Part shown: positions 1 through 64,000 of the stretch, one piece after another
Layout of the letters: every line of letters starts with the position of its first letter
How positions within the stretch are numbered: the first letter of the stretch is position 1
NCBI RefSeq assembly: GCF_020509005.1
Contig: NC_063017.1
Span: 1,922,001-1,986,000 of the forward strand
DNA from: Fulvia fulva
Lineage: Eukaryota > Ascomycota > Dothideomycetes > Mycosphaerellales > Mycosphaerellaceae
DNA: 64,000 bases
Direction: 5' to 3'
Position numbers and translations under genes: made by a program
Notes under the pieces: model-generated
The model's database searches: none
Told to the model about the DNA's origin: nothing
Seen by the model: only the letters and a program-made list of their open reading frames with translations

Positions 1-159
1 CTGCATATTCTCAACACTCCCACTCAGGTCAGAAGGTCTCAAACAATCCCTTATGTAAGCTGGAGCTGCCTTACAAAGTTTTGAAACTGCTGGCTATTAA
101 GGGGCTTAGTCAGCCCATCAGCAACTATGTCCTTTATATAGCAGTAATCCACTACAATC

Positions 160-3100
160 TTCCTTTGCTACTAGAGATTCCTGATATAGTGGTATGCCAC
201 ATCAATATGCTTTGATCTGTCATGGATATAGGCATCTTTGACAAAGGTCAAAGCTGCTTGGTTGTCACCTATAAGCTTCACTGGTCTCAGCTCATCAACA
301 CTACTTTTGCTTGCCTTGATCCTAGGTTGGAATGAACACTCTTCAACCAGGTCAGGACACCTCATCTCTCTAAGGACTGCAGCAAGAAACTGTGACTGCT
401 TAGCTGCTGCATTTATGGCCATAAACTCAGCCTCTATTGTTGATATAGCAACAGACTTCTGCTTCCTACTCATCTAGGACACAGGTGATCTACAAAGGAA
501 CCACATATGTCCAAGGATTGAGACTCTGTCTGCCTTGTCCATAGTATAATCAGAATCTGAGTATCCCTAGAGAATACCTCCTCCTCTTCTATACATCAAG
601 CCCAGGTCTAGGTATGATCTTAGATATCTGGAGAGTTTCTTCAAAGCTCTAAGATGTTGCTTTGAAGGGTCAGCAACATATAAGCTGATTCTTCTAAGGG
701 GGAAAGCAAGGTCTGGCCTTGTCATTATCATTGGTCACATCTAGGTACTATTGCAACTCTGGTACTCCTGTTTGTTGCACCTCTCATCCATAGCAGCTGA
801 AGGTCTTAGATCCTTATAGCTGTCTATAGGTAAGAGTGTTAGTGTGGCCTTCTCTAGAGAGATGCCCATCTTAGTAAGGTCAGTTTGGATGTAGTGTCCT
901 TGATCAAGCTTTAAAGTACCTTGGGACCTGTTTCTTGTAATCCTCATTCTAAGGATCTTCTTAGGTTCCCCAAGATCTTTGATCTTGAACACTCTTCTAA
1001 ATTCAGCCTTGAACCACTAAGCATCTGACAGCTTTAGAGCTATAATGGGGATGTCATCTATATAGGTGAGGACTATGATGTCTCTTCCTCTGTGGATGAG
1101 TAGGCATAGATCTACCTAGGACTGGGTGAATCTAATCTGTTCTAGCTTAGCAATACAGAGCTTGTTCCAATCTCTAGCTGCTTACTTCAGTCTATACAGG
1201 CTTCTAAGGACCTTGAAGACTATATTTAGTGGAATTTCAACACCTGGGGGTGGGATCATGTAGATGTCTTCAAGAGGGCTGCTTTCGGTGAAAGCATTGT
1301 TCACATCTACCTAGTACATCTCAAGATCTCTCTCACATACTACAGCCATGAAGACCCTAAGGGTATCATGCCTAACAGTAGGTGCAAAGGTCTCTTCAAA
1401 GTCAACACTATATTTCTGTGAAAACCCTCTTGTAACTAGTCTTGCCTTGAACTTTTCAATAGCTCTACTGATCATTCTTTTCACATCAAAAACCTACTTA
1501 GATGTAACCAGGTTTGCACCCCTCGGTGGTACAACTGGATCCAAGGTGTTGTTGCTTCCTAAGGTAATAAGTTCTTTCTGGATTGCCTCTTTTCACATAT
1601 GTCCCTAATTAGGGTCTCCCACTGCCTCCTTATAGGACTTTGGGATTGGCACTTCCTGCTGGTAGGCTATGGCCTGCCTAACAGCAGCAAATGCATGTCC
1701 CTCCACATCATTTAGGATTTCCTCAACCCAGCTCATAGTTGGATCAAGATGAAACATCTGAGCAATTAATGCCCTATGATGCTTGGCTTCATGCTTAGCA
1801 GAGCCATCATCTTCATCCCCCCTTGACCTCTTGTTGCCTACAAGCTGAGGTGGCTGTTGAGGTTGATCCTCCTGAACAAGTTCCTCTTCCTTTTCTTTTC
1901 TTGGAGTCCCCTCTACTCCAATCTTCTGGTACTCTCCAATGTCTTTTGGAGGTTGAGGAAGTTGCACAAACAGAGGCTTTGCCTAGAGCTGCTGTGGCTG
2001 CATTGATGAACTGGAGACCTGAGCAGGAGGTCTTCCAACAGGGTTTCTCTTTGGGGCTCTGCTTGACTAGTTTGTGAAGGTGATGCCAAGATCCATATCA
2101 CCTCCCTTCTCATTCTCAAACCAGTCAACTTGGCTATAGGCCTTAACAGCTCGCATGTCAGGCTCCCAGAATAGCCATTGCTTTATGGAGTTCTCATTGT
2201 AACCCACAAAAACAGCTTCTCTTCCTCTATTCATCAATTTGTCTTTTCTCAAGCCCTGAGGCTAGGATCTTAGGTCAACATAGACCACTGCTTTGCATCC
2301 CCAGACTCTAAGATGGTCAACTGATGGTACCTGGCTAGTAAAGGCTTCTTCCGGTGAAAGAGCGACACCATTAACAATTAGGCCATTCGGTAGTCTGTTC
2401 CGAACCACAGCCTGAGCAATAAGGGCCTCTGGCCAGAATTCAACTAGCATGTTTGAGTCCTTAAGCATAGCTCTGACTGTGTTCTTAGAGGCTTGAATTG
2501 ACCTTTCCATAGGCCTATTCTAAAGTGAGTTATAGGCATCAGTATTGTCCATCTGAATGCCAAACTCCTTCTCCCACTGTTTCAGCAAGGCGAGAATCTC
2601 CCTTGCACCGTCACTCCTTATTGCAGAGAGAAAGCACCTTGAGCCTTTCTCTGTCTTTATCTTCTATTCCTGCAGTGCTGCAGGAGCGTCGCTCCTGGCC
2701 TTTAAAGGGATTACCCACTTCTTACGAGAGAAGTTGTCTACAATCTCAAGCCAGTACTTGTACCCTAGTCTTGAGACTGCGCCCTGAAAAGGCCCACAGA
2801 TGTCGATAGAGACAAGGGCTAGCCTTTCTCCTTTTCGCTCTGTAGCAGGACCTTTGAACTTCCTCATGTTAGCAAGGGAACATACCTTGCAGTTATGGTG
2901 TTCAGCAGGAACAGGAGTGGGATCTTTCTTGTCAGTGACTCTGTGCAGGTTTCTTAGCAGTCCCTTGCCAAGGTATGCACATCTTCTATGCCATAGCTCC
3001 CACTGATCTTCTGACTCAGTAGCTGCTATAGCACAATCTAGCTCAATTTTAGTGGCTTGTAGCGAAGCACACCCCTGGGGCACAGCCTCAAGCTGATCAG

Positions 3101-4500
3101 ACACACTATAAATGACTGGTACACCCCCCTTTATCTTAGTCTGAACAACTGGATATCCAGAGAGGGATCTGAGGGTAAAACTGGGTGGTTAGACAGCAAA
3201 CTGATGGCTGAACTGTTTCTAAGAAACAAGGCTAACTCCAAGGCCAGGAACAAACAAAACATCCTTCAAGACAATCTGCTTCCCAGAGGAACCACCCATC
3301 ACTGCACTCCCCACATGTGTGGCATGAAGAAAGCCACCCCCAACCTTGATCCACTTCCTCCTTTGAAGAGGCTTCAGTGTCCTGAACAGTGAATCTTGGT
3401 CAGTCATGTGGGACGAAGCACAAGAGTCAAGCAATCACTCTAAGGGGTACTTGCCTTTTGCTTCCACAGTTGAATGGGCAACCTCATCAACATCATCATC
3501 CTCTGAGGGTGTTTCAGAGTCTAATGTGTCTTCCTGGGTTGCGTAAGCCCTTGCAGGCTTCTTGCTAGAGGAGGCCTTTCTTGGTTTCTGGCTCTCCTTC
3601 ATGTGCCTTGCAAGGTCTTTCATCACCACCATGACATCCCTCGGGCTTAGGGATGGGGACCTTTTCCTAGGTGGTGATGGTTGTCTCTTTGTAATAGAGG
3701 TGCCCCCTCTGTTGAGTTTGTCCTTTTTGACAGCATGTTTGGCCTTGGACAGGTGTGGGCATTCCCTAAACAGGTGATCACCATCACAGAGATGGCAGGT
3801 GATCTTGCCCTGGTACCTGTTTCTAGCAAGCATTGCTGTTTCCTTGGTGGCAACTTCCAGTCTTGATTTATGTGCCTCAAGCAGCTGAAGACAACTTTTA
3901 TATAACAGTCCTGGCTAAGCCAGGAGGGTGTTCTTGGTTTCAAGATACACCTCAGGCAAGGCTTAAAGCAGATGCTTCAGCTTTCTTGCAAGCTCCTTGT
4001 AATGAGCCTCTTCTAGGTCAACTTCAGCAATCCTTCTTACAAGGTTGCCAAGATGAACCCAGGCTTGCCTAATGGTCATGTCCTCTGTCATTTTGAAGTT
4101 GATCAATTCTTGAACAACTGCTATAGTATGTGCAGCATGAACCTTGCTGTACTTTGCCCTCATCTTGAGCCAGATTTCCCCGGCTTGTCTATCTCTAACA
4201 CCTCATCTTGGTCATCTTGTGAAAGGCAGATAAAGATCTCATACCTTGCCTTTGTATTGGCCTTCCTGCTAGCTGGGCTGAATCTTGATTCTTCAATCCT
4301 ATAGGACGAAGAGGCTAATGACTCGGATGGTGTTGAGGAGCTAGGGGTACTAGATAGTGGATGGCTTCCATCCACAACCCAAAGCACATCTTGGGACTCA
4401 AGATGATCTTGTATCAAGGAGAACCACGTTCTCCAGTTGTCCTTAGCAAGGATAGGCGCTGCCCTCCTTCTCCTAAGGTTGCTGTGTCTAGATCCAGTCT
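160..4500 (-). pseudogene. copia Gag-Pol polyprotein, broken by stops
   Basis: Gag N-terminal domain (DNWRTWF...VLWVVDG) lies at about 4340-4470 and the UBN2-like Gag core at 3963-4163. A zinc knuckle CHLCDGDHLFREC (CX2CX3HX4C) is at about 3750-3800. The aspartic protease region has LDSCASSHMTD at about 3400-3434. GAG-pre-integrase and the first integrase Asp (SIDICGPF) lie in 2664-3104, SDGAR at about 2600-2620, and the third acidic residue in NRPMERSI at about 2500. The RT motif YIDDI is at about 1050-1066, the RT end (KIKDLGEPKKIL) at 950-990, and RNase H (AISTIEAEFMA, DNQAALTF) at 171-473. Stops interrupt the frame, several of them TAG where Trp or Gln is expected, for example just before the RNase H segment and before NRPMERSI. 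The catalytic residues seen are otherwise intact. Confidence 0.88.
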
Positions 4501-4940
4501 CGGACTCTATGCTTTTATATATGTAGCAGATTGGCTGCCTATAGGTCGAAGGTGTTCGGTCGTACGCAATGTCGAGGGAATAAGTCGATTCGCGCGTTTG
4601 AGGGCGGAGAGAATGGCTCTCTACCAGAACGAAGGAAAGTCGGTCGTAAGGATTGAGGGTTTCTAAGACACTGCGGCTCTCTCAGATGGAACAGTTAGTT
4701 AGTAAGGACAACGCGATGTCCTAAGAGCAACTCTTCCTAGTAGGCTCGCCTACCTGTCTGAGGTATTAGCACAGGCTCCTCACACGGAGTCTAACAGTGC
4801 CTCACTAGGCTCTTTCACGTCTTATATGTACCTACAGCGCGGCTATAGCTTCCTATACAAGGCGGGTACGGCCTCCAGTCTACCTTCCTTTTGTTCTAAA
4901 GAGGAATAACTCCAATACGACTTTATCGAGTGTGAAACAC

Positions 4941-4967
4941 CGAGTTGCTAACTCGGGCTCATAACCT
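4941..4967 (-). other. copia primer-binding site, initiator-tRNA anticodon arm
   Basis: Directly inside the LTR the element strand reads GGTTATGAGCCC. This is complementary to GGGCUCAUAACC, the anticodon stem-loop of initiator methionine tRNA, with anticodon CAU in the middle. It fits priming by a cleaved 5' half of tRNA-iMet, as known for Drosophila copia. Complementarity to the rest of the tRNA half was not verified. Confidence 0.65.
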
Positions 4968-5248
4968 GTTAAACAGGTACGAGTTGCGTAGTAGTGGAAG
5001 GCGGTGAATTATATAAGACGACGAAGAAGGACCTAGCTGGATAGCGTGTATCTATATACAAGTATCGTAGGTGTGATGGTGTAGGTGATATTAAGGATAC
5101 AGGTGTCTAGATGTTTCCTAGCCCGGGGCTACGACATATTGGTCACGTGCTTAGGCACGTGCTTGGTCACGTGATCATTGATCACGTGACTAGGTACGGG
5201 TCCACTAGACCTATATATCTTGCTATACTAGCCTGTACATTCTTAACA
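4968..5248 (-). repeat. 5' LTR of the copia element
   Basis: On the minus strand the segment starts TGTTAAGA at 5248 and ends TGTTTAACA at 4968, so it has TG...CA ends and a TGTTAA/TTAACA terminal inverted repeat, 281 bp long. It directly precedes the primer-binding site and Gag. The sequence is poorer in CpA/TpG than the coding region. The partner LTR is outside the window, so neither LTR identity nor the target duplication can be checked. Confidence 0.8.
5141..5190. promoter_or_regulatory. cluster of four CACGTG palindromes in the LTR U3
   Basis: CACGTG occurs at 5144, 5156, 5168 and 5183. The last two sit in a perfect inverted repeat: arm GTCACGTGATCA at 5166-5177, one base, and its reverse complement at 5179-5190. 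CACGTG is the E-box core bound by fungal bHLH factors of the Cbf1/Pho4 type. A role in element transcription is inferred from the position near the LTR start. Confidence 0.6.
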
Positions 5249-5259
5249 TATCTAAACAA

Positions 5260-5660
5260 ATCACTATTACTAAGTCCTTAATAGAGGCTAAGCTACTCGG
5301 GCTTTTATAAGCTACCTTAGAGCTTATATAGTAGGAACGAGTTTTCGCTAAGATATACCTTTAGTTTAATTAGCGTACCTACTTATACTACGACAATACG
5401 TAGACTATCCACCTTATTAACTAATAAGGGTAAAAGCTTAATATAAAGCTACGCTACGTCAATATCTACTACTACTAGCTCTAATAGCGAGACTAGCGCG
5501 GAGATATTAAGATTAAGTATCTTAGTACTAACGATATATCTATAGACGGGCTAACTAAGCTACTTCTACTATAGAAGTATAAGTACTTCGTTAAGCTACT
5601 TAATATAGCTAAGGAAGGCGTAGACCTACGTACCTTAGTACCCTCTATAGCCGTATTAGG
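5260..5660 (+). pseudogene. Decayed copia RNase H C-terminal tail
   Basis: Read on the plus strand with stops ignored, the sequence gives DNT-TIHLIN, KLRYVNIYYY, KYLSTNDIS and DGLTKLL in this order, followed by KYFVKLL. This is the classic end of a copia RNase H (DNQ..I.L, RHVDI..H, ADGLTK). There are many TAG/TAA codons, so it is heavily RIP-mutated. It is on the opposite strand to the copia at 1-5248 and is therefore a separate, older insertion into which that element's LTR end abuts. Confidence 0.75.
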
Positions 5661-6062
5661 AGGTAACGGGCTAATAGACGCCTAAGAAGCCCGTAGTAGC
5701 GGCCTTACCTTATCTTGAAACGAATACCGAACGGCTTTATCTTTACGGACACCTCTCTAGAAGCGCTAGTAGGCGCAAAACACGGCTACTAGTAGCTACT
5801 AATACTATAGACAATAACGAAGCTAGGGCAAAGTATCTACTATTTACCGGTACGGCCCTAGTACTATTATTAATAGGTGTTTCTCGGACTCCTATTAGCT
5901 AATATTATAAGGGCGAGAAACACCCCTATTACTAGTAGTAGCGTACGCGCGCGTAATAAAAGTAGCGCGTCTTATTAGAACGCGAGAAACGCCTCTAACC
6001 TACTACTAGTAATAATACTACTACCTTATTACTATATTATCCGCTACTTTTATACCTTATAT
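5661..6062. other. No gene; RIP-type DNA with a hairpin
   Basis: No coding signal is seen. The sequence is rich in TA steps. An imperfect inverted repeat (GTGTTTCTCG ... CGAGAAACAC) lies at about 5877-5926 with a loop of about 27 bases, possibly the remnant of a small inverted-repeat element. Confidence 0.5.
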
Positions 6063-8467
6063 ATAGATAGATAGATAGATTTATTATTTCCCTATTCTAG
6101 GACCCTATTCGGTCTATATAGATATATATCTATTATTATATATAAAGGGAAACCCGAATAGGTAAAAAACTATTCCCGCCCCCGACTTCTCCCTATCTAG
6201 ATTAGCTTTCCCTCTAAGCGTACGTAGTCTATATTACTACCCCGTTAGCCCCCGCTCCTAGCCGGTCTCGTCGCGCTATACCGTATCCTCTCTTCCTATA
6301 CTACTCCTACTAGGCGGTACTGTTCTAGCTAGCCCTTCTCTAGTATCTAGTTCGTAATACGTCGTAGGTCCTTAGCGTTGTTAAGAAGTGCCCTAATCGT
6401 CCGGTTCCTCGCCTTTGCTATCTACTCCCCCCTTCCTAGCGACCACCTCGGATAGACGAGGAGTACGTACCGTACGTTCTAGGAGCGATAGCCGTAGGGG
6501 TAGCTAGTATTCGTATATCCTAGAACCTTCCTCTATAATAGGTACCCCTAGAGGCCGATGTGTTCGCTTCGTAGTTAGGTTACTATACTACTCTATACCC
6601 TCGTAAGGCGGTAGTAGATAAGCTTCGGGGGGTGCTTAACCGCGGATTTCGTAGCTAATCATTCCTTAGGTTGTCCCGCTAGCTAAGGGCGTCCACTATA
6701 CCCTACACCCTAGTTGTTCCACCTCTCTTTCTATAGTTGCTCTATAAACGGCTTCTTACCTTCCTACCGTATTGCTAGCTATTCGTCCCTTACCCGGTAG
6801 TTCGGCTCGTTTCCGGGTCGAATGCCCTTATACGCTAGTACTAATTCGCGGGCCCTTACGGCTATACTAGCGATAACCTTCTATACTAGGTACTATACCG
6901 ACTTGCCTAAGTAGGAGGTCCGTAGTCCCTAGATATATAGGTCGATCGGCGGTATAGCGGTCTCGTACTTAAGTATCCTTATTAGTATCGACTTATATAC
7001 CCCGGTAACCTTCCTTAGGCATTAGTTTTAGATCTTCGCTAGCGGCGCGACGAGTCCCTTCGATAGGTAGGCCCTCTTACCTAAGGACTATACTTAGCTA
7101 CTATAGGTAAGGACTAGCCGTATAATAGCCGTATATAGAAGTCGTAACTACCGGAAGTCCGCCCCCTATATAGACGTAGTAAGCCTCTAGTATAATACTA
7201 TATTCTGTTTAGCTTTCCGTAATATTGCCTATACGTACTTCCTCTACCGTAGCGCCGGGTCTACCTATAGTCCGAGGATCCTAAGCTAATTTACCGGGTT
7301 AGTAGTATACCCCTATATCTAGATAGAAGCTTATATATTATAGAACCGTAGCCGGCGCGTAAAGTGTATTAGATTGTACTTTTCTAGGGCAAACCGAGCC
7401 CCGTACCTCCTAGCCTAGTCCTCGTAGATCTTGTACTTCTCTTCTAGTAGCCTATAGTTCTCCTTAGTCGAGGAAGACTACGCTAGGATGTTTATATCGT
7501 CTACGAAGCCGCTCGTAGCGGTGTTCTAGGATTCTAGGGCTAGGAGTAGCGTCGCTATAAAGAAGAGGAACAGAATAGGTACTAGCGTTAAGCCTTACGG
7601 GATTCTAGTATAGACTACTTAAAATAGGCTTCTATACTAGCCGACTAGGATCGACGTACTACGGTTTTAGAGGTAGGACCGTACGAAGTTAACAAGCTAC
7701 TTAGGGAGTCCTTTCGACCTTAGGATATAGAGTAGCCGCGGGTATAACACGTAGTCGAAGGCTCCCGATATGTCTAGGCTAAGTAAGGAAGCCACCTTGT
7801 CCCTATTCTTATACTAGATAGCCTTTACCTAAGAGGTAATAAGTTCTATCGCGGATAGCGTCGATTGCTATAGGCGCGTACCTATCAAGGTGTCCGGGAG
7901 TAGGGAGTATTCCTCTACCGCCTCGGAGAGTCTCGTTATAACTAGCTTCTTAAGCGCCTTCCTAAGAGTGTTAAGGAGCGTAATTAGGCGGTACGACTTT
8001 ACCTACGTATAGTCTTCCTTTTACGGCTTACGTAGGACTACTATCGTCGATTATTTAAATACTATCGGGTAGTATCCGGTCTATAGACAGGCGTTAAAGA
8101 TCGCTATAACTGCTAGGGCTAGTTAATCTCTATACTTCTTTAGTAGCTCGTTTAGAATCCTATCCGGCCCCGGGCTTTCTTCGCCGGTAACTTCCTTAGT
8201 ATAGCGGCAACTTCTCCCTCGGACACCTCCTATTAGACCGCGATGCTAGGGGCTAGGGGAGTAGAGCTGTTTATGTCGCTTAGATTAGCCTCGACTAGGG
8301 GCGGGAAGAACTTGCTAGCTAGTAGACGCGCCTTGGCCTCGGGGTCGCTAACCGGGCTACTAGGCGATTATAGCGCTAGGATAGAGAAGGAGGGGCCCTA
8401 TATAGGGTCCTGTCGGGCCCATTTTGCTAGCTTCTATATCCTCGCTAGCTTGCCGGCGATTTCTTCT
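6063..8467 (-). mobile_element. LINE copy A (Tad-like), 3' part, RIP-mutated
   Basis: The 3' tail is the GATA-type repeat at 6063-6081. The minus strand carries RT segments with stops: a region matching PILFLFFIA at about 7560-7600 and FVDDINILA at about 7485-7512, which is the RT catalytic loop. RT N-terminal and linker sequence (KARLLASKFFPP) is at about 8280-8330. It aligns by eye with copies C and D. The 5' continuation is cut at 8467 by the tail of copy B, and no sequence clearly continuing copy A was found on the far side. Confidence 0.75.
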
Positions 8468-8668
8468 ACTATAGATAGATAGATAATTCATTTACCCGTT
8501 GTAGTGCCCTCCGGCCTATACGGGTTTATGTCTATATATGTTACTGCATAAGGTAGGAAACCTATTCCTAGGTAAAAACCTCCTCTCCTTCTCTAATAGC
8601 TTCCTTGCCATGAGTTCTCAGTTTTCCTTCCATTAGGGTGCACTAGTGTCATGGTGGTTAGCCTCTGA

Positions 8669-10153
8669 CTACCTTGTCTGCAACCCTAGAGTTGTCCCCC
8701 TCTTCCTGCTCTCCTCCTCCTTCTTTCTCTCCTCAATACATCTCTCTGTTTCCCTAGTAAGAGAGAACTGCTCCAAAAATCCTTGGTGGATGATCCACCT
8801 TGTAATTCTCTGGAGGTCTCCCTTATTGCTGATCATGGCTTGGAAGTTTCTGTTCCTTGCCCTTGCCCTCCATTCACCTCTCCCTGTACTCCATTCTTTG
8901 CAAACCAGAAGTCTATGTTCGACATTCTGGGACAGGTAGCCGCATGGGCAACTCTTGTCTTCGATACCTGGGACTTTTCTCTGATGCAGGTATGCCCTGA
9001 CTCCGATGTGTTCAGAGCGGATTTGCATTGCTATGCTTGCTTCTGACCTGGTCAGGTCTGAGTACAGTAGGTAGTTGTGGCTACCAAACTGTTGGAGTGC
9101 CTTTGGGGTTCCCGGCCTCTGTGGGGTTCTTGTCCATTCAGTCTTCCAGAGGAGTCCTGCCATCCTTTCAGCTAGAGACTGTTGCTTCTTCCCTTGGCTG
9201 GCTGCTGATCCTCTCCCTTGAGCCCTTCTGTCCTGTTCCTGCTGAGCTAGGTGCAGCTGTTCTGTTAGTTCTTTGAACTTCTGCAGGTCCTGCTGCTTCT
9301 GTGGGGCTGGATTGGGTCTTGCTTGTCTGTGCCTTCTTGTGCACTGGCTCCTGATTTTGTTGACTGCCTTCTGGATTACTAGCTGGGCTGGGTATGCAGA
9401 CGTCTTTCCTGCATACTGGTATCTCAACCCTTGAAGGTAGAGCTTGGCTGGTGGGGAGCCAGACTCCATTTCGACCACCCTTGTTGGAGTTGACTTGTAT
9501 GCTCCAAGCACCTTTTTCAGACAGGAGGCTTGGGCTCTGCTGATGGGATCTGCAATTCTCTTTGGGATCTTGTCTTGGGCTGACCAGATCTGGGCTCCAT
9601 ATAGCATGGCTGGCTTCACAATGGCCTTGTACATAACCTTTGCTTTCGCAAATGTGGCTCCCCATATGGAGGCTGTAAGCCTGTCAATTGATTGCCTGTT
9701 GTTGTCTGCTCTTGCCTGTGCTTTCTTGACCTGTGGTCCCCAGCTGAGCTTTGGATCCATCCATATTCCTAGCACCCTTAATTCACTTGAGGGTTCTGTT
9801 GTGTGTCCCTGAATAGTGATTGGGGCTTGCATATTATGTCTGTTTCTGGCTCTACTGAAGTGGATGAGTTGATACTTCTCTGGGGCAAATCTGGCTCCAT
9901 GTTTCCTGGCCCATTCCTCACATTCCTTGTGTTTCTTCTGCAAGATTCTGCAGTTCTCTTCTGTGCTGTCTGACCAGGCTAGGATGTTTGTGTCATCTAC
10001 AAACCCTGAGGCTGATGTGTTTCTGGAGTTTAGCTTTGCTGGCAGGTCTGCCATAAAGAGGAGAAACAGGATTGGAGACATTGTTGATCCCTGTGGGATT
10101 CCTGTCTCTGTAGGCATGCTGTCAGATTTGTATCTGCCCAGTCTTAGTCTTGT
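8669..10153 (-). pseudogene. 5'-truncated LINE ORF2, open for 482+ codons
   Basis: This is an uninterrupted minus-strand reading frame with first Met at 10117. It contains the RT motifs PQGSTMSPILFLLF and FVDDTNILA (catalytic Asp pair), the thumb, a region rich in Gln and Arg, and a C-terminal cysteine-histidine knuckle CPCGYLSQNVEHRLLVC. The APE endonuclease and RT fingers are missing, so it is the 3' half of a Tad-type ORF2. Unlike every neighbour it has no RIP stops and is rich in CpA/TpG. It is a distinct subfamily from copies C and D, because the encoded residues differ at many positions. It is a dead fragment by truncation rather than by mutation. Confidence 0.8.
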
Positions 10154-11232
10154 GCAAGGAAGGAATCGTATTTAGCAAGCTAGCTACGAGATAAGGTGAC
10201 AAGTCTTAACCGCGCTTTCCCACTCATCTAGTACCACCGTGTAGCCTCGTTTCGAGAGGTTAGCCCGGAGCAAAAGCTTCCCTCTACGCCCTCCCTCCCT
10301 GTTTGCTCCTTAAGCCAATATCCACCTCTATAGGCCTAAGCCCTTTAGTGCTCTCTATTGACCGACATGCGCATCCGTCCTCTCGGGCTATACAGACAGT
10401 ATTAGCCGTCGCTGCTAGTATACACCACGCCCTAGGTTTTAACGCCCTTCGCGTTACCGTAGCCTATCTCTAGAAAGCGGCCGTCTATACCTCGTAGGTT
10501 TGCTCGGGGCACACACTACGCCGGGTAGCGTACTCCTTACGTTTCCACCTACTAACTAATATAAAGTTCCTTATTACCCTACCCTCGATCCTCCCCGATT
10601 ATAGAACTAATCCACTTATATTATACGTCTTTTCCCCGTCCTAACAGCCGTCTTTTCCTTGCTTAGGCTATCGTCTTTTCCTCGTCGCAATCTACTATAT
10701 CAGACTAGGCACGTTGTGTAGCGGGATAGGCAGTGCCTTAGGCAAAACCCTCGTTCCTATACCGGGTGTTTAATAGGCCCTTATAGGCTTCGTCGCGTGT
10801 CTACCTACCTACCGTATTGCCCGCTAGCAAACACTAGATTGTTTCGTAGTCCGCTCGACGCCGTCGTATAGTCCGCTTAGTTGTTGTTCTATAGTCCGCT
10901 CGTCTAATATTCGTCGCTTAGCCCGCTCGGTTTACGGTCTCCGGAGGTAAAAATTCTATACTTATACTAGAGGTGTCCTGTCGAGCGTATAGGCTACGGT
11001 TCCGCGCCCTTCTTATACGTAGAAAGAAGAGGGACTCGCTCCCGACACGAGTATACGCTCGTCGGATAGTTTTTATACCCGTTTTACTAGTAGTCCTCTA
11101 TTCGCCGCGGCTTCGCCTACGTTGCTCGCCCGTCGCGCCTACGACGCTCTAGCGTGAGAATACTTAGCTCTCTCGTAGTAAGACGAGAGGTTCGTAGCCG
11201 ACACTACGTATAGGTAATTCTCGTCGTCGACC
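10154..11232 (-). repeat. 1,079-bp chimera module, copy 1
   Basis: This segment is a near-identical direct repeat of 17599-18677. It has the same length and differs mainly by C/T and G/A transitions. Both copies begin at GCAAGGAAGGAATCG directly against LINE sequence and end with GTCGACC. The minus strand at its right end continues the Gag-like frame (DDENYLYVVSATNLSS...). It has no LTR-type ends. Confidence 0.85.
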
Positions 11233-12360
11233 TCTATAGTTATATAGTCCTCTACTTTCTCCTTCTACTCTATAAATCCTAGTCCATCCTTATAACTAGG
11301 TATATTAGCTAAGAATATAGGAATCTTCCTCGAGTTAATCGAGTTACGGGTACCGCCGTTACTACGCTAGATAGCGGCGTTAACTAAGACTACCGTAGTG
11401 TTATTATTGTCGCTAGCTATAGTAGAGGTAGCCTTCTTAGTCTTTATTATACCTATCTTAATACTAGAGCCCTCGCCGTCGAGTAGCTTCTCGAGGGCGG
11501 ACTTCTACCTCGTAGGAGGTAGTAGAGGTGTCGGTTCCTTAGGCTTTAGCTAAGCAATATAGTCATCGCGCTCCTTTAGCTAGGCTTATAGATCCGTAAT
11601 AAACGCGGTAGTACGCTTACCTAAGCTCTACTTAGTAGCTAACTTAGTCTAGGTCGCTTCGAGTTTACTAGCTAGATCTATATTACGACTACGTAAGTTC
11701 TTAATCTTAGCGACCGCCTTCTTACCTAACTTCTTTAGGTAAGCGATCTTAGCTACTAAGTCCTTATTGTCCCTAAGCTCGTCGAGTATTACTTAGAGTA
11801 ATACTAACTTATCCTTATACCGATTAGCCTTAGCCTATAGCCGACTCTTCTAAGTAGTTAATACCTCCCGTACCTCCTTAAGACCGAGGTAGGCGAGACG
11901 GTGTTCGTCTAGGACATCTAGCTAGGCTTCTAGGTTCTTAGTAACCGAGCGAGAAAGCTCCTCGGCTATAGCGATCTAGAACTTAGTAGGGTTATACCGT
12001 AGCCTATATTCTACCTCTTCGCCCTTCTAGGTAAAGTTAATTAGTATCGTATAGCGGTAGCTAAGATATTCCTCCTTCCGCGTACGTATACCCTATTATA
12101 AGGTCTTATCCTCTCTACCTATACGGAGTCGAGTTTCCTTCTTAGACTAACGTCGGTTATACTTATTACGTAGTAGCTCTTAGTACTTCTAGCGCCGACG
12201 TTCTTCCTCTTACTACGCTACGCTAAGTACGCCGTTCCGCTTTTATCGGGCTTCTCGGAGGAACGCCTTCGTAAGAGGGTTCAGGTTAAGTCTTAGGATA
12301 AAGGATGATTCGTCTAGTCCGATAGTCGTATTAGTACCTACGGCTATTTAAGTCTCGGTC
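10950..12360 (-). pseudogene. Gag-like protein remnant, RIP-mutated
   Basis: Read on the minus strand with stops ignored, the frame gives TIGLDESSFILRLNLNP, a long charged helical stretch (LRDNKDLVAKIAYLKK), then SRKIPIFLANIPSYKDG, EKVEDYI and DDENYLYVVSATNLSS, continuing into the shared module. The layout of a coiled coil followed by a 'P-x-F-x-G ... W/E-K' core resembles fungal retroelement Gag proteins. Most interruptions are TAG/TAA at likely Gln or Trp codons. It is on the opposite strand to the gypsy pol at 12500, so it does not belong to that element. The exact family is unknown to me. Confidence 0.5.
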
Positions 12361-12589
12361 GTACGCGGTCGTAGTAGCGATACGTAGTCTATAATCGTAC
12401 GGCTCGGCGATCTAAGGGCGGTAGAACTTAATAACACGGATAAGGCGTAAGATAGGGCGTAAACGTATCAATACCTTAGAATCGAATAAGTTCTACGAAG
12501 AAGAGAAGATAAGAAAGTCGCGAAGCCGCGATAAAGTAAACGTCGAGGTTAAGGTCTAGGGTCCGGACGCGCTAGCGTACTAGGTTACG

Positions 12590-14735
12590 TAATACTAAGT
12601 ATAGCCTTACGAGGTGAACCGTGATAGTAGCCGAGATTTAACGGCCTTTATAACGCCTCTTAGGCTTATACGGTATATAACGTTACTATAGGGTACGACG
12701 AACTTAGTTACTTAGTTCGTACGGGTAGTAACTAAGGTGTTAATAGACTATATTTCTTACCGAGCAAAACTATTTCTTAACGATATCGGCGTAAAAGGTC
12801 CTACTAAGGACTATAGTAACGCTAAGGTAGAGCCTAGCCTTTAATAATAGGTCGTAGAATATATTATATCCCTTAATCTTGTTCTTACGGACCTAGAGAG
12901 GGCCGGAGCGGTAGTCGTAGGAGAGAAGTCGTAGTGGCTTTATAAGACCCTAAAGATCGTAGGCTATATTACTAGCCCGAGCGGCCGCTATCTAGATCCT
13001 AAGGTAGTAGCTAAGATCTTAAACTAGCTAACCCTAAAGTACGTAAAGGACGTTCGAGTTTATATTAGGATCTATATTTACTTCCGGATTAAGGTCCCCT
13101 AGTTCGTAATCGTTGCTCGGCCAATATATAAGCTTTTAAGGAAGGACGTCGAGTTTGTCTAGACTAAGAATAAGTAGTTCTCGAAAGAGAACCTAGTAAG
13201 ATTCTTAGTAATAGTACTAGTATTAGTAACTATCTCCTACGCTCTAGGAGCTAGTAGGATCTTCGTTTCTATTAACGCGAGTAGTATTAGGTAGGGTTAT
13301 ATAATATCGTAGGAATTACTAGATAATACTCGACGAAGATACCTAGTAAGGTATAAGAGCGGTACCTAGAACGTAAACAAGGCTAAGTACGATATAGGAA
13401 AGCGGGAGTACCTCGGAGTACTAAAGGGCCTTAAGAAGGTGTAGCGCTACCTCGTAGGAGTAGACTTTATCCTCGAAGTTAATACTAAAACGCTAGTATA
13501 GTAGTTAAATCGGCTAGTATCCGATATTCTAAACTCTATAATAGTAAGGTAGGTTACTTAGATCCGGCTATTTACCTTTAAAGTAAGGTATGTCGATAGG
13601 AAGAAGTACTCCGGACCGGATATACTGTCTCGTAAACTACCTATAGCTAAGGAGCTTACGGAACCTAACGATAATATTAATAAGATAATTAACGACAAAT
13701 TCTTCCGTTATACCGAGCTAGTTAACACTTTCCCCGTTATTCTAGAGCGTAAACGACTCCTCGAACCCTAGTATAGTAACAATTCCGAGCTTATAGCTTA
13801 TATTCTAGAATATTAAACACGACCGGAAGGGGTTACCCGGGCTAAGTATCGAAACCTCGTTAAGAAAAGTCCTCGGTACTATTTAAGAGACAAGCTCTTG
13901 TTTTATTAGCGGCGAAGGGGTACACCGATATCCGATATAGCTAGTAGTAGACGATAATAATACTTAGAAAGAGATCGTAATATACTATTATAAAAAGTAT
14001 AGTTACCGGAGTGCCGAGCTAGTATATAATCTTATTACTAGCCGGTATTACTAAGAGGGCTACTTCTCCGACGTATCGAATTAGGTAAGGACTTATACTC
14101 CTTATAACTTTCGTAAAGATAACTAGAGAGTAGGAGAAATACACTTATCGACTTAGTAGGTTATAGGAGAGAGGTAGTACTACGATCCCGTCTACGTATA
14201 TAGAAACGGGTACTTACTTATCGCTCGAGAAGCTTTAAGTAGGTAGATTAAGGCGAAGGTCGTACGGAAGCCTCTAAATTCGCGGGCGATTACTAAGTTC
14301 TTATACGAGATAGTATTTAGCCGGTATAGATACTACTATAAGATTATGCTTAATAACGCTAGTATTAACGAAGGGGAGGTAAAGAGGATACTTATTAGTA
14401 TAGGTATTAAGTAAATCCGGATCTTACCCTACTATCCGTAGTTAAATATAACTACAGAAGTAGGACATCGACCTGTTCTAGCTATATTAGCTAAGCTTAC
14501 TAAGAACACCTATAAGTTCTAGGAACGATAGATTACTACGGTACTTTAGGCTAATAGAACTACGGTATCTAGAATCACGGGTATAATGCCGGCGGAGGTC
14601 CTATATAGCTATCGTACTATTCTCCCGATCGAGGTAGAATACCTAATATAGGCGAACTATAAATAGGGATCTATTAGATTACCGGAGGAGCTATTAGCTA
14701 TTCGGGCGCGTTAATTATAGCTACGGGATATAAGT
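12590..14735 (+). pseudogene. Gypsy RT / RNase H / integrase N-terminal part
   Basis: With stops ignored, the plus strand gives SSRDLTAFITPL, FLNDIGVKGP (RT catalytic FxDD loop, second position Asn), LADLERAGA-like text, LKIVGYI, ARPIYKLLRKDVEFV, KREYLGVLKGLKKV, FTFKVRYVDRKK and DILSRKLP. These are RT and RNase H landmarks of chromodomain-type fungal gypsy elements. An integrase zinc-finger and core region follow. TAG/TAA stops occur every few tens of codons, with intact codons between them, as expected from RIP. Confidence 0.8.
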
Positions 14736-14750
14736 CTTTAGGAGTTATAG
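14736..14750. repeat. Target-site duplication, left copy (LINE C)
   Basis: CTTTAGGAGTTATAG is repeated exactly at 18678-18692. The last bases overlap the start of the GATA tail, so the true duplication may be 13-15 bp. Confidence 0.85.
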
Positions 14751-14939
14751 ATAGATAGATATTTCATTAAGCTATTGTAGTGCCCTTTGGCCTATGCAGC
14801 TATGCTATCTTGTTTTTGTATATATAGAGGGGAAACCGTGTTGGTGAAAACCCCTCCTCCTTCCCGCCTGTCTTTTCCTCCTCGTTGTCGTCTTAAATTT
14901 CCCTTGTTAGGGGTACGCTAGTGTCATAGGCCTGCCCTG

Positions 14940-17598
14940 ATGACTACCCTATCTGCAACCCCCCTCGCTTCCGCCTCTTGTCTATCCACTCCTCCGTCTC
15001 GCTCGCGAGGCTAAACTGCTAGAGGTATCCCTGCTGTAGTATCTACCGAGAGATTCGGCGAATGTTGCCTTTGTCCCTAATAATTGACTTGTAGTCTCTC
15101 CTTCCCGCTTGGTGCCTCCAATTTCCCCTGCCTCTCGCCCACTGCGGGCATCGTAGTAGCATATGTTCTGGGTTTTGCGATAGGTAGCCACACTGGCAGG
15201 CTGGGCTATAGATGTCTAGTGCGCGTCTTCTGAACAGGTAGGCCCTTAATCCAATGTGTTCGGACCTGATTTGGATCGCTATGCTTGCTTCGGCCCTTGT
15301 CAGGTCCCTATATAGCTAGTAATTGTGTCTCTAGAAGGCTCGGAGCGCTATCGGGCCTGTTGTCTTAGGGGGCTTCCTTTTCTAGTCCTGCTCCCATAGG
15401 CAGCTCGCTATCTGTTCCGCTAGGTTTTGGGTCTTAGCCTTGCTCCCGCCGGCCTAGCGAGTCCTACGCTCCTCCTCCTTTCGTGCTAGCCATTCGGTGC
15501 TTGTCTGTACGGCCGTAAAGGTCGTAAGGTCATCCTCTTTTTGGCTTGTCCTATATCCTGCCCCTCTCCGGTAGCGGCTTTCTATCTTATTCTTTGCCTC
15601 CTAGATCGTGGTTTGTGCTAGGTAACCTGTCGTCTTTGCCGCGTATTGAATTCTCATTCCCCGGATGTACTAGCCGATTAGTAGTATTCCTGTCTCCATT
15701 TCTACCGTGCTTGTTAACGTTGTCTTGTATACGCCTAGTACCCTACGTAGGTTGCCTGCCTGTGTCCTATTTAGGGGTTGCTCTATCCGTTTCGGGATCG
15801 GCTTGCCTACGCCTCCTGTTCCCCAAATCTGTGCCCCGTATAACATAGCTAGTCTGACGATCGCCTTATACATTACTCTTGCCTTGTCGAATGTTGCTCC
15901 CTATATAGATGCCGTAAGCCTCTTTATCGAGGCTTCATTGACTTGCGCTCGACTCTAGGCTTTCTTAATCTGTACATTCTAGCTTAGCTTCGGGTCGAGC
16001 CAGATCCCTAGTACTCGTAGCTCCGCTGATAGCTTGGTCTCGTAGCCTTGGATTCTTACCGCCGCCTTTATATTATAGTGTGTTCTCGCTTTACTGAAGT
16101 GTATAAGTTGGTACTTTTCAGGGGCGAACCGGGCACTATGCTTCTTTGCCCACTCCTCGCATTTCTTATGCCTATCTTCAAGGAGGCGATAGTTCTCTTC
16201 TGTCGAGTCTGACCAGGCTAGGATGTTTATATCGTCTACGAACCCCGATACTAAGGTTTACGGAGAGGTGAGTAGGGGGATTAGATCCGACATAAATATC
16301 AGAAACAGGATAGGGGAGAGAGTAGATCCCTGAGGTATTCCAGTCTCTGCCTTCACCGGGTCGGACGTGTACCTTCCTAGGACTAGGTATGTCGTCCGTT
16401 CCTAGAGAAAGGAGAAGACGAACGACGTTGCCTACTGGGGGATGCCTTTCTGCTATAGGATATGTATTAGCCTTTGGTGTGAGACGTTGTCGAAGGCCCC
16501 TACGATGTCGAGGGATAGTAAGGACGCCGCTCGGTTCCTGCCGTAGTGCTAGAGGGTCTGGATTTGCTCCGTAATTAGCTCTATTGCTATTAGTGTCGAT
16601 CGCTAGCTTCTTCCCCCCATCTGTGTTGCTAGGAGTACGTGGTTGTCCTCGGTAAGCTGCGTAAGTCTCTAGGCTACTATCTTTTCTAGGACCTTCCCTA
16701 TCGTATTTAGAAGTGCTATTAGTCTATACGACTTAGGCTGAGTATAGTCTTCCTTCTGTGGCTTGCGTAGCACTACTGTCATAGACTCTCTATACGGCTT
16801 CGGGTGATACCCTAGCCGTAGGCACGCGGTAAATAGGTTTGTAAGGCTCGGCGCGATCTCTTCTCTATACTCTTTTAGCAGTACGTTTGGTATCCTGTCT
16901 AGGCCTAGGGCTTTTCGTCCCTTTAGCTTACTTATGACTCCTGTTACTGTGTTAGAGCTAACCGCCTAATCTATGTCTAGGGGTTCCGGGTATGTGCTCG
17001 GGTCGATGTCCGTAAGGTCTGCCTCTACTTACGTCGAAAAGAAATAGTCGGCTAACGCTTTTGCCTTGCCCCGGGGCGTAGCCTAGGCAATCCCTTCGCG
17101 GTCTACGATTAGGGGGAAGTGAGGGGCTTGTTGCTCTTTAGGTAGTCGTGCCTATTTAGTAAGTCTCCACATCTATTCCGGGTTTTCTATAACGAGCCCG
17201 ATCGTCGCTCTCTAGTCCTGTAGCTTATCGCGTCTTATCTGTGCCTTCTTCTCTTATGTCGCGTGGCAGTATTGCTCCTACGTCTCTTAGGTGTGCTCCT
17301 TCGTCTACTGTCGCCTTGCCCTTCTAGCCTCCCTTACCTTCGTAGAGTATTTAGGGGTCCAGAAGGCCTTCTGCTACGTTAAGGGCCGGAGTAACGGCGT
17401 GTATTGTTCCGCTGCTTGCTATATGACCGAGGTAATCTGTTCCGCTACTTGATCTAGCTGAGCTGTCGTCTCGAGTTCTCTATGCTGTGGTAGGTTCGCT
17501 ATTAGGAAGCCTCTTATGTCGTCCTAGCGTGCCTTCTTCTAGTTACGGCGTGGTTCGTTTACTAGCTCCTCTATCGCCTTCACCCCTAGCGTCGTTTG
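14940..17598 (-). pseudogene. LINE C ORF2 (RT and C-terminal region), RIP-mutated
   Basis: The minus strand encodes RT motifs with many stops. FVDDINIL is at about 16217-16240, and a segment corresponding to 'GIPQGS..SPILF' is at about 16290-16345. The short open stretch at 15670-15873 (YKAIVRLAMLYGAQIW) matches the thumb region also seen in copy B. The sequence parallels copy D closely up to 17598, where the fusion to the module occurs. The endonuclease domain is not present. Confidence 0.75.
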
Positions 17599-18677
17599 GC
17601 AAGGAAGGAATCGTATTTAGTAAGCTAGCTACGAGATAAGGTGATAAGTCTTAACCGCGCTTTCCTACTTATCTAGCACCACCGTGTAGCCTCGTTTCGA
17701 GAGGTTAGCCCGGAGCAAAAGCTTCCCTCTACGCCCTCCCTCCCTGTTTGCTCCTTAAGCCAATATCCACCTCTATAGGCCTGAGCCCTTTAGTGCTCTC
17801 TATTGACCGACATGCGCATCCGTCCTCTCGGGCTGTTTAGACAGTGTCAGCCGTCGCTACTAGTGTACACTACGCCCTAGGTTTTGACGCCCTTCGCGTT
17901 ACCGCAGCCTATCTCTAGAAAGCGGCCGTCTATGCCTCGTAGGTCTGCTCGGGGCACACACCACGCCGGGCAGCGTACTCCTTGCGTTTCTACCTACTAA
18001 CTAATATGAAGTTCCTTATCACCCTGCCCTCGATCCTCCCCGATCACAGAACTAATCCACTTACATTATACGTCTTTTCCCCGTCCTAATAGCCGTCTTT
18101 TCCTTGCTTAGGCTATCGTCTTTTCCTCGTCGCAATCTACTATGTCAGACTAGGTGCGTTGTGTAGCGGGACAGGCAGTGCCTTAGGCAAAACCCTCGTT
18201 CCTATACCGGGTGTTTAACAGGCCCTTATAGGCTTCGTCGCGTGTCTACCTACCCACCGCATTGCCCGCTGGCAAACACTAGATTGTTTCGTAGTCCGCT
18301 CGACGCCGTTGCATAGTCCGCTTAGTTGTTGTTCTATAGTCCGCTCGTCTAATGTTCGTCGCTTAGCCCGCTCGGTTTACGGTCTCCGGAGGTGAAAATT
18401 CTGCACTTATACCAGAGGTGTCCTGTCGAGCGTATAGGCCACGGTTCCGCGCCCTTCTTACACGTAGAAAGAAGAGGGACTCGCTCCCGACACGAGTACA
18501 CGCTCGTCGGATAGTTTTCATACCCGTTTTGCTAGTAGTCCTCTGTTCGCCGCGGCTTCGCCTACGCTACGCGCCCGTCGCGCCCACGACGCTCTAGCGT
18601 GAGAATACTTGGCTCTCTCGTAGCTAGACGAGAGGTTCGTAGCCGACACCACGTACAGGTGATTCTCGTCGTCGACC
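17599..18677 (-). repeat. 1,079-bp chimera module, copy 2
   Basis: The same module as 10154-11232, with equal length and mainly transition differences. This copy ends at the target duplication, so its Gag-like frame is cut after about 50 codons (LYVVSATNLSSSYERAKYSH is readable near 18600-18660). The fusion base to LINE is the same module base as in copy 1, but the LINE position differs by about 1.2 kb. Confidence 0.85.
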
Positions 18678-18692
18678 CTTTAGGAGTTATAG
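18678..18692. repeat. Target-site duplication, right copy (LINE C)
   Basis: This is the exact repeat of 14736-14750. It follows the module end GTCGACC directly, which proves that the module lies inside the insertion. Confidence 0.85.
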
Positions 18693-19230
18693 TTACGAAG
18701 AGTAAGGCTTCGTACTCTAAGTAAGGAATACTTCGATACTAAACGTAGTATTAACTTCTAGAGGTCCTAGGTCGGAGATCTTATAGTTAAGTTCGACAAG
18801 CCGTATAAGGATGACCTATCTAGAAAGATTAGTTACCGCTAGCTTAGGCCGTATCGTATAGCTAAGGTGTACTCGGGGTTTAGTATATACGTCCTCGAAG
18901 AGCTTAATAGTACGAGGTTAAAGGGTATATAAGCTCGAGAGAACCTAAAGCTGATCCTATAGTTAAGACCGGACCCGGAGCTTAATCTTCCTAAAGCTAA
19001 AGACATTATAGCGCTAGAGGATAGGGTTAATGTCGCGAATGTCGAAAAAGGCGATCTTCCGAACGAGAATAGACCTACTACGTCCGAATCTAACGACGAA
19101 GAGGATGACAATATACTTCTAATAGGTATTAATAGAGCTACTATACTTCCGGAACTAGAATCTAAGCCGACGAGACTATAGGTACGGCGTTATAACCTTA
19201 CTACGGAGGAGATAGCCAAATTTACTAGGA
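18693..19230 (+). pseudogene. Gypsy integrase C-terminal part
   Basis: The frame continues directly from 14735 once LINE C and one target duplication are removed: RARQLQLRDI-type helix before the break, then LRRVRLRTLSKEYFDTKR after it. VGDLIVKFDKPYKDD, LRPYRIAKVYSG and YVLEELNSTRLKG follow. This is the usual gypsy integrase C-terminal GDLVL...GPY.V...Y.L.ELDG pattern, ending in an acidic tail. A 90-codon minus-strand frame here is only its shadow. Confidence 0.78.
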
Positions 19231-19564
19231 TTTAGGTTAAAGGAGGGATAGGACTTTATTATTTCTTTTTCTTAGGCGTAAGGAGTTTACTTAGTAGTTT
19301 TAGTTTCTAACCTTAATTTAACTAGCTTCTAGTTCTAGTACCTAGTTTCTAGCGTGCTTAACTAATTTCTAGGCTATATCCTTAATTTAAGAGTAGGCTT
19401 ACTACGAAGACTAGACTTTAACTTAGCCTCCTTAGCCCCTTATAGAATGAACTTACGATCCCCTTAATATCTCGAGACTAACTACTTAACTAGACGCCGG
19501 ATCCGCCTTCCTTACGTATAACTTATAGGTATAGTTTCTTAGTTTATATTAGCGTAGCGGAGGT

Positions 19565-19575
19565 AAAACTAGGGA
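19565..19575. repeat. Target-site duplication, left copy (LINE D)
   Basis: AAAACTAGGGA is repeated at 24732-24742. A further TAG matches on both sides but is ambiguous with the element's tail. Confidence 0.8.
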
Positions 19576-19779
19576 TAGATAGATAGATATTTCATTAAGC
19601 TGTTGTAGTGCCCTTTGGCCTATATAGCTATGCTATCTTGTTTTCGTATATATAGAGGGGAAACCGTATTAGTGAAAACCCCTCCTCCTTCCCGCCTATC
19701 TTTTCCTCCTAGTTGTCGTCTTAAATTTCCCTTATTAGGGGTACGCTAGTGTTATAGGCCTGCCCTGATGACTACCCTA

Positions 19780-22700
19780 TCTGTAACCCCCCTCGCTTCC
19801 GCCTCTTATCTATCTACTCCTCCGTCTCGCTCGCGAGGCTAAACTGCTAGAGGTATCCCTACTGTAGTATCCACCGAGAGATTCGGCGAATATTGCCTTT
19901 GTCCCTAATAATTGACTTGTAGTCTCTCCTTCCCGCTTGGTGCCTCCAATTTCCCCTGCCTCTCGCCTACTGCGGGCATCGTAGTAGCATATGTTCTAGG
20001 TTTTGCGATAGGTAGCTACACTAGCAGGCTGGGCTATAGATGTCTAGTACGCGTCTTCTGAACAGGTAGGCCCTTAATCCAATGTGTTCGGACCTGATTT
20101 GGATCGCTATGCTTGCCTCGGCCCTTGTTAGGTCCCTATATAGCTAGTAATTGTGTCTCTAGAAGGCTCGGAGCGCTATCGGGCCTATTGTCTTAGGGGG
20201 CTTCTTTTTCTAGTCCTACTCCTATAGGTAGCTCGCTATCTGTTCCGCTAGGCTTTAGGTCTTAGCCTTGCTCCCGCCGGCCTAGCGAGTCCTACGCTCC
20301 TCCTCTTTTCGTACTAGCTATTCGGTGCTTATCTATATAGCCGTAAAGGTAGTAAGGTCATCCTCTTTTTGGCTTGTCCTATGTCCGGCCCCTCTCCGGT
20401 AGTAGCTTTCTATCTTATTCTTTGCCTCCTAGATCGAAGTTTGTACTAGGTAACCTGTCGTCCTTACCGCGTATTAAATTCTTATTCCCCGGATGTACTG
20501 GCCGACTAGTAGTGTTCCTGTCTCTAGTTCTACTATACTTGTTAACGTTGTCTTATATACGCCTAGTACCCTACGTAGGTTGCCTACCTATATCCTATTT
20601 AGGGGTTGCTCTATCCGTTTCGGGATCGGCTTGCCTACCCCTCCTGTTCCCTAAATCTATGCCCCGTATAGTATAGCTAGTCTAACGATCGCCTTATATA
20701 TTACTCTTGCCTTATCGAATATCGCTCCCTATATAGATGCCGTAAGTCTCTTTATCGAGGCTTCGTTAACTTGTACTCGACTCTAGGCTTTCTTAACCTA
20801 TACATTCTAGCTTAGCTTCGGGTCGAGCTAGATCCCTAGTACTCGTAGCTCCGCTAATAGCTTTGTCTCGTAGCCTTAGATTCTTACCGCCGCCTTTATA
20901 TTATAGTATGTTCTCGCTTTACTAAAGTGTATAAGTTGGTACTTTTTAGGGGCGAACTAGGCACTATACTTCTTTGCCTACTCCTCGAATTTCTTATACC
21001 TATCTTCGAGGAGGCGATAGTTCTCTTCTGTCGAGTCTAACTAGGCTAGGATGTTTATGTCGTCTACGAACCCCGATACTAAGGTTTGCGGAGAGGTGAG
21101 TAGGGGGATTAGATCAGACATAAATATTAGAAACAGGATAGGGGAGAGAGTAGATCCCTAAGGTATTCCAGTCTCTGCCTTTACCGGGTCGGACGTGTAC
21201 CTTCCTAGGACTAGGTATGTCGTCCGTTCCTAGAGAAAGGAGTAGACGAACGTCGTTACCTACTAGGGGATGCCTTTCTGCTATAGGATATATATTAGCC
21301 TTTAGTATAAGACGTTATCGAAGGCTCCTACGATGTCGAGGGATAGTAAGGACGCCGCTCGGTTCCTACCGTAGTGCTAGAGGGTCTGAATTTGCTCCGT
21401 AATTAGCTCTATTACTATTAGTATCGATCGCTAGCTTCTTCCCCCTATCTATATTACTAGGAGTACGTGGTTGTCCTCGGCTAGCTACGTAAGTATCTAG
21501 GCTACTATCTTTTCTAGGACCTTCCCTATCGTGTTTAGAAGTGCGATTGGTCTATACGACTTAGGCTAAGTATAGTCCTCTTTCTGTAGCTTACGTAGTA
21601 CTATTGTTATAGACTCTCTATACGGCTTCGGGTGATACCCTAGCCGTAGGTACGCGGTAAACAGGTTTACTAGGCTCGGCGCGATCTCTTCTCTATACTC
21701 TTTTAGTAGTATGTTTAGTATCCTATCTAGGCCTAGGGCTTTCCGTCCTTTTAGCTTACTTATAACTCCTATTACTATGTTAGAGCTAACCGCCTAATCT
21801 ATGTCTAGGGGTTCCGGGTATGTGCTCGGGTCGATATCCGTAAGGTCTACCTCTACTTACGTCGAAAAGAAATGGTCGGCTAATGCTTTTGCCTTGCCCC
21901 GGGGCGTAGCCTAGGCAATCCCTTCGCGGTCTACGATTAGGGGGAAGTGAGGGGCTTGTTGCTCTTTAGGTAGTCGTGCCTATTTAGTAAGTCTCCACAT
22001 CTATTCCGGGTTTTCTATAACGAGCCCGATCGTCGCTCTCTAGTCCTGTAGCTTATCGCGTCTTATCTGTGCCTTCTTCTCTTATGTCGCGTGGCAGTAT
22101 TGCTCCTACGTCTCTTAGGTGTGCTCCTTCGTCTACTGTCGCCTTGCCCTTCTAGCCTCCCTTACCTTCGTAGAGCATTTAGGGGTCTAGAAGGCCTTCT
22201 ACTACGTTAAGGGCCGGAGTAACGGCGTATATTGTTCCGCTGCTTACTATATAACCGAGGTAATCTGTTCCGCTACTTGATCTAGCTAAGCTGTCGTCTC
22301 GAGTTCTCTATACTATAGTAGGTTCGCTATTAGGAAGCCTCTTATGTCGTCCTAGCGTGCCTTCTTCTAGTTACGGCGTGGTTCGCTTACTAGCTCCTCT
22401 ATCGCCTTCACCCCTAGCGTCGTTTAGATAGGGATATAGTCTAAGGAGGCTTCTAGCGCGTAGTTCGGTCGGCATTAGACTAGTCTCTCTTTAAGTTCTC
22501 GTAATAGAAAGTATAGGTCGATCGTGCTTATACTTAAACGGGCCTTCTACGTCTCTGTTCCCTTTAGTGTTGCTAAGGCCATTCCGTAGCGTGTGGTTAT
22601 ATCTAGTAGCTTTTCCCCTAGAAACGCGTACGGGGGAGTGAATTCGAGTCCCTACCGTAGGTAGTAGAGGTTAAAGTCGCCGAGGAGTACTTGCTTTATG

Positions 22701-23230
22701 TCTTGGCTTAGGGTCCGCTCTAGGTAGGCGAGGGTTCCTAGTTCCCTACTCGTCCGACCCCGCGGTAGCGGGTTATAAACGTTATAGATCTAGATAGGGC
22801 CTTGTGTCGTATCGATCTAGATTAATGTTATGTCTCCTAGGTTGCCCTACTACGGTAGTATAACCTTCTACGACTCAAGGTCTATAGTCTTGCTTACGTA
22901 TATATATGTCCTCGGGATAACGCCTCGTTAGCCCGCGATTACGGTGTAGTATCTCCGGTCATTACAAGTAGCTAGGAGTCCTTCGTAGGGGTTGACCTAT
23001 AGTTCCTATACCGTAATAACGTAGTGCCGTAGCGGGTCTAGCTCTTATAGAAAGTAGCGCTAGACCTTGTCCCTACTTTTGTTTACGTTGTACTATACGA
23101 TAGTAATGTCGTCGTATAGTATTATTCGTTATCCGTAAGGTCTATTTCCGTGCTAACCTACTGTGTCTCCTAAGCCTATATCTCGCTATCCGGCTAGCCC
23201 TAGGGCCGCTAGGGCGCCCTAAAGATTTGC
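19780..23230 (-). pseudogene. LINE D ORF2 (endonuclease + RT), RIP-mutated
   Basis: The endonuclease landmark LLGDFNLYYL lies at about 22655-22690 (family motif GDFN). RT FVDDINIL lies at about 21047-21070, with the catalytic Asp pair preserved. The thumb and C-terminal region run down to about 19790, near the tail. Stops occur throughout, consistent with CpA-directed mutation of Gln and Trp codons. Confidence 0.75.
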
Positions 23231-23249
23231 ATTTGGCCTAGTTCGTTAG

Positions 23250-24650
23250 CGGCCCGGTTAAGGTGTCGAGGCCTACTAGGAGGTAGATACGTTTACGGTT
23301 AGGTTCCCTTGTTCGTCTCTTCTGCCCTCTTCCTTTTGCTCGGTTCGAAGCCCTTATATACGGTAGGTCCCTCCTACTACCGTTAGGGGTACCTAGCTAG
23401 TATAGAAATCCTTGCTTTTCTCGCTCGTTCTTATACTGCTATTCTAGTTAGGCATTGGCTTAAATACGCTAGGTGCCTTCTGCCGTAGTATATATACCTA
23501 CTCTCCTTTTTTAGGTATTCCCTTCCCTAGTATAGGCCTGCGTAGTAAGGACACCTTAGGGTCTTCTCCCCGTATTTTAGGGCTATATGACCGTACTGTT
23601 GGCATTAGAAGCATTATAGTACCCTATAGCTACTCTAATAGATCTCCGTGTCTATTCTCTCGTAGTTCTAGAATAGCCTATTGTCTAGTATCTAGTTAGC
23701 TTGTTCCGCTGTCTCTACCTAGATAATAAGCGATAAGTATGTCTTTTCTCGGTCTACTATCTTATATAGCTATGCCGCCTTCGTTAGTCGTACTCCTAGG
23801 GAGGTGTTCTAGTTCTATACTTAGAGGTAGGGAAGGTCTTCGACCTTAAATGTCCTAGGGACCCCGTAGGCGATAACGGTATACTATTAGTAGGAGACTC
23901 GTACCGACTTCGCGACTTTAGTAGTCCACTCCTTATAGGTCTCTAGCTTTCGTCTATTAGACTCTTATACGGTAAAGAGTCTCACTACGCCTATTGCCTC
24001 TGCCCTCGCTCTAACTACCTCCTTTTGGCCGATTCTGTCGACAATCTCCTTGCTTATTAGGGCTACGATTTCTTGTTTTTCCGCCGGATTAGTAATATAT
24101 AGGCGTACCGCCTTACTTGCCTTCGGAGGGGGTTAATTCTTGCCTACTACTACTCTTGCCTATATAGTTGGTCTCTAGGCTACTTTCTGTGTTGCTTATT
24201 AGATTGTTTTCGGGATTTAGTATAATAGCGCTTTTAGCGCTCCTAGTAGCTATACGATAGTGTTCTTATATATCCGGGCTAGGTGTTCGCTATCCCCTAG
24301 TAAGTCTTCCGCCTCCGTATATAGGGTCGTCTACGCTATATTGTTTGTCGTTAGCCTCTGCTTTCTATATAGTAGGCCTTAGCTTATGTCCTAGGTTTTT
24401 CCTTAGTCTGTTCCCCGGTTTAACTCTTAGTATAGAGTGTTTATAAGGCTATAGCTCTCGTTAGTTACTATCCTTCGCTACTATTCGGGGTCGCGCTTCC
24501 TAATTAGGTAGTTGTCCTCCGTAACTCCGTAACTCTAGGGTCTGCCTTTAGGGGAACGGAACCTCAGTTTTAGGGTTCTTTATACTACGATTACGCCGCC
24601 GCTAGCGTAGGCGGGTCGCTACTGCTTAAGTAGATTACTCGCCTTAATAA
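23250..24650 (-). pseudogene. LINE D ORF1 with zinc knuckle, RIP-mutated
   Basis: A minus-strand remnant reads CF-CQQYGHIALKY at about 23585-23635, a CX2CX4HX4C knuckle whose last Cys has become Tyr (TGT to TAT, RIP-type). This is followed by KTLRCPYYAG. Upstream the frame contains short helical segments such as DLLGDSEHLARIYKN at about 24270-24310. This matches the Gag-like ORF1 of Tad-type LINEs. Confidence 0.6.
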
Positions 24651-24731
24651 GGGCTGTCGAATAAATAGTCCTCGTCCGCTATAGGTACGCCCCGTAGTCT
24701 ATATAGGACCTTTCGTACGTCGAGGCCCTTT

Positions 24732-24742
24732 AAAACTAGGGA
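24732..24742. repeat. Target-site duplication, right copy (LINE D)
   Basis: This is the exact repeat of 19565-19575 and marks the 5' end of the full-length LINE. Confidence 0.8.
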
Positions 24743-24745
24743 TAG

Positions 24746-25091
24746 TTTCGTAATAGGGGAGGATATATTAACGAGCTAAGGGCCCCCTTAAGACCCTGAA
24801 ATTTGCGCGTCGAATCTCGTTAACCTTTAACGGTAAATTACGTAGTAGGGGTATATAGAGGTACTACTAAGATATATATAGTTAGGAGGCGACCTTAGTA
24901 GGAAGCTAGGATTTACGAAGAATCTCTCTATAAGGCAAAATACGGAAATCTAAAAATTTTAGATTTATTATCTTTTAGGATCTTAGTATATATTTTACGG
25001 CCCGCGGACTAGCAAATATATATACCTACGTATAAGCTATCCTAAGGTCACTAGGCGCGCCCTTACTTACTAGGGTAGTTAGTCGTCTATA
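24746..25091. other. No gene; RIP-mutated flank of LINE D
   Basis: This is AT-rich sequence without coding signal. It should be the right-hand continuation of whatever lies at 19250-19575, possibly the gypsy LTR. Confidence 0.4.
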
Positions 25092-25213
25092 CTAGTAACG
25101 ATTCTATAGGATATTGTTATATTAAGATACCGTCGTAATTAAAGTAGAAGTAGTATAGTTCTTAGTAAAAGTAGCCTGCTCGGTAGTATAGCCCGCTCGG
25201 TAGTAAAGTACGT
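25092..25213 (+). repeat. Orphan right end of a Fot1/pogo element
   Basis: This stretch is nearly the same as the right end of the next element (27033-27149). It includes the inverted-repeat sequence with the doubled CCCGCTCGGTAGTA motif and ends ...AAAGTACGT before TA. No matching left end is found, so it is a deleted or truncated copy lying 80 bp from the complete one. Confidence 0.7.
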
Positions 25214-25384
25214 TAACTCTATCTACGTAAGATATACTTATTAATCGATACTAGAGATTAATAGCCGTACTATATACCAAAAATATACTATTAACGTGCT
25301 TTACTACCGAGCGGGCTATACTACCGAGCGGGCTACTTTTGCTAAGAACTATACTACTTCTATAGATATAGCTATATAGCTACT

Positions 25385-25980
25385 ATTATAGCGTATATTA
25401 TCTTTAAACGAGGCCAGACTGACCTTAGCTGTCTAGGCCACGAAACGCGACGCGATAATTACGAATCGACTTACTATAAAGATATACGACGCGTCTCGAA
25501 CTATACTAGGGTATCGATTAAATAGACGACCTCCTCGGGGTGACTACGAGCCTAATTCGAAGAAGCTTATACAGCTAGAAGAGAGGGTAATACTTAAGTA
25601 TATACTCGAGCTAGATCTTAGAGGTTTCCTACTATTAAAGGCTAGTATACGAGTAATAGCCGATTTATTACTATAAGAGAAGGGTCTTAAGCCCGCTAGT
25701 CTTAATTAGACAGACAGGTTTATTAGGCGGTATCGTGAGCTAAAGGTTCCTATAATACGTAGATACGATCGTTAGCGAGCCCTAATAGAAGATCTAGACG
25801 TTATCGAGAAGTAGCTCTTACTTATACGTAATATAAAGGAGAAGTATAGTATCCTTAACTAGGATACCTATAACTTCGACGAGATAGGGTTTATAATAGG
25901 TATTATTACGTCTTAGAGTATTACGGGTAGTAATCTATAAGACGATAGTATAGGGTTACCGTAAAATAAGCGTTGTTCGG
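25385..25980 (+). pseudogene. Fot1/pogo transposase N-terminal part, RIP-mutated
   Basis: With stops ignored the frame reads LSLNEARLTLAV (helix-turn-helix start), YRLNRRPPRGDYEPNSKKL, LEERVILKYILELDLRGF (CENP-B type HTH), FIRRYRELK, RRYDR-RALIEDLDVIEK and YNFDEIGF (first catalytic Asp of the DDE domain). The rest of the catalytic domain is missing after about 25980. A C-terminal piece (VRKRKYI-SRESLTFDKAS) reappears at about 26785-26850, beyond the solo LTR. Confidence 0.8.
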
Positions 25981-26242
25981 TAAGGCTATAAAAGAGAAGC
26001 GCGAAGCGCGCGAGATATATAAGGAAGCGCTAAGGCGCTCGTACGCGGGGATACGGGTTCCCCGCGGAGAAGAGCCGCGGCGTAACGTTACGGTAGTAGT
26101 AAACCGTAATATAGAGCGTCGTTACGGGTTTAGAAAGGCGTAGTAGAAAGAGGAAGGTCGTTTAATAGGGCAATAGAGAGGGAGTAGAGAGATAGCGTAT
26201 TAGATAGCTCTTATACGAAGCGTAATTAGTAAGCTACGTAAG

Positions 26243-26762
26243 TGTTATGGTCTCCCCACAGAGAGTACAGAAGGTGGGGACAGAAGAGCCTCAGAGTGCT
26301 TAGAAGTCGTCAAGAAGTAACAGTCCAGCTTGGTGTGTGAGCGCCAAGAATCACATGCCCCGTAACATTCACTACGGGACCCAGCCCTCCAAATTCACCC
26401 CTCTACCAAACCTTGACAGATTCACTTCGGCTCGTGACTGTGTGACTCATGGCACTCCCGCGAGCACCCGCGACTGCGCTGGACCCTGGAAGAAGCACGT
26501 AGAAGACTCGGAACGTAGGGCAGGTTGGAATAAGGTTTTGAGCAAAGCTACTGAGCGCGGCTTCGCACGGGTTAGCCCTGTTGATGCGGGGACACGCACT
26601 CGCGAGGGTCGCGTATAAATATCTGGCCTTCCCTAGGCCTCTCTTGCTTCCTTCGTCTTTTGTTTTGTGTAGCAATCATACTATACCCTTTTGTATCTGC
26701 ACTTCGTACCTGCATTCTCGCTTTCACCCTTGCATCTCACAGGCCAGGCTCTCGCCCTGACA
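26243..26762. repeat. Solo LTR, unmutated, with 5-bp TSD
   Basis: The segment starts TGTTATGG and ends CCTGACA, 520 bp long, flanked by GTAAG at 26238-26242 and 26763-26767. It contains a TATA-like GTATAAATAT at about 26611-26620. It is rich in CpA/TpG, while the pogo element around it is depleted, so it arrived after the RIP of its host element. There is no internal coding region; the short open frames inside it are not genes. The parent family and orientation cannot be told, though the TATA position suggests the plus strand. Confidence 0.85.
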
Positions 26763-27149
26763 GTAAGTCTAACGAGGCCCTTATATAGTAGAAAGTACGA
26801 AAGCGTAAGTATATTTAGTCTAGAGAGTCTCTAACCTTCGATAAGGCGTCGTAATTAATACCTCTAGAGGATACTAGGAGGTAGGAAGTAAGTAGAGAGT
26901 CGCTAGATAGTATTTAGCTAGTACTAAGGCTACGACGCTATAAGCGATATAGCGAGTCGGAGTATAACGTACGTACCTATTAAGTAGACTCGCTAGATAG
27001 CGAAGAATCTAAAGAGAAATTGTCCTCCTAGTAACGATTCTATAGGATGTCGTCGTATAAAGATACCGTCGTAATTAAAGTAGAAGTAGTATAGTTCTTA
27101 GTAAAAGTAGCCCGCTCGGTAGTATAGCCCGCTCGGTAGTAAAGTACGT

Positions 27150-28787
27150 TAGCGGTTATAAATCTCTAAAGGGTAAGCGTAGTAAAGTAGAGCTCTATAC
27201 TTCCTATTTCCTTAAGAGCGTACGATCTACGCTATACCGAATCGATATATAGTACTTAATACGATAATACGGGCGCGTATATTTTACGAGCTTGCTAATA
27301 GGTATAGTACGGCTAGTACGTAACCTTGATTAGTTATTCTAGCATTTTGATTATTAACCAATTAGAAGAGCGCCAAGGAGTTCTTAGGGCTAGTAATAGA
27401 GCTCTACTCCCTCGCTAACGCCAACACCTACGCTCGAGTGTTCGCAAGCTCACACGTCGCTACGCTTAATGACTGCAGGATCATTCCAGCAACCTCATTG
27501 ACACGCCTGCTTACCTTTGACATAGCCAAATTGCCTGCGATCGTGAAGGTGGCTCTTCGAGAAGCAGATACAATCGGAATACCTCTTCTACGAGCTACCA
27601 ATTCAGATCCAGAACATCCGTAGACGTGGTGTTGAGTCGTCCCGGCAATGATGTTGGTTCCGCGAAACATGTTTCTGCACGTTCAGTTTCCTGCCACGTT
27701 GTACAGACGAGCAGTCGGTCGAATCGACCGAGTACCGTGGATGGTCTGCGTCACAAGGCAGTCTCTGTCAGCACCGGCCTTTCCGGTGTCTCCCGAGTCA
27801 GAGGAGCAGCTCGTATAGCTAGCCAGCGTTGAGGGTGAGGAGTTCGCTGAATTGCGGTCTGTGAAACAGGCAGGCGTGTCCTGGTATTCATGCTCATGGT
27901 ATAGCTGACACTGCAGCGCGTCGAGAAGCTCAACGCTCAGCAATAAGAGGCGGAGGATGTGGACTAAGCGGGTGTAGTGCCCAACAATGGTTGTTCGAGG
28001 CGTTTGTCTCGTACTGTATATGAAATGCAGAGCTGGTGGTGAGATTTGCCAAGATGGTCAGATGTGTGAGGCGCTAGTGGGTGCCAGACCAGCATCGGCA
28101 TATTCTCGGCCCTTCTCAACTCTCCGTGGAGAGGCGATGCGGGGATGTTGGAGAGAGCTGTGTGCGAGCTGTCCGACAGATGAGCTGCTGAGCTGCCATT
28201 GGGACGCCAGTTCACAATACACACGTTGATGCTTCAACCAACCTCCCTGCACATAGACTGCTGGGACCGATAAGACATGTGGTAGTATCGTGAATCCGCT
28301 TGCGTCCATGTCCACGCGGGAGTGCTCCACCAAACTTGACATTCTGACGTTAGCTTCCAGAGCTCGGACGGCAGCTTCGCTTCACCACTGACCAGCCTCC
28401 AGCTTTCCCATTTCGACAGCGACTGCTTTACTCTTGACCACCTCATCATCGCCTCGTGCCTTCTGCAAACACAACACTTGGAAGCAGTGCTCTTGCATAC
28501 CTAGTCAGCACCCGACTAGCCGCAGATCTGCCACGAGGTACGTCCCAAAACAGCACCATTGTGCACCACCCAGTACATCGCCGGAGACATCGAGATGGTC
28601 ACAAGCTGCTCGCGTTACATCATACCGCTGCCCGGCGCCTCCAGTGACACCCGAGCACCACCAGCTGACTGACACCCATTGGAAACAGAGCTACCCACCG
28701 TCGCACCCCTCCCGAGATATTCTCTCGAGCACTCGACACACACGACAACCAGTCATTACCTGGCACGGAGCCACCCATACCTCCACC
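27150..28787. other. Boundary of repeats and upstream region of GSY1
   Basis: Up to about 27430 the DNA still has the TA-rich repeat character. From there composition becomes gene-like, with balanced CpA/TpG. Two overlapping short open frames (27438-27623 plus strand, 27428-27670 minus strand) show no family I recognise. The last few hundred bases are the promoter and leader of the glycogen synthase gene. Confidence 0.5.
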
Positions 28788-31064
28788 ATGACAGTCACAC
28801 CGCGAAGAGACGTGCGGAATCATGTGCTCTTCGAGGTTGCAACTGAGGTTGCCAACCGAGTGGGCGGTATCTACAGTGTGCTCAAGTCCAAGGCCCAGGT
28901 CACAACGGCAGAGTATGGTTCTATGTACACCCTTCTCGGTCCGTTGAACCGCGCCTCAGCAGCCGTCGAAGTTGAAGAGATCGAGCCCAGAGATCCGGCA
29001 TTGATCGCGACAATCAAAAGCATGAACGAGCGGGGCATCCAGACACTGTACGGAAGATGGCTGATCGATGGAGCACCGCGAGTCTTGCTCTTTGACACGG
29101 GCACTGGCTACTACAAGCTCGACGAGTGGAAGGGCGACCTTTGGTCAACTGCCGGTATTCCCAGTCCACCAGACGACCACGAGACAAACGAGGCCATTGT
29201 GTTTGGTTACTTGATTGCCTGGTTCTTGGGCGAGGTAAGCAGCAAAGCTTGTTTGCAGAAGTTATAATGAGCTGACTTGGGCAGTACGCCTACCACAACA
29301 AGGAGAATGCAATCATTGCGCAATTCCACGAATGGCTAGCAGGTGTTGCACTACCTCTGTGCCGTAAGCGAAAGATCGATGTCACCACTATCTTTACCAC
29401 ACACGCAACACTCTTGGGTCGCTACCTCTGCGCCGGCTCAGTCGACTTTTACAACAACCTGCAATACTTTGACGTGGATGCGGAAGCTGGCAAGCGTGGT
29501 ATCTACCACAGGTACTGCATCGAACGCGGCGCTGCGCACAGTGCAGATGTCTTCACCACTGTCAGCCATATTACGGCTTACGAGAGTGAGCACTTGCTCA
29601 AACGGAAACCCGATGGAGTGCTTCCCAACGGCCTGAATGTCAAGAAGTTCTCCGCGACCCACGAGTTTCAGAACTTGCACCAAGTCAACAAGGACCGCAT
29701 CACGGACTTCTGTCGAGGTCACTTCTACGGGCACAACGACTTTGACCCGGAGAAGACACTCTACTACTTCACCGCTGGACGATACGAGTACAGGAATAAG
29801 GGTGTGGACATGTTCATTGAGTCTCTGGCTCGTCTGAATCACCGCATGAAGGATGCCAACTCGGATATGACGGTCGTTGCCTTTATCATCATGCCGGCGC
29901 AGACGAGCTCTTTGGCTGTGGAAGCACTCAAGGGTCAAGCAGTGATCAAGTCGCTGCATGATACTGTTGGTCACATTGGAAAGAACATTGAGAAGAAGCT
30001 CTTCGAGAAGTCCCTATCTTGGCACGAAGGCCAGGAACCGCCGGGTGAGAAGGATTTGCTGAACTCGCAGGACAAGATCATGCTTCGACGACGACTATAT
30101 GCGATGAAGCGCCACACACTCCCACCGATCGTCACGCACAATCTTGTCAACGACACCGAAGATCCGATCCTGAACCAGCTCCGTCGATGCCAGCTTTTCA
30201 ACCACCCCTCCGACCGCGTCAAGGTTGTGTTTCACCCAGAGTTTTTGAGCTCAGGTAACCCAGTCTTGCCCATGGATTACGATGACTTCGTTCGCGGAAC
30301 GAACATGGGTATCTTCAGCTCCTACTACGAACCCTGGGGCTACACGCCAGCAGAATGCACGGTCATGGGTGTGCCATCGATCACGACGAATCTGTCTGGT
30401 TTCGGATGCTACATGGAAGAGTTGATCGAGAATGCGCAAGACTACGGAATCTACATCGTTGATCGCAGGATGAAGGGTGTAGACGACAGCGTGAACCAAC
30501 TCACAGAATTCATGTTCCAATACACGCAGAAGAGCAAGAGACAACGCATCAACCAGCGGAACCGAACGGAGCGCCTCAGTGATTTGCTTGATTGGAAGCG
30601 TATGGGCATGGAGTACGTCAAGGCACGCCAGCTGTCTCTCCGACGAGCATACCCCGACAGCTTTTCGGGCGACGAGGAAGAGCCTGGCTTCTTTGATGGC
30701 ACCGAGAACATCAAAATCAGCCGGCCACTATCTGCTCCAGGCAGTCCGCGCGAGCGCAGCGGCATGATGACACCAGGTGACTTCGCGTCGCTCCAGGAGG
30801 GCCGTGAAGGTCTGAGCACCGAGGACTACATTGCATGGAAGTTGCCAGAAGAGGTAAGCAGATCACGCGTATTATGTCACCGATGCGATACTAACACAAG
30901 AACAGGAGGAACCTGAAGACTACCCCTTCCCGCTAACCCTCAAGACGAAGACTAAGATTGGCGAATCAGGCTTGGCAGGCAGCGGTACAGCGACGCCAAC
31001 CATGGTTAATGGCAATGGTACGTCGCTGCCACTACGTGTACAGCCCGAAGAAGCGTCCTCATGA
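28788..31064 (+). CDS. GSY1: Glycogen synthase (UDP-glucose, GT3)
   Basis: Transfers glucose from UDP-glucose to the non-reducing ends of glycogen in the cytosol. Exons 28788-29234, 29285-30853 and 30906-31064 join in frame to 724 residues, close to the usual size of about 705. The N-terminal [14 protein letters not shown] holds the nucleotide-sugar loop. The GT3 catalytic pair EPWGYTPAE gives Glu at about 498 and 506, near yeast Gsy2 509/517. The Arg-rich helix around residues 568-576 (RQRINQRNR) is the glucose-6-phosphate activation site. The C-terminal tail at 630-645 ([12 protein letters not shown]) offers Ser/Thr-Pro phosphorylation sites like those that inhibit yeast Gsy2. An in-frame ATG at 28434 was not used because the added residues look non-conserved. 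Introns of 50 and 52 nt carry GCTGAC and ACTAAC branch sites. Confidence 0.95.
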
Positions 31065-31670
31065 TCGATAGCATGAAATGAGCGTACAAGATTGGATTAA
31101 TCTGTCTTTCTTTGGTCGCGAGGTTTCGGAACGGCGGCTGTAGCATCGTTGCGATCGAACTTCAGGCTGCGTACCCAGCATCGCGTCCACGGATGCTTTT
31201 TGTAAAGCTTGTGTAGTATTTGTACAATGGTATCGAGGGAAGGTATTACTCAGCCCGGCGCGCCCTGCCTGTCCTTGGAAATCGAATGGAGCCATTCTGA
31301 TGACGACAACGCCGACGACTGATCAGCGAGACGTACGAAGCTGTCAGCTTTTTTGCGACGTGCTTTTTTGGACGCAGATTACCTCCAGACCTCTTCTGAG
31401 GACATTTTACCGAATCTGTATGGGTTGTCATGGCTTATGCAAAAGTCACAGACCGACTTCCAGCCAACGACAGATGAGCTTAATCCGTCCTCAATAAGCA
31501 GGTTCGTCGAAAATCCACAACGCTACCATATGTCTGGGACGCACACAGAGGACAGAGAAATGAAGATTCTTGAATAATGGACTATAAAGGGACCGATGTC
31601 CCAAATCTTGCGTTGCTTGCTCGTTGCTCATACACCGCTCACTCGACATTTTTCTGACAACATCGCCAAA
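31065..31670. other. Intergenic: GSY1 3' side and next promoter
   Basis: No conserved frame is seen. A TATA-like ACTATAAAGG at about 31581-31590 lies about 85 bases before the chosen start of the next gene. Confidence 0.4.
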
Positions 31671-33959
31671 ATGCTGTTATCTCAGCTCGTGGTGCTTGGT
31701 GCCGCTGTATCTAACTATGGCGCCTCTGCGAGCGCTGTGCGCATGCCTATATTTCACCGTACTGGCTGGGGCAATGGAACTGGCTATGCTAATGCGACTG
31801 GCTATGCTAATGCGACTGGCTATGCTAATGCGACTGGCTATGCTAATGCGACTGGCTATGCTAATGCGACTGGCTATGCTAATGCGACTGGCTATGCTCA
31901 TGCGACTGGATACTCCAACGCGACGTATCCGGCCATCTCAGCTACCGGCGGCTTCAGTTGGCCCTCCCCAACACCCGCCACTCCCGCAGAGCCATATCTC
32001 AATCAGACCATGCCGGTCGACTTCAATGGCACAGCCGCTTCTTGCGATGCAGGATGCCGCGATGAGTTCAAGAACCGCACGCTCCTTGCCAACGCAGCAT
32101 CAGCCGCCACCCTGGTCCTCGATCGCTTGGACCTCTGGAAGGAGTGCTGGGAGGAGCCCCGGTGCCAGAATGCTGTCGCGATGATGGTCGGCTCTACTGC
32201 TACAGCGCTCTTCGACACGGATGAGGAGGTCTGCACTGGCAGTTGGGACGATCGGTGCTTTGCTGACTGGATGATTACCGTGGGTAATAAGGCTGCTCTC
32301 CAGTCCATGGCAGGCACGTATTCCGTTCTGAAGACACTCGTGGCGAACGCGACGGCTGGCGATATTCTGTCTCCTAGCGAGCAGAAGCTTCTCTGGGATA
32401 TGGGGCAGTTATCGGCCTTTATCAACTCGGGACCCATGGTCGACCCGAACACATTCACAGCGCAGATGCAGAATACCACTGTCAACAGTACCGCTATTCC
32501 TGACTGGCTTGCCGCCACACCCGCACAGACGACCCAGTCTACCGAAACCTTCCCAAGCAGCACCCAAGCCCATCCACGCACCACCCGAACCCCTGCGTAC
32601 GATGACAGCGACAAGGACGACGATGCCAAGAAGTACGCCCCCCTGGCCCTCCTCGCTGTCGCCGTCCCAGCCCTCGGAGCCGGAATGTGGTACTTCGGCG
32701 CCAATCACGGCTTCACCAAGCTCGGCAACCTCATCAGACCCTTCCGTTCATCCGGCGGTTCCTTCGTCCAGCGACTTACAACAGCCTACAACACCCAAAT
32801 GGCAGGCAAAGGCGGCTTCCGCAGTGCGTACAAGAATGCAGAGTACAGTTACGAACTCGGCAAGCCCCCGCCAAATGACTTCACCAGACGAACCCAGCCG
32901 TACCGCCTCAGCAGGGCTCCGAAAATGCCGACGACGGGGAGTGAGTGGAAGGCAAAGCCGAATACGCCGGAGGTTACGGAGGTCTGGCCATGGGAGGAGC
33001 CGAGTGTACCGATCAATTCGCCCTGTGAGAGTCCTGTTGGGCTGAGGAGGCGGGCTGCTGGGGGTTGTCTCCAGGAGCCTTGGACGGGGGCTGATTCTGC
33101 TATCGCGACTGGGTATGATGCTGTTATGGGGGCTATGCCTGTTGCGCAGCAGGTCATTGGTACTGCTGCTGGACTAGGATCGGTCATGCTCGGTGGTGTT
33201 GACCCTTTCGGTGGATTCTTGTCGTTGATCGGGCATGGTGGTGGTGATGGTAGCGATGATGGTGGGAACGACGACAAGCCTACGCATCACCCGAAGCCTA
33301 CTCACAAGCCTACTGATCAACCAAAATCCAAGCATGATGAAGCAACGTCCACGACCTCGGACAAGCAGCATGAGTCGAGCTCAACGTCACCCGAAAGCAA
33401 AGCGACATCCACAAGCCTATCGCCAACATCGCAGACCACCTCAACATCTTCGCTTTCTTCCTCACTCGCTTCGACGACCTCAAGCAGCCTTCTCTCATCG
33501 TCGGCCTCGACCTCATCCTCAACCAGCCTCAGCAATTCGACCAGCACCGCGCCATCAATCTGGAACCCATTCGCCGCCCCCTCTCCAACCGCCACCTCCT
33601 CTACACCCTCTTCGCTCTGGAGTCCCTCCATCATAACCCTAGTCTCCGCACCATCCACCACTCCAACCAATCTCATAACCATCCTCACCTCCACCCCCGC
33701 CGCCACCCCAACCAACGTTCTAACCATCGGGGGTGGCCCCGCCGCTACAGAAACTCTCGTCGCCCAGCTCGGAGAACCCGCATGGGCTATTGTCCCCGTC
33801 AGCCTCATCCCGGTCGGCAGCGTTGTGCCGAATGGCGAGGTCGCTGTGGGGACTTATGATTCGAGTGTTATGGTGGCGGCGAGTAGCGCGTTTCCGAAGG
33901 GGTTGGATATGAATGCGGTTACGAGTGTGCTTGGACCGCTGCCTACGGGTAGGGCTTAG
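31671..33959 (+). CDS. Secreted or membrane protein with N-glycosylation-sequon repeats
   Basis: A 762-residue single-exon protein with no known family recognised. I chose Met at 31671 because it begins a signal peptide (MLLSQLVVLGAAVSNYGASASA); an upstream in-frame Met at 31596 adds 25 residues without that character. Residues 31-84 are tandem GYANAT hexapeptides, each creating an Asn-Ala-Thr sequon. A Cys-bearing region follows (CDAGCRDEF at about 124, then CWEEPRC, CTGSWDDRC). One hydrophobic segment lies at about 322-343 (LALLAVAVPALGAGMWYF), then a Gly/Asp-rich loop, a His/Pro/Lys stretch (PTHHPKPTHKPT) and a Ser/Thr-rich region at 557-683. The likely place is the plasma membrane or wall, as in glycosylated sensor-like proteins, but the function is unknown. 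Confidence 0.75.
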   Translation: MLLSQLVVLGAAVSNYGASASAVRMPIFHRTGWGNGTGYANATGYANATGYANATGYANATGYANATGYANATGYAHATGYSNATYPAISATGGFSWPSPTPATPAEPYLNQTMPVDFNGTAASCDAGCRDEFKNRTLLANAASAATLVLDRLDLWKECWEEPRCQNAVAMMVGSTATALFDTDEEVCTGSWDDRCFADWMITVGNKAALQSMAGTYSVLKTLVANATAGDILSPSEQKLLWDMGQLSAFINSGPMVDPNTFTAQMQNTTVNSTAIPDWLAATPAQTTQSTETFPSSTQAHPRTTRTPAYDDSDKDDDAKKYAPLALLAVAVPALGAGMWYFGANHGFTKLGNLIRPFRSSGGSFVQRLTTAYNTQMAGKGGFRSAYKNAEYSYELGKPPPNDFTRRTQPYRLSRAPKMPTTGSEWKAKPNTPEVTEVWPWEEPSVPINSPCESPVGLRRRAAGGCLQEPWTGADSAIATGYDAVMGAMPVAQQVIGTAAGLGSVMLGGVDPFGGFLSLIGHGGGDGSDDGGNDDKPTHHPKPTHKPTDQPKSKHDEATSTTSDKQHESSSTSPESKATSTSLSPTSQTTSTSSLSSSLASTTSSSLLSSSASTSSSTSLSNSTSTAPSIWNPFAAPSPTATSSTPSSLWSPSIITLVSAPSTTPTNLITILTSTPAATPTNVLTIGGGPAATETLVAQLGEPAWAIVPVSLIPVGSVVPNGEVAVGTYDSSVMVAASSAFPKGLDMNAVTSVLGPLPTGRA
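31761..31928 (+). repeat. 18-bp coding minisatellite
   Basis: The unit ACTGGCTATGCTAATGCG is repeated six times exactly, with diverged units at both ends. Each unit keeps the frame and encodes one GYANAT. The near identity of the units at DNA level suggests recent expansion, and copy number may vary between strains. The minus strand through the repeat is also open but is only a consequence of the repeat. Confidence 0.9.
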
Positions 33960-34340
33960 GGCAGGGAGGTGCATGAGTGGGGTGAGGAGTGGGTGGAGCT
34001 GCGTGTGGGAGTTGTGGGGAGATTTTGGATGGAGTTGCTGTTGTTGGAGAGTGGAGTGTGGTAATGTGAAAGTTGATGGGGTAGAGTCTAGAGAGTGATT
34101 GCCCTATAGTTATTGGAACGTATGTTATGCAATTGTATCACAGAAGACACTGTAAGCTCCTGGATTTTGTTATATGCAAGCTACGTCTGTCGTCTGCTAT
34201 TGCAAACAATGCTCCATCTCAAATGCTATCACTAACGCCAGCCAATGCTATTTCTGCCATTGATGCAATCTTCTGTCTTCATAATGAGCGTGACCACATT
34301 CTCCCTCTCACTTCATTTAACCTGTGGGACCCAGTCTGAC
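33960..34340. other. Intergenic between convergent genes
   Basis: This holds the 3' regions of the sequon-repeat gene and the LysM gene. The right half is AT-richer. Nothing else is seen. Confidence 0.4.
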
Positions 34341-34961
34341 TTAAGCCTTCACACAAACCCAGTACGCCGCCCACGCAGTCGTGGCACCTCCATTCCACTC
34401 AGAAAACTTGCTCTCATCGAATCCATTCTCCGCAGCCAGAGCGTCAACACGCTTTCCAGGCGCAACCAGCTCAAACTCCTGGCAAGATTTGATGATGTTT
34501 GGCATAACCGGCACCGGCGTCTGATCTGGAGTGTAGTGGGTTCCGAAGTCCGGCTGCACAGGTGGCGTGTACTCGTACCACGGAGTGTCGATGCAAACGG
34601 GCACATACGCCTGGAGGCCGAAACAGGTTTGACCGATGGATGGGTTCCATTTGTAGAATTGCGTGACGGTGAAATTGTTGTAAGACTTGGCGATTGAAAG
34701 GCAGGTGTCGGAGGGCTGGACGGTGTAGAAGGCGGTGCAGTCAGATGGGCGGACTGTGCAGACGCAGCCGGCGCTGTTGGAGCAGTATTGGGTGCAGTTG
34801 CTGGCCTGGCGGGTTGCGATGTTGGTGTCGAGTTCGGCCGAGAAGGCAGCGGGCATGGCTAGTGGTGTGCATGCTGCGGTGGCGGCGAGGGCACCGAGGG
34901 TGAGCAAAGATACCCAAGTGTTCAGCGCTGAGCACGTGCAGACTGGGCGCCGTGGCCACAA
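34341..34961 (-). CDS. Secreted LysM-domain protein
   Basis: A 206-residue protein with two LysM-type modules. The first spans about residues 78-128 (FYTVQPSDTCLSIAKSYN ... WNPSIG ... VPVCID) and is a good match. The second, more diverged one is at about 159-205 (FELVAPGKRVDALAAENG ... WNGG ... YWVCVKA). The hydrophobic stretch WVSLLTLGALAATAACT near residue 16 looks like a signal peptide, but the preceding residues are unusual (MWPRRPVCTCS), so the true start may lie in a short upstream exon. Eight or more cysteines and three Asn-X-Ser/Thr sites suit an extracellular protein. LysM binds chitin or related glucans; fungal secreted forms can shield hyphae or interact with hosts or bacteria. Whether this one is an effector cannot be told from sequence. 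Confidence 0.8.
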   Translation of the reverse strand: MWPRRPVCTCSALNTWVSLLTLGALAATAACTPLAMPAAFSAELDTNIATRQASNCTQYCSNSAGCVCTVRPSDCTAFYTVQPSDTCLSIAKSYNNFTVTQFYKWNPSIGQTCFGLQAYVPVCIDTPWYEYTPPVQPDFGTHYTPDQTPVPVMPNIIKSCQEFELVAPGKRVDALAAENGFDESKFSEWNGGATTAWAAYWVCVKA

Positions 34962-35292
34962 GCGCTACCTTGGGGACATGGACTTGAACGTCTGTGGCTG
35001 TACCGATGCTCTTGAAGGGTGCATCAGTGATATCGACCGCAAGCGACATGGCTTTGGAGTGGGCGAGTGTTCCATTATCCATAGCAGAGCAAGGTGTCAC
35101 GACTCACGAGCAAATCGACGGTTGGGGCTTGGCGGGCGGTTCAATCGATCGCCTCGGTGCAGTCGGCCAACTTGATCTGCCAGCGTCACTGAGCTTCTCG
35201 CGTGCTTCCACTGCGACATTCACTCACCTCGCCCTCCCCACCCCACTGGCTATACATCTGGTGGGCATTCTGATATACATGCTCCGAATGCA
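34962..35292. promoter_or_regulatory. Divergent promoter between LysM gene and PEX3
   Basis: 331 bp separate the two start codons on opposite strands, so both promoters must lie here or overlap. Short frames inside show no conservation that I recognise. Confidence 0.5.
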
Positions 35293-37157
35293 ATGATTGC
35301 AGCGACTCGTCGTTGGCTGCGACGGAATCGGAATACCTTGATCGTTGGAGCGAGCGTAATCGGCGCAGGAGTATTAGCGGGACAGTATGTCTTGGGCAAG
35401 ACACAGGAGGCCCGCCAGCGCATGAGCGACGAGAAGACGGCGAAAGAGAAGTACGCGAGATGGAACATGCACACAATGCTTCGGCAGACTGATGGATGGC
35501 CAGCCTCCGGAGACGATTCGAGCAGAACCAAGAGGACTGCACGTATACCGTGCTCGCGCTACTACCGACCATTCGCGAGGAAATTGTCAGCGCCCTCCCC
35601 GTCGAGCAGATCACTGAGCAACTACAACAAGAACGACAAGAGCGTTTGAAGAGGCTAGGCCCATCCGAAGCTGCTTCCTCACAATATCCTTCGGCACCGC
35701 CTAGTGCCACCGACGACGATGGCCGAAGTCTTGCCAGTCTACAGAGCAGCAGCTATGTGCATGCCAGCCAGGTTGCCCACAGTACTCTCAACGTCGCCGA
35801 TTCTCCTCAACAGCCCAAACGCAGCAAGGCCAAGCTATGGCAGGACATGAAGATAAACTCAATTACGCGTGCATTGACCCTGATATACACCCTGTCCCTG
35901 CTGACCCTCCTCACGCGCATCCAACTCAATCTACTAGGCCGAAGGACGTACCTGTCATCTGTCGTGCAGCTTGCATCGCCGCCGCCAGCCACACACTCAT
36001 CGACGATATCCCTCGAGAACAAGGACGATGACAACTACGATAATGTCTACGGCAATGACTTCGAGACGAATCGAAAGTATCTCACCTTCAGCTGGTGGCT
36101 ATTGCATCGAGGAAGCAAGCGGATCATGGAGCGAGTGTCGGCGGCAGTGAAAGAGGTCTTCGGACAGGTCAACATTCGAGAAGATCTGAGCTTAGAGAGG
36201 CTGGCAGACCTGATCATGCAAGTGCGCAGGAAAGTGGAAGGTGCGACCGAGAGCGAGCGACGATCGATGCAATGGCTCGGATACCTGTTGCCGCCCAAGC
36301 GGGACGAATCGTTCGTGATCAGACAGTCTGGCATGTCGGAAAGTGACGAATCTCCCTCGCCCGATGCGCAGGACTTTGACCCTATGGACGAGGACTTGAT
36401 CAACGCATCTCTTCGCCGACTTCTGGACGAGACTAGTGACCTTGTCGAGTCGCCGACGTTCACCTACGTTCTCACACGCCTGCTCGATGCAGCTTTCTCC
36501 CACCTCGTCGACTACCGCATCGCGACTGAGGCGTTCGAGGTCACTGGACCAGGAGCACCAGGCACTGAGGCAAGAATCGTTGAAATCACAGACAAGAAGT
36601 GCAAGCTGGCACACATCCTGCCAGTTTTCTGCAGACAGGCACATGTTATCGCCGCTGGCAGTGGTGAACTCGACACTATGGCCGGCCTCGCGGCTCAAGA
36701 GCCTCTGGGCAATGAGTATTTGTCAGCCATTGACCAGGTCGGTGACCTTGGAGCATTTGCGGCGGTCATCTACTCGAGCAATTTCGAGTACGAAGTGCCG
36801 GCTGGTCTGGACACCACAGCCGCCGCTGTAGCAGCCGGCAGACAATCGTCCCCACGAAACTACAACATGTCAACATCCTCGAGCAGTCCGGACTCCGTAG
36901 CGCAAGAAGTTGGCGAATCACCTCCGCAAGATGCTGCTGAAAACATGCTGGACGAGAGCCAAGTGCTTGTTCTCAGTCATGCCGAAGAAGACACCACTGC
37001 AGCTCCCGCACCACAACCGCAGGAGAGTATCGCTGTTGCACCGCAAGCCGAGACCACTGATACTGCTGGCAACTTCGAGACTGCATGGCAAAAGGCGACA
37101 TCGACAGCAGATGAAGATGAGAAGCCTCCTGATGATGAGGTCGTCAAGCTGACTTAA
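35293..37157 (+). CDS. PEX3: Peroxin-3, peroxisomal membrane biogenesis factor
   Basis: Pex3 anchors the membrane-protein receptor Pex19 at the peroxisome and is needed to form peroxisomal membranes. Exons 35293-35450 and 35504-37157 join as ...KEK then AAKEN-LRRRFEQNQ: the split codon gives Asn followed by LRRRFEQNQEDCTYTVLALLPT, a strongly conserved Pex3 block. Total is 603 residues. The N-terminus MIAATRRWLRRNRNTL followed by the hydrophobic VGASVIGAGVLAGQYVLG (about 16-35) is the peroxisomal targeting and anchor segment. A second hydrophobic stretch (LTLIYTLSLLTLLTRIQL) lies at about 175-195. The C-terminal hundred residues are an acidic, Gln/Thr-rich extension, probably disordered, making it longer than typical Pex3. 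The 53-nt intron has a CTGAT branch site. Confidence 0.93.
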
Positions 37158-37519
37158 GGCATATGTGTTGCATACAGATCTCTTGTTTGACTTAGTCATC
37201 TGTCTGTCTGTCTGTCTGTAAGATTAAGATACCCACGACCCTTCAATGCATGAAATATCAATCCACGTACATAAGTGCCTCCATTCCCAGCGCTACGGCA
37301 AGTTAGCATTTCATCTCAAGCAATGCAAGCAGAGCTGCTCGGGCTAGGCTATCTAAGAGGATCTCTGCTTTGACCCCACACCACCTCCCTGGTCACATCT
37401 CCTTTGGCAACATCACTTCTTCTGCTCCTTTTCATCCCTCCCTCTCGCTTCATACAATGCCTTCCTACCCTCTCCATCAGCTTCTTACACCTACCCGTTC
37501 AAATTCCTCCAACAGAAAC
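37158..37519. other. Intergenic between PEX3 and the small membrane-protein gene
   Basis: This contains a short (TCTG)n microsatellite at 37199-37219 and pyrimidine-rich sequence. No gene is seen. Confidence 0.4.
37199..37219 (+). repeat. (TCTG)n microsatellite
   Basis: Five tandem TCTG units lie about 40 bases past the PEX3 stop codon. Confidence 0.9.
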
Positions 37520-37744
37520 TTACATCTTCGCTCCCCTCTCCCCACCCTTGCCCTCCAACCTATCAAGACTCTCCTCAATCAACCCAATATGGCCCCGTAA
37601 CGTACCCTCAATCTCATCCAAGCGCGCTTCCTGTTCTTCGAGGTTATAGACGAGGTGGGACCGGAGATGGTATGTTGCGCCTCCGATTGCTGTGAGGTTG
37701 AGGAGGCCGATTAGGAAGGTTGGTTTTTGGAAGAAGGGGCCCAT
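37520..37744 (-). CDS. Small predicted membrane protein, 74 residues
   Basis: The frame encodes MGPFFQKPTF, then a hydrophobic segment LIGLLNLTAIGGATYHL (about 11-28), then a charged amphipathic helix (EEQEARLDEIEGTLRGHIGL, about 36-55) with heptad-like spacing. This layout of one short transmembrane helix plus a coiled-coil tail is typical of small mitochondrial or ER membrane proteins, but I recognise no family. Composition and hydrophobic pattern speak for a real gene; its short length and lack of known relatives speak against. It lies alone between PEX3 and the RING protein. Confidence 0.5.
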   Translation of the reverse strand: MGPFFQKPTFLIGLLNLTAIGGATYHLRSHLVYNLEEQEARLDEIEGTLRGHIGLIEESLDRLEGKGGERGAKM

Positions 37745-38167
37745 TGTTAGTCGGTGGTGTTGTAGGTGTAAGGCCGGCTGGGATTGGGTCAGAGTGCTTC
37801 GAGAGTGGCGGTTGTTGCTGCTGCGGTTCGTACAGTATGGTGTGTTGGAGATGCTTTATGGGATCTATGACGTAGAGATCGAGGTGATCTGTTGTATTGC
37901 ACGGACGAGACATCGTGGCATTGAGGTTTTTCTGAGATGTTTGCTGCGCTGTGAGTATGCTCTACTGCGACCTCACGTTCTGTGTGCTGCAGTGGTGGGT
38001 CGGTAGCTTGCTCACTCATGACATCGTCGAAGCGACTGACGCGCCCTTCCATATTCGTACCCTATCTATGCAAGCCAATTTGCTCCTAATGAGCAGGGTA
38101 TCTCCATATTCCATCTTCTCCAAGAAAACTCCGATGCTAATGTCTCATGTCCCATCCCATCCTGTTC
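37745..38167. other. Intergenic, 5' side of the small gene
   Basis: Only short overlapping frames without recognisable similarity are seen. Confidence 0.35.
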
Positions 38168-40705
38168 CTACGAACTCAAAACTTTAACGCCCACCAGTCG
38201 AATGCGCGACTGTATCGCCTTCCTGCAGATGGGACACACGTCAATTTGCGAAGCGCATTCATGACACGCGATGGCGTGTCCGCATCTATCGAACGCGATG
38301 TCTATCTCCTCCTCGTAGCAAATCGAGCAGCAACTCTGATCTTCTTCCGTCACGGTGCCGGTAAGGGTGAACTTGCCATGCTTCTTGCCGTGTTTGAAGC
38401 CACCTGTGTAGATGTTGCCGCTGCTCTTCTCGGTGAGTGTGCCCTGGCCGTGGGGCAGATCGTCCTCCCACTCGCCGTTGTAGACGTTGCCGCTCGTGGA
38501 GTAAGTCATCTGGCCAAAGCCATGCTTCAAGCCGTGGTTGAAGCTTCCGAGGTATTCGTCGCCGTTGAGGTCGATGAGGTTTCCACCACCGTGATACTTC
38601 TAGGAATGTGTTAGTGCGAAAGCGCATCGTGCAACACTCATCTCGCGTGAAATCAATGGATTTGTGCGGCGGATAGCTCGACTTACTTTGCCTTGCCACT
38701 GGCCCTCGTAGTATGGCCGGCCGAGCCAATCTACAATACCACCAATTGCAGCCGGATCATTGTCATCGCTGCCGTATTCTGAGTCTTGGTCCGCATCCTT
38801 CATAATCACGTCTTCGCCATCAGTCAGACCTGGTTCTGGGGTCGAAAAGCTGGTTGCCTTCTGTAGTCTCACTTCCAGGCTATCGGTATTTGCGTCCGGC
38901 GTTGTCTCCAGTGGTTTAGCCCACGTCTCTACGTGTGTGGGAGCCATCAGCTTCGGAACAGCCTCGTCTTGCACGTAAATCACGAGTTGGGTCACCTCAG
39001 CCGTGGCATCCTGGTAGCCACTGTGTGGTGAGTCGTGTCCGGTAGTGATTGGCCCAGAGCGCTTGTCTTTCGCTTGCTTCTCGGTGACCTTGAACACTTT
39101 ATCCTTCTGGTAGGCATACCAGCCGCCCTGAGTTCCATCCGGCCTGAGGTAAGTGCTGTATCTGGGCGAATGGAGGGGACCCTGATGCGTGACAAAGGCG
39201 TAGAGTTGGTAGGAAACACCGCCGACGGTGACGCGCTCTTCGACATCGACACTGTTCGCGATCTTCTTCCACTTCCGCTCCTTCTTATCGTGCTCTTGAC
39301 GCTGTAGCTCCAGTATCAGCAGCTCTGGCTGAGCCAGCGGTGTGGCTTCGTGATGCTTGTTGATTGCTGCTTGAATGGAAGGATAGTCCTTAGTATTCAG
39401 TCGTCCGGGACCAATAGCAGCACCTCCCTGCGGATCGCAAGACCCGATTAGCTGCGTGAAAGCATCATAATGGCCAGGGTGCTGCTCGTTCATAGTTCGC
39501 GCGATCTTCCAGAGCACCTCCGCCACATCTTTGTCGTCCTGGCTCCTGCTTCGGCCGCGTGACTCGCATGGTAGCTTTTGACTTCGGGAGTACATCTTCA
39601 GTAGCACAGTCTGTAGCCATCGACTTAGAGAGGTGTTCGAGCTCAGCTGTTGGACAAGCTTTCGAAACGGGCCATAGTGAAGTAGTGGGATAGTTGCAGC
39701 GATGTATGGGAAGGATCTCGTGAAAGGCCGTAGGCCGATCAGTGAGGTAGAGGAACCTGGTGAGCGATCATCGTGCTCCCATAGACAGCGCGTAGGATCA
39801 CGGACGACTCGAATGTATGCCGTAAAAGAGAGCTTATCATTCCTCAAAATCGCTTGCGGCCAAGACTGGCGACGAACTTGAAGCTCCCGTTGGTGCGTAA
39901 AGTACGGCCACCCAAAGTCCGGGTTCTTCTTGTGGTAGTTATGCGCCTCAATCTTGAACTCATTCGCGCGCGGCTCTGCAGGGTTATACATGACCACCGC
40001 GATTTGCGCTGCCACCGATCGCCGCACCTTGATCTTATCAGCACCCTCAAGAACGGGGAACGGCGGGTTGTCCAGCTCTTCGAGGTCCTCCCACTCTGGC
40101 GCCCTCATGCTGACGCAGTCGATGTAGACGCACAAGTTGTCCGAGTCTCTGTTGCCTCTTGGGTAGAACTTGATCTGCCAGTCCAGCCCAGCTATGCGGA
40201 CGATTTGCGAACGCATGATCTTCTCAGTGTTGGGCTTCTCTTTTGTGCCGTTGAAGGCTTCCACGTGCCATTCTATCCGGCCAGTGTCGATTGTCTCGAA
40301 CTCGGGATCCTTTAGGTCGAGGAATGCCTGCTGCGCCCAGTGCTCGTGGTCAAGGGCGCTGGGGTAGCGGTCCGCGTGGTCTGCTATCCATTGCTGCTCG
40401 TCTGGGGATGGCTCTGAGGTGTCCTCATGGATTTCGTGCCATCGCATGTGGGGTGGCACCTCATCGTCTTCGTCGCTCTCTTCATCCTCGTGGTCACTCT
40501 CACCTTCGTGATCCTCGTTGGAGTCGGAGTGATGCTCGTCGATTGCAGGGACTGGCGGTTGAGGATAACGATAAAAGCCACGAGGGGCGTCCCATCCGTC
40601 CGGGTAGCGGATCGGTGGATCGAAAGGAGGTATGTCAGGTCGATCCGATGCCGGCGGTGGTGGTATGGCCGCCGGCGGTGGTGGTACTGCCTCCTCTGCT
40701 TCCAT
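38168..40705 (-). CDS. MATH / USP-like / MORN-repeat / RING protein
   Basis: Exons 40705-38687 and 38599-38168 (87-nt intron, GTAAGT...CCTAG) join in phase 0 to 816 residues. The N-terminus is Pro-rich then very acidic. A MATH-type domain covers about 143-310 (GLDWQIKFYPRGNRDSDNL). A ubiquitin-specific-protease-like fold follows at about 320-570 (PELLILELQRQEHDKKERK, YQLYAFVTHQGPLH, WYAYQKDKV). Four MORN repeats are at about 660-750; the first spans the intron (YYEGQWQGK | KYHGGG), which supports the join. A C3HC4 RING closes the protein (CSICYEEE ... CGHAIACHEC ... CPICRK, about 760-797). Fungal 'MATH and UCH' proteins are a known family. The RING suggests E3 ubiquitin ligase activity and MORN suggests membrane or scaffold binding; the substrate is unknown. 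The usual USP Cys and His are not visible. Confidence 0.82.
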
Positions 40706-41480
40706 CGTGTGCTTGCTACTAGGCAGTCGTATCAGTATCTCAACAAGCTAACGTGTCACTACGCGGCGGAATAAAGTGTGTGGCACGCAATTCGGCGGTG
40801 CAGCTTCGAAGCGATTGATGTTGGCTCCAGAGTGTGTTGAAGCTCTCAAAGAATGAGTCGTCGGATGATGTGCTGCATTCACATGCTTCGAAGTCCTTGG
40901 TGGGGCTCGGCTTCAAGCTCACTGCAAGGATCACTCGCGGTCGGCAGCGTCGCATGGACAGCAAATGGACAGAAGCTACATGTACTTCCCATGGAATGTC
41001 AAGGCTGCAATCACTTTAAGCTTCATCGTCACTGAGAGGTGATATCCACACCGGAGCTCGGTAAGTAATGCTAGCCCTGTGCGCCCTGCGTCTCAAGGCC
41101 CCACTCGTGAGAGCATGGATCATCAACGGCCATATCTGGGGTGATACGATATATCATTGGACTACGCACCTGTAGCCTACCTTTGCTCATCCTCGCATGT
41201 GCCTCACACATGACTGTTCACGAGCCTCTCATATCTAGGCAAATCTCCGCCAATCATGTCTGGTCATGAGGATGTGATCGTCCACGTCAAACTCGCATGC
41301 ATAGCACTAATGCGCATCCGCCCGAGTTGCTAGCCGTGCCTTGCGTAAGCGCGATAGACATCCACAGGCAGAAAGGGCGGCCTCGTGCGGCGGGCGCTGA
41401 TGCTCAACGAGAATTCGGAGTCATGATAAGTTGCAGCTCAGCAGTACTGCGCCTGGCTAGTCGGGGGATGCAATCAGCTC
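40706..41480. other. Intergenic; promoter of the MATH/RING gene
   Basis: The left part is the upstream region of the minus-strand RING gene and the right part the 3' side of the deoxyhypusine synthase gene. No further gene is supported. Confidence 0.4.
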
Positions 41481-42689
41481 TCAAGTTGCCTTGTCGTTCG
41501 GCTTCTCCACTTTCGCAAACGATGCCGCTACGATGAGCGGGAAGGCAATCGTTGCTTCGGCGTATACCTGGATCACGGTTAGTGACTCAACAAGATCACT
41601 TGCGACATTGATACATGCCTTCACGCTTCGCGCGTCCGCTTTGATCTTGCCCCAGCTCACAGCTTCATCAGGTCTGGCTCCTGCATCAGATCCATCGAAC
41701 TCTTGACCCGTATTGATATAGACAGCACTGTCCGCCCCGTTGCGCATCAGATTAGCGTTGGCGATGTGATGTTTCACAATACCTCCACCAAGAATGATCA
41801 TGCCAGTGCGCTTCGCTCTTACAGCCATGGTGTTGATCTTGCGAATGTCCTCGACAATGTCAACACGGATCTGTTGTGGCGACGATTTGAAGGTGTGGAA
41901 GTACAGCATGTCGCCGAGGCTGCCATCTGTAAGGGCTGGGCAGAAGACGGGGATGTCATTCTTGTAGGCCCAGTAATACACAGAGCTCTCATCGTTGATC
42001 TCCTTACCAAGCCGGGCAATGATCTTGCTGGGTGTCCAGTAAAGCGGCTCCTCGTCGTTTCTCGACGCCTCTTGCTCCTCGAGCATCTTATTGAAGATTG
42101 GTACAATCCAGTCCTCGAATCGGCAGTAATTATCGTTCGGCACGAAAAGGTTTCCAATGCGATTCATTCCCTTCGCACGGAGAGCTGCACCTGCTGCATC
42201 GAAAGAGCCGAGATACGTTTCGCCAAGACATTTGATGAAGTCTTCTTCCACGCCACCGGCCGTAGTGACAATGGCAGAGACGTGCTTATGTTGCACCAAC
42301 CATCGCAGGGTCTCTCTCAGGCCGGAAGAGATCAGGTTCGAAGTGTAACCCAGGAAGATGGTGGTCTTCTCGCCAGTCTCTGGGTCGCGCCATGTTCGCT
42401 GCAGAAAAGCCAATCAACGGCCGAGGAATGTGAAGGGCGGACGGAAGATTGTGCAACCTACCATGCCATTGACTATATCGGCGGCCTGTCCTATTGACGT
42501 AGCCTGAAACCCCACACTCGCCAAATTCTCGACCAGCTCTGCCACGGTGATATTGCGATCAGCGAAGGCATCGAAGTCCAGGCCTTTGACAGGAACAGCA
42601 CTCTCGGGCACAGGGTCTGATGGCTTGAGCACAGCATCTGTAGCGCCTGAAGGTGCAGTGCCCTTTGCGTGCCTTCCTTCGGAAGCCAT
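41481..42689 (-). CDS. Deoxyhypusine synthase
   Basis: Transfers the aminobutyl group of spermidine to a lysine of eIF5A using NAD, the first step of hypusine formation. Exons 42689-42462 and 42398-41481 join in phase 0 (...IVNGM | [21 protein letters not shown]) to 381 residues, the expected size. Seen motifs: [12 protein letters not shown] (NAD site), [52 protein letters not shown] and [12 protein letters not shown], whose Lys at about 327 corresponds to the catalytic lysine 329 of the human enzyme. I chose Met at 42689 because the 35 residues available upstream look unrelated. The 63-nt intron is GTAGGT...TGCAG. The gene is essential in yeast (DYS1); no pathway neighbour is present. Confidence 0.95.
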
Positions 42690-44233
42690 GGTGTTGTTCT
42701 GTGTTGCGTCTGTGACTGAGCATACTGTATACATGTTCAGAAGTTTCCAGGATTCGCGGCAGCTAGGGTAAAACGTTCGAGATCGTGCCCCGGACATTCT
42801 GCCGGGCTACATGTAACTTTGGTTCGCGGCGCGCGCCTGCTCGAAACAGCATGCTGGAGAAGACACATGTGCTTCCAGACTGACTCGCTATTGCACTATG
42901 AAAGAAACGCTCTTCATGTGTACATGCCAACATTCACTCTCCATCCACTCCCATTCGGGTCTTGCTGACCACATACCTACGAATCTAGATCGTAAGCACG
43001 TGTGCTTCTCCTGCCAGATGACGCAAGTACACAGAAAATAGAGTTCAAGCATGCGCTGCACAGTGCACTAGCGCACAGCACAGCCAGGATGGTGCATTAA
43101 CTTGAGCGCCTGCACTGCGGGCGGAACTGCACTGCTGTGCTGTCGAGGCGGCTGTGGGTGGCCTTCACTCGCGACGGATGGTCACTCCCTTACGTGCATC
43201 TATTGACTGTGCCTTGCATCAAGACGATGTCCCACCAGAGTGGCATTACCGACTTGAAACAGTTTGACGGGTCAGCCACTCCCGAACATGGATGCGGTGC
43301 TCGTTTGTGATAGGCTGGCCTTTTAGAGGACACATGCGTTGGATTTTGTGTGGAAGGAGCACGCTTGATGATCGCTATGGGGCAGGCAGACGAGTGTTAT
43401 GTAGCATGCATGTTGGCAACGAACACCTGGGATCGCGCGAGATTGACTCGACTTTTAGCTTGCAGCTCGACTGCCGCGTAGCGGTCACCATCACGCCTGC
43501 TCCCGCGATCGGCTAACCGTGCCCATGCAGACCCATCTGTAACTGTCGGAGGAGACATCTTTGCGAACGACACTGCAGACGAGAAAGTCGCAACTGCCCT
43601 TCAACCAGCGATTCACACGCCAAGACCGGGCTCACTGGAAAGCTCAACCCACGAACACGACTGCTTGCAAACCTCACCATTTGTCTCCCAGGCGCCACAG
43701 AGATTCAGCGACGAGCAGCACTTCGCCGGCGCCTGCATCACTGCCAACAGTAACATCTTCAAACGTGTCGACATACTCTTCGTCTTCGAGAAGATCTTTC
43801 ATACGCGTCAGAGATCAGTACCCGGGGCTTCCGCGTGGCATTACTCACCTAGAACAAAGGATATCCTCTTGGGCGAGTGTTTTGACCTTCTTCCTCTCAG
43901 CTGGCTTTTCTGGCTGGCTCAAGTTCCCTGAGCGCACAAGCGAGTCGCCCCAGTCGAGATCCGCACCCAATACCGGCTTCCGTTTCTTGGTTCCCACTAG
44001 CCTCTACGTGACACCTCGACTTTGCGGCTTCGTCGAACCGACACAACCATCCATCTGTCTGGAGCAGGACCTGTCATCTGCACTCGCACCTTCTGCGATT
44101 GCATGGTGCAGATTGCCTTTTCGACCCATCCACACCTCTCAGCCATTCGATGCTGGATTACCGCGTACGTAAGCATCGCGCTTGAGAGATCCTGGTCGCG
44201 TGGCGCTTTGGCAGCTTCTGCCTGTAACTGCTC
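42690..44233. promoter_or_regulatory. Long divergent upstream region of DHS and SNT1
   Basis: 1.54 kb separates two divergent starts. The region holds both promoters and probably a long SNT1 leader. A plus-strand open stretch at 43561-44172 has Ser/Arg/Pro-rich, non-conserved content and ends just before SNT1, so it is more likely leader sequence with upstream frames than a gene. Confidence 0.45.
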
Positions 44234-47200
44234 ATGTCGTATCGAGGAGGATACAGAGGTCCGGCAGACAGATCGCGCTCACCACCACGCTTCGCTGACC
44301 GGAGATCATCTATCGCGAGCGCATTCGACACTCGACATCCAGGACCCTCGCGCAGCAACGGCAACGATGCGCCGAGGGGCCCCAGATCTCAATTTGATGG
44401 TCCTCCCGTGAGGGGCCCACCTCCGGGCGGACTTGCCGCCGGAGGCCCACCACGAACACTTCGCGATGCACCACCATTAGGAAGCTCCGATCGTGCGCGT
44501 CCTTTCAGAGAACGAGACTATCCAGAACGTCGAGAGCGATCGCCACCTCCAGTATTACCACGCGACAGGTCGCCGCCAAGGAAGTTCAATGAGGCACGCG
44601 ACTTTCCACCACGCGATATAGACGTCAGAAGTGCACGCAGGTCTTCGCGCGATGGTCCACCTTCGGCTGGCTCCAACTACTCTGATAACGCCCCGTTTGC
44701 ATCTGCGCCGACTTTCCGAGGAGGTTTCAGAGGCAAGGCCCGTGGGGACTTCTTTGATCGCGGGAGCAGCCGAGGAGGTCGGCGAAACATTGATGATCGA
44801 GGCGACTGGTTCGGACGGCGGGAGCGTAGTCCGCCACCCAGATTCGGGCGAGACCTTTCTCGAGATGGACGCGAACCTGAGCGCAGGGATGACAGGAGAT
44901 TCGAGCGACGTGACGATGAGCGTCGAGGCGAATGGCTTGACAGAGAACGGGAAGTGGATCGGACGCGGCGAGACCTACCTCCAGGCAGATTGGAGTCGAG
45001 GGGGTCCGCCGACTCTATGCCCACTACGAACACAACCTATCCAGCTCCTGCGGCGCCCCCGATCAACCCAGAGCGGCTCGCCATCATCGAGAGCTCGGGG
45101 GCGGACACGTCTATGAGGAGACCATCCTCATCGCAACTTACACAACCAAAGCGGGACCCACCACCAGAGACACCGTCGTACCTCAATGGACGCGCAGAGA
45201 CGACAGCGAATCGCTACGGCTCTCGTGGCTCGTCGCCACCAACACAAGCGCCTCCTGTGCCAGCTTTCAGTTTCTCCATTGCGCCGACATCAAGTAACCA
45301 AGGCCCTCCCACAGCTAAAGTATCAACAGAGCCAAGATCTTCAACGACTGCTGATGCTCCTGTGTCAGAGTCACATCCAGCACCAGAAGAGCGACCTGCG
45401 CCGCCAGCAAACGCACCCACAGCGCCGAAAGCAGCACCTGTTGCACCGAAGGCCCACCATGCGAGCCCACCGCCGTCTGCTCCGAAGGCCCCTCGTGCTC
45501 TTGAACTGGATGCTACAATACCTCCTAGCAACCGGTTGCAAGGTGTTCGGTCGATGGAAAGCCTGCCTCCATCGACTGCGCATCACGCGCCTATGGCACA
45601 GCACCCGGGAGCGTCTCGCCAAGCCTTGCCACATCTGTCGCAGACAACATCACCGAATGTTCCTTCTGCGTCGCGATTCCCGGAATTTGCAGCACCCACA
45701 GCTCCAAAAGCGATAAGGCCGCCTACTCAGACGCCAGTCTCCCCGTGCCCACCATTCACATCTCCTCGAACTGAGGCAGGTGACTTCCAAGGCACGCAAG
45801 CAGTTCAAAGGAGCCAAACCCCGCCACCGTCTGCACCTTCAGGGCCCCGCAAGCGTTCGTTTAGTGTGTCGCCAAAGGTTCCGGCTTCGAGCATACCTAC
45901 AGCACCGAAGGCAATCAGGGCCCCGCCAGTCGCACCCAGGACGGGAGATCGTCCAATACCTCCGATAGCTAGGTCACTTGACAGGCAAGGTACACTGCCT
46001 CCGTTCGCTCCTTCTGGGCCACGAAGTCATCAGTGGAACCAATGGCGAAGACCTGGTCCTGCGGTGTATGGGGAGAAGCTTGGTCCAGCCATCCCAGCTA
46101 AGCGAGATTCGAATGGAGAGGAGAAAGATGGGAAACACTCTTCGAATGGACCTTACCCATACATGGAGAATCGAGCAGCACTGAATGGTACTGCAGCCAA
46201 AGGCGAGGAGCAGGAACTCCAGCGGTCTACTGCGTCGGAGTCAGCTGCGCAGCCTGTTGACCGCATGAATATCGACCACGAGCCATCACGCCGTAGACCA
46301 GGACACGCAGATGGCCAGTCCGCAGCTCAAACCCATCAGTCATTCTTTGGTAAGACCATGGACAAGTCGTCCGAAGACGAGATAGCTTCATCCAGTGATG
46401 ACGACGAACTCGACGACGAGGAAGATGCGACTCTTCTGGAAGCCAAGCATGCTCGCAAGGAAAGAGAACTTAGAGGCCAAATGGTCGATCTGAGTACGCG
46501 AGACTATCGGGCGACATCACCTCTGGAGTCAATTGCACGTCTTGCGCGTCTGTCTGTGAAGGATATCGAACGGCACAATAGCCAGTGTGAAGACGAGATG
46601 GACGTAGATGAGACTAACCCAGAATCCGCCTACAGAGCTCAGCCAGTGATCCAGACCTCGGAAAGCGATGACGGTCCCGATGTGGTTACGCCACAAGGGG
46701 AACAAAATGCTCTTGTCCATGTTCGAGAGCAAGATGACGCTGTTAGGGAGGTTCGACGAGTCAAGAGACCTACTCCAGAAGCAATAGCACTGCCGTACCT
46801 CCTTAAAGGGGAAGACGTCCGTCCTCTTCACGAGATAGAGGCTGTCCAGGATAACATCCGAGTACTGGATTCGTCCGTAACGGACATCGAAGCCGTTTTG
46901 GAGGACGACTTCCAGGCGGAATGCGATGTTCGTGAAGACGCCGAGGCAGACTTCGAGGCATACTACAAGCAATGGCGAGAAGAGTGCGAGGATTTTGACC
47001 GTGAGAAGGAGGAACTAGAGAAGCTCGAGCGTCAAGCATCTCTTGAACCTGGTCCAGAAGTAGACACCCTGGTTGCGGCACCTCTGGACCCGATCGCCCA
47101 GAGCAGACGACTACTCAAGCACAGTAGCGAGTATGAACTGGAGCTGGTGCTCAAACAGTCCGAGGAAACCGCACGCATAGAGCAGGAAAAGCTCGACAGA

Positions 47201-50200
47201 GAGGCGAAGAAGGTCCAGGCAGACATGGAGAAAGAAGCTCGCTTGCCGGATCAAGAGACTGAAGAAGCGATTGCTCGGTTGACTATCGTTGATGCTAACC
47301 GTTTGCGAGACCCCGAAGCACTCACGCTTGTCTTCTCCTACGAGCCTCCGGCGGACACCTTCACAGAGGATGAGCAGCAGTTGTTCATCGCCGCCTTCAA
47401 GGACACACCAAAGAAATGGGGCGAGATCGCATCTCTACTTCCAGGCAAGACTTACAAAGATTGCATCCACCATTACTACGCGAACAAATGGGACAATCGA
47501 TTCCGGGATACCAAAGGCAAGAAGTTCCGTGGCGGTCGACGCGGCCGAGGTGGCAAAGCATCTCGACCCTCGAGAGGATCAGCTCTTATGGCAGACCTTA
47601 ACAGGAATGAGGATCTTGGTCAAGCAAATGATCAGACGACCGGCCGTCCTAAACGTGCAGCTGCGCCGACGACATTTGGCGAAAGGGAAGTTGAAGCAAA
47701 GGGCCCACTGGCCACACAATCGCCCGCCAAGAAGATGGGACCAGGAGGAAAAGATGCCACTACCGAAGCTGGCGAGAAGCCTGTCAAAAAGCAGCGTCGC
47801 GCTCCAGGTGAAGCAAAACCAGGCAGAAAGGCCAAGTCTCAACTTGCGTCTCTGGCTGCTGCACCGTCGATGTCGCCAAACAAGCCTTTCATTCAGAGTG
47901 AACAGGCTCGTGAGCAGAATCTACGGGATGCGCAACTCCTGGCCGGCCTGCAAGCAGGCTCTCACGGTATGATCATGCCAGAACATTCAATGGTCTTCAG
48001 CCAGCACCACGAAGCGTATATGCCAGAAGAGACAGATCGTTTGAAAGCTGCGGCGCCAGCAGCCAAGCAAAGTGCATCAAGCTATTGGTCCGTTCCTGAG
48101 CAGACAGATTTCTTCAAGTATATTGCACATTTTGGTACTGACTTTGCGGCAATCGCTAGTCATATGGGTACAAAGACGCAGACCATGATTAAGAATCATT
48201 ATCAGCGTCAGATCGATGGAGGCCGTGCGGACCTGGGAGACTCCGCGAACAATGCAGATGCCCGGCGCGAACGAGGAGAGGACATAGGCCCACCCCCAAC
48301 GCCAACGCCTAATGTCAAACGCAAATACGAAAATCCTCAATCTGGCGGTACACCACGTGCACTAGCACCGCAGACCGAAGCAATGGACATTGATGAGCCA
48401 CTGCAAGGCCCGCCATCATCGATATCTAAGCATGCATCGCCTCCTGGTTCCCAATTCCAAACGAAGCCGCGATTCCCGACTTCAGCACAGAGCACGCCCA
48501 TACCTGCGCAGCGAGTAGTGCCAAGCCCGCTGCCAACAGTGTCAACACCAGTCGTTAACAACATGCCACCCCATCGAGGTCAGCATAGCGCATTGCAGCA
48601 TCCAGAAGGCTCACGCTTGGCGAGAATGATGGACTCAGGCCCAGTTCGCGAACCCCGACCAAGCTTTGCATCTGCGTCTGGCTTTCGTGGACAACCTGAA
48701 TCCGATCATGTTCCATTGCCGCCACGTAGTCAGCCTCCTCCTGGACCAGTTCGCACTCCATCCAACCCTGCCGATCCGCAGTACATAACCAACCTGCAGA
48801 AGGAGCAGGAGAGGGCCATGCAACTACAACACCAACAGGAGCAACAAATGCGTCAGCCACAACACATGATGTTACCACATACTCACGGCTCTCCAGCCAG
48901 TCAGCCTCTCATTACACCTGTCATGGATCGCAAGCCGATGCTCGAAGAGCGTGTTCCAACCCCACCCCGATCAACGTTCCCGCCAAGTGGTGCTTCACGA
49001 GCGTCAATTTTCGCACCTATGGGCATGAACCCGATGACGACGCCTGGCGGCATGTTCCCCTCGCGAGGTTCATACAACTCGTCAACGCCCAAGTATGAGG
49101 TGTCCAGACCAGGTTCTGTGACGACATCAGCCTCGCTACAGCCACCACCAGCTCAGATTCCCGCACCCATCGCTACGCCAGCGCCAGTCGCAACACCCGC
49201 GCCAGAGCCCCCAAAGCGCTCCAACGTGATGTCTCTTTTGAATTCCGAGCCCGAGGAGACAAACCATGCCCCCAAGCGCGACAGTCTGCCATCTGTACCA
49301 GCAAGAATCGCATCGCCGGCACCATCCACGTTCCCGCCCACGTCAGCCCCACAGCAGATGTCTAATCTATCCTCGCGAAGGGAGCAATTCGGCCAACCAT
49401 CGATGCCACACTCGCAGTTTCATCGGCCTTCTCTTGGACAACATGGTTCATCAACGCCAAATGCAACGCCAGCGTCACTCAAACAGGAAACGTCTCAAGG
49501 AAGCGCCTCTTCGATACAGCAGCCGCCGAAGCACGAATGGCCACCTCGTGTACTCGGACCTGGGAATCATGCAAGCCCCCCTCACCCAGCTCCGCTGGAC
49601 AGGGAGCCGCGACCACCATTTTACCAGCCGCATCGGAGCATGATGAGCCATTTGGGTCCACAGCGCGTGAATCCCTCACCTCCGCCATCGCAGCATTCAA
49701 GGACATCGTCTCTATCAGGGCAGCAACAAGGAGTACCTCCTCGCGAGCAGAGACCTGGAATTAGCGGCCCACCTCCTGGCGGACCTCATCCATCGACTCA
49801 AAGCTTACATTCGAATCCGTATGCCAATCAACAGCAGTTTCCTCCATTTTCGCAAGCTCCTGCTCAGGCTCAGAATCGCGCTCATCACTCGCACAACAAC
49901 TCGCTCACAGAAGTGGGAGCTGGACTGCAGCGTGTGCATGGCAGTGGTCGTGAGGAGCATTTCAGACGTGAAGAAGAGGTCAGAATACAGCGTGAGCGTG
50001 ACGAACAGCAGGCGCGGTACGAGGCCATCTCGCGTGAGCGCTCCCGGCAGGAAGAAGCCCAACGACGAGAGGCGTTCCATGCTCAGCGATATCAAGAACA
50101 CGAAATGGAGCGCCAGCGCCAGCAGCAGCAGCAGCAGCAGCAAGCATACCCAAGAGGTCCAATGCAATCTCAGCCGCTTGGACCGCCGAGCTACAGCTCG

Positions 50201-50482
50201 CCATTTGGTGCGCCTCGAGTGGGCCACGGTGGTATTAGAGAACAGTCGCAAAGAGAGGTCGAGACTCTGGTTGCGCAGCAGGCACAGGAGCGTCGCATGA
50301 TGGAAGATCATGAGCGGCGCCGGCAACAAGAGCATCAACAGATGCCGCCGCAACCTTTCATAGATCGAAGAGAGACGCCAGCGGATCCATATCGGAGAAG
50401 GCCCGAGGATGCGATGTTCCCGTCGGGACGCAATACTCCCTATGGCGGACCATATTCGCAGCCACCGCCTCCGCGGAGGTAG
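44234..50482 (+). CDS. SNT1: SANT-domain co-repressor, Snt1/NCoR-like
   Basis: A single 2,082-residue exon. Snt1 is the scaffold of the Set3 histone deacetylase complex, the fungal counterpart of NCoR/SMRT. The first 200 residues are Arg/Ser/Gly/Pro-rich (RGGYRGPADRSRSPPR), then a long Pro/Ala-rich disordered stretch. A conserved charged helical region is at about 850-1000 (LLKGEDVRPLHEIE, DFQAECDVREDAEADF). SANT 1 is at about 1042-1092 (FTEDEQQLFIAAFKDTPKKW ... CIHHYYANKWD) and SANT 2 at about 1283-1330 (SYWSVPEQTDFFKYIAHFG ... IKNHYQRQ). The C-terminal third is Pro/Gln/Ser-rich with a poly-Gln run at about 1962-1970 and Arg/Glu/Gln-rich helices near the end. The double SANT spacing is the family signature. 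Nuclear; chromatin repression is inferred from the family. Confidence 0.9.
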   Translation: MSYRGGYRGPADRSRSPPRFADRRSSIASAFDTRHPGPSRSNGNDAPRGPRSQFDGPPVRGPPPGGLAAGGPPRTLRDAPPLGSSDRARPFRERDYPERRERSPPPVLPRDRSPPRKFNEARDFPPRDIDVRSARRSSRDGPPSAGSNYSDNAPFASAPTFRGGFRGKARGDFFDRGSSRGGRRNIDDRGDWFGRRERSPPPRFGRDLSRDGREPERRDDRRFERRDDERRGEWLDREREVDRTRRDLPPGRLESRGSADSMPTTNTTYPAPAAPPINPERLAIIESSGADTSMRRPSSSQLTQPKRDPPPETPSYLNGRAETTANRYGSRGSSPPTQAPPVPAFSFSIAPTSSNQGPPTAKVSTEPRSSTTADAPVSESHPAPEERPAPPANAPTAPKAAPVAPKAHHASPPPSAPKAPRALELDATIPPSNRLQGVRSMESLPPSTAHHAPMAQHPGASRQALPHLSQTTSPNVPSASRFPEFAAPTAPKAIRPPTQTPVSPCPPFTSPRTEAGDFQGTQAVQRSQTPPPSAPSGPRKRSFSVSPKVPASSIPTAPKAIRAPPVAPRTGDRPIPPIARSLDRQGTLPPFAPSGPRSHQWNQWRRPGPAVYGEKLGPAIPAKRDSNGEEKDGKHSSNGPYPYMENRAALNGTAAKGEEQELQRSTASESAAQPVDRMNIDHEPSRRRPGHADGQSAAQTHQSFFGKTMDKSSEDEIASSSDDDELDDEEDATLLEAKHARKERELRGQMVDLSTRDYRATSPLESIARLARLSVKDIERHNSQCEDEMDVDETNPESAYRAQPVIQTSESDDGPDVVTPQGEQNALVHVREQDDAVREVRRVKRPTPEAIALPYLLKGEDVRPLHEIEAVQDNIRVLDSSVTDIEAVLEDDFQAECDVREDAEADFEAYYKQWREECEDFDREKEELEKLERQASLEPGPEVDTLVAAPLDPIAQSRRLLKHSSEYELELVLKQSEETARIEQEKLDREAKKVQADMEKEARLPDQETEEAIARLTIVDANRLRDPEALTLVFSYEPPADTFTEDEQQLFIAAFKDTPKKWGEIASLLPGKTYKDCIHHYYANKWDNRFRDTKGKKFRGGRRGRGGKASRPSRGSALMADLNRNEDLGQANDQTTGRPKRAAAPTTFGEREVEAKGPLATQSPAKKMGPGGKDATTEAGEKPVKKQRRAPGEAKPGRKAKSQLASLAAAPSMSPNKPFIQSEQAREQNLRDAQLLAGLQAGSHGMIMPEHSMVFSQHHEAYMPEETDRLKAAAPAAKQSASSYWSVPEQTDFFKYIAHFGTDFAAIASHMGTKTQTMIKNHYQRQIDGGRADLGDSANNADARRERGEDIGPPPTPTPNVKRKYENPQSGGTPRALAPQTEAMDIDEPLQGPPSSISKHASPPGSQFQTKPRFPTSAQSTPIPAQRVVPSPLPTVSTPVVNNMPPHRGQHSALQHPEGSRLARMMDSGPVREPRPSFASASGFRGQPESDHVPLPPRSQPPPGPVRTPSNPADPQYITNLQKEQERAMQLQHQQEQQMRQPQHMMLPHTHGSPASQPLITPVMDRKPMLEERVPTPPRSTFPPSGASRASIFAPMGMNPMTTPGGMFPSRGSYNSSTPKYEVSRPGSVTTSASLQPPPAQIPAPIATPAPVATPAPEPPKRSNVMSLLNSEPEETNHAPKRDSLPSVPARIASPAPSTFPPTSAPQQMSNLSSRREQFGQPSMPHSQFHRPSLGQHGSSTPNATPASLKQETSQGSASSIQQPPKHEWPPRVLGPGNHASPPHPAPLDREPRPPFYQPHRSMMSHLGPQRVNPSPPPSQHSRTSSLSGQQQGVPPREQRPGISGPPPGGPHPSTQSLHSNPYANQQQFPPFSQAPAQAQNRAHHSHNNSLTEVGAGLQRVHGSGREEHFRREEEVRIQRERDEQQARYEAISRERSRQEEAQRREAFHAQRYQEHEMERQRQQQQQQQQAYPRGPMQSQPLGPPSYSSPFGAPRVGHGGIREQSQREVETLVAQQAQERRMMEDHERRRQQEHQQMPPQPFIDRRETPADPYRRRPEDAMFPSGRNTPYGGPYSQPPPPRR

Positions 50483-51337
50483 AAATTTTGTGTGTATAGT
50501 GGCAGCGCATTGGATATCCTCGTGCATGCGTGAAGTGTATGTAGCGATGCATAGATAGTCGACCCATTCATATTTGAGATGCATTGCCGTCATTTCTATC
50601 TCGCCCGCGCTGGTGTTGTCCTTCTTACTGTCAAATCTGTTGCCCAGGTACCCACAGCTTTGAAGGTGCCGTGGTGGAATAGCGACAGTAACCTGTGCGG
50701 AGTGCTGCGAGTACCTCGGACAACTTGCTGCTAAGTCAAAGCCTCCAAAGCGTTCTGGCGGTAAGAGAAGTCGTAAGTAGGCAGCAAACACATCACGACT
50801 CCAAGATGTTGAAGCAATACAACAAAATCCAGCAGTTCTCGAGGGGTATTAGATCGTTCATCGACACGGCAGCAGAACAGGGGATCGCTCGATTTTGTAA
50901 CGAGTTAGGTAGATTCCTTACGATCGTATTCTAGCAGTTTGCATTGTTCTCAACGATGCTCCTCGCACCACTCGACGAAGACTTTGTCAATGATGTCGGG
51001 TTTCGACTGCCCAAACCTCTCCGGTTCTGTGTTCGCGGATCTGCTTGCCCGGAAGCTTATAATGACTGAGGCAATGTTGTGGTTATGGTGGAAAATTGTA
51101 AAGCTCACACGAGACCTTGCCTGCCGCCTTCTCATGCATGTGAGAATCAAGTGAAGTTCCACCTCTCATGTGAACCTCACCAGCCGCAGCTGCCTGTGTG
51201 AACATTCCTCACGTGTTATCCGCCCACCAGTGGCGGGCATATTTCTACCCCTTCCTCTTCCTCCTCTTCCCTCTTCCCTACTTCCAACCCACCAACTATC
51301 CCACAAACGACCACTCTCAACCAAACCACAACCAACC
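50483..51337. other. Intergenic, SNT1 3' side and next promoter
   Basis: Only short open frames with no recognisable similarity are seen. A pyrimidine-rich stretch of CTTCC units at about 51247-51285 lies 50-90 bases before the next start, as is common in fungal core promoters. Confidence 0.45.
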
Positions 51338-51911
51338 ATGCCCATGATCTGGGACGCCGCGGCTGATGCCAAACTCCTCTCCAAAATCTTCGAAATCTGC
51401 GAAGTCACAGTCGCCGAACCACAAAAGCAGCAGCTAGCCTCCATTATGGGTACGTCCACCTCCTCAATGCCAACACTTCGCCGCGTCAGCGCGTTGTGCT
51501 TTCTATGGCACTGAATCGCATCCTCCAGTGTCAAGAATACTAATCATGTGATTTCATCCAGGCTGCACACCAAAAGCCATCACCCACCGCATTGCCAAGA
51601 TCAAGAATGCCAATGGATCCAGCGGACCGGCTGAGGTGAAGAAGGGTGGTGGGGTCAAGAAGGTCTCCACGAAGGGTAAGGGGTCCAAGGGTCTGAAGCA
51701 GGTTGCTGGCGCTTCTGAGGATCAGGATGATGCGGAGGGTGAAGAGGATGGTGCTGGAGCTCTTACTCCGCCACCGAGCGGAAGGGGTAGTAAGAAGCGC
51801 AAGATTAAGGCGGAGCCGTCTGAAGATGGGGATGGGATTGAGATGGGGGAGGATATTGGAGAAGGTTTGAGGAAGGGTAGGGATGGGGCTGAGAGTGAGG
51901 ATGAGTTTTGA
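51338..51911 (+). CDS. Small conserved fungal protein with WDAAADAKLL...CTPKAI motif
   Basis: Exons 51338-51449 and 51562-51911 (intron 112 nt, GTACGT...CCAG) join through a split Gly codon to 153 residues. The N-terminal 60 residues (WDAAADAKLLSKIFEICEV ... LASIMG-CTPKAITHRIAKIK) form a helical, Myb/SANT-like segment that I recognise from many small ascomycete proteins of unknown role. The rest is low complexity: Lys/Gly-rich (GGGVKKVSTKGKGSKG), then acidic (EDQDDAEGEEDGAG), a basic patch KKRKIKAE that could be a nuclear localisation signal, and an acidic tail. A nuclear, DNA- or chromatin-binding role is likely but unproven. The start could also be the Met two codons later. Confidence 0.75.
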
Positions 51912-53401
51912 TGGTGGTGTGGTGCTGGAGGTGTGGGTGTGGATTCAGGGTGGGGTGAATATGCTGCTGCGATGCTTCGACTTGCTTTGAGGGTGCTGAG
52001 CTGCGGATGGGGTAAGCTTGGCTTCTAAACGGCACTACCTCCCATGTCTTCGAGCGAGCCTGCGTGTACTATCTTTCAGTCAGAAGCAGCTGTCCGCCGG
52101 ACACTTTCATGGCTTCTACAGTCCTTCCGATCCTCGATGGCTGTCAGCTCCAATGTCGCGACAATACGGATGCACCACAGTGCGAGTCTGTGATCGTAGT
52201 CGTGCCAAGATGGACGTTTGCTTGGGACTTGCTCATGCTTGCCAATGGCACAAGTGGGAAGGATGTGATGTTGCGCTTGTACCAGTCTATGACCAGTGTT
52301 TGCCTCACCAAACATGTCCTTGGACATTCTGGACTCGATCGAATTTCGATATACCGAGTGATCGGATGCTCAGGATGGTGGACATGGCTGTCTCCAACAA
52401 AGCTGTAAGCGGAACGCCTTGAAGTAGCCGAGCGGTGATGAGGCGGGACATGGGATGCAGCCCCTGAACGGCATGTAAGCGTGCGGCAATGCGTGACAGC
52501 TGCAGGAGGTGCATTTGGCCATGCGCTTCTCCGAGTCTATTGTGGCTGCGAGTGTGGTCGAGGAGCGCTGCTCCATGTTCGCGATATATAAAGGGCCCAC
52601 TGTTACACGCTACGGCATGCGGCCGCAGAAGCTTCCAAGGTCCGGGTGTCGGCAGAAGACCAAGCACAGTGTCCGTGTGTCAAACGTGTGAGGCAGTCTC
52701 GGAGGACACAAACAACGCGTGAAGGGTTACAGCGTGAATGTGAATGTGAATGTGGTATGGTACTATGTAGCTGTCACGGCTGTATGCTGCATTCTGTGCG
52801 AGGACAATGGCAGAGGCAGCACGACAGCACGACAGCACGACAGCACGACAGCACGACAGCACGACAGCACGACAGCACGACAGCACGACAGCACGACTCG
52901 TGGTGATTGCAGTAGTGAGTGGTGGTAGTGTACAGTGTACGTGCGTCTTGGGGAGCTCGAAGCTGTTTTGCACGCTCGCTGCACTGTGATTCGCCCGGAG
53001 CAGGCCGACCGAGTCTAACCAGGTTTGAACGTCGCGCATCATGCATGCTCAGGGACCGTGGAGAACAAGTTGACCTCTACATATCGCAAGCCAGCAAGCC
53101 AGCAAGCCTGCAAGCCCTCTCTCTGTTCTGCCAGACAATGTCGCCGGCTTGACGATATCACGGGCGCGCTGCAACACATTCCTTTGAAGCGCTTGTGTGT
53201 CTCGGTGTTTGTTAGCGCGGGCGTTGGTTGTGCTTGCAGTGAACACACAACCGCCATCACCGACTCTCCACGACGCCGGCCGCACGAGGATCGCTGAGAA
53301 GGGGGACATAGCATAATATTACACCACGCCGACAGACACACCACCACCACCGCCCCTACCTCCCACCACCCACCGCTCAAAGGCCACCGCGCCCAGCAGC
53401 C
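51912..53401. other. Intergenic, myosin V upstream region
   Basis: Several overlapping open stretches on both strands (for example 52018-52422 and 53039-53707) show no similarity I recognise and conflict with each other. A TATA-like GCGATATATAAAGG lies at 52580-52593. An 8-bp minisatellite is at 52819-52897. The last 150 bases are CCACC/CACAC-rich, as in a leader. Confidence 0.45.
52819..52897. repeat. 8-bp minisatellite (GCACGACA)n
   Basis: About ten perfect tandem copies, 79 bp. The unit is not a multiple of three, so every frame reads as a 24-bp cycle (Ser-Thr-Thr-Ala-Arg-Gln-His-Asp on the plus strand). This creates false open frames on both strands. It lies about 500 bp upstream of the myosin start. 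Confidence 0.95.
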
Positions 53402-56400
53402 ATGTCGCATACGTACGATGTCGGCACCAAGGCATGGCAGCCGGACGCGACCGAGGGCTGGGTCGCCTCGGAGGTCAAGCAGAAGCAGGTCGACGGGGAC
53501 AAGGTGAAGCTCGTCTTCACCCTGGAGAATGGAGAGGTAGGCACACACACCATCCCGTATAGCCACACACGCGATGCTAATGTCAGCAGGAGAAAGTGGT
53601 CGAGACGACCCTCGACGAGCTCTCGAAAGATGCCATGAGCTCCACCTTACCGCCTTTAATGAACCCGGCCATGCTCGAGGCCAGCGACGACTTAACGAAC
53701 CTTTCACACCTGAACGAGCCTGCCGTGCTGCAGGCCATCAAGCTACGATATGCCCAGAAGGAAATCTACACATATTCCGGAATCGTCCTTATTGCTACCA
53801 ACCCCTTTGCGCGTGTCGACTCGCTCTACGTCCCTGGCATGGTCCAGGTCTACGCTGGCAAATCAAGAGCATCGCAAGCGCCCCATCTCTTCGCCATCGC
53901 CGAGGAGTCCTTCGCCGACATGCTGCGCAACGACAAGAACCAGACCATCGTCGTGTCGGGAGAGTCGGGTGCAGGTAAGACGGTGAGCGCAAAGTACATC
54001 ATGCGCTACTTTGCAACGCGAGAGCCACCCGATCAACCTGGCACACGGAGTCGTGGTCGCGCAGATACCATGAGCGAGACGGAAGAGCAGATTCTGGCTA
54101 CCAACCCGATCATGGAAGCATTTGGTAACGCCAAAACGACGCGAAACGACAACTCCTCCCGTTTCGGCAAGTACATCGAGATCATGTTCAACAAGCAGAC
54201 CGACATCATTGGCGCACGGATACGAACATACCTGCTCGAGCGGTCAAGGTTGGTCTTTCAACCGCTTAAGGAGCGGAATTACCACATCTTCTACCAACTC
54301 GTAGCTGGCGCATCAGATGCAGAACGAGAAGAGCTTGGGCTGATCCCTGTGGAACACTTCGAATACCTCAACCAGGGAGGTGCACCACAGATCGACGGCG
54401 TGGACGATGCGAAAGACTTCAACGATACTCGATCTTCGCTCACCCGTCTCGGCGTGTCGAAAGAGGTGCAAGCTTCTCTGTGGAAGATTCTGGCTGCTTT
54501 GCTGCACATTGGCAATATTAAGATTACTGCCACGAGGACAGACTCGCAGCTGGATGCCAACGAGACATCGCTTGCGAAAGCTTGCGAGCTTCTAGGCATC
54601 GATGCTGCCGAGTTCGCCAAGTGGACGGTGAAGAAGCAGCTCGTGACACGAGGGGAGAAGATCATGTCGAATCTCACAGCGCAGCAAGCCACTGTTGTGA
54701 GAGACTCCGTCGCCAAGTACATCTATTCCTCGCTGTTCGACTGGCTGGTGGAAACCATGAATGGCTTCTTGGCACCGGACAAGGTTATTGAGAAGATGCA
54801 CTCCTTCATTGGTGTTCTGGACATCTACGGTTTCGAGCACTTTGCCAAAAACAGCTTCGAGCAGTTCTGTATCAACTACGCCAACGAGAAGCTGCAGCAA
54901 GAGTTCAACCAGCACGTCTTCAAGCTTGAACAAGAGGAGTACCTTCGCGAGCAAATCGACTGGAAGTTCATCGACTTCAGCGACAATCAGCCTTGTATTG
55001 ACCTCATCGAAGGCAAGCTAGGTATCCTCGCTCTCCTTGACGAAGAGAGTAGATTGCCAATGGGATCTGATGAGAGCTTCGTCAACAAGCTCCACCACAA
55101 TTTCTCGCAAGACAAGCACGCTTTCTACAAGAAGCCACGATTCGGCAAGAGTGCTTTCACAGTGTGCCATTACGCGATCGACGTCACGTACGAAAGCGAT
55201 GGCTTCATCGAGAAGAACAGAGATACTGTACCCGACGAACAGCTCGAAGTGCTGCGCAGTAGCAAGAACGATTTCTTGGCCGAGGTCCTGGAGTCCAGTG
55301 CCGTTGTGCGGGAACGAGACAATGCGGCAGTCAACCCGAAAGCGAACGGTGCACCGGGAGCGAGAAAGGGCGTGGCTGCCACCAGGAAGCCAACACTCGG
55401 CGGCATCTTCAAGAGCTCTCTGATCCAGTTGATGGACACCATCAGCTCGACCGAAGTGCATTACATTCGTTGCTTGAAGCCTAACGAGAGTAAGGAGGCC
55501 TGGAAGTTCGAAGGCCCGATGGTGCTGAGCCAGCTGAGAGCTTGTGGTGTCCTGGAAACGGTCAGAATCAGCTGTGCTGGTTATCCGACGAGATGGACCT
55601 ACGAGGAGTTCGCGCTGCGCTACTACATGCTGATACACTCGACCAAATGGACGACCGAAATCAAGGACATGGCGAATGCCATCTTGCAGAAGGCGCTTGG
55701 CGAAAGCAAACACGATCGATCTGACAAGTACCAACTTGGTCTGACCAAGATCTTCTTCCGTGCCGGTATGTTGGCCTTCTTGGAGAACCTGCGCACGACG
55801 CGTCTCACAGATGCCGCGATTATGATTCAAAAGAATCTTCGCGCCAAGTACTATCGTCGCCGCTACCTCGAGGCCATCAACAACATTCGAACCTTTCAGG
55901 CCCGAGCGAGGGCAGTCATGGCTCGGCAGAGAGCAAACGAAGCTCGGCGCCAAAAGGGCGCTACGACCATCCAGCGCGTTTGGAGAGGCCAGAAGGAGCG
56001 GAAAAGGTACCTACAGTTCCGAAACGATCTCGTCCGCTTTGAAGCGTCGGCAAAGGGGTGGCTGTGCCGAAAGATGATCTTGGACAAGAAGTTCTCCGAT
56101 GCTGCTCGTATCATTCAGCGAAACTGGCGAAGCTACCAACAGCTCAAGAATTGGCGAGATTACCGGAGAAAGGTCACTCTCGCGCAAAGCTTGTGGCGTG
56201 GCAAGTCTGCCAGGAAAGAGTACAAGACGCTCAGGGAGGAAGCCAGAGATCTTAAGCAGATCTCATACAAGCTGGAGAACAAGGTCGTCGAGCTCACACA
56301 AGCTCTTGGGTCTACGCGCAAGGAGAACAAGACCCTCAAGTCGCAACTTGATGGCTACGAGAACCAGCTCAAGAGTTCCAGAGAGAAGTACAACCATCTC

Positions 56401-58335
56401 GAAGCTCGTACAAATGAGCTTCAGAGAGAAGCCAACCAGGCTGGTGTATACTCGGCGAGACTCGAGCAGATGGAAGCGGAGATGTCTCGCCTGCAGTCCA
56501 GCTTCGAAGAAAGCACTTCGAACCTGCGTCGCCTGCAAGATGAGGAGAAGACTCTCAGAGAGAATCTGCGCGTCACCGCCCAGGAACTCGAGACCACCAG
56601 GCAATCGAAGACGGCGAGTGAGACCGAGAAGCTAGGCCTACGACAACAGCTTGCAGATCTTCAAGATCAGCTCGAATTGGCGAAGAGAGCCGTGCCGGTC
56701 AGCAATGGAGAGATTCCCAATGGTGGCGCCGTTGGCGGAGCGGCGAGTGGTCTCATCAACCTTGTCGCATCGAAGAAGCCGAAGAGGAGAAGCGCTGGGC
56801 CAGAGCAGATCCAGACTGAGAGATTTAGCGGCGCTTTCAATCCGAGACCGGTCTCAATGGCATTTGGTGCGACGGCTGGTGGGCACACGCAAAACCTATC
56901 TGGCTCCACGTTCAATCCTGGGCTGGAGAACGTGGAGATGGAGCTGGAGAACCTGCTTGCAGACGAGGATGGTCTTAACGACGAGGTTACCATGGGCCTG
57001 ATCCGCAACCTGAAGATCCCAGCGCCCGGCAGTAACCCACCGCCTACCGATAAGGAAGTCCTCTTCCCTGCATACCTCATCAACTTGGTCACCAGCGAGA
57101 TGTGGAACAATGGCTTCGTCAAGGAGTCGGAACGATTCCTGGCAAATGTGATGCAGTCGATACAACAAGAGGTTATGCGACATGATGGTGATGAAGCGGT
57201 CAACCCAGGCGCCTTCTGGCTGTCCAACGTGCACGAGATGCTCTCTTTTGTGTTCCTGGCCGAAGACTGGTACGAAGCACAAAAGACCGACAACTTTGAG
57301 TACGACCGCCTGCTTGAGATCGTCAAGCACGACCTCGAAAGCTTGGAGTTCAACATCTACCACACATGGATGAAGGTGCTGAAGAAGAAGCTGCACAAGA
57401 TGATCGTTCCCGCGATCATCGAGTCGCAATCTCTTCCAGGCTTCGTCACCAACGAGAGCAACCGCTTCCTCGGCAAGTTGCTACAATCCTCCAATCAACC
57501 CGCATACAGCATGGACAACTTGCTCAGCCTACTAAACAATGTTTTCAAGGCCATGAAGGCATTCTACCTCGAAGACACAATCGTTACCCAGACAGTCACA
57601 GAACTGCTGAGACTGGTCGGTGTGACTGCGTTCAACGACTTGCTCATGAGGAGAAATTTCCTGTCTTGGAAGCGAGGCCTGCAGATCAACTACAACATCA
57701 CCAGGATTGAAGAATGGTGTAAGAGCCACGACATGCCTGAAGGTACACTGCAGCTTGAGCACTTGATGCAAGCGACGAAGCTTTTGCAGCTGAAAAAAGC
57801 GACACTGAATGACATTGAGATCATTCAGGATATTTGCTGGATGTGAGTATCGTTCCTACCCGAGTTGAACAGCATAATACTGACCGTTGCTTCTAGGCTG
57901 TCTCCGAACCAGATTCAGAAGCTTCTCAACCAATACCTCGTTGCCGACTACGAGCAACCGATCAATGGCGAGATCATGAAAGCCGTCGCATCACGAGTCA
58001 CAGATCCAAAGTCCGACGTCTTGCTACTGCAGGCGGTAGACATGGAGGACTCTGGACCATACGAGATTGCGGAACCTCGCGTTATCACAGCTCTGGAAAC
58101 ATACACACCCAGTTGGCTGCAGACGCCGAGACTGAAGCGACTGGCCGAGATCGTGTCTGCGCAAGCAGTGATGCAGCAGCAAATAGAAGCCAATGGCATG
58201 GGGAAGATTACTGAAGACGACCAGCTCGACCTCCATGAAGGCCAATGGCCGGTAGCCAACGGACATGGCATGAACGGCAACGGGAATGGACTCGGCCTGC
58301 ATTACGATGACGGCGAGTACTCACCGCGAGCATAG
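53402..58335 (+). CDS. Class V myosin heavy chain
   Basis: An actin motor for secretory vesicle and organelle transport to hyphal tips (yeast Myo2, Aspergillus MyoE). Exons 53402-53536, 53590-57842 and 57897-58335 join in frame to 1,608 residues. In order: an SH3-like N-terminus (AWQPDATEGWVASEV); the motor with P-loop GESGAGKT at 169-176, switch 1 NDNSSRFGKYIEI, switch 2 DIYGFEHF and the actin-binding segment around YIRCLKPNE; six IQ motifs at about 785-935 (IQKNLRAKYYRRRY, IQRVWRGQKERKRY, IQRNWRSY and others) for calmodulin or light chains; a coiled coil at about 935-1090; and a cargo-binding DIL domain at about 1200-1500 (WLSNVHEMLSFVFLAEDW). It ends in a Gly/Asn-rich tail. Introns are 53 and 54 nt. 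The head, six IQs and DIL together exclude other myosin classes. Confidence 0.96.
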
Positions 58336-59332
58336 CCTGCTCCGTTGAAATACCACCGCATTCGACACCGAGATTCTGGCTATTTCTATCCATGTACGAA
58401 CGGACCACCCAATGGCCACAACGGGTGACGCAACGCAAAGTGCGAAGATCATGCTTGGGTGTTATTACAGCAGGCGCAGAATTGGTGCAGTGAGGGAATT
58501 AGATCAGACGCATGGGGCGCATTCTTTTGGGGGGGGGGGGCACGAGCACAGTGGCGTTTTTCTGATCTTTCTCACTGCTACTGTAGAGATGTGTGAGGGG
58601 AATGCAGGAGTGTGGTGTGAGGTGTGTGTGCTAGGATAGTGTATTAACACCAGGGCAGACCGTTCATTCGGTTCTGCTGCTGCGCATTGGACCAGAACCC
58701 TCCTTTCACGGTCGTCCTACCACTTCATACAATTCAGCTGAGAGTCACCTCGATCACCAGCCCGCTGTAGGCGGAGTCTGCGGACTCTGCAAGTCCGAAG
58801 TGTGCGAAGATTACGAAGATCTGCAGTCTATCTGCCCAAGGATCTGCAGGGCTGGCGATCTTTGATCATCTCTCGACAGCACCTCCTTCCTCTTTGATAC
58901 GCTGATATGCGTCGTATCCCAGTCTTGCATGCCTGCTTTCACGTGGCACTGACTTTGATCGTTTCTCATTTCTGCGAAGTGTGAATACGGTGTGGCCATT
59001 CTTGTTGTTGCTTTGATGGCAGGCCAACACTGATCGTCGGACTGCCGTTAGCGGGCATGAGGAGTGGGCCAATGAGAATGGGGCATAGGTGGGAGGTTCA
59101 GGCTTTCAGCCCTGCGGCTGAAGATGTGATGGATCTGTGGTGGGAATGCGAGTGTGCGATCTTCTCTGCTGGTTGAGTTTTACGTGGTGATGGGTGTTGA
59201 TCATGCTTGACTTCGTACGTGTAGTATACATGGCTCTACGTTGTGGTGTTGCGCTCCATCTCGACTGTGTCTCACGACAAACAACGACTCGCACTAGCAC
59301 AAGTCTCAACATCAAGCATACATCTCGCCTCG
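58336..59332. other. Intergenic between convergent myosin and deaminase genes
   Basis: This is the 3' region of both genes. It contains a run of twelve G at 58529-58540. No gene is supported. Confidence 0.45.
58529..58540 (+). repeat. Poly-G tract, 12 bases
   Basis: A homopolymer in the likely 3' untranslated region of the myosin gene. The exact length may be a sequencing estimate. Confidence 0.8.
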
Positions 59333-61374
59333 CTATGCTCGACCCTGTGAGTCCCAGTGCAAGCGTATCTTGACGTCTGCGAACCCGGAGTGCTGGAGCT
59401 GCAAGATCAATGCGCCGGCACCATCTGGCCTCTTGAAGGTGAGTTCTTTGCCTCCCTCCTCCACGCTTTCCAACCGGCCAAGATTCACGATGCCGTCTGC
59501 AGCTTCCTTCGAAAGCATGTCTAGAACCTCGTACGTCCCATGCTCGATCTCCAAGACATCAGGTCCGTACTGAAACAAGTGCTTCATGCCGCTCGAGTGT
59601 GTCGAGCTGGGGATGCTCGTTTGCTGCACAGCGCCCGCCGCTACCGAGGCTTGATCTGTCGGTTGGATGTCTGCCAGCCTTGCGTCGAAGATAGATAAGT
59701 TGGTGGCATTTTCCGTTGTTTCTACTGGATCTTGCTCTTGATCATTGGGTGGTGGTACAGCGACGCCAGAGACTGCTCGCGCGAGATTCAAATCTTCCTT
59801 GATACTTGGAGGACTGGCGTCCTGATTTTTCATATGCTCGGATTTGATGTCAGCAACGCTAGCCACTGCATCTATGATTGTTGAAGGTGCTGCGGACGGT
59901 ATAATAGTGAGATTCAAGTTGATTACGCTTTGAGCTTGGTCTGGAGGCCAGGAAATTGCGCCAGCACGTTCTTTCAACACGCGAATGGTGTTGGCGACGA
60001 CTCTTGCCGTATGCTCACTGGCGTACTCGATTTGTCTGCGAACGTCAAGCGGGAACTGTGTTGCGGCAGGGATGTTCCAGTTCGGATAGATTTTGCCGTG
60101 CGTCTCCTGGCCGGCGTACCAGCCATATGCGTTGATGAACGTGTGACATAAGAAGCATGGCTTCTTGCTAGCAGATATGATGCGCGGGCGGAGCGCATGG
60201 GCGCTCGTCTCATGATATACTAACAGCTGGATCTCGGCGTGTACTGTGTGTTCCCTTGAGCCATAGCTCACAAAATTAGCTTGAAGGTGCCTGAAGGCTT
60301 TGCGGTACGTCCGTGCCATGCGTGTCAGGTGCAAACAGATACGCCAGTAATTTGCCAAGGCAGGTAAGTGTCGCAGTTCCTTGCTTGACGTCGGGAGCAT
60401 GGGCAGACCCAGCCGTCTCAGGCGCTTTTGTAGCGATACGCCATCTAATGTGAGGGCATAGGCAGCTTTGATGGCATTCTTGTAGCTGGATATGGTGTTA
60501 GAGCCTTTGTCATGCCCGTCCAGCTTCTTGGCACAGCGTAGGAACGCGTTGATGTCTTCCTCAGACCTCGCCATTTCTGCACTGTGCGGACGTGCAGCTG
60601 ACTCTATCAGCATGCTTATAGGGCGAAGGCCATCGCCCAGTAAAGTCCTTGTCGTGTCGGCATAACAGCCTTCGGGAACTTTGTAGCGAGAAGACCCCAG
60701 ACGACCTAGGATGCGATTCCTGTGAACATTCAAGATGACTGATAGTAGCCGATCGGCCTGTTCGACAAAGTTGAGATTGACCACAAAGGCTGTCACTATT
60801 AGCTGTCTTAAAACGCAGGTGACTGCGATATGAAAACATACGTAGATCTGCGACAGCTCTCACCACGGCAACAACTTCGCCCACAGCGTGTCTCACGTTG
60901 GGATGTACTCCTTGGTTGCACGCAATACTAATGACAGAACTTGCGACTTGTCTCGTGGCTAGGAGGCTCGCAGCTGAGACCCGTGTTGGACCGTCTTCGT
61001 TGGCGGTCAAGAAAGCGAAGTCCTCAGAAATAGTCCTTTCGCTCTCGAAGTTCAGCCGATAAACATCGTCATCCAGGTCGGGCACGGGAACTGTTGCACC
61101 AACTGTAACGCTCGAAAGGTCCTTGCACTTTGCAGCTCTGGCAAGCATCTCGACATTTTTGGCCAAAGTCGTCATTCTCTGGATAGTGTCGTGTCGTAAA
61201 GTCGGCTTCAAGCCGCTGAAGTGGTGGGACCCGCGTGATACTTCGAGGTCTGATGCGGTGGCATGTACATGTGTTTCTCAAAGGTGCATTAGCGAAGCTG
61301 CAAGTCTGACCTATGACGGCCCCAGCCTTGACACCATGATGCCCGATATCGTGCAGTGCTAGGAGGTTAAGCAT
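59333..61374 (-). CDS. OTT_1508-like nucleotide/nucleic-acid deaminase family protein
   Basis: Exons 61374-61311, 61249-60842 and 60789-59333 join to 642 residues (introns 61 and 52 nt; the first join is the less certain). The centre holds a cytidine-deaminase-type zinc site: His-Ala-Glu at 341-343 (HTVHAEIQLLVYHE) and Pro-Cys-Phe-Leu-Cys at 368-372 (KKPCFLCHTFINAYGWY). His, Glu and two Cys, plus the fungal wording around them, match the OTT_1508-like deaminases, which are expanded in fungi and of unknown substrate. The long N-terminal helical region (SHHFSGLKPTLRHDTIQRM) is usual for the family. The C-terminal 200 residues are less conserved, ending in a compact segment (FKRPDGAGALILQLQHSGF). 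All four zinc-site residues are present, so activity is possible. It is the last gene before the right-hand transposon. Confidence 0.78.
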
Positions 61375-61750
61375 GCTTTAGGACTCCCTTGCGATACAGC
61401 ACTTGGCTAAAAACCCCTACGGACTTTTAGCGCCGAGCTTCGCATAGAGTTGCAGGCATCGTGGTCCCAAATAAAGAAAAGCCACCTCGACATCGTTGTG
61501 GTACACGTAGTGATCTACAGGCTCGATCTTGCCTGTACGATCGATAGCGAACTCTTCGCTGAGGGCGCTGTGTATAGTTGTCGTTCATCTGGCCTCGATA
61601 CTTCCGTTCCCCCCAGATCGCCGCCTTCCCCCCAGCAATAACCGACGATATATAATATACGTAGCACAGCGTATTTGCGCCTATATCGTATGCTTGGCAT
61701 CATTATCACTTCGCTACAAGGAGCATATTAGAATGAGGCTGAGAAAAGGT
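61375..61750. other. Intergenic between the deaminase gene and the MULE
   Basis: The deaminase promoter should lie here. From about 61650 the DNA becomes TA-rich like a RIP-mutated repeat. No terminal inverted repeat could be identified by eye. Confidence 0.4.
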
Positions 61751-64000
61751 GTTGTTGCTGCTATCTACTCAGGGCCCATTGGCTTCTGCCCTGCAGCCCT
61801 GTATCCACGCGCTATATATGCTGGTTCATACTGATCAAGCTGTCGTTGCTGCTGCTGGATGTAATAGGCCTGTTGTTGCTGTTACTAATATTGATACTCA
61901 CCTAGCTATTGCTGCGACTGTTAGAAGTGCTATTGCTAGACGACACTGTGGTGTAGAGGCCTCACCGGCTAAGTCGATGGATATACTATCCGTTGCTGCT
62001 GTGACTGCTGTAATTAGTGTTGTTGTAGCGTAACCTGTCGACGGTGTTGCTTAGCTAATATTACTTACTGTCGATAGTGGTCAGCCTATAATCTTGCTCG
62101 CTCCTCCTTAGTATGTTGTCGCTGCTGCTCACGAGCCTCCATCTTAGCGAGTCGTTAGCGTAGCACATCGACCTCACTTGGCTACTTCGGCGGAGCTAGT
62201 TATAAGGACTCCTACCGAAGGTTGTAGTACTCGTATCTAGTAGCGTGACAGGTAGGACCACATGCTCGATTGTCTCGTTAGTAAGGGCATTGCTAAGTGC
62301 GGCATTGGCTGCCCTTGTAGCTACAATTAGGTACTGTCTTGTTTAATTGAGTAAGTGACACTCTAGGCTTAAGAACGAAGGTAGCAGTCGTTACTATAGC
62401 CGGCTTCGCTCTCTTAATAGCAGCCTCATTCAAGTCGTCTAATTCACGAGTAGTGAGTGCTCGCTTCGTCGAATACAACGTTACACTACCTATTATAGGC
62501 TTGCGGTTGCTAAAGTAGATGTTATGCTCTCGCATTCGAGGTGGTAGCTACACCTTCTTAAGTAGCCTCATCTTGTCGAACTCAACGAACCAATAGAGGT
62601 CGAAGCGCTATAGTAGTAGCTTCGTAGATCGTCGTCTATTCACCTTAAGAAGCTTCATGATATCATAAACGTATAGCCAGCCTAGAGTCTTAGTAGTGTA
62701 GTCGTTACACTGACACTGCTTATAGCCGTAGCTATACGCAGAGTGCTTGATCTTATTGCTAGTATCGTCAACCCTATAGTCATTATAGAGCAATGCTTCT
62801 ACGCGCTTATGAAGCTTAACCACTTCGAGCAGTACGTAGTCACTAATATAGCGAGTTACGCTCTACTAGAAGTGACCGGTTAACACCTTATAACAACGCT
62901 TACGGTTATTAGCGAGTTCACTACGTCGACGGTCGTGGCCTTAGTTCCACTAATTCAGTAACGACTCGAAGAGTATAAAGATATCGTGGCGGCTGCTGTG
63001 GTTGAGCCACTCCTTAATACGGCCGTAATATGCTTCAACTCGTAATGTTGTCTTCTCGCCGAAGTGCTTGATCTCGTTTGTCTAGCAATAGACAATACGT
63101 GTCTTAAAGCGCCACTAGTTAACGTGTAAGTACTACTTAAACATTAGATACACTATATCGAGCTTCGTAACGTTGCTATTAAACTCGTCTTCAGACTGAC
63201 TCCGTACGGTGTAAGTGAATAGCTTCAAGAATTGAGTAGTAGATAGACTGTCCGTCTAATAGCCGTCTTGCCTAACCTGTCCGAATTCACCTCTCTCCTT
63301 CCGCACACGTGCAAGGATGTCTTGCTATAGATGCCAATCGCACACAATATTCGTGCTTTCTAGAAAGACCTCGTCGACGGCGAACATAAGTGCCTCTTCA
63401 CGGTCAGTACCGAAGACCGTAGGCATTAGACAACTAGTCTGTTCAAGGCCCTTACGAAGAGAGCGTAGCAATTGGACAAAGTGTGACTTGTTAGGCTTAG
63501 GTCGAATCAAGCTAACGCCCAGCTCGATTGTATCGTTTATAGGACCAGCAGATATAATGTTAACAAGCTCTATATTGTATAGGTTTGTGCTATAGGTTGA
63601 GTCAATACAGATCGTATACGGCGTATTCTTGAAGGCTTCAAGGCTCTTCGGATGAAGGGCTATTATACTTCGAATTGAGCCTGTCTCGGAGTCCGTGTAG
63701 ATGTCATGATATATAGACTTACTGTTGAGCAGATTGACCATCCTCTCTGCTTGATTATGCTCACGCCGAGCGTTGATATTACGAGCCTAAGCAATGTTGT
63801 GAATGTCGTGAGGCTTTAGCAACACACGCCCCCTGAAATAGGCCATAATCTTCGCTGTCGACATACGTGTTTTCTGAAGGCGTTCAAGCTCCTCTAAGAA
63901 CGTAGCAGTCCTTAAACGTTAGCGGTGTGTAACAAGCGCTATTACATCGTCCGGCTTATAATTATGTCGACAGTGTTTAGGCTTGTTCGAATGCCGTATC
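61750..64000 (-). mobile_element. MULE (Mutator-like) DNA transposon, RIP-mutated, runs off window
   Basis: Minus-strand transposase remnants extend from the right edge to about 61760. TAG/TAA stops are spread along the frame. The 5' half of the transposase and one end lie outside the window. The left end region (61740-62100) encodes a Gln-rich tail. Confidence 0.78.
61760..64000 (-). pseudogene. MULE transposase, partial, with stops
   Basis: From the right: MAYFRGRVLLKPHDIHNIA and ARREHNQAERMVNLLNS (63700-63850), then the DDE domain with ICIDSTYSTNLYNIELVNI (first Asp, about 63590-63620) and VFGTDREEALM (second Asp, about 63400-63420), then NIVCDWHL (63325-63350). Next comes EAYYGRIKEWLNHS at about 62990-63040. 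A SWIM zinc-finger region at 62650-62720 reads CQC ... GWLYVYDI, where the second half of the usual CxC...CxH is changed to Tyr and Tyr. A C-terminal domain (REHNIYFSNRKPIIGSV) is at 62293-62535. The changes fit RIP (G to A, C to T). Confidence 0.78.

Follow-up and report, generated by a model that had tools for sequence, protein, structure and literature searches.

Probable MINE-like fusion of one apparently noncoding RNA to LINE elements at many sites in C. fulvum

Two 5'-truncated LINE copies, B and C, in a window of 64,000 nucleotides (the whole stretch of Cladosporium fulvum, or Fulvia fulva, DNA analysed here) are each joined on their 5' side to the same module of 1,079 bp. This raises the question of how one sequence came to be attached to LINE elements at different positions. 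The earlier note had both modules begin at the same base, and GCAAGGAAGGAATCG indeed occurs exactly twice on the + strand of the window, at 10154 and 17599. Junction analysis places the constant module end one base further in (10155 and 17600), where ..CCTTCCTTG has its last G; the C outside it can be read as LINE. The two modules are 94.4% identical across all 1,079 bases. The LINE parts of B and C are 69.7% identical over 535 aligned bases and hence come from different LINE groups, which makes the common module all the more striking. Copy B consists of ORF2 from residue 636 (the first LINE residue, B-family numbering), the 3' UTR and CTAT repeats, with few RIP-type changes. For copy C the ORF2 match does not begin until 43 bases into the flank, at residue 244, placing the break near residue 230 of the B-family ORF2, so that the two breakpoints lie about 1.2 kb apart, as had been proposed. 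Also in agreement with the earlier reading, one 15-bp duplication surrounds copy C together with its module, and copy D has no module and is bounded by a 15-bp duplication of its own. The duplication at copy B is unconvincing (9 bases, away from the LINE end); single-event insertion of B therefore rests on other copies.

Table 1. Module, LINE and duplication features in the window
Feature	Position	Strand	Remarks
Module copy 1, apparently noncoding	10154..11232	-	5' end GGTCGACGACG at 11232; RIP-mutated
Module copy 1, constant 3' end	10155	-	..CCTTCCTTG
LINE of family B, 5'-truncated, joined to module copy 1	8470..10153	-	
Module copy 2, constant 3' end at 17600	17599..18677	-	lightly RIP-mutated
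LINE of group C/D, 5'-truncated, joined to module copy 2	14751..17598	-	
Target-site duplication of chimera C, 3' side	14736..14750	.	CTTTAGGAGTTATAG
Target-site duplication of chimera C, 5' side	18678..18692	.	CTTTAGGAGTTATAG
LINE copy D, long, group of C, without module	19575..24730	-	
15-bp duplication of copy D	24731-24745 / 19564-19578		overlaps the CTAT tail of D

The module is present in about 550 copies in the assembly (67,169,167 bases, 14 contigs). A 26-base word from its 5' end, with at most one mismatch, gave 556 matches in the whole assembly and a 20-base word from its 3' end gave 546 exact matches; reversed control patterns gave zero, and chance is thereby excluded. The near-equal counts at the two ends point to full length for most copies; all 40 scored, out of 657 candidates, were complete or at most six bases short. 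All 22 copies with long flanks have identical 5' and 3' module ends, starting with (G)GTCGACGAC and ending in ..TCCTT(G/A)(C/T), and their 3' neighbours differ. Incomplete modules were seen in L026, where the last 42 nt stand alone, and as inner modules that begin at module position 371 (L082) and 165 (L099).

In every long-flank copy the module lies 5' of the LINE, in the LINE sense. None of its frames holds a long ORF, the longest stop-to-stop frame being 76 codons in the little-mutated copy L076. We searched for a known RNA. Rfam returned nothing near threshold in the window from 5000 to 26000 or in L076, ARAGORN found zero tRNA within the window, the telomerase template word is absent from module copy 1, and the module folds no more stably than its shuffles (z about +2); on these results the idea of a known RNA was rejected. 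Poly(A) is absent at the module-LINE joint. By its sequence the module looks like a noncoding RNA with a single 3' end, and we infer a free module RNA of about 1,078 nt ending in ..CCUUCCUUG.

To describe the joints we read 101 junctions, 100 of them distinct, as L068 and L082 contain one and the same. The sample is not random, having been chosen by similarity or contig order. Of the 39 other copies with a score against module B, 20 were taken, and the 20-mer listing contributed 38 of its first 100 places (all on contig 1). A further 17 stretches, mostly copies with a score against module C, gave 19 junctions, and 20 stretches from those scored against L076 gave 21. The window's own two junctions and the second module end of L026 complete the sample; L001-L008 were left out as repeats of window copy B and of L009-L015. 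One place, L069, holds two identical chimeras as a tandem duplication of about 4.67 kb. In nearly all of the 101 reads the same module end leads into the sense strand of a LINE. A tblastn search with the L050 frames placed LINE ORF1 or ORF2 behind the module in 54 of the 60 junctions in batches one and two, in 17 of 19 in the third batch and at 20 of 20 places in the fourth. Of the eight misses, two (L039 and L057) resemble the 5' region of copy D and two (L078 and L080) the sequence immediately 5' of the LINE frames that L010 and L013 contain; L059 has weak matches to loci with LINEs, and L068 is a double joint that continues into a second module. The two remaining junctions, L040 and L047, are without an assigned LINE partner.

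The LINE partners fall into at least four groups, with 95-97% identity inside groups and 64-78% across them: family B; C/D with L021, L028 and L041; L020, L022 and L026; and L014 with L017. L031 may be a fifth. The abundant LINEs of C. fulvum are named Tad1 and given as 16.3% of the genome in the portion of a genome paper used here (PMC9453070). Family B, a young LINE, is the partner in 10 of the 22 long-flank copies, which use seven places in it (L018 coordinates 19, 504, 558, 762 twice, 1236 three times, 1358 and 2138); in nine of the ten the LINE part reaches 3041-3043. Altogether the 101 reads contain 59 distinct donor sites, of which two lie within another module, and a Chao estimate of about 120 sites genome-wide is rough because the sample is non-random. 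The earlier note had predicted recurrent LINE 3' fragments with varied breakpoints, one fixed module end and target duplications, and the genome-wide sample bears this out: 59 sites in 101 reads share one module end, and duplications accompany 14 of the 22 long-flank copies. A variable module end on a fixed LINE end is the opposite of what the 101 reads contain.

One explanation is that the module is the normal 5' region of the LINE and the chimeras are internal deletions, in keeping with its position on the LINE 5' side in all long-flank copies. Against this, and against the refuting condition of the earlier note that full-length members contain the module internally, the full-length B-family LINE at L050:2689-7538 has no module, nor has copy D. 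The L050 copy is a 4,850-base block common to L049, and its open frames run to 426 and 1,129 codons from stop to stop. Moreover, one module is joined to several LINE groups, and we regard this explanation as very improbable.

Target duplications bounding module and LINE together were found in 14 of the 22 long-flank copies, anchored at the module's 5' base (that of L028 counted with two mismatches and a two-base offset). Duplications are weak in L026 (10 bases) and copy B (9 bases) and were not found in six others of the 22. Random control positions scored 12 or more in 5 of 66 cases, all at three loci with repeat-rich flanks, L017 and the two window copies B and C. A search blind to the module, starting from 40 LINE 3' ends, returned 17 duplication-bounded insertions, 13 of which start at the module's first bases. 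These duplications, lying outside the pair of module and LINE, also bear on the idea that the module is SINE-like, moves alone and merely adjoins LINEs. Its high copy number and constant ends would fit such an element; zero solo copies were identified among the 100 distinct junctions (two with unassigned partners), and this idea, too, has very little probability. A source gene was likewise absent from the module copies covered by the 101 junction reads. L084, in which non-LINE DNA follows the module, was considered as a solo source gene and rejected, as one 15-bp duplication encloses the module, a spacer and a LINE that starts at the ORF1 start (the middle of the LINE was unread). L076, L081, L084 and all 20 fourth-batch places are chimeras with LINE.

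Most differences between module copies arose by RIP once the copies had inserted: among the 22 copies, CpA/TpG context accounts for 80 of 87 polymorphic transition columns. Within the first set, the ten chimeras with LINE B have a heavily mutated first half of the module and a far less mutated last quarter (3-10 of 27 sites), compared with 14-23 of 27 in eleven chimeras with RIP-mutated LINE; the module of copy C is lightly mutated throughout, with 8 of 27 last-quarter sites. The LINE-B parts, up to 1.58 kb, carry 4-36 RIP-type changes. Identity to L076 is 99-100% in the 40 copies scored against it, indicating that joining continued after RIP had weakened. Post-insertion RIP and this identity also make it unlikely that the module RNA came from many RIP-mutated source copies.

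We then asked what distinguishes the LINE positions at which the module is joined. Donor sites were counted for 51 of the 59, eight being left out for want of an unbroken copy, and in each joint the module was taken to end in ..CCTTCCTTG, with +1 as the first donor base. At 49 of 51 sites the donor carries a purine at -2 followed by a pyrimidine at -1 (background 0.215, from L050), and at 46 of 51 its +1 base is C (0.254 in L050). CC is found at 34 of 51 (0.069 in L050), and the full pattern R-Y-C at 46 of 51 sites against 0.062 in L050. The nominal binomial p values, about 1e-30 for R-Y and about 7e-50 for R-Y-C, are overstated, because the same data both revealed the rule and served to test it, some sites are homologous across LINE groups, and the background is a single LINE; the effect is nevertheless large. 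The +1/+2 part of the rule extends genome-wide: in 498 of 546 copies two pyrimidines come directly after the final module base, which is G or, after RIP, A. Because RIP turns C into T or G into A, purine and pyrimidine classes stay as they were.

The CC that follows the module end had suggested microhomology at the junction. At only 1 of 51 sites (L057, where the alignment is poor) does the LINE also have G opposite the final G of the module; pairing with the module end therefore does not make the joint, and microhomology is ruled out. In the next five bases, 46 of the 51 joints are exactly module ..TTG plus LINE, four fit with RIP transitions, and L057 is the one misfit. Splicing was likewise rejected as the joiner, the bases 5' of the LINE breaks being R-Y and not AG.

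Another reading is a propagating composite, in which a few founding fusions were retrotransposed as units with the module as their 5' region. This would fit five donor sites that have 4-7 reads each, as well as L084, whose module, spacer and LINE from the ORF1 start lie inside one duplication. It would also fit the double joints, of the form module-module'-LINE, in L082 and L099: the LINE joint of L099 is that of the simple chimeras L088 and L098, and that of L082 is that of L089. Against it stand the 59 sites in 101 reads and the distribution of two largely linked non-RIP changes that define module subtypes (both changes in ten copies, one in L028). Two sites of LINE B, 762 and 1236, are each used with both subtypes (same-site sets {L009,L010} and {L011,L012,L024}); both subtypes at one site mean at least two origins per site, making these true hot spots. 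At site 1236 the subtype tracks a different LINE-B variant. Shared non-RIP variants average 0.25 in 12 same-site pairs and 0.28 in other pairs, again contrary to descent as units. A matching break at ORF2 residue 595-596, in the RT-coding region, occurs in B, C/D, the L022 group and L031. Joining was thus recurrent and independent at some sites. It is possible that in the larger same-site groups chimeras were re-mobilised as units, although we consider a composite unlikely as the general explanation.

Together, the fixed module ends, variable LINE ends, single orientation and paired duplications indicate a MINE-like chimeric insertion whose parts were most likely fused as RNA or cDNA, and we think it probable that the fusions arise by a template jump to the 3' end of one noncoding RNA. 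We infer that joining takes place during reverse transcription, with a jump of the LINE enzyme as the likeliest mechanism. The LINE would begin target-primed reverse transcription on its own RNA; at an internal R-Y^C it would stop or run into the end of a broken RNA. The reverse transcriptase would then move on to the 3' end of the noncoding RNA of about 1,078 nt, generally copy it through to the 5' end, and the joint cDNA would insert with a target duplication.

The sharp donor rule exceeds what ordinary pausing predicts, and RNA cleavage could account for it. The alternative is that RNA ligation precedes reverse transcription: an endonuclease would cut LINE RNA at R-Y^C, a tRNA-ligase-like enzyme would join the module 3' end, and the LINE machinery would copy a single chimeric RNA. 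A sharp R-Y^C without microhomology fits a cleavage site, and of the two double joints, where the module itself is the donor, both retain R-Y and one retains R-Y-C. Ligation is also named, beside template switching, among the proposals for U6/LINE-1 chimeras in the parts of that report drawn on here (PMC13174262). The truncated module of L026, with its last 42 nt, and the double joints fit both models; ligation first is, in our view, a serious but clearly less probable route than the jump of the LINE enzyme. Tentatively, and with more doubt than confidence, one may picture a standing capture system made of a dedicated RNA and an R-Y^C event in the LINE RNA, either a cut, perhaps as host defence, or a programmed enzyme stop. 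If so, the partner RNA would be a noncoding parasite of LINEs that joins any active LINE group and has reached about 550 copies, and the same arrangement in Magnaporthe and Cladosporium would be a feature common to filamentous fungi.

A literature search found no report of such chimeras in C. fulvum, and the whole words chimeric, WEIRD and MINE are absent from the main text of two C. fulvum genome papers. What is new relative to the literature found is the scale, the use of several LINE donors and the exact rule at the donor site. About 550 scars in a finished genome permit statistics on the donor rule, independent hot spots, several donors and one acceptor. A rare known kind of fusion can now be tested in detail; jump versus ligation becomes directly testable, and there is a concrete RNA end to seek. 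C. fulvum, a Dothideomycete, would be a second fungus in which one long RNA is the favoured LINE partner.

In end-to-end jumping of R2, the reverse transcriptase goes to the 3' end of another RNA without homology. That jumping was demonstrated in vitro and occurs at RNA 5' ends, whereas here it is deduced from genomic scars with a sequence rule. U6/LINE-1 chimeras of mammals, as described in the sections cited, resemble those found here in having the RNA 5' of LINE-1, target duplications and mostly sense, full-length RNA; the mammalian chimeras mostly contain short known RNAs of many kinds, whereas here one long RNA dominates (PMC13174262).

The closest likeness is to MINE of Magnaporthe, in which WEIRD is fused to the MGL LINE, with 31 elements in one fungus in the 2007 survey (PMC2104539; the comparison draws on portions of that paper). 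Both systems combine a full-length noncoding sequence of about 1.1 kb at the 5' side with a variably truncated LINE at the 3' side, in one orientation. Target duplications, repeated sites and a double jump are common to both, as are a short motif at the LINE sites, the absence of microhomology and the fact that no solo RNA gene was found (PMC2104539). The differences are of number and detail: about 550 copies here and 31 MINEs, four or five LINE groups as donors here and mainly MGL, with one Mg-SINE case, there, and a module of 1,079 here against a WEIRD of 1,113 (PMC2104539). The motif R-Y^C resembles the MINE rule, with an apparent shift of one or two bases. By our own count, Table 3 of the survey has G-Y-Y just upstream of the site in 17 of 18 rows (PMC2104539). 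Set against the MINE motif GCC*A/U, R-Y-Y is found at 48 of 51 sites here, G is opposite the module end at 1 of 51, and the break comes one or two bases earlier. The module-LINE chimeras of C. fulvum thus appear to work like MINE, to which we liken them by arrangement rather than by WEIRD sequence.

The chimeras of the young LINE B family comprise the window chimera at 8470-11232 and those in the genomic stretches L009-L013, L015, L018, L023 and L024. In them RIP mutation is present in the module and is far lower in the LINE half, and its load declines in the direction of the joint. Because of this distribution, the module seems to have been already repeated in RIP's view at a time when LINE B was still rare.

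An alignment of 40 full-length modules demonstrated that two largely linked changes not attributable to RIP (columns 51 and 368, 0-based) divide the modules into two subtypes, which suggests that more than one allele or gene gave rise to them. Stretch L069 carries a tandem segmental duplication of ~4.67 kb (1563-7308) bearing two chimeras, the modules of which are identical.

In L084 and L106 the order is module, a spacer of ~35 nucleotides that is similar to genomic target DNA, and a LINE beginning at the ORF1 start (its middle being unread), all enclosed by one 15-bp duplication. This arrangement looks like a 5' transduction of LINE-flanking sequence that would have preceded formation of the joint.

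The element at L050:2689-7538 belongs to a very young LINE family and has both frames open; all 40 scored copies of this type (of 216 candidates) showed at least 99% identity over 400 bases. Further repeats of the window are listed below.

Additional repeats in the window
Feature	Position	Remarks
Copy D, long RIP-mutated LINE	19575-24730 (-)	Duplication CTATCCCTAGTTTTA at 24731-24745 / 19564-19578
124-nt short repeat	25092-25215, 25292-25362, 27028-27151	Two direct copies and an inverted third piece of 71 nt
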